Shown piece by piece: positions 1 through 46,028 of a stretch of 46,028 nucleotides of DNA. Source of the DNA: Actinomycetes bacterium (GTDB lineage Bacteria > Actinomycetota > Acidimicrobiia > Acidimicrobiales > Ilumatobacteraceae); NCBI GenBank assembly GCA_027491335.1, contig JAIXWJ010000054.1:1-46028 (forward strand), written 5' to 3'. Every line of letters begins with the position of its first letter. Position 1 is the first letter of the stretch. The position numbers and the translations under genes are program-made. A model generated the notes under the pieces. The model saw nothing but the letters and a program-made list of their open reading frames with translations. It had not been told where the DNA came from and ran no database searches.

Positions 1-14
1 CAGCGCGAACAGAA

Positions 15-33
15 TGTAAACACGCCGTTTACA
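15..33. repeat. Perfect inverted repeat, operator-like
   Basis: TGTAAAC and GTTTACA are separated by five bases (ACGCC), giving a perfect 7-bp dyad that is AT-richer than its surroundings. It lies just beyond the 3' end of the minus-strand NYN gene, so it could be a regulator's operator for a gene outside the window or a weak terminator stem. No U-tract follows it, so an operator is the better guess. Confidence 0.4.
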
Positions 34-51
34 CGCGCCGGACCCTCCGTC

Positions 52-522
52 TCAGACACGGTCCAGATCGGGCAGGTACAGCACTCGGTCGCCGGCCAGC
101 GACCGCAACCTGCGCGAGAGGGCTTGGGGTCGGCTGACCACGGTGACGGGGTATCCGCGCTCGCTCAACAGGTCATGGAGGTCGGCGAATCGATGGTCGC
201 CGCTGCCAATGACGAAGTTGGTGTAACGACCGCGGTCGGCCTCGGTGAGGGCGGCCTCGATGAGAGCCTCGTCGGCCCCGTCGGGACCGGGGCGACGAAC
301 CACGCGGAACGGGTTCCACTTGCTCTGCACGGCGAAGGCGTGCTTGCCGTTGCAACCCGTGCCCACGATGGCGTGGTCGCCGGGACGCAAGCCCGCGGTC
401 TTCATATATGTGGACTGCCATCGTCCGATCACCCAGGGGTCGATCACCCAGGGGTCACCCATGAGGTTGTCGATATCGATGATGTGCAACGGCCGGGGAA
501 GTTTCACGAGTGCCATGTCCAT
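52..522 (-). CDS. NYN/PIN-like domain protein (LabA-type putative nuclease)
   Basis: The 156-residue product looks like a single NYN (PIN-like) domain, a metal-dependent RNase fold. An N-terminal strand ends in the acidic motif IDIDN (residues 15-19). A central segment has GPDGADEAL, and a later strand has IGSGDHRFADLHDLL, matching the family pattern of Asp residues around a GSGD/GDSD turn followed by LxxxG. An ATG at 522 is chosen because the domain begins there; an in-frame extension to 651 has no domain sequence. Residues encoded near 426-455 are a tandem duplication. It diverges from the deacetylase-family gene at 621 across a 98-bp gap. Nuclease activity is inferred from the fold. Confidence 0.72.
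   Translation of the reverse strand: MDMALVKLPRPLHIIDIDNLMGDPWVIDPWVIGRWQSTYMKTAGLRPGDHAIVGTGCNGKHAFAVQSKWNPFRVVRRPGPDGADEALIEAALTEADRGRYTNFVIGSGDHRFADLHDLLSERGYPVTVVSRPQALSRRLRSLAGDRVLYLPDLDRV
426..455. repeat. 15-bp tandem duplication inside the NYN gene
   Basis: CGATCACCCAGGGGT occurs twice without interruption (426-440 and 441-455), followed by a partial third copy. In the minus-strand protein it encodes the repeated five residues DPWVI. The length is a multiple of three, so the frame is kept. Confidence 0.85.
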
Positions 523-620
523 CAAAACGATGTGAAGGCCCCGAAGTGTGCGAACCGGGATTCGTCCCCTCTGAGCAGGGCGAACGCACACATCGATGGA
601 TTCCGGTCGTTTCGAAAGGC

Positions 621-1547
621 ATGAAGATTCCCGTGTATTTCTCGTCCGCATACTCCGTCGACGGGGGTTTCGACACCGTGGGCAAGTCCGCCGTGGTGGC
701 GCACTCGCTGAGCGACGACTCCATCGATGGTGTGGAACTGCTCGAACCGCGCCCGGTGCACATCGAGTTGCTCGAACGAGTCCACGACCCCGACTACGTG
801 CAACAAGTTCTGGCGGGCCGACGCGGTCAGTTCACCGAACACGGCACCGACTTCGTGGCGTCGATCCTGGCGTCCACCGGCGGTGTGGTGGCCGCCGTGG
901 AGTCCGCGTTGGCTCATGGTGGATTCGCGGGTTCGTTGTCGAGCGGTCTGCACCATGCCCGCTACGACCATGATTCGGGTTACTGCACCTTCAACGGTCT
1001 CGTCGTTGGCGCGGTGCGCGCGCTCGACGTGGGCGCGAGGCGCGTGTTGATCATCGACTTCGATGCTCACTGCGGTGGGGGAACGGCCAGCCTCATCGAA
1101 CGACTGAACGACAGTGGGGTCGGAGGCATCGAGCAGGTCGACGTGTCGGTGTCCTCGTTCGACAACTATCCGTCACGGCCCGGCGTCACCTGTCGCGTGG
1201 TCGGCGGCGGCGACTATCTCTCGGCCATCGTGGAGGCCCTGGACTCGGTGATCGATCCCGAATCGATCGACCTCGTCATCTACAACGCGGGCATGGATGC
1301 CCACGAGAACGCCGGCGGGGCGATGGGCGTGAACACCGACGTGATTCGTGAACGTGAATCACGAGTCTTCGAGTGGGCCGCCCGACACGACTGCCCCGTG
1401 GCCTGGGTGCTGGCCGGTGGCTACTCGTCGGCGCGGTTCACGGTGAACGACGTGGCTCGGTTGCACCGCATCACCGTGGAGGAAGCCGCGCGAGTGGCCA
1501 GCACTCAGCCGAAGTCGATGATCACGCCGGCATCGGCCACCGACTGA
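621..1547 (+). CDS. Histone deacetylase family protein (acetylpolyamine amidohydrolase-like)
   Basis: The 308-residue product carries the arginase/deacetylase-fold signature of bacterial class II HDAC-like Zn hydrolases. Visible motifs are the His dyad in LHHARYDHDSGYC (about residues 110-122), the metal motif DFDAHCGGGT (about 146-155, equivalent to the usual D-x-D-x-H) and GMDAHENAGG (about 224-233). Family members remove acetyl groups from polyamines or other small amines; the substrate here is unknown. The ATG at 621 follows GAAAGG and starts directly at the domain (KIPVYFSS). The 3' end overlaps the convergent PPOX gene by 43 bp. Confidence 0.85.
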   Translation: MKIPVYFSSAYSVDGGFDTVGKSAVVAHSLSDDSIDGVELLEPRPVHIELLERVHDPDYVQQVLAGRRGQFTEHGTDFVASILASTGGVVAAVESALAHGGFAGSLSSGLHHARYDHDSGYCTFNGLVVGAVRALDVGARRVLIIDFDAHCGGGTASLIERLNDSGVGGIEQVDVSVSSFDNYPSRPGVTCRVVGGGDYLSAIVEALDSVIDPESIDLVIYNAGMDAHENAGGAMGVNTDVIRERESRVFEWAARHDCPVAWVLAGGYSSARFTVNDVARLHRITVEEAARVASTQPKSMITPASATD

Positions 1548-1900
1548 CGCTTCACCTTCGAGGTGATGGCGGTGGCCCATTCGAGAAGACGGAACTGAAC
1601 GGCGTACTTCTTGCGCATCGCCACGGTCACCGATTCGCAGTCGGCGCCGGTCACCACTCGGGCGGTCGCTTCGATCACCGGAGTGCCCGGCTTCGTGCGC
1701 CCCTTGTAGTCGCACACCTGCAGCGTCACGCGAGGGTTGTTGCGCAGGCGTTTCACCTTGGCCGAGTCGCCGCCGGTGGTGAAACACGCGCCACCATTAC
1801 CGAACGGTGAGATCCAGACCGCGGTGCCGACACCGGAACCGTCGCGCTTGAAGCTGGTGAAAAGAACGTAACGCTCGTTGGCGATCGCGGAGTTCGACAT
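1505..1900 (-). CDS. PPOX-class (F420-dependent type) flavin/deazaflavin-binding protein
   Basis: The 131-residue product has the split-barrel fold pattern of the pyridoxamine-5'-phosphate-oxidase-like superfamily. It opens with a strand (ANERYVLFTSFKRDGS), continues with VGTAVWISPFGNGGACFTT and the typical DSAKVKRLRNNPRVTLQVCDYKGRTKPGTPV segment, and ends in a helix. The length and the K-x-x-R-L-x-x-N-P-R-V motif match actinobacterial F420-dependent PPOX proteins, which reduce small molecules. The cofactor cannot be proven from sequence alone. It lies 14 bp beyond the stop of the helicase gene on the same strand, and its tail overlaps the convergent deacetylase gene. Confidence 0.8.
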   Translation of the reverse strand: MSNSAIANERYVLFTSFKRDGSGVGTAVWISPFGNGGACFTTGGDSAKVKRLRNNPRVTLQVCDYKGRTKPGTPVIEATARVVTGADCESVTVAMRKKYAVQFRLLEWATAITSKVKRQSVADAGVIIDFG

Positions 1901-1914
1901 GTGAGAAATGTAGG

Positions 1915-3657
1915 TCAGCGCTCGTCGCGGTAGCGGCGAATGTTGGCTTTTTTGCCCCGAATCGAGGCGTGCTTCATGGAGCGCAGGATGTTGTCCACGT
2001 CGTCGCCGGGCACTTCGACGATGGAGAACTGATCGCTCACCTTGATGTCGCCGATGTCGCGACCGGAGATGCCGCTCTCGTTGGCGATGGCTCCCACCAG
2101 ATCCTGGGGTCGGATGCCGGCCTTGCGACCGAGCCCGACGTACAGCTTGGCCATGGCCGGACCACCGCGTCCGCGTCCACCACGTTCGAAGCGACCGCCG
2201 TGGTCGGGTCGCTCGTCGCGTCCGAAGCGACTGCTGCGGTCGTTGCGATCGGATCGATCGAATCGATCGCGCGGATCGCGACGATCGCGTTGGTCACGGG
2301 GTTGCGACAGATCGGGGATCTCGACCTCGTCCATGGTGGACTGCTCGGCGTTGTGCGCCAACTTGATGGCCGCCAGTGCGATCTGCTCCACGGAGAACTC
2401 GGAGGACAGTTCGCGCAGCACCGACTCGAAGTGATCGAGTCCGTCGGTGGCCAACGCCTCGCGCATCGTCTCGGTGGTGAGCTCCATTTGGCGAGCGCGC
2501 AAGGCGTCGACCGAGGGCACCTTCTCGAAGGGGATCTTCTGCTTGGTGAGACGCTCGATGTTCTGCAGCTGACGCTGCTCGCGCGGCTCGGCCAACGTGA
2601 TGGCCACACCGGCGCGACCGGCGCGACCGACTCGACCGATGCGGTGCACGTAGGACTCGGGGGCCGAGGGCACGTCGTAGTTCACGACGTGGGTGAGGTG
2701 GTCGATGTCGAGCCCGCGGGCGGCCACGTCGGTGGCGATCAACAAGTCGGCGGTGCCGGCGCGCACGCGACCCATGACGCGATCACGCTGTTCCTGGTCC
2801 ATTCCGCCGTGAAGGGCCTCGGCTCGATAACCACGGCCGTTGAGGGTTTCGGTGAGTTGGTCCACCTCGCCGCGGGTGCGGCAGAACACGATGGCCGCTT
2901 CGGGGGCCTCGATGTCGAGGATGCGTCCGAGCGCGGCCGCCTTGTGATGGCGGGGGATGAGGTACGCGGTCTGCTTGACGAGCGGAGAGGTGCCCGACTG
3001 GGAGGTGGAGCGTTCGATGGTGACGCGAACCGGGTTGCGCTGATGGCGACGCGCGATGGCGTCGATGCGCGGGGGCATGGTGGCCGAGAACAGAACGGTC
3101 TGACGTTCCTTCGGCGTCGCCTCGAGAATGGCCTCCAGGTCCTCGGCGAATCCCATGTCGAGCATCTCGTCCGCTTCGTCGAGCACGACCATGGCGATGC
3201 CGTCGAGCTCGAGGGTGTTCTTGCGGATGTGATCGAGCGCGCGACCTGGCGTGGCCACGACGACGTGGCATCCGCGACGAAGCGCATCGATCTGGCGACC
3301 GATGGGCTGTCCGCCGTAGATGGGAACGCAACGCGCGCGCAGATCGTGTCCGTACTTGTAGACGGCCTCGGAAACCTGCATGGCCAATTCGCGCGTGGGC
3401 ACCAGCACCAACGCCACGGGCGAGGGCCGGTCCTCGTTGGGATCGAGCAGTTGCAGAATGGGCAACGCGAAGGCCGCGGTCTTGCCGGTTCCGGTGGCCG
3501 CTTGACCGAGCAAGTCCTTGCCGGCAACGAGATGCGGGATGGCCTCGCGTTGAATGGGAGTGGGTTCTTCGTAGCCCAGACCCGACAGGGCCTTGAGTAG
3601 TTCGGTTCTCAGACCCAGATCGGCAAAGCCGGATTCCACGCTGCGTTCGTTTTCCAT
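1915..3657 (-). CDS. deaD: DEAD-box ATP-dependent RNA helicase with DbpA-type RNA-binding C-terminus
   Basis: The 580-residue product has all helicase motifs in order: Q motif GYEEPTPIQ (28-36), Walker A ATGTGKT (54-60), PTRELA (87-92), TPGR (136-139), DEAD (160-163), SAT (191-193), RGLDID and HRIGRVGRAG (about 320). A strongly charged Arg/Asp linker (about 445-500, RDR/RGG-like) leads to a C-terminal domain (AKLYVGLGRKAGI... to residue 580) of the DbpA/CsdA RNA-binding type. Such enzymes unwind structured RNA in ribosome assembly and cold adaptation. The ATG at 3657 is preceded by GGAGAA. The DNA coding for the linker (about 2215-2300) is full of short GATCG-like repeats. Confidence 0.96.
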   Translation of the reverse strand: MENERSVESGFADLGLRTELLKALSGLGYEEPTPIQREAIPHLVAGKDLLGQAATGTGKTAAFALPILQLLDPNEDRPSPVALVLVPTRELAMQVSEAVYKYGHDLRARCVPIYGGQPIGRQIDALRRGCHVVVATPGRALDHIRKNTLELDGIAMVVLDEADEMLDMGFAEDLEAILEATPKERQTVLFSATMPPRIDAIARRHQRNPVRVTIERSTSQSGTSPLVKQTAYLIPRHHKAAALGRILDIEAPEAAIVFCRTRGEVDQLTETLNGRGYRAEALHGGMDQEQRDRVMGRVRAGTADLLIATDVAARGLDIDHLTHVVNYDVPSAPESYVHRIGRVGRAGRAGVAITLAEPREQRQLQNIERLTKQKIPFEKVPSVDALRARQMELTTETMREALATDGLDHFESVLRELSSEFSVEQIALAAIKLAHNAEQSTMDEVEIPDLSQPRDQRDRRDPRDRFDRSDRNDRSSRFGRDERPDHGGRFERGGRGRGGPAMAKLYVGLGRKAGIRPQDLVGAIANESGISGRDIGDIKVSDQFSIVEVPGDDVDNILRSMKHASIRGKKANIRRYRDER

Positions 3658-3784
3658 GAGCGTTTCTCCTGCTCTGTGCGGCACTCAATCCTACGGCAGT
3701 GCCGCACGGAGCGGGCGTATGTGTGTGGACGCACGATGCCGGACAAATCTCCGGGGTCGTTCACCCCGGTCGCGTTCGCGCGAT

Positions 3785-4432
3785 TCACACGTCCCAGTCG
3801 TCGCGAAGTCGATCCACGATCTTTTGGGCGTGACCGAGCGCGATCGAGGCCCGTTCGCGGCGGATTCCCATCTTTCGGGCGGCATCGGTGACGCTGTAGC
3901 CCTCCAGATTGACCAACATGAACACTTCCCGCTGTATCGGATTCAACGCCGTGAGCATGGCTTGCGTCATCATCTGATGCTCGTTGTCGCGAGCCACGTC
4001 GACGCCGGAGTCGAGTTTCTCGATGAGTGACAGCCCATCGGAGGAATCGTTGTCACCGTCCTCGAAATCCTTCGCGGGAACCGTGTGCGTCGGTGCATAA
4101 CCGGAAGGTCCCCACCCGGCTTGATCCAGATACTCCATGAACATGGACTTGTCGATCGCGTTGGCATCGAACGGTCTCAGCGGAGACTGACGGTGCTGCG
4201 CCCGGATGAACTCGATGAAGCGTTGCTTGGTGGCCACGCTCACGATGGCGGCCGGCGAGTAGGCCTCCATCAGCTTGGGTCGATTGAGCAACCACTCGCA
4301 GAAGTACTGGGTGATGTCGTCGGCTTCCTGGACGCGCACCTCGCCGCGCTGAATCATGCGGCCGAGTCGACGGGCGAGCAGTTTCAGGATCTGCTCGAAG
4401 TAGTCGTCCTTGTCGAACGGATACGGATTCAT
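3785..4432 (-). CDS. Atypical sigma-70-like protein (sigma-like 1)
   Basis: The 215-residue product resembles an ECF-sized sigma factor. An N-terminal helical segment (EADDITQYFCEWLLNRP) is followed by a region-2-like part with KQRFIEFIRAQHRQ. After a poorly conserved acidic middle, region 4 is clear: LNPIQREVFMLVNLEGYSVTDAARKMGIRRERAS, with the regular LTPxQREVF...A...G helix-turn-helix pattern. The ATG at 4432 has AAAGGA seven bases upstream; a longer frame to 4828 overlaps the macrodomain gene and is discarded. It is the third gene of a minus-strand run after sigma-like 2 and the MerR-macrodomain gene. The target promoters are unknown, and a degenerate regulator that no longer binds core polymerase is possible. 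Confidence 0.7.
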   Translation of the reverse strand: MNPYPFDKDDYFEQILKLLARRLGRMIQRGEVRVQEADDITQYFCEWLLNRPKLMEAYSPAAIVSVATKQRFIEFIRAQHRQSPLRPFDANAIDKSMFMEYLDQAGWGPSGYAPTHTVPAKDFEDGDNDSSDGLSLIEKLDSGVDVARDNEHQMMTQAMLTALNPIQREVFMLVNLEGYSVTDAARKMGIRRERASIALGHAQKIVDRLRDDWDV

Positions 4433-4561
4433 GGGATGTCCTTTCGCGGGGAAGCCGGGGTGATTGGAGTGGTTGGAGTTGTCGAAGGTGTTGGCGGGAG
4501 TGCCCTTTCTGTGATGCGGTGTCGGTCGACACCGGTGTCTGGTGGACTCGGCAAGAACGAT

Positions 4562-4581
4562 CGAGACGATCGAAAACGTGC
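4562..4581 (-). promoter_or_regulatory. Shared 20-bp element, copy A (upstream of sigma-like 1)
   Basis: Plus-strand CGAGACGATCGAAAACGTGC lies between the MerR-macrodomain stop and the sigma-like 1 start, about 130 bp before that start. It matches copy B (16559-16578, immediately upstream of the ADP-ribosylglycohydrolase-phosphatase gene) at 18 of 20 positions, in the same orientation to the downstream gene. A common operator or promoter element is inferred. Confidence 0.5.
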
Positions 4582-4599
4582 GCGAGAGCGTGGCCCCGG

Positions 4600-5766
4600 T
4601 TACCCGGTGCTGCGAACGCGTTGCAGGGCGTCGATCATCTGATCGAAGGCCCGTCGGCTGATGGTGCGAAAGCGCACCACCTGCACGTCGGTGGCGGTGT
4701 CGAGCAACGTTCGGAACGCCACTTCGAACACGTGCGGGCTGGGGAATCCGAAGATGCCCGATGAAATGGCCGGGGTCACCAACTGATGAATCCCTCGTTC
4801 GTCGGCGGTCGCCAAAACGGCTCGCCACGTACGGGCCAGCAACTCGTCCTCACCGTGCATCGACACCGTATGGCCGCTCTTGTCGTACGGACTCATCCAG
4901 CGAGGACCATGGGCGTGAATGATGCCCTCGAATCCGATTCCTGCCCCCCGACCGGCGCCGGTGAACACCGCGGTGCCCGGAGCGAGTTTTCTGAAGCCGG
5001 CCGCGGCGAGTTGTTGACGTTCGCGACCGAGTTCGTCGTGCCCGCACACTTCCCAGATGCGCGCCGACGCACCGCCTCCGGCGGTGACCTCGGCATCGGA
5101 GGAGTTCACGATGCCACCGCTGAACGGCGACGCGATGTCGGCCAATTCGATTTCGATTTTCAAGGTGCCGGTGTTGGCCGGCATGGACGCGGCGGCCAAC
5201 GGAGCGAAAAATGTGTTCACCACTCGCACGAGTTCGCGCACCGCGTCCTCGGACGGCGCGACGCCGGTGCCCTGCAATGTGACGTCCTCACGCAACGTCA
5301 CGGTCCACGACTTCTCGACCCGAGGCGTGCTGAACGAGGAGTCGATCGACGACAGGACGATCTCATCGGTGATCGGGCTCATCATCGAGTTCAGTTCGGT
5401 GAAGAGCATCTTGCGCACCGATAGGTCGTCGTCGTGCGACGGACGCGAGCTCTCGCGAATCTCGCGACCACCCAGATCGGCCACGGTCTTGCCGGCGTCC
5501 AGTTGGCCCTTGATGTTGACCAAAGTGGCCACGTCGTCGTCCGTGAAGAAGCGCTGATTGCCCTTGTGCGTCAGCGAGCGTTGCCGGATCTCGGGAAGCT
5601 GGTTGACCATCAACCCTTTGGTGAACAAGCCGCGCTGAATGTAGAACCGCACCGCGCGCACCGTGAGATCACCGATGTTGAGCGAGCTCGCTCGTGCATT
5701 GGCGCGCTCGACCAACTCGGTGATGTCGAAGTAATCGACGTCGGCGTCCGGCTCGGAGTTCTTCAC
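4600..5766 (-). CDS. MerR-type HTH / macrodomain fusion protein
   Basis: The product is 388 residues, numbered here from the in-frame GTG at 5778. Residues about 15-105 form a MerR-like winged HTH (LTVRAVRFYIQRGLF, then FFTDDDVATLVNIKGQLDAGKTV). Residues about 118-200 are an unrecognised linker domain. Residues about 205-388 are a macrodomain, with GGIVNSSDAEVTAGGGASA at 221-239 (the ADP-ribose-binding NxxN...GGG loop), PGTAVFTGAG, IIHAHGPRW and AISSGIFGFP (337-346). Macrodomains bind or hydrolyse ADP-ribose derivatives, so an ADP-ribose-responsive transcription factor is the inferred role. The GTG at 5766 is preferred because AGGAG lies 11 bases upstream; GTG 5778 would overlap the sigma-like 2 stop by 10 bp. 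Coupling to sigma-like 2 is almost certain. Confidence 0.82.
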   Translation of the reverse strand: MKNSEPDADVDYFDITELVERANARASSLNIGDLTVRAVRFYIQRGLFTKGLMVNQLPEIRQRSLTHKGNQRFFTDDDVATLVNIKGQLDAGKTVADLGGREIRESSRPSHDDDLSVRKMLFTELNSMMSPITDEIVLSSIDSSFSTPRVEKSWTVTLREDVTLQGTGVAPSEDAVRELVRVVNTFFAPLAAASMPANTGTLKIEIELADIASPFSGGIVNSSDAEVTAGGGASARIWEVCGHDELGRERQQLAAAGFRKLAPGTAVFTGAGRGAGIGFEGIIHAHGPRWMSPYDKSGHTVSMHGEDELLARTWRAVLATADERGIHQLVTPAISSGIFGFPSPHVFEVAFRTLLDTATDVQVVRFRTISRRAFDQMIDALQRVRSTG

Positions 5767-5768
5767 GC

Positions 5769-6371
5769 TCAGTTCCACTCCTGAATGAACACCGACATGG
5801 CGACCCTGGCTTTGCCCAGCTCACGCTGAGTCCACTCCCGCTTGTAGCCCAACATCTTGGCCACCTCCACCACCTTGTACTGCAGTCCTTCGACCAAGAC
5901 GAAGATCTCCTGTTGCGCGGGAGTCAACACGCCCAAGGTGCGGCTGATGAGGTCGTTGTCCTGAATGCGCTCCAACCAAACCTCGTCACCGGTGAGGGTG
6001 TCGCCGAAGGTGAATTCGTCGCCCTCGTCGTCGGTGAACAGAACATGGTCCAGGGACCAAACGGCATTGCGAACCTTGCCGCTCTTGGGGTCGTACTTGC
6101 CCTGGGGGAGTTGACGGCCCTGCTGACGGTGCCAGTCCGTCAGGCGGTTGGCGAAGCTCGCCGACGCCAGCGCTGCCGGAACGTAGCGCTCGATCAGATC
6201 CGGTCGACCCCAGGCCCACAAGAGGAAGTACTGGACGAAGTCCTCGGCATCCTCGAGGAGCAACTGGGTGCGCTTGGCCGTCATACGGAACAAGATCGGT
6301 TCCAACTCGGCCAAGTAAGCGTTCACATCGTTCGGCTCGCTCAGTGCGGTGATTTTCTGGTTCGTTGTCAT
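5769..6371 (-). CDS. Atypical sigma-70-like protein (sigma-like 2)
   Basis: The 200-residue product is related in layout to the sigma-like proteins at 3785-4432 and 10821-11372. Region-2-like sequence EDAEDFVQYFLLWAWGRPDLIERYVPAALASASFANRLTDW parallels the equivalent part of sigma-like 1 (DDITQYFCEWLLNRPKLMEAYSPAAIVSVATKQRFIEF). Region 4 reads LTPAQQEIFVLVEGLQYKVVEVAKMLGYKREW. The ATG at 6371 has GAGGAAAC at good spacing, so it is preferred over the ATG at 6389. It is the first gene of the run sigma-like 2, MerR-macrodomain, sigma-like 1. A strong promoter candidate lies about 160 bp upstream. Its partner promoters and any anti-sigma factor are not evident. Confidence 0.7.
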   Translation of the reverse strand: MTTNQKITALSEPNDVNAYLAELEPILFRMTAKRTQLLLEDAEDFVQYFLLWAWGRPDLIERYVPAALASASFANRLTDWHRQQGRQLPQGKYDPKSGKVRNAVWSLDHVLFTDDEGDEFTFGDTLTGDEVWLERIQDNDLISRTLGVLTPAQQEIFVLVEGLQYKVVEVAKMLGYKREWTQRELGKARVAMSVFIQEWN

Positions 6372-6527
6372 GTTGTCGTTTCCTCTCATTGTCTCGTTCG
6401 GGTCTGGCTGGTTCTTGTCGAGCTTCGGATGGCGCTGGTCGCCCCGTTGATCTGGACGGTGGTTCGGGTTGGTCGTGCCGGTTGTTCTCCTTTGTGTTGC
6501 GCGAGGGCCGACCCCGCGGTGAGTGTC

Positions 6528-6556
6528 AGGTTAATCACCTAATCTATACCTGTCAA
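6528..6556 (-). promoter_or_regulatory. Sigma-70-type promoter for the sigma-like 2 / MerR-macrodomain operon
   Basis: On the minus strand a perfect -35 hexamer TTGACA (6556-6551) is followed after exactly 17 bases by TAACCT (6533-6528), a fair -10 hexamer. It points to the sigma-like 2 gene and lies in the AT-rich gap. This suggests the housekeeping sigma factor starts the operon. Confidence 0.55.
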
Positions 6557-6643
6557 GCACCCGACGCTACCTAGCATCTTGACACCCGACAACCTCCGAA
6601 AGAATTTTGTTGTCATTCTTTGTTGGCAAATGTATTGTAGCAC

Positions 6644-6655
6644 ACGGGTGTGACA
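6644..6655 (-). promoter_or_regulatory. TGYCACACCCST box, third copy
   Basis: The minus strand reads TGTCACACCCGT, matching the first twelve bases of the boxes at 10729 and 16702 except at two positions. A TACAAT hexamer follows four bases later on the same strand. This copy is the weakest of the three and may be chance. Confidence 0.25.
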
Positions 6656-6692
6656 CAGATCGAATCCGGCGCATCACCCCTGCTCAGGGGCC

Positions 6693-7508
6693 TCACCAAG
6701 CGTTCGGATCGCCAAAATCGTCGTCGAAGCCCTCATCGGACTGCTCATCATCCGGATACTCCTCCAGCGGGCACGGACCCTCGTGCGCATCGTGGACCTC
6801 CAGAAAACAGGCCCATTCGGCCCACACGGAGTCGTTCGGCCACATGGCGCGTCGCACCAGCGGGAACCGCACATCGAGGGGGAGCAACTCGACCAAATCC
6901 ACCACGCAATCGATGGCCAGATCGTCATGGGAGGGGTGAAGATCGCAGCGTTGGGTGATCTCGCCCACCTCGTCCAGAGAGTTGTACACGCTGGCCTGAA
7001 CGAACCATTCGCCCGCCGGCGCATCGTGGATGAGGCGCGCGGCATCGGCGACGTGGGCCACCACGTCGTAGGTGGAGGAGTAGGCCGGTTGTTCGTAGAC
7101 CCAATCGCACGGATGAACGAAACCGCACTCGCGACACGCCACCCGTTGGAATTTCCGGTCGACCACGGCGTCGGCCCGCCAGCCATGGTCGATGAGGATG
7201 TCCTGAAGTCGTTCGGGGACCTCACCGAAATGTCGATCGGGTCGGCCGCACAGAGTCGCGGACCAGCGCCGACGATCGCCGCGAATACGTAGGTGTTCGT
7301 TGGTGAAATACGCGTCGGGTCGCGGAAAGACGTCGATGACGACGGTGCCTTCGTACCACCGTGTGAGTCGGTCCATTCCGTCGACGATGTGGGCCAGGAC
7401 GTAGTCGGGGGTGCGGTCGGCGGACGTGACGTACCACCGGCGCAACACGTTGGCCTCGCTCACGTCCCAGTCGAGAGCACGATCGATGATGTCTCGAGAA
7501 AGTCGCAT
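6693..7508 (-). CDS. Uncharacterised protein with a Cys cluster and acidic tail
   Basis: The 271-residue product is not a family I recognise. It starts with RLSRDIIDRALDWDVSEANVLRRWYVTS. In the middle it has CRECGFVHPC (about residues 125-134) and a later CDLHP, which could form a zinc-binding knuckle. It ends in a very acidic tail rich in Asp and Glu. No signal peptide or membrane segment is visible, so it is probably cytoplasmic. The ATG at 7508 lies just before a GC-rich 22-bp tandem duplication. It is on the same strand as the sigma-like/macrodomain operon but separated from it by 321 bp. The function is unknown. Confidence 0.7.
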   Translation of the reverse strand: MRLSRDIIDRALDWDVSEANVLRRWYVTSADRTPDYVLAHIVDGMDRLTRWYEGTVVIDVFPRPDAYFTNEHLRIRGDRRRWSATLCGRPDRHFGEVPERLQDILIDHGWRADAVVDRKFQRVACRECGFVHPCDWVYEQPAYSSTYDVVAHVADAARLIHDAPAGEWFVQASVYNSLDEVGEITQRCDLHPSHDDLAIDCVVDLVELLPLDVRFPLVRRAMWPNDSVWAEWACFLEVHDAHEGPCPLEEYPDDEQSDEGFDDDFGDPNAW

Positions 7509-7526
7509 GGGGTCGCGATCATGCCC

Positions 7527-7570
7527 GGGGGGTGGCGGGAGGTTCGGTGGGGGGTGGCGGGAGGTTCGGT
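7527..7570. repeat. Two perfect 22-bp tandem copies
   Basis: The G-rich unit beginning GGGGGGTGGCGGGAGGTTCG is present at 7527-7548 and again, identical, at 7549-7570. It fills the gap between the stop of the small membrane-protein gene and the start of the Cys-cluster gene, so it sits in the upstream region of the latter. The G-runs could form a quadruplex; a recent slippage duplication is the simplest origin. Confidence 0.9.
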
Positions 7571-8025
7571 TAGCTCGTGAACACCAGCTGGATCATCACG
7601 GCGCACACGACTCCGCGGACGGTCCAGGCGATGGTTCGAGGCCAGTTCGTGAGCACCAAGCGACGCCCGATGGACTCGTCGGGGGACTCGGCCATGCGAG
7701 CGTGCAGGGGCACCGACAACAGAACAGTGCTGCCCAGCGCCACGGCCAACAACACCGCGTTCGCCCACACCCAACCGGCCGCGATCGCATCGGGTCGGCG
7801 CACCAGCAGCGCCAGCGTGGTGAGGCCCTCCACGGCCATGGGCAGACCCACCACGGTGGCGGTCCGACGTTGGTGTTCGAGGGCGATGGGTCGCGCTCGA
7901 TCCACCGGCACCACGGCCAGCAACGGATAGTGCACCCGCTGGACGAACCAGATGAGTCCGACCATGGTCCAGGTGGCCACCGCGTTCAGCAACAACAGCA
8001 GGTGATCGACATCGTTTTGGTCCAC
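7570..8025 (-). CDS. Small integral membrane protein
   Basis: The 151-residue product has four hydrophobic segments: about residues 8-30 (LLLLLNAVATWTMVGLIWFV), 55-75, 82-105 and 130-150. Conserved-looking polar residues occur between them (WFVQRVHYPLL, ALEHQRRT). It resembles small unannotated membrane proteins found in many bacteria, and I cannot assign a function. The start is a GTG at 8025. It diverges from the coiled-coil gene at 8086 across 60 bp and runs toward the 22-bp tandem repeat. Confidence 0.7.
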   Translation of the reverse strand: MDQNDVDHLLLLLNAVATWTMVGLIWFVQRVHYPLLAVVPVDRARPIALEHQRRTATVVGLPMAVEGLTTLALLVRRPDAIAAGWVWANAVLLAVALGSTVLLSVPLHARMAESPDESIGRRLVLTNWPRTIAWTVRGVVCAVMIQLVFTS

Positions 8026-8085
8026 GGGGCACCGTATGTCCGAATCTCCCGTGTCTTCACATCGTGGAGCGGCGAGACTGGACGC

Positions 8086-9675
8086 ATGAGACCGGTGTAC
8101 TGCCTACGACTCGACGGGCCCGTGTGGCCGTCGGCGCAGCAGGCCACCATGCGCGAGATCACTTTGCGTTGGCTGGAGAAGGAGTATCCCTCCGACGAAC
8201 GCGAGGCCGGACTGTCGGTGCGCATCGACGACGACGACCCCGACCGCTGGTGGCGGTGCAGCATCGATCGACCTGTGGGTGACGGGGCCATGGCTGGTGT
8301 CACCATCACGCTGGCCACCACGATGACCAACTCCGAGGCGGCCACCACGCTCGAGATTCGCTGCTCGATCACACCGGGTGGTCGTCGCGTCACCCGCAAG
8401 CCACCGACCACGAGCGTGATGTCGTTGCGAGTTTTGGCACACGAGTTGGTGAACGCCTGCGCCATGTACGACGCCACCATGCGCTTGCGGGCCACCGCGG
8501 CGGTGGTCGACATCCCCGATGGGGCCGAAGCGATGGCGGCGTTCTGCGACGCACCGAGTCGAGCGTTGCCGGTGATCATCGAATCGGTGCCCGACGGCGG
8601 CAAAGCCGTTTTCGAATCCGGCCGTTTGTCGCTTTCTCTCACCGGACTCGCGCACATCGTGCAGATACATGGCGATGCGGCGCGCGTGGCGTTCAATCGC
8701 ATGTACGGCAAAGACATCCTGTTGCGTCAGGGACTCACCATCGTGTGGCCCGGTGGCGCCGAACACTCCTCGTCCAACGGCACGGGACTTTCGGTCGATG
8801 CGGCCAAGACCGAACGAGGACGCGTCATCGACATGGTCACCGAATCGGCCGCCGGCTCGCTCGCGCCGTTGCGCGCGCCATTGTTCCGACGTCGTTCGAA
8901 CGAGTCCATCGTCGAGGTGGCCGAGTCATCCATCGGCTCGGCGTCCACCTCGTCGGCGCCCACCGGGGCACCAACATCGACACCCACGACGCCGGGCAAG
9001 GAGTCGGGTCCGAACGACCCCGCCGCCGATCCCGAGAACGTTCCGTGGTCCGAGTATCGAGCGGTGCTCGAGCAATGGCAGGAGGACCTCAACCGTCTCG
9101 ACGATCTCGAGCAGGCCATGGCCGAGGCGGATCGGGTAATCGCCGAGAAGCAGGACCTGTTGGAGAATCGCAACGATCTGGTGGAGAGCCTGGTGTTGAT
9201 GAACACCGAGCTCGAGGTGCGTCTCGGACGTTCGCCGCAGGGATTGCGCGCCGTCAGCGCCATCGATGCGGTGAATCAGGCGTCGCGCATCTGCGAACAC
9301 CTCACGTTCCATGACAATGCATTCGTCACCGCGCGCGAGTTGGAGAACATCGACGCCAACCGTCTGTTGCAGGACCTCGTGCGCCTGAACGTGGTGGCCG
9401 CCGACTGGCAGACCGGGCGAATCAACAACGCCTCGCTCACCATCGCCTGTCGAAGCTTGGGACTGAATTACGCCGCCGGAGTGTCCGACACGGCCGAGTA
9501 CAAGTTCGGCAGCGACTACGCGTTCGCGTGGCGGGGTCGCACCGAGTTCGCTCTCGCGCACATTCGCAACGGCAAGGGGGCCCGCCTGTATCGGGTGCAT
9601 CTCTTCTTCGACGACGACGCCCACCAGGTGGTGGTGGCCTACGTCGGCCGACATTTGCGCGGCAAACACGGCTGA
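8086..9675 (+). CDS. Uncharacterised multidomain protein with central coiled coil
   Basis: The product is 529 residues. Residues 1-270 form an unrecognised mixed domain (RPVYCLRLDGPVWPSAQQATM...). Residues about 285-318 are a Ser/Thr/Pro-rich linker, and about 325-380 a heptad-rich coiled coil (EYRAVLEQWQEDLNRLDDLEQ...). The C-terminal domain (about 405-529) ends in FAWRGRTEFALAHIRNGKGARLYRVHLFFDD and YVGRHL. That strand-rich ending resembles C-terminal modules of uncharacterised proteins I associate with conflict-type loci, but the match is from memory. It is the first of a plus-strand run with ARPP-1. No signal peptide is seen. The function is unknown. Confidence 0.72.
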   Translation: MRPVYCLRLDGPVWPSAQQATMREITLRWLEKEYPSDEREAGLSVRIDDDDPDRWWRCSIDRPVGDGAMAGVTITLATTMTNSEAATTLEIRCSITPGGRRVTRKPPTTSVMSLRVLAHELVNACAMYDATMRLRATAAVVDIPDGAEAMAAFCDAPSRALPVIIESVPDGGKAVFESGRLSLSLTGLAHIVQIHGDAARVAFNRMYGKDILLRQGLTIVWPGGAEHSSSNGTGLSVDAAKTERGRVIDMVTESAAGSLAPLRAPLFRRRSNESIVEVAESSIGSASTSSAPTGAPTSTPTTPGKESGPNDPAADPENVPWSEYRAVLEQWQEDLNRLDDLEQAMAEADRVIAEKQDLLENRNDLVESLVLMNTELEVRLGRSPQGLRAVSAIDAVNQASRICEHLTFHDNAFVTARELENIDANRLLQDLVRLNVVAADWQTGRINNASLTIACRSLGLNYAAGVSDTAEYKFGSDYAFAWRGRTEFALAHIRNGKGARLYRVHLFFDDDAHQVVVAYVGRHLRGKHG

Positions 9676-9763
9676 CGACGCCTCATCGTCGTTCGCACAC
9701 TTTCCGCATCAGCGGTCGTTCCTTCACTCGTGACCCGACCCGGGTCGAGAAGGAGCACCGAAG

Positions 9764-10672
9764 ATGTCCACCATCGAACTTCGCCGAATCGCCATCGGCC
9801 AACCCATCACCAAGCGTGGTGTCGCGATCTTTCCCGTGTTTCGACCCGGAACGACGAATCCCCCTCTCGGGTTGATTCGTCCCGGTGACGGTTTCTTCGT
9901 TCGCGAGAAGGCCACACCCACCGTGCCGATTCTCGAAGTGGAGAACACCAACGTCGATCCCGTGGTGCTGTTCGCCGGCGAGACCTTGGAAGGTGGCCGG
10001 CAGCAACGCGTGTTGAATCAGAGCGTCATCATCGGTGGTCGGAGCGTTTCGGACATTCCGGTGTCGTGCGTGGAACAGGGTCGCTGGCATGGTGACCACT
10101 CGTTTCGCGGCGTGGGAGAGATCGCCCCGCCGTCGATTCGTCGTTCGGCGAATCGACGTGACCAAGGCGACGTGTGGAACGAGGTGGAGAGCTTGCTGAG
10201 TTCGCACCGCTTGTTGTCGCACACCAGTGCTCTCGACGAGTACTTCCGGTCTCGTCCCTCGTCGCACGACGTGGCGGTGGTGGACGAGGTGGCATCGTGG
10301 GGCCCGCTTGCCGAGCAGACGGGAATCGTGGTCATGAATCGGGGCCGGGTGGTCTCGGCCGACGTATTCGGCGAGGCGAATCTGTTGGTGTCGATGTGGG
10401 AGACCCTCGTGCGGTCGGCCTTCGTCACCGGACCCGAGACGTCGTCGAGGTCCGCAACGTCATCGGGCTCGAGCAACCGAGCCGATAAGGCCCTCAACTT
10501 TTTGCGCCGGTTCGCACGGGAGTTGCGCGGACCGCTGGACAGCTCCGAACCTGGCCGCTCTGAATTTGGACAGGGTGTGTGGCGTCAGGTGTCGACCGAT
10601 CGAGTGACCGGGCAGGCCCTGACCCTGGATGGCCAGTTGGTGCATGCCTCGGCCTTTCCCGCCCATCACTGA
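9764..10672 (+). CDS. ARPP-1 domain protein (ADP-ribosylglycohydrolase/phosphatase-associated family)
   Basis: The 302-residue product carries the hallmark of the ARPP-1 family (ARG and Rhodanese-Phosphatase-superfamily-associated Protein): VPILEVENTNVDPVVLFAGE, then GETLEGGRQQRVLN (72-85) and PVSCVEQGRW (99-108). The family is named for genomic association with ADP-ribosylglycohydrolases and phosphatase-superfamily proteins, and such a fusion is encoded at 15086-16552. It is predicted to act on ADP-ribose or NAD-derived compounds; no reaction is proven to my knowledge. The ATG at 9764 has AAGGAG nine bases upstream. It follows the coiled-coil gene by 88 bp and precedes sigma-like 3 on the same strand. 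Confidence 0.82.
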   Translation: MSTIELRRIAIGQPITKRGVAIFPVFRPGTTNPPLGLIRPGDGFFVREKATPTVPILEVENTNVDPVVLFAGETLEGGRQQRVLNQSVIIGGRSVSDIPVSCVEQGRWHGDHSFRGVGEIAPPSIRRSANRRDQGDVWNEVESLLSSHRLLSHTSALDEYFRSRPSSHDVAVVDEVASWGPLAEQTGIVVMNRGRVVSADVFGEANLLVSMWETLVRSAFVTGPETSSRSATSSGSSNRADKALNFLRRFARELRGPLDSSEPGRSEFGQGVWRQVSTDRVTGQALTLDGQLVHASAFPAHH

Positions 10673-10728
10673 ATGATCGCCGGTCGATGATTGCCGGAAA
10701 GGGCCGATGAGCAGGGCTTGGGAAACCG

Positions 10729-10754
10729 TGCCACACCCCTCTGTCACCCTTGGG
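10729..10754 (+). promoter_or_regulatory. Shared TGCCACACCCCT box upstream of sigma-like 3
   Basis: TGCCACACCCCT is followed by TCAC at +15 and CTT at +20. The same layout recurs at 16702-16727, with 20 of 26 positions identical. Both copies are intergenic and sit roughly 70-90 bp before a start codon on the same strand. A common promoter or operator is possible. Confidence 0.4.
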
Positions 10755-10820
10755 CGTCGGCATTCGCCGACAACCACAACTACCGACACCGGACACCCCG
10801 GGTCGCAGAAGGAGTCCATC

Positions 10821-11372
10821 ATGAACAGCCCCAAGTACACCAACCGCGAACTGGCCTTCATCAAGGAGGCCCTTGTCCGCATGTCGCGGCGCCTGAGCAA
10901 CTGCCAGCTGCCCGTCGCGGTGCGCGACGAGGTGGCCAGCGCCATGGATGAGTACCTGGCGAGGAAGGTCAGCGACCTCGCCGTGCGTTATCCGTCGGGT
11001 GACATCTTCGTCGATGCGGTGTTCGGCACCCGATGCATCGATGCCTTGCGCACCTGGCGGGCTCAACGTGGCGAGGGGGCGCGGGGCGAACGCATCGTCG
11101 ACATGTTCGACGCGGCGGTCGCCGACACCCACGCCGACATGCGGTTGCCCGATCCTCTCGATCTGTCCTTTGTTCAACTTGAAGCCAGCCTGATCAAGCG
11201 ACTCGGTGAGCGCAAGGGGCGACTCACCTTCCGTGTGAAGGTGCTGGGCGACGACACCACCGAGGCCGCGAACGAGTTCGGCATTTCGCGCACCCGGGCC
11301 GCACACATCATCAGCGAGGCCCTACGTGAACTGGGTGATGACGACGGGTTCATGGGGTCATGGACGGCATGA
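10821..11372 (+). CDS. Atypical sigma-70-like protein (sigma-like 3)
   Basis: The 183-residue product has the same size and order as the two sigma-like proteins at 3785-6371. A region-2-like stretch (SGDIFVDAVFGTRCIDALRTWRAQRG, about residues 57-82) parallels their A..F..R..D..R.Q segment. The C-terminal HTH (DDTTEAANEFGISRTRAAHIISEALREL) stands where region 4 would be. Region 4 is the least typical of the three, so recognition of a -35 element is uncertain. The ATG at 10821 follows AGAAGGAG. The stop overlaps the next gene's ATG (ATGA at 11369-11372), implying coupled translation with the unknown protein downstream. Confidence 0.6.
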   Translation: MNSPKYTNRELAFIKEALVRMSRRLSNCQLPVAVRDEVASAMDEYLARKVSDLAVRYPSGDIFVDAVFGTRCIDALRTWRAQRGEGARGERIVDMFDAAVADTHADMRLPDPLDLSFVQLEASLIKRLGERKGRLTFRVKVLGDDTTEAANEFGISRTRAAHIISEALRELGDDDGFMGSWTA

Positions 11373-12139
11373 CCCCGGCCATCCGGTTCGCGGTGTCGTA
11401 TCGGTCGCTCTCGGATTCGGCGCTCGTCTCGTGTGCCGACTCCGAAGTGGCCGACGCACTCGGCATTCCCGTGGACGAGGTCGATCAACAACAGATGGAC
11501 CATGACACCACCGTGGAATCGATCGGTGTCGACCGGGGCGACTCGCTCGATCGCTATTTCCTTGCCGCTCAGGTGTTGGGTGTGTCGATGCGTAGTCGAC
11601 ACGGATTGGTCGATCACGTGATGCCGCCTCGATTGCACAACACGCTCATGTCGTTGGTTCATGATTCGTTGGTTCAGGACTCGGGGGAGACGCACGAGGA
11701 CTCGTTCTCCGCGCGTCGCACCATCGCGTGGGTGCCGGTGAGTGAACTGGCGTCTCCATGGTCCGCTCCTCACTTCGTGCGTCGGCCGGCGCACGAAGTG
11801 AAGGCCGTGTGTGCCGCACTCGACGACCTGTCCATCGCGTTCTCGAGTGGTGCGTCACGACCTTCACCGCATGATTCTTGGCCCGACATCGCCACGTCGC
11901 TGCGGTGCCTACTCGATGATCTCGCCGACGCGGATGGATTACCGGTTCCCCTTGCCGTGTCACGCACCGCCCAGGCTCTCGTGACCGCTCCCGAGTCCCT
12001 TCGCGATGTCACCGTTCCCGTTGGCGAAGCGGTGTTCGATTTGGCGACCGCCGAATCGTGGGATTCCGCCGCGAGCATTCTCCGCGACGCTCGCCGGCGA
12101 CTGGTGCGCCGTCGAACGGGCCGCGGCCCGAACGTGTGA
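11369..12139 (+). CDS. Uncharacterised protein, paralogue A (candidate ARPP-2-like)
   Basis: The 256-residue product has no motif I recognise, but its N-terminal half parallels the protein at 14304-15059: YRSLSDSAL against YRVLSDTVL, then DHDTTVESIGV against DADTTVEWAPV, and AAQVLGVSMRSR against GFQQLHASVRPR. Both have mostly helical C-terminal halves. Sigma-like 3 ends within its start codon, and the tandem WYL regulator follows after 73 bp. Position and pairing with ARPP-1 and the glycohydrolase raise the possibility of the associated family called ARPP-2, which I cannot confirm. An upstream in-frame ATG at 11360 is an alternative start. Confidence 0.65.
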   Translation: MTPAIRFAVSYRSLSDSALVSCADSEVADALGIPVDEVDQQQMDHDTTVESIGVDRGDSLDRYFLAAQVLGVSMRSRHGLVDHVMPPRLHNTLMSLVHDSLVQDSGETHEDSFSARRTIAWVPVSELASPWSAPHFVRRPAHEVKAVCAALDDLSIAFSSGASRPSPHDSWPDIATSLRCLLDDLADADGLPVPLAVSRTAQALVTAPESLRDVTVPVGEAVFDLATAESWDSAASILRDARRRLVRRRTGRGPNV

Positions 12140-12212
12140 AGCACGAACGTAACGAGCAAAACAGTGTGAGCTCGCCGCTGGCGTCGACCGACCGCTCGGC
12201 GACAATGCCCCG

Positions 12213-14207
12213 ATGAATACTCGGGCCATCCGACGTCGGGTCAATCCGATCGAGCGTGTTCTCAACTTGTTGACCCTGTTGTCGCGGGCCGAGACGCCCA
12301 TGACCCGTGAGCAGATCGTGGCGGCCATGTCGCGAGGCGAGTCCCCGTACCCGTTGGAAGAAGATCCACAACGTCAACTGTTCACCAGCGACAAGAACGT
12401 GATTTCCCGCGATCTGGGTATCCCGGTGCGCACCCAAGCCGGCGTCGGCGACGAGGCGGGCCAGACCCGGTACTACATCCGCGAAGAGGACATGTGCGTT
12501 CCCGACGTGGCGCTCACCGACGACGAGTTGTCCATTTTGTCGTTGGCGTTGGAATCGCTGCACCACACGGTGCCTCAGGCCGGTGAGGCCTTGATGAAGT
12601 TCGACGGGCATCTCGGATCATCGCCTCTCAGCATGAACATCGGATTGCCGCTGGCGGTTGTGCGTATGTCCGAAGCGGCCAAGCAACGTCAGGCGGTGCG
12701 GATCGCCCATTCGGGCACCGACATCGAGATCGAACCCGTTCGCGTGGTTTTCGACAAGGGAACCTGGTACGTGATCGCTCTGCATCGCGGCGACAAGAAG
12801 TTGAAGGCTTTGCGTTGTTCGCAATTGTCCGACGAATTCGAGGTCTTGGACGACGAGTCCACACCCGGACGTGCCACACCCGGACGTCCCACACCCGGAC
12901 GTCGACGACTGAGCGATCGTGAACTTCGTCGACTGCTGCATGCCGTCGAACAAGACGACTTCGTGGCCAGCGTTCGCGTGGATCACCTCGGCGCCTCGTT
13001 GTCGTGGTGGGATCGGCGAGTGATCGAGACCGAACCTCTCACCGACGGCGGAATGCGCATCAGCGTGGCCGTCGGTGATCGAGCGCGGTTCCGTGGATGG
13101 CTGCTCGGTTTGGGCACCCACGCGGTCGTGGAAGGTCCGAGCGAATTGCGTGATCACGTTGTGGAGTGGCTCGACGCCGCATCACGAACGGTCGACGTGG
13201 TTCCCATCCCGCCCACTCGGCCCGCAGCACCTTCCACCCGGCCGGGGCCGCGACCGTTGGGAGAGCGACTTCAGCGCCTTCTTTCCATCCTTCCCTGGTT
13301 GCGCAACACCACGTCCACACCCATCTCGGTGTTGGACGCTCGGTTGGGTGTGAGCGAGGACATGTTGTTGAAGGATCTGGAGGCGGCGTCCATGTGCGGT
13401 GTCCCTCCGTACACCAGCGACGCGTTGTTCGACTTCTGGGTGGAAGGTGACACGGTTCATTTCTGCGGAGACGGAACCGTGTCCGGACGCTTTCGTCGCA
13501 GTCGATCACTCATGACGCGAAGCGTGAAGCTGACGCCCCGTCAGGCAACGGCGGTGTCGTTGGGTTTGGCATCCATGTCGGTGGCCCTCGATGACGCACA
13601 ACGAACCACCGGCCCTTTCGCCTCTCTGACGCGCAAGGTGGAAGAAGCACTGGGTGAGATTCCCGTCGAGATTCGTTTGGACGAGGCCCCGCTCATGGTG
13701 GAGATGAACGAGGTCGTTCGTGATCACCGTGAGATCAAGGTCACCTACGTGAACGGCGAGGATCAGATCAGCGAGCGCGTGTTGCATCCGCGGTTGGTGT
13801 TCGTCGACAAGGGCGAGACGTATCTAATGGCCGACGACGTGTCGGTCACCCCGACCGAGATCGATCGGGTGTTCCGCGTGGATCGCATTCTCGACACCGA
13901 GGCGACCGGGCGCACGTTCGAGCATCGCGCGGCCGAATGGTCGGGGTGGGGCTTTCGTGGCGACGCCACCGAGGCCATCTTGTATATCGCGCCGGGGAAC
14001 GGCTGGCTCGTCGATCGACTGGCGTCGAAGGCGTGCGTTGTCAACGACGACGACTCCATGTTCGTGTGGGTGGATGTGGTCAGCCGCACGTGGTTGGCCA
14101 AGCTGTTGGTGCGTTGCGGACATCCATCGTGTGTGGTGTCGCCCGCCGAGTTGCGCGACGTGGCCCCCGACTGGGCCCGCACGGTGCTCGAACAATACGA
14201 CCGCTGA
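12213..14207 (+). CDS. Tandem HTH-WYL transcriptional regulator (fused PafB-PafC-like)
   Basis: The 664-residue product is two HTH-WYL units in one chain. Unit 1 has an HTH (IERVLNLLTLLSRAETPMTREQI), the D-K-x-x-x-R-DLGIP segment typical of PafB, and a WYL core (about 165-215) ending GTWYVIALHRGDKKLKALR. Unit 2 has a second HTH (about 345-400) and a WYL core (about 510-570, TYLMA in place of WYL). Fused PafBC proteins activate mycobacterial DNA-damage genes and are thought to sense ligand through WYL. The proteasome genes usual for pafBC are absent; the neighbours are two related unknown proteins. The linker between units has a triple 15-bp repeat. Local control of the ADP-ribose cluster is plausible. 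Confidence 0.85.
   Translation: MNTRAIRRRVNPIERVLNLLTLLSRAETPMTREQIVAAMSRGESPYPLEEDPQRQLFTSDKNVISRDLGIPVRTQAGVGDEAGQTRYYIREEDMCVPDVALTDDELSILSLALESLHHTVPQAGEALMKFDGHLGSSPLSMNIGLPLAVVRMSEAAKQRQAVRIAHSGTDIEIEPVRVVFDKGTWYVIALHRGDKKLKALRCSQLSDEFEVLDDESTPGRATPGRPTPGRRRLSDRELRRLLHAVEQDDFVASVRVDHLGASLSWWDRRVIETEPLTDGGMRISVAVGDRARFRGWLLGLGTHAVVEGPSELRDHVVEWLDAASRTVDVVPIPPTRPAAPSTRPGPRPLGERLQRLLSILPWLRNTTSTPISVLDARLGVSEDMLLKDLEAASMCGVPPYTSDALFDFWVEGDTVHFCGDGTVSGRFRRSRSLMTRSVKLTPRQATAVSLGLASMSVALDDAQRTTGPFASLTRKVEEALGEIPVEIRLDEAPLMVEMNEVVRDHREIKVTYVNGEDQISERVLHPRLVFVDKGETYLMADDVSVTPTEIDRVFRVDRILDTEATGRTFEHRAAEWSGWGFRGDATEAILYIAPGNGWLVDRLASKACVVNDDDSMFVWVDVVSRTWLAKLLVRCGHPSCVVSPAELRDVAPDWARTVLEQYDR
12859..12903 (+). 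repeat. Three tandem 15-bp repeats in the WYL regulator
   Basis: The unit CCACACCCGGACGTN occurs three times (12859-12873, 12874-12888, 12889-12903), encoding three TPGR-type pentapeptides in the linker after the first WYL unit. Its frame-preserving length suggests recent slippage. Confidence 0.9.
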
Positions 14208-14303
14208 TCGGAGTCATTCGGCTCGCATTTCGATGTGAGTACATGTGAGCCATTTCGCAACGTTTTTCGTGTGTCGGGGGCGGGAAACTGGCAACATGGA
14301 GGT

Positions 14304-15059
14304 GTGAAGGCGCAACTGACGCTGAAGTACCGCGTTCTGTCGGACACGGTGCTCGGTTTCGTGGAGGGGATGACCCCCGACGAGGGTGAAACCGCGCCGA
14401 CCCCCGACATCTCGTCTTCGGTCGTGCGCGATCGATTGGATGCCGACACCACGGTGGAGTGGGCGCCCGTCGGCGGTGTGGACGTGTTGGTCGGATTCCA
14501 ACAGTTGCATGCCTCGGTTCGTCCGCGGGTGGAAGGGTTGCCCGGTCTCATCGGGGTCTTGGTGACCGAGTTGATTCTGAAGGCCAAGGACGACGAGTCG
14601 GTCTCCGACATGTCGGGTCCGGCCGCCATTCTTCGCACGTTCGAGATGCGGCACACCATCGACATCGCGATGCTGGTGAAGCCAACGGCGGTCACCGAGC
14701 GTCGCCGAGCGACCCGCGCCACCACCAAGGGCGCCGAAGCCGCGCTGCATCATCTGATCGATCGGGCCGAGATCATCGAGGGCGAGGACCCCACCTCGCG
14801 CCGGGCTTTGTCGGCTTTGCGCGACTTAGCGTCGTCCATCGGTGACGGCGACGGTTTGTCGAGTGAACGCACCGCCGAGGCGACGTTCCAAGCCATCACC
14901 AATTCGGGCATGCGCAGTCGCCAACACAAGGACATTCTCCTGCGCGTGGTGGACGACCTACGTGATCAGCGCACATGGCCTCGGGCCATCGAGAACGCGA
15001 TGGCGGCGCCGGATCCCGAGGTTCTCTCGGAACTCGACGCCGCCAAAGACGACGACTGA
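14304..15059 (+). CDS. Uncharacterised protein, paralogue B
   Basis: The 251-residue product resembles the protein at 11369-12139 in its N-terminal half (YRVLSDTVL, DADTTVEW, then Q-x-L-x-x-S-V-R-x-R). Its own C-terminal half is helical and charged and ends in an acidic tail. No catalytic motif is recognised. The start is uncertain: GTG at 14304 has GGAGG immediately before it, and in-frame GTGs exist at 14271 and 14235. It follows the WYL regulator on the same strand and converges on the glycohydrolase-phosphatase gene with 26 bp between the stops. The pair surrounding the regulator probably arose by duplication and belongs to the same system. Confidence 0.62.
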   Translation: MKAQLTLKYRVLSDTVLGFVEGMTPDEGETAPTPDISSSVVRDRLDADTTVEWAPVGGVDVLVGFQQLHASVRPRVEGLPGLIGVLVTELILKAKDDESVSDMSGPAAILRTFEMRHTIDIAMLVKPTAVTERRRATRATTKGAEAALHHLIDRAEIIEGEDPTSRRALSALRDLASSIGDGDGLSSERTAEATFQAITNSGMRSRQHKDILLRVVDDLRDQRTWPRAIENAMAAPDPEVLSELDAAKDDD

Positions 15060-15085
15060 CCCGACGCGCCGGTCGGGCACAACGG

Positions 15086-16552
15086 TCAGATCAGTGCGTT
15101 TCGTTCCCAGGTGTCGCGCAGGAACTCGGTGAACGTGGTGTTCCATGGCTGATACCGATGCCAGCGAGCTTCGAGCCAGTCGTGCGCCTCGGCCTCGGTG
15201 AACGAATAGCGCCTCATGGCCCACGCCTTCAACACCAAACCCGTGCGACTGCGACCACCGTGGCAATGCACGAGCACCCGATGACCATCTGCCAACAGTG
15301 CATCGACGGCCGACACGGCATCCTCCACTGCGGCCAGCAGGTTCACGTTCTCGTCGTGGCCCACCTCGTCGCGCATGTACAACTCGCGACGCACCGTGTG
15401 ATGGTCGAGGCGCCCGTCGATGAGACACAACGAGACCGTGGCGAAGGCACCGTCGCACTCGATGGCCCCGCCGAGGTCCGAGGCGAACACCGGCACCTCG
15501 TCGTCGACGCGTTGCGGATGAGCCGGGGCCTCGAGCCTGGTGCGGCTGGCTCGGTCACGACCCATCAACAGGCGCGCCGTGTCCAGCAGATCGGCGTAGC
15601 GATAACTGTTTCGACCCGACGGTGTGCAGAACGAACCGTGCACGACGGTCATCCATCGCGACGGAATGCCCTGCACCGAATGCACGGCTCCGACCAACGC
15701 TCCGGCCACGCAGGCCACGGTGTCGGTGTCACCACCGAGATCGATGGCCAATCGCATCGCCGACGCGAAGTCGCTCGACTCGCGCAACGCCCACACCGCC
15801 TGTGCGAGACAGATGATGGCGGCCCCGTTGGAGTGATCAGCATCGCGATTCGGTTCCCAGTGTGGCGACAGCAGACGAGCGAACTCGGCCCGATGCGTGT
15901 CGTCGACGAACGTGAGCACGTCATCGATCTGCGACAACGGATCGGCGCCCAGGATGGCCCGACGACACAATTCGGTCCCGATGGCCGCCGACCAACCAGC
16001 GAGCGGATCGAAGTGCGTGAGCTCGGCTTGTGCTCGGGCCACCTTCATGACGTCGGCCGTGTCGTGACCGACGAAGGCCACGGCGATGGCCCAAGTGCGC
16101 ATGAGAGCACCGTTGCTGGCGGTGCGACCCCACGAACGATGAACGTCGGCGGCCGCTCCGTGACGACTCTCGTGAGACAGAGCTCCGGCGGTGGTGGTGC
16201 CGCAGTCGGTGGCTTCGGAACGCCAGGCACGGAATCGCGCCCAGAGATCGTCGAGATCGAGGCCACCGCAGGCCAGAAGTGATTCGGCCAGGGCCAGCAT
16301 CATCTGGCTGTCGTCGGTGAACTCGCCCGGCGCCCAATCGAAGGCGCCCCCGCCCACCATCTCGGTGGACGTTCCGAGCAACGGCGCGGGGAACCGCGCC
16401 GAGTAGGCCCCCGCGGGTCCGAACTCGAAGGGTGCCCCGAGAGCGTCTCCGACGCAGGCCCCGATCAGGGCACCGATGGCGCGCTGTTGGGCGTCCGCAC
16501 CGATGCGAACGGGGTTGGCGGTGAAGGTGGAGGTGATGTGTGTGTTGTTCAT
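15086..16552 (-). CDS. ADP-ribosylglycohydrolase / dual-specificity phosphatase fusion
   Basis: The product is 488 residues. Residues about 20-335 form an ADP-ribosylglycohydrolase (DraG/ARH type): GALIGACVGDALGAPFEF, metal-binding FTDDSQM (78-84), SNGALMR (146-152), and GGDTDTVACVAGALVGA (273-289) with IPSRW. These Asp/Thr positions are the binuclear Mg sites, so the enzyme looks active; the family removes ADP-ribose from proteins or small molecules. Residues about 350-485 form a Cys-phosphatase with HCHGGRSRTG (429-438), a full C-x5-R loop. The fusion may remove ADP-ribose and phosphate from one substrate, for example an ADP-ribose phosphate. The ATG at 16552 has no clear ribosome-binding site, and the shared 20-bp element lies just upstream. 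Confidence 0.93.
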   Translation of the reverse strand: MNNTHITSTFTANPVRIGADAQQRAIGALIGACVGDALGAPFEFGPAGAYSARFPAPLLGTSTEMVGGGAFDWAPGEFTDDSQMMLALAESLLACGGLDLDDLWARFRAWRSEATDCGTTTAGALSHESRHGAAADVHRSWGRTASNGALMRTWAIAVAFVGHDTADVMKVARAQAELTHFDPLAGWSAAIGTELCRRAILGADPLSQIDDVLTFVDDTHRAEFARLLSPHWEPNRDADHSNGAAIICLAQAVWALRESSDFASAMRLAIDLGGDTDTVACVAGALVGAVHSVQGIPSRWMTVVHGSFCTPSGRNSYRYADLLDTARLLMGRDRASRTRLEAPAHPQRVDDEVPVFASDLGGAIECDGAFATVSLCLIDGRLDHHTVRRELYMRDEVGHDENVNLLAAVEDAVSAVDALLADGHRVLVHCHGGRSRTGLVLKAWAMRRYSFTEAEAHDWLEARWHRYQPWNTTFTEFLRDTWERNALI

Positions 16553-16558
16553 GGGGAC

Positions 16559-16578
16559 CGAAACGATCGGAAACGTGC
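16559..16578 (-). promoter_or_regulatory. Shared 20-bp element, copy B (before the glycohydrolase gene)
   Basis: Plus-strand CGAAACGATCGGAAACGTGC ends six bases before the start codon complement at 16550-16552. It matches copy A at 4562-4581 in 18 of 20 bases. Its position would put it over the ribosome-binding region or core promoter of a leaderless message, where bound protein would block expression. Confidence 0.5.
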
Positions 16579-16615
16579 AAAGTGTGCGCGCGAGGCCCGA
16601 TGGTCACCGTGGCGC

Positions 16616-16633
16616 GTTATTTGGACAAATAAC
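16616..16633. repeat. Perfect inverted repeat GTTATTT-N4-AAATAAC
   Basis: Seven-base arms are separated by GGAC in the AT-rich centre of the divergent region. The size and symmetry suit a dimeric regulator's operator. The MerR-macrodomain or WYL protein are obvious candidates, but nothing in the sequence links them directly. Confidence 0.45.
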
Positions 16634-16701
16634 ATGGCTGTCATTAGACATAAATGGTCTAGAAAAATGGTGTGAGCAGGTGCTCTGCCATTCCGCATCT
16701 A

Positions 16702-16727
16702 TGCCACACCCCTGAATCACACTTAAG
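16702..16727 (+). promoter_or_regulatory. Shared TGCCACACCCCT box upstream of the gene at 16820
   Basis: The copy matches that at 10729-10754 in 20 of 26 positions, including the first twelve. CTTAAG at 16722-16727 is AT-rich enough to be part of a -10 region. Confidence 0.35.
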
Positions 16728-16819
16728 GCACGTCGAACTCCGAAGGCAGCGGAGGACGTGAATCAGCATTCTTTACGGGAATTCCGGGGCTGCTCTCCTC
16801 GAAGTTCGGACAGGCAGTC

Positions 16820-17203
16820 GTGGCAGCGAAGAAGTCCAACAAGTCGCAGACCAACCAGAAGAAGACCTCTGGTTCGGGTACCCGGCCGACACGGGCAAAG
16901 GTGGAAAACCCGCCCGCATCGACACCCTGGAAGCGTCGTTCGTTCTGGGTGGTGGCCCTCGAGGAGATCCGACTGAATCCTCGGGTATGGCACCGGGCCG
17001 ATCGCCTGTACACGCGAGCCACGGCGGCTCAGATCGCCAGCGACTTGCGTTCCGTCCATCGGCGGGGAGCCGAGAACGTTCGCGTGAAGGGCGTCGTCGA
17101 CGGTGAGGCGTGGGACGCTCGTTGGGAGTTGAGCCCCGATGGCCCCGACGACCAATTCGCCATCTGGGTGATGTATCTCGGTCGGACGGAGCAGTCGGAC
17201 TGA
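16820..17203 (+). CDS. Small conserved-looking protein, paralogue of the gene at 17213
   Basis: The 127-residue product has a basic, low-complexity N-terminus (residues 1-38, Lys/Ser/Thr rich). A compact domain follows: RRSFWVVALEEIRLNPRVWHRADRLYTRATAAQIASDLRSVHRR, then GEAWDARWELSPDG and IWVMYLGR. The same pattern occurs in the convergent neighbour. Basic tail plus a small domain could indicate a nucleic-acid-associated protein, but the function is unknown. The start is GTG at 16820. The stop is only nine bases from the neighbour's stop. Confidence 0.65.
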   Translation: MAAKKSNKSQTNQKKTSGSGTRPTRAKVENPPASTPWKRRSFWVVALEEIRLNPRVWHRADRLYTRATAAQIASDLRSVHRRGAENVRVKGVVDGEAWDARWELSPDGPDDQFAIWVMYLGRTEQSD

Positions 17204-17212
17204 ACGTTCGAT

Positions 17213-17569
17213 TCAGCCGGCCTCGGCCAGGTTGAACTTCTCTCCGATGAATCGCACCCACACCTCGCAATCACCGGGGGCACCGATGGTGGTGGGGATC
17301 CACTTGCTCTCCCACACTTCGCCGACCTGAAATCCGCGCACTCGGTGCACCGAGGTCGGCCTCAGATGCGCGCAGCGCACATCGCTGGCGATCTGTTGGG
17401 CGGTCTTCTTCGTGTACAGCTTGGGAATGCGGTACCAGTCGCCACTACCGCGGGCTTCGTCGAGCGAACGTTGCCAGAACGAACGGCGACGATGACGGCG
17501 GGGGACCGAACCGGCGGCGGCGCGGCTGACGTTGGAGACGGAACGGGACTGGGTGGTGGAAGCGCTCAT
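17213..17569 (-). CDS. Small conserved-looking protein, paralogue of the gene at 16820
   Basis: The 118-residue product shares the domain of its convergent neighbour: RRSFWQRSLDEARGSGDWYRIPKLYTKKTAQQIASDVRCAHLR, GEVWESKWIPTTIGAPG and VWVRFIGEK. The first 30 residues are Ser/Arg rich and basic. Shared landmarks are RRSFW, the W-x-R dyad before LYT, AQQIASD, GE-x-W-x-x-x-W and the final W-V/I-x-x-x-G. The ATG at 17569 is chosen over a longer frame to 17740, which would run into the Nudix gene. The function is unknown; a tail-to-tail duplicated pair is unusual. Confidence 0.65.
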   Translation of the reverse strand: MSASTTQSRSVSNVSRAAAGSVPRRHRRRSFWQRSLDEARGSGDWYRIPKLYTKKTAQQIASDVRCAHLRPTSVHRVRGFQVGEVWESKWIPTTIGAPGDCEVWVRFIGEKFNLAEAG

Positions 17570-17622
17570 GCATTCTTGAACGAGCGACCGGATGCGAAGT
17601 GTGCGCGATCGGAGCGTCCGAC

Positions 17623-18150
17623 CTACCAGCGTTCGAACGACCAACCCGTGGGTCGACCGTTCGAGTACGGCATCACACCGTGAAAGACACGGGGATCGTC
17701 GTCCAGAACCAAGGGCAGGAAGTGCCGATCCCCTTCCCACATGGGAAGCGCCGCCGATTCACGCACCGAGGCGTCGGCGTCGCAGGCTCGCAGCAGTCGC
17801 TCCACGGGGATCCACTCCAGAACGCCCTCGTCGTTCTCGGCCGGAGGGATGCCCGTCCATTCCTCGATCAGGAAGATGGGCGACAGCCAGTCCTCGCCGT
17901 TGGGTCCGAAGCCGGGCCAGGACACGGTGCCCCGCAAGCGCATGCGCACGACCTCGATGCCGGCTTCCTCGTGAAGTTCGCGCCGCACACCAGCGGCCAA
18001 GTCCTCGTGGGTTTCCAGCTTTCCGCCGAGTCCGTTCCACTTGCCCAAGTGATCGTCGTTCTGACGGCGATTGCGGTGCACCATGAGGACGGAGCTCGTG
18101 GTCGTGTCGCGCACGTACGCCAGGGTCCCGATGATGGGGGTGTAGGGCAT
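17623..18150 (-). CDS. Nudix hydrolase (MutT/8-oxo-dGTPase-like)
   Basis: The 175-residue product contains a complete Nudix box, G-x5-E-x7-REL-x-EE-x-GI, at residues 43-65 (GKLETHEDLAAGVRRELHEE...), preceded by KWNGLGG. Nudix enzymes hydrolyse nucleoside diphosphates linked to another group; the KWNGLGGK layout recalls MutT/MTH1-type 8-oxo-dGTP hydrolases. Given the nearby ADP-ribose genes, ADP-ribose pyrophosphatase activity is an alternative. The ATG at 18150 follows AAGAGA; an ATG at 18174 is also in frame. It diverges from the oxygenase gene at 18224. Confidence 0.88.
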   Translation of the reverse strand: MPYTPIIGTLAYVRDTTTSSVLMVHRNRRQNDDHLGKWNGLGGKLETHEDLAAGVRRELHEEAGIEVVRMRLRGTVSWPGFGPNGEDWLSPIFLIEEWTGIPPAENDEGVLEWIPVERLLRACDADASVRESAALPMWEGDRHFLPLVLDDDPRVFHGVMPYSNGRPTGWSFERW

Positions 18151-18223
18151 GACGTCTCTTGTATCAGAACGCATCTCGGGTGGGAACAATGGAGAGAGAT
18201 GTTCGCGTGGGCAGACTGGAACC

Positions 18224-19030
18224 GTGATTGCCAACCCCGATCATCGACGTGACTATCAACGCGATGGAGTGGTGGTGTTGCGCGACGTCCTGACGCCGGA
18301 CGAGGTCGCCCGTTTGCGCTCGGGTATCGACGAAGTGGTGTCAACGCCCAGCCCGCGCGCCAAGGTGGCCAGCGCTCCGGATGATCCCGGATTCTTCATC
18401 GAAGACTTCTGCACGTGGCGTGATCGACCCGAGTTCGCCGACGTGATTCGAACGTCACGTTTGGCCGACGTGGCCGCGGAGTTGATGGGGTCGCGAACCG
18501 TGACGATGTATCACGATCACATTCTGGTGAAGGAGCCCGGCACCCGGCAGCGCACGCCGTGGCATCAGGATCAGCCGTACTACGACGTCGAGGGGGAGCA
18601 GAACGTGAGCTTCTGGATCCCGGTGGATCCGGTGTCGCGCGAGGACTGCCTGGAGGTGATCGCGGGCACGCATCGCGGTCCGTGGTTGATGCCGCGTTCG
18701 TTCCTCGACCAACAGGCGAAGTGGTTCCCCGAGGGATCGTTGACCGAGATGCCCGATTACGAAGCCGAACGCGAGCGACACACGATCGTGACGGCGGATC
18801 TGGAGCCCGGTGATTGCATCGCCTTCCACATGTTGGCGGTGCACGGAGCGCCCGGTGTGTCGGGGACCAATCGGCGACGAGTGTTCAGCCTTCGGCTGTT
18901 GGGTGACGACATGGTGTTCGCGCCCCGTGACTGGGTGACGTCTCCGGACATGAACGCGGTGTTCGAGGGGCCCGACGAACGCGTGAGGGGCGAACGTCTA
19001 ACGGGCGACTGGTTCCCCCGCTTGCGGTGA
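18224..19030 (+). CDS. Phytanoyl-CoA dioxygenase (PhyH) family Fe(II)/2-oxoglutarate oxygenase
   Basis: The 268-residue product has the PhyH layout. It opens with YQRDGVVVLRDVLTPDEV and has the metal-binding HxD in TPWHQDQPYYDVEG (about residues 105-118). The distal His is in FHMLAVHGAPG, and a following Arg (NRRRVFSLRL) can bind 2-oxoglutarate. WIPVDPVSREDCLEVIAGTHR is typical of the family. Substrates range from acyl-CoA to small amino acids, and nothing here settles it. The start is GTG at 18224 because the recognisable domain begins there; the 73-bp gap to the divergent Nudix gene would hold both promoters. Confidence 0.85.
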   Translation: MIANPDHRRDYQRDGVVVLRDVLTPDEVARLRSGIDEVVSTPSPRAKVASAPDDPGFFIEDFCTWRDRPEFADVIRTSRLADVAAELMGSRTVTMYHDHILVKEPGTRQRTPWHQDQPYYDVEGEQNVSFWIPVDPVSREDCLEVIAGTHRGPWLMPRSFLDQQAKWFPEGSLTEMPDYEAERERHTIVTADLEPGDCIAFHMLAVHGAPGVSGTNRRRVFSLRLLGDDMVFAPRDWVTSPDMNAVFEGPDERVRGERLTGDWFPRLR

Positions 19031-19033
19031 GAG

Positions 19034-19546
19034 TCAGCCGGCGATGGTGGTGGTCGGATCGAGAGGTCGGTCGCCGAGGTCGATGAACAACACCTTGCGG
19101 TCCTCGATCACCGGATACTCACCGTTCGTGGGCGGCGACAGTTCCGTGACATTGACGACTCGGTCCTCACAATCGGTGAAGTCGTCGGTGCCCTCGATCT
19201 GCACCACGGGACACGACGCATCGCGATCGGCGGGGTACGCGTAGTACACGATCCATCCACGTTGCGGGTCCGAGCCGTTGTGGTCGAGCACGATGGTGCG
19301 CTCGCCCGACGTGGTGCCGAGTCCGGGGAACAACACCGGTCCATTGGTGTTCACCGTTTCCGACCAGCGTTCCACGTTGCCCACCTGCAGGCGGTCCGGG
19401 GTGAACGTGGTGGTCTGGGCCTGCTCGCCCGACATGACGGCGGCGATCCCGAACAAGACGAGACCCAACACCGCGAAGAATCCGATTCCGGCCACCACGG
19501 GGGCCATGGCGCGGGCGGCGGGGGAACTCAATTCGGGGCGACGCAC
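19034..19546 (-). CDS. Single-pass membrane-anchored protein of unknown function
   Basis: The 170-residue product has one strong hydrophobic helix near the N-terminus (VVAGIGFFAVLGLVLFGIAAVM, residues about 17-38). It is preceded by basic residues, giving an N-in, C-out topology. The outer part has two Cys residues (residues about 112 and 126, possible disulfide) and no recognised domain. The start is GTG at 19546; an ATG at 19507 would shorten the N-tail. It ends three bases from the convergent oxygenase gene. Confidence 0.6.
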   Translation of the reverse strand: MRRPELSSPAARAMAPVVAGIGFFAVLGLVLFGIAAVMSGEQAQTTTFTPDRLQVGNVERWSETVNTNGPVLFPGLGTTSGERTIVLDHNGSDPQRGWIVYYAYPADRDASCPVVQIEGTDDFTDCEDRVVNVTELSPPTNGEYPVIEDRKVLFIDLGDRPLDPTTTIAG

Positions 19547-19672
19547 CTTCTGAGTCTGCCCAGCATGAGAGGGATTTTCTAACTTTCCGACAAGTTTCTG
19601 TCAGATCACCCGAGTTCCTCGCTCTTGTCACCCGTCGGCGCAACCCGTGCCGTGCGAAACGAGGGGAACATC

Positions 19673-20467
19673 ATGACGAACATCCGGAATTCTCGAATCA
19701 GGAACTTCCGTTTCATCGGCACGCTCGCGAAGTCGGCCGTGGCGCTCGCATTGGTTGGGGGTTTGGTCGTCGGTACGGGTGCCGCTGGTGCCTCGGCCAG
19801 CAACGGCTCATCGAAGAGTTCGGACCGCAGCCACGAGGCGCACGACGAGCACGAGAAGGACCACGACGGCATCGGTCATGGCGAGAACGACGACCACAAG
19901 GGCCGGGGTCGCGGTCATGACGACCACGGCAACGGTCACGGATACGGCCACGGCGATGGTTGTGACGATCACGAAGATCACGAAGATCACGAAGATCATG
20001 ACGAGACGAGCGACGATGTCGCGCATCCCACAACGACGGCTCCGACGACGTCGTCTTCCGCACCAAGCACTTCACCTGATGCTCAAGCTCCGTCGGGAGC
20101 GGGGGATGCGCCGGCCGACGCGGTGAGCGAGGCCGAGGCTCCCGTCGACCAGCAGGATCGTTCGCCCCAGCCCGACGCGGTGGAGACCAACGAGACGACG
20201 GTCTCCACACTGCAGCCCGCCGCGCTGGGCGACAGCGTGAATGCTCCGGCCGCCAACACGGCCAGCGAACCCGGCACGACTGCGCCCGCCGCGACCGAAT
20301 CCGGTGCGGTCGAATCCGGCACGACGGAATCCGGTGCGACCGCGGTGATCGACAGCCTGCCCATGACCGGCGCCTCGGTCGCCCTCGTGGGGCTGGCGAT
20401 CGCCCTTGCCGTGGCTGGCCTCGTTGTGCTGGTCGCCCGTCGTCGTCGCGAGCCGGTCGTTTCCTGA
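19673..20467 (+). CDS. His/Asp-rich secreted protein with C-terminal LPxTG-like sorting signal
   Basis: The 264-residue product has a signal peptide (hydrophobic run SAVALALVGGLVVGTGAAGASA, about residues 20-41). A His/Asp/Glu-rich low-complexity stretch follows (about 45-120) with HD, HE and HG repeats, then a long Thr/Ser/Ala/Pro linker. The C-terminus has LPMTGAS, a hydrophobic helix and a basic RRRRE tail. The last three are the cell-wall sorting signal read by sortase. The His-rich part suggests metal binding at the surface, by composition only. The ATG at 19673 follows GAGGGGA. Confidence 0.78.
   Translation: MTNIRNSRIRNFRFIGTLAKSAVALALVGGLVVGTGAAGASASNGSSKSSDRSHEAHDEHEKDHDGIGHGENDDHKGRGRGHDDHGNGHGYGHGDGCDDHEDHEDHEDHDETSDDVAHPTTTAPTTSSSAPSTSPDAQAPSGAGDAPADAVSEAEAPVDQQDRSPQPDAVETNETTVSTLQPAALGDSVNAPAANTASEPGTTAPAATESGAVESGTTESGATAVIDSLPMTGASVALVGLAIALAVAGLVVLVARRRREPVVS
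19967..19999 (+). repeat. GATCACGAA tandem repeats in the His-rich gene
   Basis: Three perfect 9-bp units (19967-19993) and a partial fourth encode repeated Asp-His-Glu triplets. The metal-binding stretch has grown by frame-preserving repeats. Confidence 0.85.
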
Positions 20468-20503
20468 TCCTCCCCTGTCAGGTCGACCGCGACTCGCGGC
20501 GAT

Positions 20504-20541
20504 GGGCCCCGATTCGGTCTTGGCGGACCGGGTCGGGGCCC
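20504..20541 (+). terminator. Strong hairpin after the sortase-substrate gene
   Basis: GGGCCCCGA (20504-20512) pairs with TCGGGGCCC (20533-20541), and an inner CGGTC/GACCG pair extends the stem. It lies 36 bp past the stop. No U-tract follows, as is common for actinobacterial terminators. Confidence 0.6.
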
Positions 20542-20616
20542 GTGCGCGTGTGGCGATGCCCGAGGCCGAGCACGGAATGTGCGGGAAACCTCCTCAGGGC
20601 GTAGGGTTTCGCTCTT

Positions 20617-21018
20617 GTGAAGAGGCCCTATCGCGTCGTCGTCGCCAAGCCCGGTCTGGATGGACATGACCGAGGCGCCAAGACCATCACCCGTGCGTTG
20701 CGTGACCACGGATTCGAGGTCATTTACACCGGTCTCCACCAGACCCCCGAGCAGATCGCCGAAACCGCTCTGCAAGAGGACGTGGACGCCGTCGGTCTGT
20801 CGTTGCTCTCCGGCGCGCACCTCACGTTGTTCCCCCGCACCATGGAGGAACTGAAGAGCCGAGGCATGGACGACGTTCTCATTTTCGGTGGCGGTGTCAT
20901 CCCCGACGCCGACGCGCGCACCTTGCGCGAACAGGGCGTCTCGGAAATCTTCGGACCCGGATCATCGCTGAAGGGCATCGCCCAGTGGCTCGAGACGGCT
21001 CTCGACGCTCGCGAGTGA
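20617..21018 (+). CDS. Stand-alone cobalamin-binding subunit of a methylmalonyl-CoA mutase-type enzyme
   Basis: The 133-residue product is a complete B12-binding domain of the acyl-CoA mutase small-subunit type. It has the cobalamin-ligating DGHDRG (D-x-H-x-x-G) near residues 16-21, then VDAVGLSLLSGAH and DVLIFGGGVIPD (a Rossmann strand and GG). It lacks the catalytic barrel, which must be encoded elsewhere. The start is GTG at 20617. The sucCD genes follow after about 80 bp, and methylmalonyl-CoA mutase yields succinyl-CoA, the SucCD substrate, so the arrangement makes metabolic sense for propionate use. Confidence 0.9.
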   Translation: MKRPYRVVVAKPGLDGHDRGAKTITRALRDHGFEVIYTGLHQTPEQIAETALQEDVDAVGLSLLSGAHLTLFPRTMEELKSRGMDDVLIFGGGVIPDADARTLREQGVSEIFGPGSSLKGIAQWLETALDARE

Positions 21019-21099
21019 TCGTCCCACCATCGTCGTCAACGATTCGCCAATCAACCCGTACGCCAGTCATCACGCCAGTCATCAGGAGGAAACAAACAC

Positions 21100-22251
21100 A
21101 TGGACCTGTTCGAGTACCAGGGCAAGCAGTACTTCGCCCGCTACGACATTCCGGTCAGCCCGGGCGGAGCCGCCGACACCGTCGATGAGGCCGTGAAGGT
21201 CGCCGACAAGGCCGGCTATCCGGTGGTGGTGAAGGCTCAGGTGCAAGTTGGTGGTCGCGGCAAGGCCGGCGGCATCAAGTTGGCCAACAACGCCGAAGAG
21301 ACTCGTTTCCACGCCAACAACATTCTCGGCATGGACATCAAGGGCCACGTGGTGAAGCGCCTGTGGGTGGAGCACGCCAGCGACATCGCCGAGGAGTACT
21401 ACGCCTCGTTCACGCTCGACCGCGCGGCCAAGAAGCACCTCCTCATGTTGTCGGCCCAAGGTGGCGTCGACATCGAAGAAGTGGCCGAGAAGGATCCCGA
21501 CGCCATCGTGAAGTTGCACATCGACCCGGTCGATGGTCTCAGCGCCGCCGTGGCCCGCAAGGCCGCCGTGGACGCCAAGATCCCCGAGAAGGCTCTCGAG
21601 GGCGTGGCGTCCATCTTGGTGCAGTTGTATCGCTGCTTCACCGAGGGTGACTGCGACCTGGCCGAGATCAACCCGCTCATCTTGAAGCCCACCGGTGAGG
21701 TGCACGCGCTCGACGCCAAGGTGAGCCTCGACAACAACGCCTCCTTCCGCCATCCGGAATGGGAGGAGTACCGCGCCACCGAGGAACTCGACGCGCGCGA
21801 GCAGTTGGCCCGTACCCACGACCTGCAATACATCGGACTCGACGGCACCGTGGGCATCATCGCCAACGGCGCCGGCTTGGCCATGAGCACCCTCGACGTG
21901 GTGAATCAGGTCGGTGGCAATGCCGCCAACTTCCTCGACATCGGTGGTGGTGCCAACGCCGACGTGATGGCCGCGGCTCTCGAGGTGATCAACTTCGACC
22001 AGAACGTGTCGTCCATCTTCATCAACATCTTCGGCGGCATCACCCGAGGTGAGGAAGTGGCCAAGGGAATCGTCGAGGCTCTCAGCCGCGTCGACCTGCG
22101 CGCGCCCATCGTCATTCGTCTCGACGGCACCAACGCCGAACAGGGTCGCGAGATCCTGAAGAACGCCGGAATCCCGGAGTCGAAGCTCGTCTCCAAGCCC
22201 ACCATGTTGGAAGCGGCTCGCGCCGCGGTCGCCCTCTCGAACGGAAAGTGA
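21100..22251 (+). CDS. sucC: Succinate-CoA ligase (ADP-forming) subunit beta
   Basis: The 383-residue product is full-length SucC. It starts [19 protein letters not shown] and has the ATP-grasp [18 protein letters not shown] segment, the EINPL metal-binding motif near residue 190, and a C-terminal CoA-ligase domain with [11 protein letters not shown] and FGGITR. It converts succinyl-CoA to succinate with nucleotide triphosphate formation in the TCA cycle. AGGAGG is well placed before the ATG. sucD follows after four bases, so the two are an operon. Confidence 0.98.
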
Positions 22252-22255
22252 AGCC

Positions 22256-23155
22256 ATGGCCATCTTCGTGAATCAGAACACCAAAGTCATCGTGCAGGGT
22301 CTGACCGGCGGTCAGGGTAAGTACCACGGTCTGCGCAACAAGGCCTACGGCACCCAGGTGGTCGGAGGAGTGACACCCGGAAAGGGTGGCACCGACGTGG
22401 AAGGCATTCCGGTCTTCAACACGGTCGCCGAGGCCGTGGCGGCCACCGGTGCCGATGCGTCGTTCATCGCCGTTCCGCCCAAGGCGGCTTCTGCCGCCAT
22501 CCTCGAGGCCGCGGCCGCGGGAGTGCGTTTCGTGGTGTGCATCACCGAAGGCATTCCGGCTCAGGACGAGGCCAAGGTGTACAACACGCTCGTGCGCGAT
22601 TACCCGAACACCCGCTTGTTGGGTCCGAACTGCCCGGGCATCATCAGCCCAGGCAAGTGCAACATCGGTATCACCGCCGGTGAAATCGCCGAGTTGCCCA
22701 AGGCCGGCAAGAAGAACGTGGGCATCGTCAGTCGCTCGGGAACGCTCACCTATCAGGCGTTGTACGAACTGAAGCAGCGCGGCATCGGCGTGAGCACCTG
22801 CGTGGGCATCGGTGGTGACCCGGTTCCGGGCACCAACTTCATCGATTGCTTGCGCGAGTTCCAGGCCGACCCCGAGACCGACGCCATCATCATGATCGGT
22901 GAGATCGGTGGTTCGGCCGAGGAAGAGGCCGCCGAGTTCATCAAGGCCAACGTCACCAAGCCGATGAGCGCGTACATCGCTGGCGTCACCGCACCGGCCG
23001 GCAAGAAGATGGGCCACGCTGGCGCCATCGTGTCGGGCGGCAAGGGAACGGCGCAGGGCAAGATGGACGCGTTGCGCGCCGCTGGGGTGAAGGTGGGTCA
23101 GAACCCCACCGAGGCCGGCGATCTGATGGCCGAGATCATCAAGAGCATCAGCTGA
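22256..23155 (+). CDS. sucD: Succinate-CoA ligase subunit alpha
   Basis: The 299-residue product is full-length SucD. It has the CoA-binding Rossmann start [21 protein letters not shown], the conserved [19 protein letters not shown], and the phosphohistidine segment [25 protein letters not shown] with the active-site His in MGHAG. The alpha subunit binds CoA and carries the phospho-His. It is the last gene before a strong terminator. A Shine-Dalgarno-like GGAAAGTGAAG spans the sucC end. Confidence 0.98.
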
Positions 23156-23188
23156 TTCGACAATCGGCCGAGAGCCGAATCATCGATC

Positions 23189-23228
23189 AATGAACGAGCC
23201 CCGGGGACATCCCCGGGGCTCTTTCATT
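23189..23228 (+). terminator. Intrinsic terminator after sucCD
   Basis: GAGCCCCGGGGA pairs with TCCCCGGGGCTC around a short loop, with flanking AATGAA/TTTCATT extending the stem and a CTTTCATT tail. It also faces the minus-strand membrane-protein gene, so it may work both ways. Confidence 0.85.
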
Positions 23229-23286
23229 GTCGTCCGTGAGGTTCGAGACGAGCGTCTCGCACATCTCGAGATCAACTTCGTTGAGG

Positions 23287-23790
23287 TCAGCTTCGGCCGA
23301 ATCCGCCCTTCAGCTTCTCGATGTCCTTCAGGTCGTTGATGTTGCCGCCACTCTCGGTGTAGCCGATGAAGGCACCAGCGGCAGCCACGAAAATGGAGAT
23401 CGCCGACAGGATCATCCCGAGACCGCGCTGCACGTCGATGCCCGCCGCTTCGAGCAGGTCCTTGCCGTCGAGTGGATTGAAGACGAGGCGGATCAGAATC
23501 AACACCGCCGCGATGCCGTTGGCGAGCAGCATGAGCATGGGCCAATTCGCCTTGCCGCTCTTCATCGATCCGGTGGCCAGCAACGCGGTGATGATGCCGG
23601 AGCCCAGAACCAGGATCCAGGGGATGGTGCCGGTGAAGAAGAAGTCGAAAACCTTGGCTCCGCTTTCGGTGCTACCACCGAAGTCCGATCCATAGTCGAC
23701 GCTCAGCCAATTGAAGAAACCGAAGATCAGGAAGCCGATCGCGCCGCCAACCTTCAGCCAGTCCGATGTCTTGAAATTCGAAATGTCCAT
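23287..23790 (-). CDS. Small membrane protein, four predicted helices
   Basis: The 167-residue product has hydrophobic segments at about residues 13-30 (VGGAIGFLIFGFFNWL), 52-72, 83-104 and 124-142. A cytoplasmic, Gly/Lys-rich tail follows (LKDIEKLKGGFG). It resembles small actinobacterial membrane proteins of unknown function. The ATG at 23790 has GGAGGGA upstream. It converges on sucD across the terminator and diverges from purH. Confidence 0.7.
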   Translation of the reverse strand: MDISNFKTSDWLKVGGAIGFLIFGFFNWLSVDYGSDFGGSTESGAKVFDFFFTGTIPWILVLGSGIITALLATGSMKSGKANWPMLMLLANGIAAVLILIRLVFNPLDGKDLLEAAGIDVQRGLGMILSAISIFVAAAGAFIGYTESGGNINDLKDIEKLKGGFGRS

Positions 23791-23900
23791 GTCATCCCTC
23801 CGTTGTGCGGTCATCTCGACCACTTCGAGCGCACAGTACCGATGCGAGGATGATGGAAACAGCGATCGAGGTCACGACTCGGTGTGGGTATCGTCAAGGT

Positions 23901-25397
23901 GTGCCCACCGCCCTGCTCAGCGTGTACGACAAGACGGGAATCGTCGAATTCGCCGCCGAACTGTCGCGCGCGGGTTGGAGTCTGCTGTCGAGCGGCGGAA
24001 CGGCCAAGGCGATCGCACAAGCCGGGGTCGATGTCGTCGACGTCGCCGACCTCACCGGCTTTCCGGCCATGCTCGGCCATCGCGTCGTCACGCTGCATCC
24101 CAAGGTGCACGCCGGAATCCTGGCCGACCTCGACGATGAAACGCATCGAGCCGATCTGGCGCGCAACGGAATCGACCCCATCTCGATGGTGGTGGTGAAT
24201 CTGTATCCGTTCTCGTCGGATCCCGGCATCGAACTCATCGACATCGGTGGACCGACATTGGTGAGAGGCGCGGCCAAGAACCACGCGCACGTGGCGGTGG
24301 TCGTGCGACCCAGCGATTACGCGGTGGTCCTCGACGAGATTCGCTCTCACGGTCAGGTCTCGTCGTCCACGCGTCGCGATCTGGCCACCATCGCGTTCCG
24401 TGAGATCGCCGCCTACGACATTGCCATCGCCGATTGGATGTCCGGTGAGGCGTCGTCGACTCTTCCGTCGCATCTCTTCATCGGTGCCGAGCGCGTGCAG
24501 GATCTTCGTTACGGAGAGAATCCGCACCAGTCGGGTGCCCGCTATCGCACCACCGGTGAGACCAGTTGGTGGGACGCGGCCGTTCAGCACGGTGGCAAGG
24601 ATCTCAGCTATCTCAACTTGTACGACACCGAAGCCGCGTGGCGAATGGTCCACCAGTTCGATGGACCCGCGTGCGTCATCGTGAAGCACGCGAATCCGTG
24701 CGGAGTTGCCGTGGCGAGCGACCTCGAAACCGCGTATCGCGCCGCCAACGACTGCGATCCGGTCAGTGCGTTCGGCGGCATCGTGGCCATGAACCGCAAC
24801 GTCGATGCGGCCACGGCGTCGGCGTTGGCGCCCGTTTTCACCGAGGTCGTCGTCGCCCCGTCGTTCGATGCGGACGCGCTCGAGATTCTCACCGCGAAGA
24901 AGAACCTGCGGGTGTTGTCGGCACCGGCGCCGTCGGTCCGACGTTTGGACGTGCGCACCATCGACGGTGGCTTCCTGGTGCAGAACGCTGACGTGGTGAA
25001 TCTCGACCGTTCGACATGGAAGGTCGTCACCACCACTTCGCCGACGGAGTCACAGTGGGTCGACATGGAGTTCGCTTGGGTGGTGTGCGCTGGCGTCGGT
25101 TCGAACGCCATCGTGTTCGCCAAGGATCGCATGGCACTCGGCATCGGGGCGGGACAACAAAACCGACTGGACTCGGCGCGCATCGCGGCCACGCGGGCCG
25201 CTGGTCGTGCGATCGGGGGAGTGTGCGCCAGTGACGCCTTCTTCCCGTTCCGTGACGGTCTGGACGCCGTGGCCGACGCCGGAATCACCGTGGTCATCCA
25301 GCCCGGAGGAAGCGTGCGCGACGACGAAGTCATCGCGGCCGCCAACGAACACGGCATCGCGATGGTGTTCACCGGAGAACGTCACTTCAAGCACTGA
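23901..25397 (+). CDS. purH: Bifunctional AICAR formyltransferase / IMP cyclohydrolase
   Basis: The 498-residue product is full-length PurH. The N-terminal IMP cyclohydrolase begins LLSVYDKTGIVEFAAEL and includes LTGFPAMLGHRVVTLHPKVH. The C-terminal AICAR transformylase has RYGENPHQ, IVKHANPCG (active-site Lys-His), GAGQQNRLDSARIA and the ending QPGGSVRDDEVIAAANEHG. It does the last two steps of IMP synthesis using 10-formyl-tetrahydrofolate. The GTG at 23901 is chosen because the domain starts there; upstream in-frame ATGs near 23850 would add residues with no homology. Confidence 0.97.
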   Translation: MPTALLSVYDKTGIVEFAAELSRAGWSLLSSGGTAKAIAQAGVDVVDVADLTGFPAMLGHRVVTLHPKVHAGILADLDDETHRADLARNGIDPISMVVVNLYPFSSDPGIELIDIGGPTLVRGAAKNHAHVAVVVRPSDYAVVLDEIRSHGQVSSSTRRDLATIAFREIAAYDIAIADWMSGEASSTLPSHLFIGAERVQDLRYGENPHQSGARYRTTGETSWWDAAVQHGGKDLSYLNLYDTEAAWRMVHQFDGPACVIVKHANPCGVAVASDLETAYRAANDCDPVSAFGGIVAMNRNVDAATASALAPVFTEVVVAPSFDADALEILTAKKNLRVLSAPAPSVRRLDVRTIDGGFLVQNADVVNLDRSTWKVVTTTSPTESQWVDMEFAWVVCAGVGSNAIVFAKDRMALGIGAGQQNRLDSARIAATRAAGRAIGGVCASDAFFPFRDGLDAVADAGITVVIQPGGSVRDDEVIAAANEHGIAMVFTGERHFKH

Positions 25398-25416
25398 TAC
25401 CCGTGCGAGGGGCCGC

Positions 25417-26478
25417 TTATTCGGTCATCGTGTTCGAAACGGTTTTGTTCTCGGCGGCCTTCTTGATGATGTAGGGCGTGAGCGCCAGAATCCCTCCAGC
25501 GGCGATGATCGCGAAGGCGGTGGCCGTCGAGGTGTCCGGTGTGAACGCTCCGAGGAAGAATCCGGCCACACCGATGGTGGTCATCGCGGCTCCCCACCAG
25601 GTCATCGCACGTCGGTCGCCACGCGAACCGACGTAGCACAGGGCCAAGCCCGCGATAGCGGCGAGAACTCCGGCTCCGGCATTGGCCATGCGCACGGCCA
25701 TGAGAAGCGCACCACTCAGAATCGCCACCATTCCGGCCGGAATCAGCGCGGTTCCCACCGCTTTGTAGCCACGGCGATCGAGGGTCGCCACGCCGAGGAC
25801 CAACGCGGTTCCCGCGATCAGGTAGATCACGCCTTGCTGACCGAGGTAGTTACCGACCGAGCCCGGTAAGTCCGAATAGATGTTGTCCTCGTAGCACTCG
25901 TCGGGCAGATCTCCGTAGCCACCCTCGTAGTACAACTCCTCGCATCGATCGTTCGTCAACACCTCGCCCCCGAGGGCCGAAGACAGTCCAAAGATCAGGG
26001 CCAATGCGGCGAAGCCGAGGAAGATCGAGCGACCCCGGAATCCGGGCAGGGCCCAGACCGCGACGTGCAGAACCGACGCAAGGATCAGCCCAAGACCTGC
26101 ATTCATCCCAGTGTCGTTGATGAATCCGATGCAGAACACCAGCAGAGAAGTGATCCCCGCTCCAATAGCGGCGGCTTGCAGATCCGCGTTCTTGTTGGCT
26201 TTCAATCTGATCGCAAGTGCGGCCCCGAAGGCGGTGATTGCGCCGGCGTACAACCCACTCATGCTTCCGGAATCACCGGAGAGAAGTCCGGTCCATCCAA
26301 GGGTCAGCAACAGGCCGGCCAATCCCGACAGAGCCGTACTCAGTCGTGGCTCCGGACGTACCTTCGCATCATCTCCCATGGAGTCGAGGAATTGCCACAG
26401 GTTCGTGGGTTTCGTCGAGGTCACTGACGTCGGCTCGCTCGGAGGCGGCGGCGGTAGGGGCGGTTGGAATTCGGTCAT
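25417..26478 (-). CDS. Polytopic membrane protein with Pro-rich cytoplasmic N-terminus
   Basis: The 353-residue product begins with a Pro-rich tail (MTEFQPPLPPPPPSEP). About nine hydrophobic helices follow (for example ALSGLAGLLLTLGWTGLL and IFLGFAALALIFGLSSAL). One extracytoplasmic loop has two Cys (NDRCEELYYEGGYGDLPDECYEDN), likely a disulfide. It has no transporter signature I know. The ATG at 26478 follows GGAGGTTC. It diverges from metF, and its stop is 19 bp from the purH stop. Confidence 0.7.
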   Translation of the reverse strand: MTEFQPPLPPPPPSEPTSVTSTKPTNLWQFLDSMGDDAKVRPEPRLSTALSGLAGLLLTLGWTGLLSGDSGSMSGLYAGAITAFGAALAIRLKANKNADLQAAAIGAGITSLLVFCIGFINDTGMNAGLGLILASVLHVAVWALPGFRGRSIFLGFAALALIFGLSSALGGEVLTNDRCEELYYEGGYGDLPDECYEDNIYSDLPGSVGNYLGQQGVIYLIAGTALVLGVATLDRRGYKAVGTALIPAGMVAILSGALLMAVRMANAGAGVLAAIAGLALCYVGSRGDRRAMTWWGAAMTTIGVAGFFLGAFTPDTSTATAFAIIAAGGILALTPYIIKKAAENKTVSNTMTE

Positions 26479-26577
26479 GGGAACCTCCGTGTCGAGGCGT
26501 GGTTTACCAACTCCGAGATCGAAGGTTTGCCATCTCGGTCGAATTCGTTGTCGCTTCCGCTCCGTAAACTCATCCCC

Positions 26578-27438
26578 GTGGCCCGAATCTCCGATCTCAT
26601 CGCCCAAGGCCGCACGTTCTCGTTCGAGTTCTTCCCACCCAAGACCGATTCGGCCCAACTCTCCTTGGGCCGGGCCATCGGCGAACTCGAGTCCCTCGCC
26701 CCCAGTTTCGTGAGCGTCACATATGGCGCCGGTGGTAGCACGCGTCAGCGCACCCATGCCGTGGTGTCCTGGATGCGCAAGGAGACCACGCTCACTCCGA
26801 TGGCCCATCTCACCTGTCAGGGTCACGTGCGTTCGGAGATTCGTGACATCCTGAGCGCCTACGCCGACGATGGCGTGCAGAACATCTTGGCTCTCGGTGG
26901 CGACGTTCCGGCCGATGGTGAACAAACGCCGAGCGATTACGCCTACGCATCGGATCTTTTGGACGACGTGTCGGCCGACGGTCGTTTCTCGGTCGGAGTG
27001 GCGGCGCACCCCGAGGTCCACCCACGTTCACCCGATCGGGACAGTGATCGCCGGTTCCTGGCCGCCAAGTTGGCCCGCGCCGATTTCGCCATCACGCAGT
27101 TCTTCTTCGAGGTCGAGGTGTACGTGCGAATGATGAACGAATTGGCCGATCTCGGCGTGAACAAGCCCGTTCTGCCGGGGATCATGCCCGTCACCAACAA
27201 GAAGCAGATCGAACGCATGGCCGAGATGTCCGGCGCGGCCATGCCGCAGTGGCTGCTCGACCGACTCGACAAGGTCGACGATCCGGAGGACGTGCGTCGC
27301 GTCGGCGTGGAGGCCGCCACCGAGCTCTGTCGCGATCTTCTCGACGCCGGCGCCCCGGGTCTGCACTTCTACACAATGAACCGCAGCACGGCGACGCGTG
27401 AGATTTACGCGAACCTCGGTTTGTCCGAGGCCCGCTGA
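26578..27438 (+). CDS. metF: Methylenetetrahydrofolate reductase
   Basis: The 286-residue product is a MetF TIM barrel. It has FSFEFFPPK (active-site Glu), SVTYGAGGSTR, MAHLTCQGH, NILALGGDVP and GVAAHPEVHP, then FAITQFFFEVEVY, PGIMPVTN and the C-terminal PGLHFYTMNRS. It reduces 5,10-methylene-THF to 5-methyl-THF for methionine synthesis. The length is typical. The start is GTG at 26578; no ATG fits the domain. The divergent 99-bp gap with the membrane protein gene holds the promoters. Confidence 0.97.
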   Translation: MARISDLIAQGRTFSFEFFPPKTDSAQLSLGRAIGELESLAPSFVSVTYGAGGSTRQRTHAVVSWMRKETTLTPMAHLTCQGHVRSEIRDILSAYADDGVQNILALGGDVPADGEQTPSDYAYASDLLDDVSADGRFSVGVAAHPEVHPRSPDRDSDRRFLAAKLARADFAITQFFFEVEVYVRMMNELADLGVNKPVLPGIMPVTNKKQIERMAEMSGAAMPQWLLDRLDKVDDPEDVRRVGVEAATELCRDLLDAGAPGLHFYTMNRSTATREIYANLGLSEAR

Positions 27439-27559
27439 CCCCTCGATGCGAGATTGCCACGATGGATGGCCCGAAGTTCGATGGCCGTCCGATCCGGCGA
27501 GCAAGAGTTCCGCGAAGTGAAGGCGATGCAACTCTGATTCACGGCAGACTTGGGGACTG

Positions 27560-29506
27560 ATGGCCCCGACCTCCGAGACCTCACGTTCGGCCCAGATCAG
27601 TCGGGTTCCGTATTTGCCGGGACTCGACGGACTTCGCGCCCTCGCGGTCATCGCCGTCATCATCTATCACGCCAATCCGGCGTGGTTGCCCGGTGGTTAT
27701 CTGGGTGTCGAGGTCTTCTTCGTCATCAGCGGCTATCTCATCACCCTGCTGCTGGTGGCCGAATCCGAACGAACGGGTGCCATCGAATTGCGCCAGTTCT
27801 GGGTGCGGCGCGCGCGGCGATTGTTGCCGGCACTGTTCACCATGCTGGTGTTGCTCATCTTCTGGACGGCGTTCTTCGAACGCGACGCACTCGGCAAACT
27901 GCGCGGAGACGTGGTGGCCGGCGTGCTCTACGGGTCGAACTGGTTCCAGATTTGGACCGGCGCCGGTTACACCGCGGTCAACGACTTCGCCCCATTGCGA
28001 CATCTGTGGTCGCTCGCGGTGGAGGAGCAGTTCTATTTGCTGTGGCCGCTCGTGATGTTGGTGGTGTTGCGTCGTGGGCACGATCGATTGCCCCGGGTGG
28101 CCATGTGGTTCGTGGGTATCGCGGCCGCGATCGCGCTCGCGATGGCCGTGCTGATGCCGACGTCTCGCATCGGTCAGGACTGCGTCGCGACGCCCGATGC
28201 CTATTGGGAGATCGCCGGCCGTTGCGTGAGCCGAGTGGACGCGCTGTATCTCTCCACACCCACGCGGGCCATCGGGTTGTTGCTGGGTGCGGCGTTGGCG
28301 TTGGTGTGGCGTCCGTACGCGCTCTTGCGCGGTCCGATGAAGCACAAGGGTCCGATGCTCGATCCGGTTGCGATCATCGGTTTGGGCATCGTCGGATTGC
28401 TGGCGTGGAAGGTGCACATCGTTCATTTGGTGGGCGAGGATGGACTGCACGCCGACCCGTGGTTGTTCCGCGGTGGTTTGTTCCTCGTGGGTGTCGGCTC
28501 GTTGATGGTGATCGCCGCGGTGGCACACAAGAAGGCGTTCGCCGGCCGCGTGCTGGGCAACCCGGTGTTCCGCGTCATCGGTGAGCGTTCGTACGGTCTC
28601 TATCTGTTCCATTGGCCGGTGTTCCAGTGTCTGCGACACGAAACCGGAATCGCCCTGAAGCCGCACGAGTTCGTGGCGGCGATGATCGTCACGGTGGCCA
28701 TCACCGAGATCTCGTATCGCTACATCGAACTACCCATTCGCGAGCGACGACTGCGCGAATCAATGGGTGCTCTGTTGCGCGGAGGTCCGGGAGCGATGCG
28801 TCGACGTGGATCCTTCGGAGCCATCGTTTCGGCCGCGGTGGTGTTGCCGGTGTTCGCCGGGGTCAGTTTGGTGACCGCCGACCTGAAGCAGAACGAGGTG
28901 CAAGCCAGCCTGGAGGAGGCGGAGGGTTCCGTCACGGACGTGCTCGAGGATCTGACGCCGACGTCCACACCAACCAACACGCAACCATCGGGTTCGATCA
29001 CTCCCGTCACCACTGCGGCTCCGCCGCGTTACGACGTTTTCGCCATCGGTGACTCGGTCATGAAGGGAGCCGCGCCGTCGTTGGCCGACCTCGGCATCGT
29101 GGTGGACGCGCAACAGGATCGTCAGGCGCGCATGGGCGCCGAGATCTTCCAACAACTCGAGGACCTCGGGGTCACCATCGACGTGGCCGTGGTGCATCTG
29201 GGAACGAACGGGCCCGTCAGTCAGGAGACCTTCGACTTCTTGATGGAGGCCACCAGCGAGATTCCCAAGGTGATCGTGTTGACCCTCACCGCCAACCGGG
29301 AGTGGACCGCGGCCAACAACGCCAAGATTCGCGCGTTGCCCGAGACGCATCCCAACGTGATCGTGCTGGATTGGCAGTTGGTGTCCGAACTCTGCACCGG
29401 TGAATGCTTCACCGCCGACCGGATTCATCTGGATCGGGACGGAATGCGTTTCTACGCCGCCGAAATCTGGAAAGCGATGGGTCGCGAACTGCCCTCCGAT
29501 TGGTGA
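27560..29506 (+). CDS. Acyltransferase-3 (OafA/YrhL) membrane protein with C-terminal SGNH domain
   Basis: The 648-residue product starts with the acyltransferase-3 signature [24 protein letters not shown] (His in YHA) and [17 protein letters not shown], followed by about ten membrane helices to residue 430. A Thr/Pro linker (about 465-490) leads to a SGNH hydrolase-like domain: [11 protein letters not shown] (block I Ser), LGTNG (block III) and DRIHLDRDG (block V His). Such proteins O-acetylate cell-surface polysaccharides, with the SGNH part completing transfer outside. The ATG at 27560 has GGGGA upstream. The acceptor cannot be told. Confidence 0.92.
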
Positions 29507-29526
29507 TTTGTCCTAGCCTGTCGGTC

Positions 29527-30513
<987 letters not shown>

Positions 30514-30514
30514 T

Positions 30515-30572
30515 TTCGTTCTTCTGGGCGGGTTTCGCGCGCCATAGCGTCGCGAAACCCGCCCAGAACGAA
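30515..30572. terminator. Bidirectional terminator between mdh and deoD
   Basis: CTGGGCGGGTTTCGCG (30524-30539) pairs perfectly with CGCGAAACCCGCCCAG (30551-30566), flanked by TTCGTT and AACGAA that extend the stem. It sits exactly between two convergent stops, so it should end transcription both ways. Confidence 0.9.
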
Positions 30573-30577
30573 GGTCT

Positions 30578-31294
30578 TCAGGAGATCGCGACGTCGCAGG
30601 CGATGCGCATCATCTGATCGACACCGCGCTTCAATTCTTCGTCCGAGATGCGCTCCACGTTGCCCGCATCAGGATCGATCACGTCGCTCACGGTCATCAT
30701 GGCCAACGCCTCGATGCCCTTGATCGCCGCGATCGTGTACATCATCGCGGCTTCCATCTCCACGCCGAGGTGACCCAGTTTGCGCCACGTACCGAACGTG
30801 TTCGGGTCCGGGTCGTAGAAGAGTCCGCTGGTGACGATGGAGCCGACGAAAACGCGCTCGCTGACCGCCTTGCTCATCGTGGCCGCCAATTCCACCAACG
30901 AGTACGTGGCCGACGGAGCGAAGCCCTCCATGCCGGCGTAACGCGTGGGCGTGCGATCGTCGGGCGATGCGGCCAATGCGATCACGGTGTCGGCCATGCG
31001 CAGATGTGGCTGGAGTCCGCCGCAGGTTCCGACGCGAACGAGGCGCTTGGCGCCGAGCATTGCCAGTTCCTCGAACACGATGCCCGCACTGGGGGCGCCC
31101 ATGCCGGTGGTCTGCACGCTGATGGGGCGACCCTTGTAGGTACCGGTGTAGCCCAACATTCCGCGCTCCTCGTTCACGGTGCGAAAACCGGGATCGAAGA
31201 ACGTGTTGGCGATGTACGTGGCCCGGCGAGGATCACCGGGGCACAAGACGGCGGGGGCGTAATCACCGGGTTCGGCGCGCAAATGGATGGGCAT
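30578..31294 (-). CDS. deoD: Purine nucleoside phosphorylase, DeoD type
   Basis: The 238-residue product matches DeoD. It has LCPGDPRRATYIA (phosphate-binding), TTGMGAPSAGIVFEEL, LVRVGTCGGLQ, and the purine/ribose site GVEMEAAMMYTIAA. It splits purine nucleosides to base and ribose-1-phosphate in salvage. The length fits the hexameric bacterial type. The ATG at 31294 starts the domain directly. It converges on mdh and diverges from the oxygenase gene at 31330 with only 35 bp between. Confidence 0.95.
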   Translation of the reverse strand: MPIHLRAEPGDYAPAVLCPGDPRRATYIANTFFDPGFRTVNEERGMLGYTGTYKGRPISVQTTGMGAPSAGIVFEELAMLGAKRLVRVGTCGGLQPHLRMADTVIALAASPDDRTPTRYAGMEGFAPSATYSLVELAATMSKAVSERVFVGSIVTSGLFYDPDPNTFGTWRKLGHLGVEMEAAMMYTIAAIKGIEALAMMTVSDVIDPDAGNVERISDEELKRGVDQMMRIACDVAIS

Positions 31295-31329
31295 GAAACG
31301 AGCGTAGGCGAGACCGTTACGCTGGACGT

Positions 31330-32139
31330 GTGCTCGTGGACAGCCTCATCGATTCGGGTCGTTACGACCTGCGCGACGAGTCGTTGATCCGACGGTGTTT
31401 CGAGAGTTTCCGTCGTGACGGTGTGTGCGTTCTGCCGGGGTTCCTCACCAAAGACGCCCTCCACGCGTTGTGTGTCGAGAGCGACCAGCTGGCGCCGTTG
31501 GCCCATCGGTCGTCCACCACGGCATCGCCGTACCTGGCTCCGGTGGACCAGTCGTATCCCGAGGGCCACCCACGACGCACCGTGTCGGCCAGTTCGGTGG
31601 AAGTCGTGGCCTACGACCAGTTCCCGCTGGAAAGCCCCTTGCGACGACTGTACGAGTCCGATGACGTGCTCGAGTTCGTTCGCCAATGCTTGGGTTTGGA
31701 CGCCTTGCACCGATACGCGGATCCTTTCGGTGCGCTCAATCTGGCGATCATGCGCGATGGCGATCGTCTTGGTTGGCATTTCGACATGACCGACTTCGTC
31801 GTGTCCATCGCCATTCAGACGTCGGAAAGCGGCGGGGATTTCGAGAACGCCAAGCAGATCCGATCCGCACGAGACGAGTCCTACGCGGAGGTTGCCGACG
31901 TGCTGAACGGTGGGCGCGCCGACCTCGTGCGCACCGAACCGATGACCCCGGGCACGTTGATGTTGTTCAACGGGCGGTGGAGCATGCATCGGGTCACCGA
32001 GATTCGTGGTTCACGTCCGCGATACGTGGCGTTGCTCGCCTACGACACCAAGCCGGGCACTGACTCCTCCGAGACACTGAAACTTTCGCGCTACGGCCGA
32101 CTCCCCGTGGGAGCGAACACGAATGGCATCGAGACATGA
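31330..32139 (+). CDS. Fe(II)/2-oxoglutarate oxygenase, HalD/ArpA-like hydroxylase family
   Basis: The 269-residue product resembles the free-amino-acid halogenase/hydroxylase group. The metal motif is HFD in GWHFDMTDFVVSIAIQ (about residues 154-169), the distal His is in GRWSMHRVTEI, and an Arg (RPRYVALL) would bind 2-oxoglutarate. The Asp of H-x-D is present, so hydroxylation or demethylation is expected, not halogenation, which needs Gly there. ESGGDFENAKQIRS and PGTLMLFNGRWS are typical. The start is GTG at 31330. A fae homologue follows 13 bp later on the same strand, suggesting an operon and perhaps formaldehyde release. Confidence 0.8.
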   Translation: MLVDSLIDSGRYDLRDESLIRRCFESFRRDGVCVLPGFLTKDALHALCVESDQLAPLAHRSSTTASPYLAPVDQSYPEGHPRRTVSASSVEVVAYDQFPLESPLRRLYESDDVLEFVRQCLGLDALHRYADPFGALNLAIMRDGDRLGWHFDMTDFVVSIAIQTSESGGDFENAKQIRSARDESYAEVADVLNGGRADLVRTEPMTPGTLMLFNGRWSMHRVTEIRGSRPRYVALLAYDTKPGTDSSETLKLSRYGRLPVGANTNGIET

Positions 32140-32152
32140 ACGGTGAGAAATC

Positions 32153-32677
32153 ATGAACGACTCGACCGATCCGGTGTACGAGGTGGGGGAGGCCTTCGAG
32201 GGTTCGGGGGTCGACAGCGCGCACATCAATACCGTTTTTGGCCATCGGCTCGGTCCGGTGGGCACCGCATTCGCGACGGCATTGGCCACTCCCTCGGCCG
32301 GACACGTGCCGTTTCTGGTGGTGTGGAAGCCCGACGTGCCGGTCGCCCCAGCGACTCTGTTCATCAACAAATCCGCGATTGCGAACGACCGACACGGTGA
32401 TCTCACATGGGGCGCGGCCCAGGCCGGAATCGCCCATGGGGTCACCGAGTACATGGCCCGTCGATTTCCCGACGAGGTCGAAACGGTGCCATTTGTCCTG
32501 CTCACAGCGGTATGGGTGAATCCGAACGCCCAATCCGACCGCGCCATCTACGACAACAATCGTGCGGCGGTGCGGCGGTCGCTGGAGGTGGGGGAACGAG
32601 GAATCACGCCGGGGGAGGCACGACGCGACCTGGCGATCGATCGCGGTCCGTGGAATCCGTATCTGCGTCTCGACTGA
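32153..32677 (+). CDS. fae: Formaldehyde-activating enzyme (Fae) homologue
   Basis: The 174-residue product matches Fae. VGEAFEGSGVDSAHINTVFG includes the catalytic His at residue 24; then GPVGTAFATAL, GHVPFLVVWKPDVPVAPATLFINK, WGAAQAGIAHGV and AVWVNPNAQSDRAIYDNN, which is the conserved C-terminal fingerprint. Fae condenses formaldehyde with tetrahydromethanopterin in methylotrophs. Homologues in non-methylotrophs may have other carriers or roles. The 30-residue C-terminal extension is unusual. It is directly downstream of the 2OG oxygenase gene, a potential formaldehyde source. Confidence 0.85.
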   Translation: MNDSTDPVYEVGEAFEGSGVDSAHINTVFGHRLGPVGTAFATALATPSAGHVPFLVVWKPDVPVAPATLFINKSAIANDRHGDLTWGAAQAGIAHGVTEYMARRFPDEVETVPFVLLTAVWVNPNAQSDRAIYDNNRAAVRRSLEVGERGITPGEARRDLAIDRGPWNPYLRLD

Positions 32678-32813
32678 GAGCTCATGAGGGTCGATCACGG
32701 GCCCCGAACCGCACGCATCCTCACCCTCGTGTGATCGTGCCGTGCCCGCTGGCTGGGCTTTTGCGAAAAACCGTCTTGCGCTCGAGGGTGTTCGTGAGTG
32801 AGAATGACAGCCA

Positions 32814-32826
32814 TGTAGTTACACGG
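32814..32826 (+). promoter_or_regulatory. Promoter-like TGTAGTTACACGG upstream of whiB
   Basis: The 13-mer differs by one base from TGTGGTTACACGG at 39805-39817 upstream of pstS. Both lie 40-90 bp before a start codon, so a common -10 type element (around TAGTTA/TGGTTA) is possible. Confidence 0.35.
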
Positions 32827-32900
32827 GTGTCTCGAGCCCTGCACGGTTGCGGACTCGGACATCCCAGACGGCCCGCGGGCCGGGACGGCGAGGCAGCCCC

Positions 32901-33164
32901 ATGGACGAGATGACGAACGACGCGAACTGGCAGGATCAGGCCAACTGCTTGGGGGTCGACCCCGACCTTTTCTTCCCCGAGCGTGGTGCATCCACTCGCG
33001 AGGCCAAGGAAGTGTGTCGCGGTTGTGTCGTGCGCATGGACTGTCTCGAGTACGCCCTCGTGAACGGCGAGAAGTTCGGTATCTGGGGCGGCCTCTCCGA
33101 GCGGGAGCGTCGTCGTCTGCGCCGTCAGCGCGCGCAGGCCACGCGCCGCACCGTCACCGCCTGA
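32901..33164 (+). CDS. WhiB-family transcriptional regulator
   Basis: The 87-residue product has the four cluster-binding Cys in ANCLG, EVCRGCVVRMDCLEY (C-x2-C-x5-C), then GIWGGLSERERRRLRR, the WhiB turn and basic DNA-binding tail. WhiB proteins bind a [4Fe-4S] cluster and act with the principal sigma factor in actinobacteria. The WhiB1/WhiB2-like size is normal. The ATG at 32901 is used; a second ATG at 32910 is possible. The 223-bp upstream gap has room for its promoter. The next gene converges on it with 14 bp between the stops. Confidence 0.95.
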   Translation: MDEMTNDANWQDQANCLGVDPDLFFPERGASTREAKEVCRGCVVRMDCLEYALVNGEKFGIWGGLSERERRRLRRQRAQATRRTVTA

Positions 33165-33178
33165 TCAACCGCGTTCTC

Positions 33179-33982
33179 TCAACCGCGTTTTCTCAATCGT
33201 TGTTCGATCGTCCGAGCTTCGGACACGTCGAGCCAGCGCCAATTGCTTCGAGGGATGTCCCGAAGCACCCGTTCGCTGAGAAGCCCGACCAGTTCGTTGT
33301 GTTCGATCGCACTTCCCACCTCGCGACACACGTCGTCGACCGCGCGAACGGCGTCGGCGGGACCGATGACGAAAGGTGAGATCAGGTTCATGCTCACCTG
33401 CACTCGATCACCCACCGGTAGTCCCAAGGTTCTGATTCCCGGTTGACGCACGCGACGAGCGATCTCGCGCGCGGTGTCGATCGACGTGCCCTCCACGAGC
33501 CAACAGTTGTAGGCAACCAGTTGGTCGCGCACACCGACGCACGCTGCACCCGCCGTCGGATGCGGGTGGTGGTTGCCGACGTCGGGGAACAATGACTTCC
33601 AGGCGTGACGTCGAACGTCGGGCAACGAGCGCTCTGGCCCGTATAGAAAACTCGGAACCCCATGGGTGCGTGCGAGCCAGTGGGCGAACTCGTCGCGGGC
33701 TCGCAGCGCGTCTTCGGATGATGAGCCCGACAGTGCGACGAACGGAACGACGTCGATGACCCCGAGACGCGGATGCACACCGTCGTGCTCGTGCAGAGTC
33801 AGTCGATCGATGGCCGCCGTCGCGAGTGCGCGAACCGCCACCTCGCCGACGAGCGTGAAGACGCTTCGGTGGTGATCACGATCGGTGTGACGATCGAGCA
33901 GATCGTCTCCGCACACCGCGTCGAGTGCCGTCAACACTCGTTGGTCGCGCCCTTCGCTGATGTTCACCACGCACTCCAGCAC
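33179..33982 (-). CDS. Glutamate formiminotransferase-domain protein
   Basis: The 267-residue product matches the N-terminal formiminotransferase domain of FTCD. It opens LECVVNISEGRD, then has HRSVFTLVG, LHEHDGVHPRLGVIDVVPFV (substrate-binding segment) and the C-terminal VSMNLISPF. There is no cyclodeaminase domain, as in many bacterial monofunctional forms. The enzyme moves a formimino group from formiminoglutamate to THF in His catabolism. A GTG at 33982 starts the domain; a TTG at 34000 is an alternative. It ends 14 bp from the whiB stop. Confidence 0.85.
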   Translation of the reverse strand: MLECVVNISEGRDQRVLTALDAVCGDDLLDRHTDRDHHRSVFTLVGEVAVRALATAAIDRLTLHEHDGVHPRLGVIDVVPFVALSGSSSEDALRARDEFAHWLARTHGVPSFLYGPERSLPDVRRHAWKSLFPDVGNHHPHPTAGAACVGVRDQLVAYNCWLVEGTSIDTAREIARRVRQPGIRTLGLPVGDRVQVSMNLISPFVIGPADAVRAVDDVCREVGSAIEHNELVGLLSERVLRDIPRSNWRWLDVSEARTIEQRLRKRG

Positions 33983-34045
33983 GGATTCACTTTGACACAA
34001 CGAGTGCTAGTTTTTCCTCATGTCCGACGTTGGGGGGCGACACGG

Positions 34046-36439
34046 ATGAAGCTCGAGCATCCGGAACCGTTCGGAAACACGTGGCGCGCGAGATGGATTT
34101 GGCATGGGCGTCCGAAGTTGACCATGCAAACCTCCACCCGCACGGCGTTGGCCGATCCGCGTGATCGCATCGTTCTTTTCCGTCGCGAGTTCACCCTGTC
34201 GTCCGTCCCCGAAACCGCACCCGCTCGCATGTGGGTCGATGGCCGGTACATCCTTCACGTCAATGGTGTCGAGGTCGCGCGGGGGCCCGTGCGCAACGAG
34301 CCGCGCAGCGCACGCTACGACTTCGTCGACATCGGTCCGTTTCTACGAGTCGGTGTCAACACCCTCGCGATCGTGGCCCGACACTTCGGGCAATCGACGT
34401 CGTGGTGGGTGCCCGTTCCGCCCACGTATTCGCTCGGCGCGGGATCGCTGGTGTTCGAGTGTCTCGTCGGTTCCGAGTGGATCGTCAGTGACGCCTCGTG
34501 GAGATCGTCGAACGGCGAGGCGTGGACTCCGGTTCCCGTTCCCGGTGACGTGGCCTGTCTTCCTCTCGAATCGTTCGACGCCCGCGCGCATTGCTGGGGA
34601 TGGACCGAGGTCGGATTCGACGATTCATCGTGGCGTTCGGCCCACGAGATCACGCCGTTGCACACCGGCGCCGATGGTCGACGATCGCCACCGAGTTCAC
34701 CGTTCGGCGCCCTGCGTCCATCGGTTCGCGTCGCGTACCCCACGGGGTCGATACACGTGGCACATGAGATCGGCTCGGCCACGGTGGTCGGTGCGCCCGA
34801 TCACGAGGACCCGGTGCGACAGGTGTTGCTCGACCAAGAATCGGCGACGGAACCGTCGGGCGTCGTCGTGCTCCATCGTTTCGATCTCGGACGCATCGCC
34901 GCCGGCTCGGTGACGCTCGAGGTGCGTGGCGCGGAATCCGGCACTCGCATCGATGTGGCCGCATCCGAACACGTCGACGCGAACGGACGTCTGGTCACCC
35001 TCGGACAACACGCCGGGTTCCGTTACGTGTGCCGTGGAACCGACGACACGTTCTCCACCTTCGACATCATCGGAACCAGATTCTTCAACGTCGTCGTGCG
35101 TGATCCGCGTGGCGCGAAGGCCAACGTCGAGGTGCGGTTGTCCGTGACCGATCGTCACCGACCGCGTCCCGCGGGAGCGTCGTTCGAATGTTCGGACGAA
35201 TCGCTGAACACCATCCACGCCATCGGCTTGCGCACCGTCGATCTGTGCGCGCTGGACGCCTACGTGGATTGCCCCACCCGGGAGCAACGCGCCTGGACGG
35301 GCGATTCGGTGGTGCATCAGATGGTCGACTTCGTGTCCAACCCCGATTGGTCGATGCCGGTGTGGCATCCGCAGTTGGCCACGCACGTTCGCCCGGACGG
35401 GATGTTGGCGATGGCGGCCGCCTCGGATTTCGCGGCCGACGATCAGATGTACCTCCCGGACTGGTCGTTGCATTGGATTCGTTCGGTTCGAAACATCCAT
35501 CAGTACACGGGGGACCGCGAGCTCGTGGCCGAGTTGTTGCCGATCGCCGAACGAGTGTTGCGATGGTTCGAGAGCTTCCTCGGCCCCGACGATCTGTTGC
35601 ACGATGTCACCGGCTGGGCGCTCAGCGATTGGGCGAGCGTGTACATGAACGGTTGCTCATCGCTCACCAACGCACTGTGGGCGCGGGGCTTGCGAGACTT
35701 CGCCGAGATGAGTTCGTGGCTGGGCAACGAAGCCAGTGCCCAATGGGCGCGCGCACGGCACGATTCGGTGCGTCGGGCGTTCGAGGTTTTCTGGGACGAG
35801 GGACGCGGCGTGTACATCGACCACATCGTCGAGGGCTCCAAGCGTCGCGAGGCCGCACAACATCCCGGAGCCATGGCCATCGTGGCCGGTCTCGTTCCCG
35901 AGGATCGTCTGTCGCGGGTGATCGAGGGCATCACCGATCGCCGACGATTGATCCGTCATTCGTACGTGATGGATCGGCTCACGGTGGACGGTGACGGGCA
36001 GGGCTTCGTGTACCTCATGAACGGCTTTCCGGTCGATCCACCGTGGGACGTGGAAAACCAGATGGTGGAGGCCGAACCCTTCTTCCAGTACGTGGTGCAC
36101 GACGCGATGGTGGCCGCCGGCCGGGCCGACCTCGTGGTGGAGTCGTGTCGACTGTGGCAGGTGTTCGTGGACGCCGGCGAGACCACGTGGCCCGAGTGTT
36201 GGGTCGGTGGCACCCGGTGTCACGGTTGGTCCTCCACCCCCACGGCCGATTTGGTGCGCCACGTCCTCGGCATCACGCCAGCCGAACCCGGATACGGCTC
36301 GGTACGCGTGTCACCCTCGTTGGGCGACTTGCAGTGGGCGCGCGCCACCGTCCCCACCCCGCATGGCTGGATCACCGTCGAGGCTCACGCCGATGGCCGT
36401 GTTTCGATCGACAGCCCGGTTCCGGTGGTGGGCGCCTGA
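34046..36439 (+). CDS. Alpha-L-rhamnosidase (GH78-type)
   Basis: The 797-residue product has the GH78 layout. An N-terminal beta-sandwich (WRARWIWHG...FTLSSVPETAPARMWVDGRYILHVNGVEVARGP) is typical for bacterial rhamnosidases. The (alpha/alpha)6 barrel has DCPTREQRAWTGD (about residues 408-420, acidic catalytic/binding residues). WPECWVGGTRCHGWSSTPTADL (with Glu) precedes the C-terminal beta domain (SVRVSPSLGDLQWARATVPTPHGW). It releases L-rhamnose from glycosides or polysaccharides. No signal peptide is visible, so it is probably cytoplasmic. The ATG at 34046 follows GGGGGG. Confidence 0.9.
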   Translation: MKLEHPEPFGNTWRARWIWHGRPKLTMQTSTRTALADPRDRIVLFRREFTLSSVPETAPARMWVDGRYILHVNGVEVARGPVRNEPRSARYDFVDIGPFLRVGVNTLAIVARHFGQSTSWWVPVPPTYSLGAGSLVFECLVGSEWIVSDASWRSSNGEAWTPVPVPGDVACLPLESFDARAHCWGWTEVGFDDSSWRSAHEITPLHTGADGRRSPPSSPFGALRPSVRVAYPTGSIHVAHEIGSATVVGAPDHEDPVRQVLLDQESATEPSGVVVLHRFDLGRIAAGSVTLEVRGAESGTRIDVAASEHVDANGRLVTLGQHAGFRYVCRGTDDTFSTFDIIGTRFFNVVVRDPRGAKANVEVRLSVTDRHRPRPAGASFECSDESLNTIHAIGLRTVDLCALDAYVDCPTREQRAWTGDSVVHQMVDFVSNPDWSMPVWHPQLATHVRPDGMLAMAAASDFAADDQMYLPDWSLHWIRSVRNIHQYTGDRELVAELLPIAERVLRWFESFLGPDDLLHDVTGWALSDWASVYMNGCSSLTNALWARGLRDFAEMSSWLGNEASAQWARARHDSVRRAFEVFWDEGRGVYIDHIVEGSKRREAAQHPGAMAIVAGLVPEDRLSRVIEGITDRRRLIRHSYVMDRLTVDGDGQGFVYLMNGFPVDPPWDVENQMVEAEPFFQYVVHDAMVAAGRADLVVESCRLWQVFVDAGETTWPECWVGGTRCHGWSSTPTADLVRHVLGITPAEPGYGSVRVSPSLGDLQWARATVPTPHGWITVEAHADGRVSIDSPVPVVGA

Positions 36440-36472
36440 ACACCCTCGGGTGTGAGGTGATACCCTGACCAC

Positions 36473-36643
36473 ATGATCGCAGCACTGGGTTCAACCGAAA
36501 TCATCGCCATTTGCGCTGTGGTCGTTGTTCTGTTCGGCGGAACGAAGATCCCGAAGTTGGCTCGCAATCTGGGTCAGGCCCAGAAGGAGTTCAAGAAGGG
36601 TCTCACCGACGGCGCCAAGGATGACGACTCCGCCAAGGAGTGA
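36473..36643 (+). CDS. tatA: Sec-independent protein translocase subunit TatA
   Basis: This 56-residue product is too short for most gene lists but is a clear TatA. One membrane helix near the N-terminus ([14 protein letters not shown]) is followed by the hinge [22 protein letters not shown] (amphipathic helix with the FG-x-x-x-x-P hinge) and an acidic tail (DDDSAKE). TatA forms the pore for folded proteins with twin-Arg signals. AGGTGA precedes the ATG. The partner tatC is not in the window. The gene lies 33 bp after the rhamnosidase gene. Confidence 0.93.
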
Positions 36644-36660
36644 TCGTTAGTTCGTGATCG

Positions 36661-36918
36661 CTAGTTCGTGGCGATCGACAACGTGAGACGACGGCGCTTG
36701 CTGATGCGTCGACGCTCGCGTTCGCTGCATCCGCCCCACACACCGTGGTCGATGTGGTTCTCCAAGGCGTATTCGAGGCATTGCGCCGTCACGTTGCAGG
36801 TGGCGCAGATCTTGCGCGCGCGGTCGACTCCCACGCCGTCGCTGGGGAAGAACGTGTTGGGGGGATACGCCCGGCATGCGCCTTGGGCCATCCACGATTC
36901 GGTGGTCTCGTCGTTCAT
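36661..36918 (-). CDS. WhiB-family transcriptional regulator (second copy)
   Basis: The 85-residue product has the four WhiB Cys in GACRAYPP and KICATCNVTAQCLEY (C-x2-C-x5-C), then GVWGGCSERERRRISKRRR with an extra Cys in the turn. It has the same layout as the protein at 32901-33164 but is clearly different in sequence. The ATG at 36918 follows AAGGAG. It is convergent with tatA, 17 bp between the stops. The upstream 333-bp gap is its promoter region. Confidence 0.95.
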   Translation of the reverse strand: MNDETTESWMAQGACRAYPPNTFFPSDGVGVDRARKICATCNVTAQCLEYALENHIDHGVWGGCSERERRRISKRRRLTLSIATN

Positions 36919-37251
36919 GGTGTTGTCTCCTTGTGCGAAGTTGGTTTCCGCCCGCTTCGCCCGCTGAGAAGCTGTTCGTAGGGTTCCGATGTTCGGTCAG
37001 GATTCTGACGCTCCCATCGGGCCTGCGGTTCCAGCCGCCCACAGTCAAGCACGGGTGTCCGAGGACCTCCAGTCGGGTCGGTGCGGAATCGGTCCGATCT
37101 CACGGATCGGACACGCTGTCAACGCCGGTAGGGTTGGGCTGACCAGCGGTTATGCCCCGGATTCGTCGCCGTCGGACGGAACGTGAGAATTCGGAAATAA
37201 CCTCTGACCAGCACCTCGACCAGAATCCTCGACCAGAATCACGGAGCCGCC
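36919..37251. other. Intergenic region between whiB and a small unknown gene
   Basis: This 333-bp region separates two divergent genes. It contains no credible ORF. A perfect inverted repeat (37092-37112) lies nearer the plus-strand gene; the rest holds only short direct repeats near its right end (CGACCAGAATC twice). Confidence 0.5.
37092..37112. repeat. Inverted repeat GTCCGATC-N5-GATCGGAC
   Basis: Eight-base perfect arms around TCACG form a 21-bp dyad in the divergent intergenic region. It could be an operator for a dimeric regulator of either flanking gene; there is no U-tract for a terminator. Confidence 0.4.
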
Positions 37252-37539
37252 ATGTCGGATACCTACGCCAGCACCGAACCCGCCCGGGCCCATGTCCGGA
37301 TCGTCTTTCTCGGACCGGTGGCCCCGCATTGGGACGTCGTCGGCGATTTCGGCGATCGGACCGTGGTCGAAGAGTTCCGCACCCGCGCCTTGGCTCGCTT
37401 GGTGTTGCTGCCCTACACCGATCCCCAGTTCAAGCGGAACCGCGAGCGCATCATGCGCGACGGTGAGCGCGAGAACGTCACGGTGGAATGGGATCTGGGC
37501 TTCGACGAATCGCTCATCGACGCTCCCAGCGGCCGCTGA
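37252..37539 (+). CDS. Small uncharacterised protein
   Basis: The 95-residue product (SDTYASTEPARAHVRIVFLGPVAPHWDVVGDFGD...) looks like a folded alpha/beta cytoplasmic protein with no recognised motif. An ACGGAG ribosome-binding site precedes the ATG at 37252, and the ORF ends 45 bp before ppk on the same strand. Its position suggests co-transcription with ppk, but no link to phosphate is visible in its sequence. Confidence 0.6.
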   Translation: MSDTYASTEPARAHVRIVFLGPVAPHWDVVGDFGDRTVVEEFRTRALARLVLLPYTDPQFKRNRERIMRDGERENVTVEWDLGFDESLIDAPSGR

Positions 37540-37584
37540 TCGCGTTCGCCGTCGAACGGGTCGATCGACACGGGTGAATTCTCG

Positions 37585-39720
37585 GTGAACCACCCCAACG
37601 ACCCCGGCTCCGCCGTGTCTACTGTTCGCATCGTGAGCGATCCGACCCCCAGTGGCCTGCCCCGCAACATCATCAATCGCGAGCTGAGTTGGCTCGATTT
37701 CAACGAGCGCGTCCTGCGCATGGCCACCGAGCCCGGCATCCCCTTGTTGGAACGAGTCAAGTTCTGTTCCATTTTCTCGTCCAATCTCGACGAGTTCTTC
37801 CAGGTGCGCGTGGCGGCCATGACCGACCAGGAGGCCGCCGGCATCACAGCGCTGCTACCCGACGGCATCTCCCCGGCTCGTCAGTTGAAGATGGCGCTCG
37901 AGCGCGTGCGCGAATTGTGCGCCCGTCAGCAACGACTGGCTCTCGACGTTCTGCTGCCCCAACTGGCCCGAGAGGGCATTCACGTGTGCCGTTGGACCGA
38001 CCTCTCGGCCGAAGAGCGTGCCACCTGCGAGCGCTTCTATCAGGACCGAGTTTTCCCGGTCCTCACCCCGCTCGCGGTCGATCCGGCGCACCCCTTCCCG
38101 TACGTGTCCAATCTGTCGTTCAGCATCGCGGCCATGATTCGCGACGACGACACCGGTGAGGAGCGCTTCGCGCGGGTGAAGGTGCCCACCCTGTTCCCGC
38201 GCCTCTACGAAATCTCCGGCACGTCCCGATTCATCCCGGTGGAGGACATCATCATCGCCCAATTGGGCACGCTGTTCCCGGGCATGACCGTCGGTCGCGC
38301 CACCACGTTCCGCATCACTCGCAACGCCGATCTCACCCTCGAGGACGAGGAAGCCGACGACCTGTTGCAGGCCGTCGAGATGGAACTGCGGCGTCGCCGG
38401 TTCGGCCGAGCGGTGCGATTGGAAATCGATCGTTCCACCGACGTCGAGATGCGTCGGCTGTTGATCGAGGAACACGACCTCACCGACCGTGACGTCATCG
38501 ACGTGGACGGTCTCATCGATCTCACCTGTCTGATGCAGATCCATTCCATCGATCGGCCGGAATTGAAGGACGACCCGTGGCAACCGGTCACGGCGGGACG
38601 ATTGGCCGCCGCCGAGGAGGCCGATCGTTCGATCTTCGCGGTCGTGCGTGAACGGGCCCTTTTGGTGCACCATCCCTACGAGAGTTTCGCCAGTTCGGTG
38701 GAGGAGTTCCTCTCCCAGTCCGCCGACGACCCTCGGGTGCAGAGCATCAAGATGACGCTGTATCGCACCAGTGGCGACAGCCCGATCGCCCGACATCTCA
38801 TTCGCGCCGCCGAACGCGGAGTTCAGGTGGCGGTGTTGGTGGAACTGAAGGCTCGATTCGACGAGGCCACCAACGTCACCTGGGCCAAAGCGTTCGAACG
38901 GGCCGGTGTGCACGTCGTGTACGGCGTGGTGGGGTTGAAGACTCACGCGAAGTGCGTGTTGGTCGTGCGCGAGGACGCCGATGGTTTGCGTCGATACGTG
39001 CATCTCGGAACCGGCAACTACAACTCGCGCACCGCGCGTTTGTACGAGGATCTGGGTTACATCACGTGCGAACCCGAGATCACCGCCGATGCCGCGCAGT
39101 TGTTCAATCACCTCACGGGCTACAGCCGCAACGTGGAATACCAACGTTTGTTGGTGGCTCCCGATCATCTGCGTCGTCGATTGATCGAGTTGATCGACCG
39201 TGAGGCGTCCTTCGGATCCAAGGGACACGTCACCATCAAGGTGAATTCGTTGGCCGATTCCGAGATGATCGAGCACTTGTACGCGGCATCGAACGCGGGT
39301 GCTCGCGTCGACCTGATCGTCCGCGGAATTTGTTGCCTGCGCGCTGGCGTGCCCGGACTGAGCGAGAACATCCGTGTCCGTTCGGTGCTGGGTCGTTATC
39401 TCGAGCATTCGCGCATCTTCCGATTCGCCAATGGTCAGGGGGATGGCCAGGTGTTGCACCTCATGGGCTCGGCCGACCTGATGGGGCGCAACCTCGATCG
39501 GCGTGTCGAGGTGCTCACGCCCCTGACGCATCCCCGGCATCAGGATTGGTTGGATCACACCCTCGATGTGTTGCTCGACCCCGATGCACCGGCTTTCGAG
39601 ATGGCGCCAGACGGCGAGTGGCTCCGTGTCGGACCGGCGTCGTTCGAACCGCATCCGCAACGACGTCTCTACGAATGGGCGTCGGCGCAACAGACCCGTC
39701 GGACGAACAACCGTCACTGA
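37585..39720 (+). CDS. ppk1: Polyphosphate kinase 1
   Basis: The 711-residue product is full-length PPK1. It has INRELSWLDFNERVL (N domain), the phosphohistidine region LLVHHPYESFASSVEEFL, AIKMTLYRTSGD-like VQSIKMTLYRTSGD, VLVELKARFDEATNVTWAKAFERAGVHVVYG, KTHAKCVLVVR (second His) and TGNYN. It makes polyphosphate from ATP reversibly. It precedes the pst operon, and PHO-type repeats overlap its start on the opposite strand. The start is uncertain: GTG at 37585 or GTG at 37633. Confidence 0.96.
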   Translation: MNHPNDPGSAVSTVRIVSDPTPSGLPRNIINRELSWLDFNERVLRMATEPGIPLLERVKFCSIFSSNLDEFFQVRVAAMTDQEAAGITALLPDGISPARQLKMALERVRELCARQQRLALDVLLPQLAREGIHVCRWTDLSAEERATCERFYQDRVFPVLTPLAVDPAHPFPYVSNLSFSIAAMIRDDDTGEERFARVKVPTLFPRLYEISGTSRFIPVEDIIIAQLGTLFPGMTVGRATTFRITRNADLTLEDEEADDLLQAVEMELRRRRFGRAVRLEIDRSTDVEMRRLLIEEHDLTDRDVIDVDGLIDLTCLMQIHSIDRPELKDDPWQPVTAGRLAAAEEADRSIFAVVRERALLVHHPYESFASSVEEFLSQSADDPRVQSIKMTLYRTSGDSPIARHLIRAAERGVQVAVLVELKARFDEATNVTWAKAFERAGVHVVYGVVGLKTHAKCVLVVREDADGLRRYVHLGTGNYNSRTARLYEDLGYITCEPEITADAAQLFNHLTGYSRNVEYQRLLVAPDHLRRRLIELIDREASFGSKGHVTIKVNSLADSEMIEHLYAASNAGARVDLIVRGICCLRAGVPGLSENIRVRSVLGRYLEHSRIFRFANGQGDGQVLHLMGSADLMGRNLDRRVEVLTPLTHPRHQDWLDHTLDVLLDPDAPAFEMAPDGEWLRVGPASFEPHPQRRLYEWASAQQTRRTNNRH

Positions 39721-39750
39721 TTCGGGCCGAACACCAAGAAGCCAACTGTC

Positions 39751-39772
39751 GTTCATCTTCCGTTCACCTGAA
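39751..39772 (+). promoter_or_regulatory. PHO box upstream of pstS
   Basis: Two 11-bp direct-repeat units, GTTCATCTTCC (39751-39761) and GTTCACCTGAA (39762-39772), match the actinobacterial PhoP-box pattern with a GTTCA core each. A TACGTT hexamer about 28 bp on can serve as the -10. A GTTCACC in the opposite direction (around 39778-39784) gives an extra half-site. Confidence 0.72.
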
Positions 39773-39854
39773 CACAAGGTGAACTTCACGGTGATTTCCT
39801 ACGTTGTGGTTACACGGACGTGAACCCGTGTCCTCACCCCAAGGAGAATCATCG

Positions 39855-40931
39855 ATGAACATCAAGCGCTGGTCATTGCTCGCGGCAGTCGCCGTGGCAT
39901 TCCCGCTCGCGGCCTGTGGCGGAGACGACTCGTCGTCGACCACCGAGGCCCCGGCCACGTCGGAGACCCCGTCGTCCGAGGCCCCCACCGATGGTGGCCT
40001 GTCGGGCTCGATCTTCGTGTCGGGCTCGTCCACCGTCGAGCCCATCAGCACTGCAGTCGCCAAGTTGTTCAGCGACGCCAACCCCGATCTGGCCATCCAG
40101 GTGGAAGGCCCCGGCACCGGTGACGGCTTCGCCAAGTTCTGCGCCGGAGAGACCGACATCTCGAACGCCTCGCGCGCCATCAAGGACGAAGAAATCGCAA
40201 CCTGCACCGAGAACGGTGTCGAGTACATCGAGTTGAAGGTGGCCATCGACGGTCTGTCCGTGATCACCTCGGCCAAGAACACCGCCATCGAGTGCGTGAG
40301 CTTCGCCGACCTGTGGGTGCTCCTCGGACCCGACGCCACCGGTCGCAACAATTGGAGCGACGCCGATGACGCGGCCGCCGAACTGAGTGCCGCGGTCGGA
40401 ACCGACTTCGGAACCCTGCACACGCCGTACCCGGATGCCCCGTTGACCGTGACCGCCCCCGGTGAGGAGTCGGGCACCTTCGACTCGTTCGTCGAGATCG
40501 TGCTCGGCAAGGTCGCCAAGGCCCTCGGGGTCGAGGATGACGCTCCGCGTCCCGACTACACCGCCAGCCCCAACGACAACGTGATCATCGAGGGCATCGC
40601 CGCCAATGACACGTCGCTCGGCTGGGTCGGATTCGCCTTCGTGGAAGAGAACCTCGACGTCGTGAAGCCGCTGCAGGTGGACAAGGGCGACGGTTGTGTC
40701 GAGCCCACCAACGAGAGCATCGCCTCGGGGGACTACCCGATCGCTCGTTCGCTCTACATCTACGTGAGCAAGAACAAGCTGGCCGAGAACGCCGCGCTGG
40801 AGGCCTTCGTGGACTTCTACCTGAGCGACGAGGGAATGGCCGTCATCGGAACCGGTGAGGGTCAGGTGCCGTACGTGCCGTTGGCCTCGGCCGATCTGGA
40901 GGCCACTCGCGCCGCCTGGGCCGCTCGCTGA
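39855..40931 (+). CDS. pstS: Phosphate ABC transporter substrate-binding lipoprotein
   Basis: The 358-residue product has a lipoprotein signal (lipobox LAAC at residues about 17-20) followed by an acidic Ser/Thr linker. The binding domain starts SIFVSGSSTVEPISTAVAKLF (phosphate-binding SGSST), then GTGDGFAKFCAGETDISNASR and GEESGTFDSFVEIVL. It captures phosphate outside the membrane. AAGGAGAATC precedes the ATG. PHO boxes lie upstream, and a hairpin separates it from pstC. Confidence 0.97.
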   Translation: MNIKRWSLLAAVAVAFPLAACGGDDSSSTTEAPATSETPSSEAPTDGGLSGSIFVSGSSTVEPISTAVAKLFSDANPDLAIQVEGPGTGDGFAKFCAGETDISNASRAIKDEEIATCTENGVEYIELKVAIDGLSVITSAKNTAIECVSFADLWVLLGPDATGRNNWSDADDAAAELSAAVGTDFGTLHTPYPDAPLTVTAPGEESGTFDSFVEIVLGKVAKALGVEDDAPRPDYTASPNDNVIIEGIAANDTSLGWVGFAFVEENLDVVKPLQVDKGDGCVEPTNESIASGDYPIARSLYIYVSKNKLAENAALEAFVDFYLSDEGMAVIGTGEGQVPYVPLASADLEATRAAWAAR

Positions 40932-40992
40932 TCGAGCCCACCGTCATCGCACGGTCCGACGCCTCCTCCCCGGAGTCGGACCGCGGGAACGA

Positions 40993-41016
40993 GTGCCGCC
41001 CCTTCGGGGGCGGCAC
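40993..41016 (+). terminator. Hairpin between pstS and pstC (attenuator)
   Basis: GTGCCGCCCC pairs perfectly with GGGGCGGCAC across a TTCG tetraloop. It lies 60 bp past pstS inside the operon and lacks a long U-tract, so partial termination or mRNA protection would give more PstS than permease. Confidence 0.75.
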
Positions 41017-41136
41017 TTCGACGTGGGAGGACCTTTCACGGAGCACCGCGCTCGACCGGCGATCGGTGGTCGGTGCGCCGTTTGTGAATGGTGAAGAATG
41101 TCAGCAAGACTCCGAATGTTCACCGAACGGGAGACC

Positions 41137-42075
41137 ATGAACGTATCGACAACCCAGAGTTGGACCGTGGCCGACCTTCGCTTGGCCGGGGGTCGTCGTC
41201 GGACCGACGTACGGATGCGACGACTCTTCATCGCGGCTGGTTTGACCACGCTGCTCGTCACCGTCCTCATCGTGTACACCCTCGTGAAGGACGCGGTTTC
41301 CTTCTTCATCGACGTTCCCAAGTACGAACTCTGGACCATCGGCTGGTTCCCGCGTCGCGGGTTCTTCGACATCAAGACCCTCGTGGTGGGATCACTCATG
41401 GTGACCGGAGTGGCGATGCTCATCGCCGTTCCGTTGGGTCTGGGCGTGGCGGTGTACCTGTCGGAGTTCGCTCGTCCCCGCGTGCGCCGTGTTCTGAAGC
41501 CGATCGTCGAGGTCCTCGCCGGCATCCCGAGCGTCGTGCTCGGGTACTTCGCCATCTCGTTCATCAACCCCAACATCGTCACGGTGTTGGCGCCCGGAGC
41601 CAACAAGGCGTTCAACATCGCCGCGGCCGGCGTGGCCGTGGGCATTCTCACCATCCCGATCATCGCCTCGGTCGCCGAAGACGCGTTGCGGGCGGTGCCG
41701 CTCTCGTTGCGCGAGGCGTCGTACGGCCTGGGTGCGCGGCGCGTCGCCACCACGTTCCGTGTCGTTCTGCCGGCGTCCATCTCCGGTGTGGTGGCCGCGC
41801 TGATCCTGGGTATTTCACGCGCCGTGGGCGAAACCATGGTGGTGGCCATCGCCGCCGGTGCGGTCGGTGGCGGATTGTTCTCCACCGATCCGTTCCAACC
41901 GGGTCAGACCATGACCGCGGCCATGGCGGCACTCGGTTTCGGAAGCGATCAGGTGGCCGGTGACGGGCTGGCGTTCCAGAGTCTCTTCTTCATCGGATTC
42001 CTGCTCTTCGTCCTGACGTTCCTTCTCAATCTTCTCGGTGACCGCTTGGTGCGTCGCGTGCGAGAGGAGTACTGA
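41137..42075 (+). CDS. pstC: Phosphate ABC transporter permease PstC
   Basis: The 312-residue product has six predicted membrane helices. The inner-loop EAA motif is in SLREASYGLGARRVATTFRVVLPASISGVVAA. A conserved periplasmic segment precedes IPSVVLGYFA. It forms the channel with PstA. The ATG at 41137 follows GGGAGACC; an upstream start at 41098 would add a doubtful tail. It overlaps nothing; pstA starts two bases after its stop. Confidence 0.95.
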   Translation: MNVSTTQSWTVADLRLAGGRRRTDVRMRRLFIAAGLTTLLVTVLIVYTLVKDAVSFFIDVPKYELWTIGWFPRRGFFDIKTLVVGSLMVTGVAMLIAVPLGLGVAVYLSEFARPRVRRVLKPIVEVLAGIPSVVLGYFAISFINPNIVTVLAPGANKAFNIAAAGVAVGILTIPIIASVAEDALRAVPLSLREASYGLGARRVATTFRVVLPASISGVVAALILGISRAVGETMVVAIAAGAVGGGLFSTDPFQPGQTMTAAMAALGFGSDQVAGDGLAFQSLFFIGFLLFVLTFLLNLLGDRLVRRVREEY

Positions 42076-42076
42076 C

Positions 42077-43024
42077 ATGGCCCTCTCCACTCCCGCGAAG
42101 TTCGGAGCATCGAGCGCCGCCAACCTGACGGCGCGCATCACCGGTGGCAAACGCGATGTGAAGGGTCGCGTGGTCGAATGGATTCTGCTCACGACTCTCG
42201 GCATCACGCTTCTCGTCCTGGTGGCTCTCGTCGTGAACTTGCTCGATCGAGCGTGGCCGGTGCTGAACGGACGTTTCGGTGACTTCTTGTCTTCGGGCCT
42301 GGACGCCTCCAACGCCGATGAAGCCGGAGTGTGGCAGGCCATTCGCGGCACCTTGACGTTGGCGATCATCGTGGTCGTCGTGTCGTTCCCGTTGGGTATC
42401 TCGTGCGCCGTGTATCTCGAGGAGTACGCCAGTCGTTCGCGCCTGGCCCGATTGATTCGCATCAACGTGCGCAACCTGGCCGGCGTGCCGTCGATCGTCT
42501 ACGGAATCCTCGGCCTCACGATCTTCGTGAAGTTCGCCGGTGGCATCACCGGCGGTCGCACCGTCATCGCCGGAGGTCTCACGCTCTCGGTTCTGGTGCT
42601 TCCCGTCGTCGTCATCACGGCCTCCGAGGCCCTGCGCGCGGTGCCCCGCTCCATCCGCGAGGGAGCCATGGGCGTCGGGGCCACTCAATGGGAAACCGTG
42701 CGCTCGCACGTGTTGCCCTCGGCGGCGCCCGGCATCCTCACCGGCACGATGTTGGCCCTGTCTCGTGCGGCCGGGGAAGCCGCTCCTTTGTTGCTGGTCG
42801 GTGGCATCACCGGTTTGCTTCGCACCGGAAATCTCGGTTTGTGGGAACAGATCACCGAGGGTGGCTTCACATCCATGCCGGTGGCCATCTTCTCGTACGC
42901 CCGACAGACGGGCGCCGACTTCCAGGCGGTCACCGCCGCGGCGTCGTTGATTCTTCTCGTTCTGGTGGTCGTCATCAACGGTTTGGCCATCTGGTTGCGC
43001 AACCGATTCGAACGGAATTGGTGA
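42077..43024 (+). CDS. pstA: Phosphate ABC transporter permease PstA
   Basis: The 315-residue product has six membrane helices, with [17 protein letters not shown] and the EAA loop [32 protein letters not shown]. It partners PstC. The ATG at 42077 follows GAGAGGAG within the pstC end, so translation is coupled. pstB follows four bases later. Confidence 0.96.
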
Positions 43025-43028
43025 CGGC

Positions 43029-43904
43029 ATGAACGATTCGCGGAATCTCATCGAACAGGAGAGTGTGTTGGAACAGAAGCACGAGGAAACGGTGACCGGA
43101 TCCGTGGTGTCGCACGAGGATGTCCCGGTGTTCCGAACCAAGGATCTGTCCGTGTTCTACGGCGATTTCCGAGCGGTTCGCGACGTGAACGTCTACATCA
43201 AGGCCCGGGAGATCACGGCCTTCATCGGTCCGTCGGGATGCGGCAAGTCGACGGTGTTGCGGTGCTTCGATCGCATGAACGATCTCATTCCCACCGCGCG
43301 CGTGGAGGGAACCGTCGAGTACCACGGCGTGAATTTGTACGACCGCGAAGTCGATGCGGTCGAGGTGCGTCGCCGGGTCGGCATGGTGTTCCAGAAGCCC
43401 AACCCGTTCCCGAAGAGCATCTACGACAACCTGGCTTTCGGGCCCCGCCTGAACGGCATCAAGAAGAAGGCCGACCTCGACGTGATCGTGGAGTCCTCGT
43501 TGAAGCGCGCGGCTTTGTGGGACGAGGTGAAGGACCGCCTCAAGGCCTCGGCAATGGGACTGTCCGGCGGTCAGCAGCAACGACTGTGCATCGCGCGCTG
43601 CATCGCCGTGGAACCCGATGTGATCCTGATGGACGAGCCGTGTTCGGCACTCGACCCCATCGCGACCGCGCGCATCGAGGATCTGATGCAGGAGATCAAG
43701 CGGGATTTCACGATCATCATCGTCACCCACAACATGCAGCAGGCCGCGCGTGTGAGCGATCAGACCGCCTTCTTCACCACCGAGGTGAATCCCGAGAGCG
43801 ATCGGCGCACCGGAGTTCTGGTGGAGTTCGACAAGACCCAGAAGATGTTCTCCAACCCGTCGGACTCGCGCACCGAGGCCTACGTCACCGGCCGTTTCGG
43901 CTGA
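43029..43904 (+). CDS. pstB: Phosphate ABC transporter ATP-binding protein PstB
   Basis: The 291-residue product has a 35-residue N-tail. The ABC ATPase follows: Walker [11 protein letters not shown]-loop [15 protein letters not shown] (typical of PstB), signature LSGGQQQRL, Walker B VILMDEP and switch His in IVTHNMQQA. It powers phosphate uptake. Its N-tail is longer than usual for PstB (about 250-260 residues). phoU follows after 10 bp. Confidence 0.98.
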
Positions 43905-43914
43905 GAGGAAAATC

Positions 43915-44667
43915 ATGGAAGAAGCACGCAAGTCCTTTCACCGCGAACTGAACGACATCCAGCAGGAACTCGTGCGCATCTCGGCGGGAGTGGTCGAGAG
44001 CATTCCCAAGTGCACGACGGTTCTCTTGGAGCAGGACCTGTCGGCGGCCGAGACGATGATCATGGCCGACGACGAGGTGGATGCCCGCACGATCGACCTC
44101 GAGGACCGATGCATCCAAATCCTCGCGTTGCAGGCTCCGGTGGCCGGGGAACTTCGTCAAGTCATCGCCGCGCTCAAGATCTGCGCCGAGATCGAGCGCT
44201 CGGCCGATTTGGTGGTCAACATTTGCAAGGCCGCTCGACGCATCTACGGACACGAGTTCGATCCGAAGTTGCGCGGCTTGGTGTTGAAGATGTCGGACCA
44301 GGCTCGCCACCTGTTCAGTGAGGCCACCAGCGCCTATCACGATGCGGATGCCTCTCGGGCCGCGGCCATCGACGATATGGACGCGTTCCTCGACGACCTC
44401 CAGCGGCAGTTCATCCAGGCCATCTTCGAATCCCACGCCGCCGGCCGCATCGACCTTCAGGTGGCCATTCAGCTGGCCGTCGTGGCTCGGTTCTACGAGC
44501 GAATCGGCGATCACGCGGTGAACATGGGGGAGAAGGTTCGTTTCCAGGTCACCGGCTGGCTACCCGAGCAGTCGGGTGCGGCCCGACACCGCGAACGCAG
44601 TTTGCAGGACCCCACTCCCGTGGGAATGGTCCGGCCGCCCATGGGGAACCCGCCATCGGACACCTGA
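43915..44667 (+). CDS. phoU: Phosphate signalling complex protein PhoU (first copy)
   Basis: The 250-residue product has two related three-helix halves. Metal-binding acidic repeats are AEIERSADLVVNI in the first half and YERIGDHAVNM (E-R-x-x-D) in the second. PhoU connects Pst to the PhoR kinase and represses the regulon when phosphate is ample. A C-terminal tail of about 30 residues (Pro/Arg rich) is extra. It ends 11 bp before the PHO boxes that serve the second copy. Confidence 0.95.
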   Translation: MEEARKSFHRELNDIQQELVRISAGVVESIPKCTTVLLEQDLSAAETMIMADDEVDARTIDLEDRCIQILALQAPVAGELRQVIAALKICAEIERSADLVVNICKAARRIYGHEFDPKLRGLVLKMSDQARHLFSEATSAYHDADASRAAAIDDMDAFLDDLQRQFIQAIFESHAAGRIDLQVAIQLAVVARFYERIGDHAVNMGEKVRFQVTGWLPEQSGAARHRERSLQDPTPVGMVRPPMGNPPSDT

Positions 44668-44678
44668 TTTCTCCGCGT

Positions 44679-44700
44679 GTTCACCGCTCGTTCACGACAT
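44679..44700 (+). promoter_or_regulatory. PHO box 1 upstream of phoU2
   Basis: GTTCACCGCTC (44679-44689) and GTTCACGACAT (44690-44700) are adjacent 11-bp direct repeats of the actinobacterial PHO type. They lie in the gap between phoU and phoU2, so an internal promoter is likely. Confidence 0.7.
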
Positions 44701-44734
44701 CTACTCCGAGCGGAAAGGTGAGCCCCGTACTTTT

Positions 44735-44756
44735 GTTCACCGTGGGGTCACGGAGC
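44735..44756 (+). promoter_or_regulatory. PHO box 2 upstream of phoU2
   Basis: GTTCACCGTGG (44735-44745) followed by GGTCACGGAGC (44746-44756) forms a second, weaker 11-bp pair. It begins 56 bp after the first box starts and ends 38 bp before the phoU2 ATG. Confidence 0.55.
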
Positions 44757-44794
44757 ATTCAGTCACTGAGATTTCCGTCGATGGGTGGCGAACG

Positions 44795-45556
44795 ATGAAT
44801 CGATTGGCGCACGACGAATTGGCCGACCTGCGGTCGGAGGTTCTTCGGGTTGCCGCCAACCTCATCGAAAGCATTCCTCGCGCCACGCAGATCCTCCTCG
44901 ATCAGGATCTCGAGGGTGCGGAGTACCAGATCCTGGCCGACGACGAGTTCGACATGCGCACCATGGTTCTGGAGGAGCGTTGCATCGCTCTCATGGCGTT
45001 GCATGCGCCGGTGGCCAGCGAGCTGCGGCACGCGGTGACCATCATGAAGATGGCCACCGATCTCGAGCGCTCGGCCGATCTGGTGGTGAACATCTGCAAG
45101 GTGTCGCGCCGAATTCACGGACATGAGCTCGATGCCAAGTTGCGCGGTCTCATCACCCGCATGGGTCAGCAGGCGCAGAGTCTGTTCAAGCACTCGTTCG
45201 AGGCGTACGCCGATTTGGATCTGCCGGTGGCCAAGGCGGTCGACGACATGGACCTCTTCCTCGACTATCTCCACAAGCAGTTCATTCAGGCCATCTTCGA
45301 GTCTCACAGTGCCGGTCACATCGATCTGCCAATCGCCGTGCAAATGGCCATCACGGCTCGATTCTTCGAACGCATCGGTGATCACGCCGTGAACTGCGCT
45401 CACTTCGTTCAGTTTCTGATCACCGGAGAACTACCTCCGGCCGGCGACCACCGGCGAGGTGGTCGGGGATCTCTCGATCAGACCCCGGTCGGTGGTATCA
45501 CGATGCCGGAACCGAATGTGCCAGAATCGAACATGTCGGAAGCGAATCCGGCATGA
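44795..45556 (+). CDS. PhoU-like phosphate signalling protein (second copy)
   Basis: The 253-residue product is clearly a paralogue of the preceding PhoU: ATDLERSADLVVNICKVSRRI parallels its AEIERSADLVVNICKAARRI. The second half has FFERIGDHAVN and FIQAIFESHSAGHIDL. The C-terminal tail is Pro/Met/Asn rich. The ATG at 44795 follows GGGTGGCG. Its stop overlaps the sensor-kinase ATG (ATGA), so the two are translated together. It may answer to the kinase while the first copy answers to Pst. Confidence 0.93.
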   Translation: MNRLAHDELADLRSEVLRVAANLIESIPRATQILLDQDLEGAEYQILADDEFDMRTMVLEERCIALMALHAPVASELRHAVTIMKMATDLERSADLVVNICKVSRRIHGHELDAKLRGLITRMGQQAQSLFKHSFEAYADLDLPVAKAVDDMDLFLDYLHKQFIQAIFESHSAGHIDLPIAVQMAITARFFERIGDHAVNCAHFVQFLITGELPPAGDHRRGGRGSLDQTPVGGITMPEPNVPESNMSEANPA

Positions 45557-46028
45557 TGACCGTCGTCCTCGTGGTGCTGGCGTTGGCCATCGGCTTCTAC
45601 GTCGGACGTCGTCGCGGGCGGGCCGAGGAGTCCGTCACGATCGACGCGCAGACCAGCGTTTCCACTCCGTCATCCGATGAGGGAGAAGTGGTGCCGCAGG
45701 TGCAAGCCGCTCTCGACTCGTTGTCGGTGGGAGTCGTCGTGGCCGCGGCCGACGGCACGGTCGTTTTTCGCAACGTCATGGCGCGCGGGCTCACGGGAGC
45801 GGTTCACTCCGACGTGTTGGTGGACGAAGCGGTCGACGTTCATCTGCGCGGAGCTCTCGGTGGTGACTCGCGACGTCAGGTGTTGGACCTGTTCGGGCCG
45901 CCGAGAAAAGTCGTCGCGGTGTCGGCCACCCCGCTGTCGACCGGTGGCGCGGTTGCCATGGTCGAGGACATCACCGAGCGGTCGCTCGTGGACGCGGTGC
46001 GCACCGATTTCGTCGCCAACATCAGCCA
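45553..46028 (+). CDS. Sensor histidine kinase (PhoR/SenX3-like), 3' end cut by the window
   Basis: The visible 158 codons start with a membrane helix (VVLVVLALAIGFYVG) and a basic stop-transfer segment. A PAS-like domain follows (SLSVGVVVAAADGTVVFRN...), ending VAMVEDITERS. The last residues are TDFVANISH, the beginning of the H-box with the phospho-accepting His at the window edge. This is the usual layout of the phosphate sensor SenX3/PhoR. It follows phoU2 with a 4-bp overlap. The kinase catalytic domain lies beyond the window. Confidence 0.9.
   Translation, partial: MMTVVLVVLALAIGFYVGRRRGRAEESVTIDAQTSVSTPSSDEGEVVPQVQAALDSLSVGVVVAAADGTVVFRNVMARGLTGAVHSDVLVDEAVDVHLRGALGGDSRRQVLDLFGPPRKVVAVSATPLSTGGAVAMVEDITERSLVDAVRTDFVANIS

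Follow-up and report, generated by a model that had tools for sequence, protein, structure and literature searches.

A genomic island for ADP-ribose removal with apparently dedicated small sigma factors and a promoter sequence of its own

Genes of the locus

The window (the whole stretch of 46,028 nt that we analysed) comes from an uncultured actinobacterium. It contains a gain-and-loss island of ADP-ribose-removing genes, apparently with small sigma factors and a promoter sequence of their own. We divide the island into modules: M0 comprises the NYN and HDAC-like genes; M1 comprises sig1, MerR-macro, sig2, and CysP; and M2 comprises ARPP-1, unkA, the tandem WYL gene, unkB, and ARG-phosphatase, with sig3, a distant member of the sigma family, lying among the M2 genes. 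(G-numbers are other genomes that were compared, and C-numbers are contigs.)

52..516, minus strand: NYN-domain protein, M0 (NYN PF01936, 1.9e-6)
621..1547, plus strand: HDAC-like protein, M0 (Hist_deacetyl 3.5e-30, scored on a longer ORF, 510-1547)
3785..4432, minus strand: sig1, small ECF-like sigma, M1 (Sigma70_r4_2 3.8e-7, above cut-off)
4600..5778, minus strand: MerR-type HTH fused to a macrodomain, M1 (Macro 7.8e-16, MerR_1 4.2e-5)
5769..6371, minus strand: sig2, small ECF-like sigma, M1 (27% identical to sig1; TIGR02937 1e-9)
6693..7508, minus strand: CysP, Cys-cluster protein, M1 (CxxC, VHP, and HxxHxGxC conserved, 8 relatives)
7570..8025, minus strand: hydrophobic protein, backbone, outside the island (kept in island-less G022, G125, G135, G473)
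8086..9675, plus strand: coiled-coil-like protein, backbone, outside the island (kept in island-less G041, G022, G125, G135, G473)
9764..10672, plus strand: ARPP-1, M2 (PF20208 8e-54)
10821..11372, plus strand: sig3, distant sigma-family member (hhalign to the sig1/sig2 profile)
11360..12139, plus strand: unkA, candidate sigma partner, M2 (paralogue of unkB)
12213..14207, plus strand: PafBC-type tandem WYL regulator, M2 (HTH_PafC 5.7e-16, WCX 7.2e-17, WYL 2.4e-15)
14235..15059, plus strand: unkB, candidate sigma partner, M2 (relatives directly after sigma genes elsewhere)
15086..16552, minus strand: ARG fused to a dual-specificity-type phosphatase, M2 (ADP_ribosyl_GH PF03747 4.6e-59, DSPc PF00782 1.1e-10)
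16820..17203, plus strand: SFWQR1 small protein (also kept where relatives lack the island)
17213..17569, minus strand: SFWQR2 small protein, copy with motif (motif 8 nt 5' of ATG)

A preliminary description had proposed a unit at 3785..16552, and every gene that it named is present there. The true unit is wider, with at least three inserts separated by backbone genes: the NYN, HDAC-like, and SFWQR2 genes lie outside that interval, yet are preceded by the same promoter-like motif. The coiled-coil protein, which had been counted as a member, is not part of the block. We assign both it and the hydrophobic protein to the backbone because both, or the coiled-coil gene alone, are kept in relatives that lack the island. 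Neither has a Pfam match; the coiled-coil-like protein matches PADLOC HEC-07 (3.7e-17).

Among the other genes, the MerR-macro fusion had no counterpart among the matches listed from 396 actinobacterial genomes. The tandem WYL gene sits between unkA and unkB, and it is not the genome's own pafBC locus: a separate pafB-pafC pair lies on C62, and the tandem gene is a paralogue (about 28-31% identical). Pfam scans of a subset of the window's ORFs gave no ADP-ribosyltransferase or sirtuin, and Pfam recognised no predicted chaperone (TY-Chap, vWA, SseB) within the island.

Gain and loss of the island

The island genes are gained and lost mostly as a set, while the intervening backbone genes persist. 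On contigs that cover both slots, M1 and M2 are jointly present in 6 loci and jointly absent in 6. Of the 5 island-less loci with the M0 slot visible, 4 lack M0, and NYN is missing from the locus in G041, G022, G125, and G135. NYN and the HDAC-like gene follow the M1/M2 pattern except in G114, where contig C189 keeps both of them and two motif sites and has no M1, M2, or sigma gene. (SFWQR2 is missing from this stretch and from that of G041.) The independent gain and loss events are few. Also, identity between the haplotypes of G041 and G056 is 73% beyond M1 versus 95-98% at the other flanks, and the G041 haplotype may be a product of recombination.

Sigma-like proteins and their putative partners

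The three sigma-like proteins are mutually related, as had been described: besides the identity between sig1 and sig2, the sig3 profile matches the sig1/sig2 profile (hhalign 94.5%, E 7.7e-8). Neither sig2 nor sig3 is above any Pfam cut-off. Sig2 scores 38.2 bits against TIGR02937 (cut-off 42.9) and matches sigma region 4 only below the cut-off; sig3 has no Pfam match. Region 2 was found by Pfam only as below-cut-off matches in the relatives L220, L210, and L209. G022, G125, G135, and G473 retain distant sig3 relatives (22-31% identical), and the sig3 lineage is part of the older backbone.

The sig1/sig2 family is present in 8 of 360 genomes of the class, including this one. In 4 of the 7 other genomes, which lie outside the genus of the window, an ARG(-phosphatase) or ARPP-1 gene lies at most 1.1 kb from the sigma gene, and a relative of unkA/unkB adjoins the sigma gene in 4 of the 7. 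In another family, the sigma, unkB-like, and ARG(-phosphatase) genes stand side by side. This adjacency, together with a shared promoter-like motif before ADP-ribose genes, bears out the suggestion that the sigma-like proteins look dedicated to those genes. Nor do the proteins spread broadly without ADP-ribose genes, a pattern that the preliminary description had said would refute its reading: besides the rarity of the sigma family, sampling of the class gave CysP in 1 of 296 genomes and unkB in 3 of 345. Counting against dedication, the stretches read around the sigma genes of G023 and G223 contain neither ARG nor ARPP-1 (vWA genes adjoin sigma in both), and G353 has its sigma and ARPP-1 genes on separate contigs.

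The two other proteins that had been called related, unkA and unkB, are indeed paralogues (97.4%, E 1e-11). In G441 and G420 (profile matches), in G023, and in G390 (by eye), a relative of unkB lies 3' of the sigma gene. In the window, the sig3 stop overlaps the second ATG of unkA (ATGA, 11369-11372); a stop-start overlap of this kind also occurs in G390 and G023, and the gap is at most 10 nt in G441 and G420. The partner matched none of Pfam's anti-sigma families, and no anti-sigma fold emerged for unkB.

A promoter-like motif

The motif CGCACACTTT-N12-TCGTTC occurs at six places, all within the first 17.6 kb of the window (matching positions of 16 and weight-matrix scores are given):

525..552, minus strand: before NYN (14/16; 24.8; 8 nt 5' of the second in-frame ATG)
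585..612, plus strand: before the HDAC-like gene (13/16; 19.9; 8 nt 5' of ATG)
4555..4582, minus strand: before sig1 (14/16; 25.6; 122 nt 5' of ATG)
9694..9721, plus strand: before ARPP-1 (16/16; 28.8)
16561..16588, minus strand: before ARG-phosphatase (15/16; 28.7; 8 nt 5' of ATG)
17578..17605, minus strand: before SFWQR2 (15/16; 24.9; 8 nt 5' of ATG)

The spacing to the ATG is exactly 8 nt at four sites. The motif is beyond chance: the window has 5 sites of at least 14/16, and 20 first-order Markov shuffles had 0.05 on average. At this strength there were 0 sites in 347,858 b sampled from the same genome, and the 14 kb surrounding the separate pafBC pair gave no match.

The motif again stands before ARG or ARPP-1 at sigma-bearing loci in a genus of another family. 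It precedes ARG in G441 and G420, ARPP-1 in G283, and the sigma-adjacent vWA gene in G223. It was found upstream of ARPP-1 or ARG in 0 of 15 ARPP-1 loci that lack the sigma family. The sigma-bearing G390 and G023 have no motif of strength 14, and in G022, G125, G135, and G473 the motif is kept with a distant sig3 relative as the sole sigma. Sequence comparison establishes the motif, where it stands, and its association with sigma-bearing loci. At these loci it has the -35/-10 shape of a promoter that these sigmas may recognise.

Comparison with described systems

ARG-centric systems were predicted to protect hosts by countering viral ADP-ribosylation (Iyer et al., 2022, PMC9503650, section 3.8; the role is a prediction there). 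The island shares several features with these systems: an ARG domain (PF03747) with a fused phosphatase of the rhodanese-phosphatase superfamily (DSPc), an ARPP (PF20208), a WYL factor, and a Macro domain nearby; and it too is gained and lost between close relatives. This core had already been described as a predicted system, which changes the preliminary reading. Two further traits of these systems are a predicted chaperone and the lack of a coupled ADP-ribosyltransferase or sirtuin. In contrast, the dedicated sigma family, the promoter motif, the MerR-macro fusion, the PafBC-type fused WYL pair, unkA/unkB, CysP, and the NYN and HDAC-like genes are additions. (The words "sigma," "HDAC," and "NYN" are absent from the text of PMC9503650, and "merr" occurs only within an author's name.) We did not find a sigma circuit of an ARG-centric island described in the literature.

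ECF sigma/anti-sigma operons combine a small sigma, a partner gene that overlaps or nearly overlaps its stop, and a self-directed promoter. The island likewise has small sigma-like proteins, a next gene at or over the stop, and a motif before sig1 itself, but the unk partner matches no Pfam anti-sigma family and the sigma scores are weak.

Proposed function

On balance, we think it somewhat probable that this is an island of the ARG-centric kind, for removing and processing ADP-ribose, whose expression depends on ECF-like sigma factors of its own. As predicted from their domains, ARG would strip ADP-ribose from macromolecules, the fused phosphatase and ARPP-1 would process the released product, and the macrodomain would read or remove ADP-ribose. 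Sig1, sig2, and sig3 would direct RNA polymerase to the motif; the ARG-phosphatase, NYN, HDAC-like, and SFWQR2 mRNAs would be leaderless or nearly so, those of ARPP-1 and sig1 would have leaders, and the site before sig1 would form a feedback loop. Relatives of unkA and unkB stand immediately after sigma genes, and the two proteins may restrain the sigmas. The island may also be coupled to a signal, from ADP-ribose or from damage to DNA: MerR-macro might report the former, and the PafBC-type protein might report a signal of nucleic-acid damage. Least certain of all, the set might respond to hostile (e.g., phage) ADP-ribosylation of host molecules.

So far, ARG/ARPP systems have been predicted with no control circuit worked out; a stop/start-coupled partner, a sharp promoter motif, and a sigma family make that prediction simply testable. 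The motif also allows the regulon to be listed, including the NYN, HDAC-like, and SFWQR genes, which PMC9503650 does not tie to such systems.

A bolder version, which we regard as possible and rather doubtful, is an ADP-ribose-gated sigma switch. UnkA and unkB would be a new family of cytoplasmic anti-sigmas and MerR-macro would sense ADP-ribose or ADP-ribosylated protein, so that hostile ADP-ribosyltransferases would free sig1-sig3 to act on leaderless CGCACACTT-N12-TCGTT promoters in three dispersed inserts; the island would then be a dedicated sigma regulon for the reversal of ADP-ribosylation.

It seems unlikely that the motif is instead a promoter for the housekeeping sigma factor or some other one, with activation by MerR-macro or by the PafBC-type protein, and that the small sigma-like proteins work at other sites or are not functional sigma factors. 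The weak scores of sig2 and sig3 and the G114 contig with its motif and no sigma of the family would fit, as would PafBC itself, which works through the housekeeping holoenzyme (PMC11804915). However, G022, G125, and G135 have the motif without MerR-macro or a fused PafBC gene, the G441, G420, G283, and G223 stretches have motif and sigma without either, and the 15 sigma-less ARPP-1 loci lack the motif upstream of ARPP-1 or ARG.

Less likely still, the locus could be a DNA-damage regulon in which single-stranded DNA is the cue for the PafBC-type protein to drive a repair set, ADP-ribose removal being one of several steps. PafBC is a WYL-domain DNA-damage regulator with natural fusions (PMC6789036) that is activated by single-stranded DNA (PMC11804915), and the island protein shares its tandem HTH-WYL-WCX arrangement. 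Also, ADP-ribose on nucleic acids can be a substrate of macro and ARG domains, and RNAylation was suggested for accessory domains (PMC9503650). But the island gene is a paralogue set among ADP-ribose genes, in addition to a separate pafB-pafC pair whose surrounding 14 kb gave no match to the motif, and no fused PafBC gene was seen at the sigma-bearing ARG loci of G441, G420, and G390.

Finally, the ADP-ribose, sigma, and unk genes could be chance neighbours that hitchhike in a variable region without a regulatory tie, as the divergence of G041 from G056 and the small number of independent events might suggest, but this is very improbable given that sigma, unkB-like, and ARG(-phosphatase) genes adjoin in another family too and that one motif is common to six places in the window.

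Genes of the island

Every gene that the preliminary description had named for the block was found in the window, and the two related proteins it listed proved to be paralogues (unkA and unkB, candidate sigma partners). The ARG-phosphatase gene encodes an ADP-ribosylglycohydrolase (ARG) half and a phosphatase half, each above its own Pfam cut-off. TDD and GDTDT can be read in the ARG domain, HCxxGxxRT in the phosphatase domain, and Nxx(N/D)...GGG and ISSGIFG in the macrodomain; we take these to be residues typical of the three domains. Iyer et al. (2022, PMC9503650) name a Cys and a Gln for ARPP, and ARPP-1 has a Cys and a Gln within VSCVEQGRW. The small sigma-like proteins sig1 and sig2 are 27% identical, and by profile comparison sig3 is a distant member of their family. 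The tandem WYL regulator (12213..14207, plus strand) is a fused PafBC-type paralogue, and a separate pafB-pafC pair is also present in the genome (G000; 2.52 Mb, completeness 94.6%). (The fresh-water origin of three relatives in the genus, which are MAGs, is our reading of the isolate names.)

Modules within the genus

Wherever contigs reach, the backbone around the island consists of PNPOx, a DEAD helicase, a coiled-coil protein, the SFWQR small proteins, NUDIX, and PhyH; crotonase with CoA-transferase, and a hydrophobic protein, belong to it in some lineages. Module M1 (sig1, a MerR-macrodomain fusion, sig2, and the Cys-cluster protein CysP) adjoins DEAD, and module M2 (ARPP-1, unkA, the PafBC-type gene, unkB, and ARG-phosphatase) is placed after the coiled-coil gene. 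Among 24 genomes of the genus, the fused PafBC gene (matches at E ≤ 1e-99 only) and ARG-phosphatase were found in 14 each and MerR-macro in 10, but these absences are soft because many of the assemblies are fragmentary. If we consider only the contigs that display both slots, then M1 and M2 are both present in six genomes (G000, G103, G478, G143, G477, and G479), both absent at six loci (G022, G125, G135, G473, G041, and contig C189 of G114), and never in a mixed state. M2 lacks ARPP-1 and unkA in G479, G477, and G474, and the G103 locus yielded no CysP. G114 has an M2 on a separate contig, C54, with 89% identity to G481, and the coiled-coil fragment on C54 shares 69% identity with the C189 copy, so the G114 bin may be mixed.

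The gain and loss of the island involves few independent events. In a tree of backbone proteins (midpoint-rooted for drawing only), the island-less G022, G125, G135, G473, and G069 lie on one side of the deepest split. G041 groups beside G056 (99% identity over 718 columns), which carries M1 on a contig that stops short of the M2 slot; in G041 (97% complete), MerR-macro, fused PafBC, ARG-phosphatase, and ARPP-1 were found nowhere in the genome. A third insert, M0 (NYN and HDAC-like genes), is carried by G000, G103, G092, G478, G056, and G114; the locus lacks it in G041, G022, G125, and G135. The C189 locus is a partial case, with M0 present and M1 and M2 absent. Between G056 and G041, M0 is a clean presence/absence difference (about 1.6 kb versus 82 b) with flanks that are 98.1% and 95.0% identical, whereas identity drops to 73% on the far side of M1. 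M0 and the rest of the island were therefore altered separately, the latter perhaps through recombination. These DNA identities of the two sister stretches (L159 and L166), 95–98% around PNPOx-DEAD and 73% past M1, point to haplotype replacement at this locus.

Several smaller features of these loci were also noted. SFWQR2 is missing from the G041 and G114:C189 stretches. The unkB frame of G478 (L148:13855-14844) is interrupted early, leaving an ORF of 72 aa versus about 270 aa in relatives, and may be a pseudogene or an assembly error. The coiled-coil-like backbone protein (8086-9675 in the window), which is retained wherever a contig of the genus extends that far, resembles the PADLOC candidate-defence families HEC-07 (3.7e-17) and NsnC (5.3e-10). 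Finally, stretch L085 is syntenic with the genus although its public record is titled Bifidobacterium breve; it is probably a mislabelled MAG.

The sigma family and its neighbours

A profile of sig1 and sig2 (E ≤ 1e-9) identified 8 of 360 genomes of the class, our own and seven others.

Neighbourhoods of sig1/sig2-family genes outside the window's genome
G441: ARG (an ORF with the ARG part only), sigma, unkB-like, AAA ATPase
G420: ARG and phosphatase, sigma, unkB-like, AAA ATPase
G390: ARG-phosphatase, sigma, half-length unkB-like ORF recognised by eye (21% identity; no profile match at E ≤ 0.01)
G283: ARPP-1 1.1 kb from sigma; divergent Nudix-HTH gene
G353: sigma and Nudix-HTH at a contig end
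G023: vWA, sigma, unkA/B-like
G223: sigma, vWA

ARG or ARPP-1 lies within 1.1 kb of sigma in four of these seven genomes and in two of the four genera (g29 and g65, not g23 or g36). By rough arithmetic for a 3 Mb genome, a random position would be within 2 kb of an ARG/ARPP-1-type gene about 0.3% of the time. An unkA/B-like gene directly follows sigma in 4 of the 7 as well. The sigma stop and the unk start overlap in G390, in G023, and at sig3/unkA of the window (ATGA, 11369-11372), and they are at most 10 nt apart in G441 and G420; sigma/anti-sigma pairs commonly show such overlapping or near-abutting arrangements. The adjacency of sigma, unkB, and ARG-phosphatase outside the genus ties M1, through its sigma genes, to M2, through unkB and ARG-phosphatase.

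The AAA ATPase that follows ARG-sigma-unkB in G441 and G420 (L209:436-1845, minus strand, and L210 from 6925, plus strand) matches PF00004 and AAA_lid_6, and its N-terminal half lies outside these assignments. Between ARPP-1 and sigma of G283, an ORF (L063:1226-1801, plus strand) appears RelE-like by eye.

A promoter-like motif

In upstream alignments, inspection by eye picked out one element that recurs in front of ARPP-1, ARG-phosphatase, and sig1. Under the definition CGCACACTTT-N11-13-TCGTTC, with 14 or more of the 16 positions matching, the window has five sites, each before base 17,606; 20 first-order Markov shuffles average 0.05. Another 20 stretches of this genome, together 347,858 b or about 14% of it, contain none. 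A weight matrix trained on 14 genus sites of ARPP-1, ARG-phosphatase, and sig1 gave six window sites at 19.9 or above: those of these three genes and those of NYN, HDAC-like, and SFWQR2, which had been left out of training. The next-best score in the window was 13.2, and the highest in the sampled genome was 14.9. The motif lies exactly 8 nt from the ATG of NYN, HDAC-like, ARG-phosphatase, and SFWQR2 (for NYN, counting from the second in-frame ATG; another ATG is 2 nt away), which fits −35/−10 elements of leaderless genes.

The genus loci, 303,161 b in all, contain 62 sites scoring at least 14 (training sites included), and at 32 of these an ORF starts 7 or 8 nt away. In G479 and G477, which are without ARPP-1, the motif is 7 nt ahead of the PafBC-type gene. 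G022, G125, G135, and G473 have one motif each, ahead of SFWQR2, and only a distant sig3 relative. G114:C189 keeps two sites with no sigma on that contig, and G041 has no site in its 19.9 kb. (The contigs of G069 and G482 end before the motif region.)

Outside the genus, the motif precedes ARG in G441 and G420 (score 19.3), ARPP-1 in G283 (15.2), and the sigma-adjacent vWA gene in G223 (14.0, 7 nt before the ATG); for comparison, the 99.9th percentile for random 250 b pieces drawn from the sampled own genome is 11.1. In 15 ARPP-1 stretches (L067-L081), no sigma of the sig1/sig2 family was found, and the sole site at 14 or above is more than 8 kb away from ARPP-1 and is followed by no gene. Counted by locus, the motif stands ahead of a gene at 4 of 7 sigma-bearing loci, of which G441, G420, and G283 are from one genus, versus 0 of 15 ARPP-1 stretches without sigma. 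Against a link with the sigma family, sigma-bearing G390 and G023 have no site at 14 or above, and the sites kept at G114:C189 and in G022, G125, G135, and G473 count the same way.

A weak copy of the motif (11.0) lies at 13484 (plus strand) in the window, at an internal ATG in the second half of the PafBC-type gene, and scores 16.7 in G103, G480, G478, and G472; it may reflect coding constraint or an internal promoter. Also, sig2 is without the motif and may have its own promoter in the 320 b sig2-CysP gap, where 6572-6640 is unusually A/T-rich with TTGACA-like words.

Proposed mechanism

Starting from the composition, the co-occurrence, the motif, and the sigma-unk gene coupling, all of which the sequences document, we propose that the sigma factors read the motif and that unkA and unkB restrain them. 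MerR-macro would sense ADP-ribose, the WYL protein would sense a nucleic-acid signal, and the island would serve to undo hostile ADP-ribosylation. A structural model of unkB, for which four sequences were used (pLDDT 75.3, pTM 0.48), has an N-terminal five-stranded sheet and a helical C-terminal half. As fold comparison returned generic bundles and hardly probed the N-terminal half, the model weighs neither for nor against an anti-sigma role.

ADP-ribose genes elsewhere and known ARG-centric systems

ARPP-1 was found in 36 of 345 class genomes (35 above the family cut-off), and we read 19 stretches from 18 of them. In G010 and G173 its neighbour is ARG-phosphatase; in G427 it is a more distant ARG ORF. 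With one query, Nudix-HTH regulators, which Iyer et al. name as an alternative regulator (PMC9503650), were found in 5 of the 15 stretches L067-L081. G173 has an HDAC-like relative (50% identical) at a distance of 3.2 kb from ARPP-1, and G345 has one (37%) at 0.9 kb, but HDAC-like proteins are widespread, so this proximity alone is a weak link. An NYN relative is about 0.1 kb from ARPP-1 in G427, an NYN fragment is 0.9 kb from ARG in G441, and in G010 ARPP-1 has an SFWQR relative as its neighbour. About 7 kb from the sigma gene of G223 lies an HDAC-like relative (38%; L222:17195-18007, minus strand).

Other components are narrowly distributed. Among the matches listed from 396 actinobacterial genomes, the fused MerR-macro was seen in this genus only, and no match outside our own genome starts before model position 174, so that all of them cover the macrodomain. 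CysP was found in our own genome alone among 296 class genomes, and unkB in 3 of 345 (our own, plus weak matches in G441 and G420).

Section 3.8 of Iyer et al. (PMC9503650) describes predicted counter-viral systems with ARG, rhodanese-phosphatase-superfamily enzymes, ARPP, WYL or Nudix regulators, chaperones, and occasionally Macro. The window's locus shares ARG, phosphatase, ARPP, and a regulator with these systems and adds the proposed sigma circuit, MerR-macro, unkA/B, NYN, and HDAC-like genes. Among the window proteins scanned, Pfam recognised no chaperone in the island and no ADP-ribosyltransferase. A word search of that paper's whole main text found none of these additions, and a search of open-licence papers found nothing on them. 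The preliminary description did not know the sigma/MerR-macro/WYL composition as a described system; within these searches this holds for the additions, but ARG, phosphatase, ARPP, WYL, and Macro already appear together in that paper as a predicted system.
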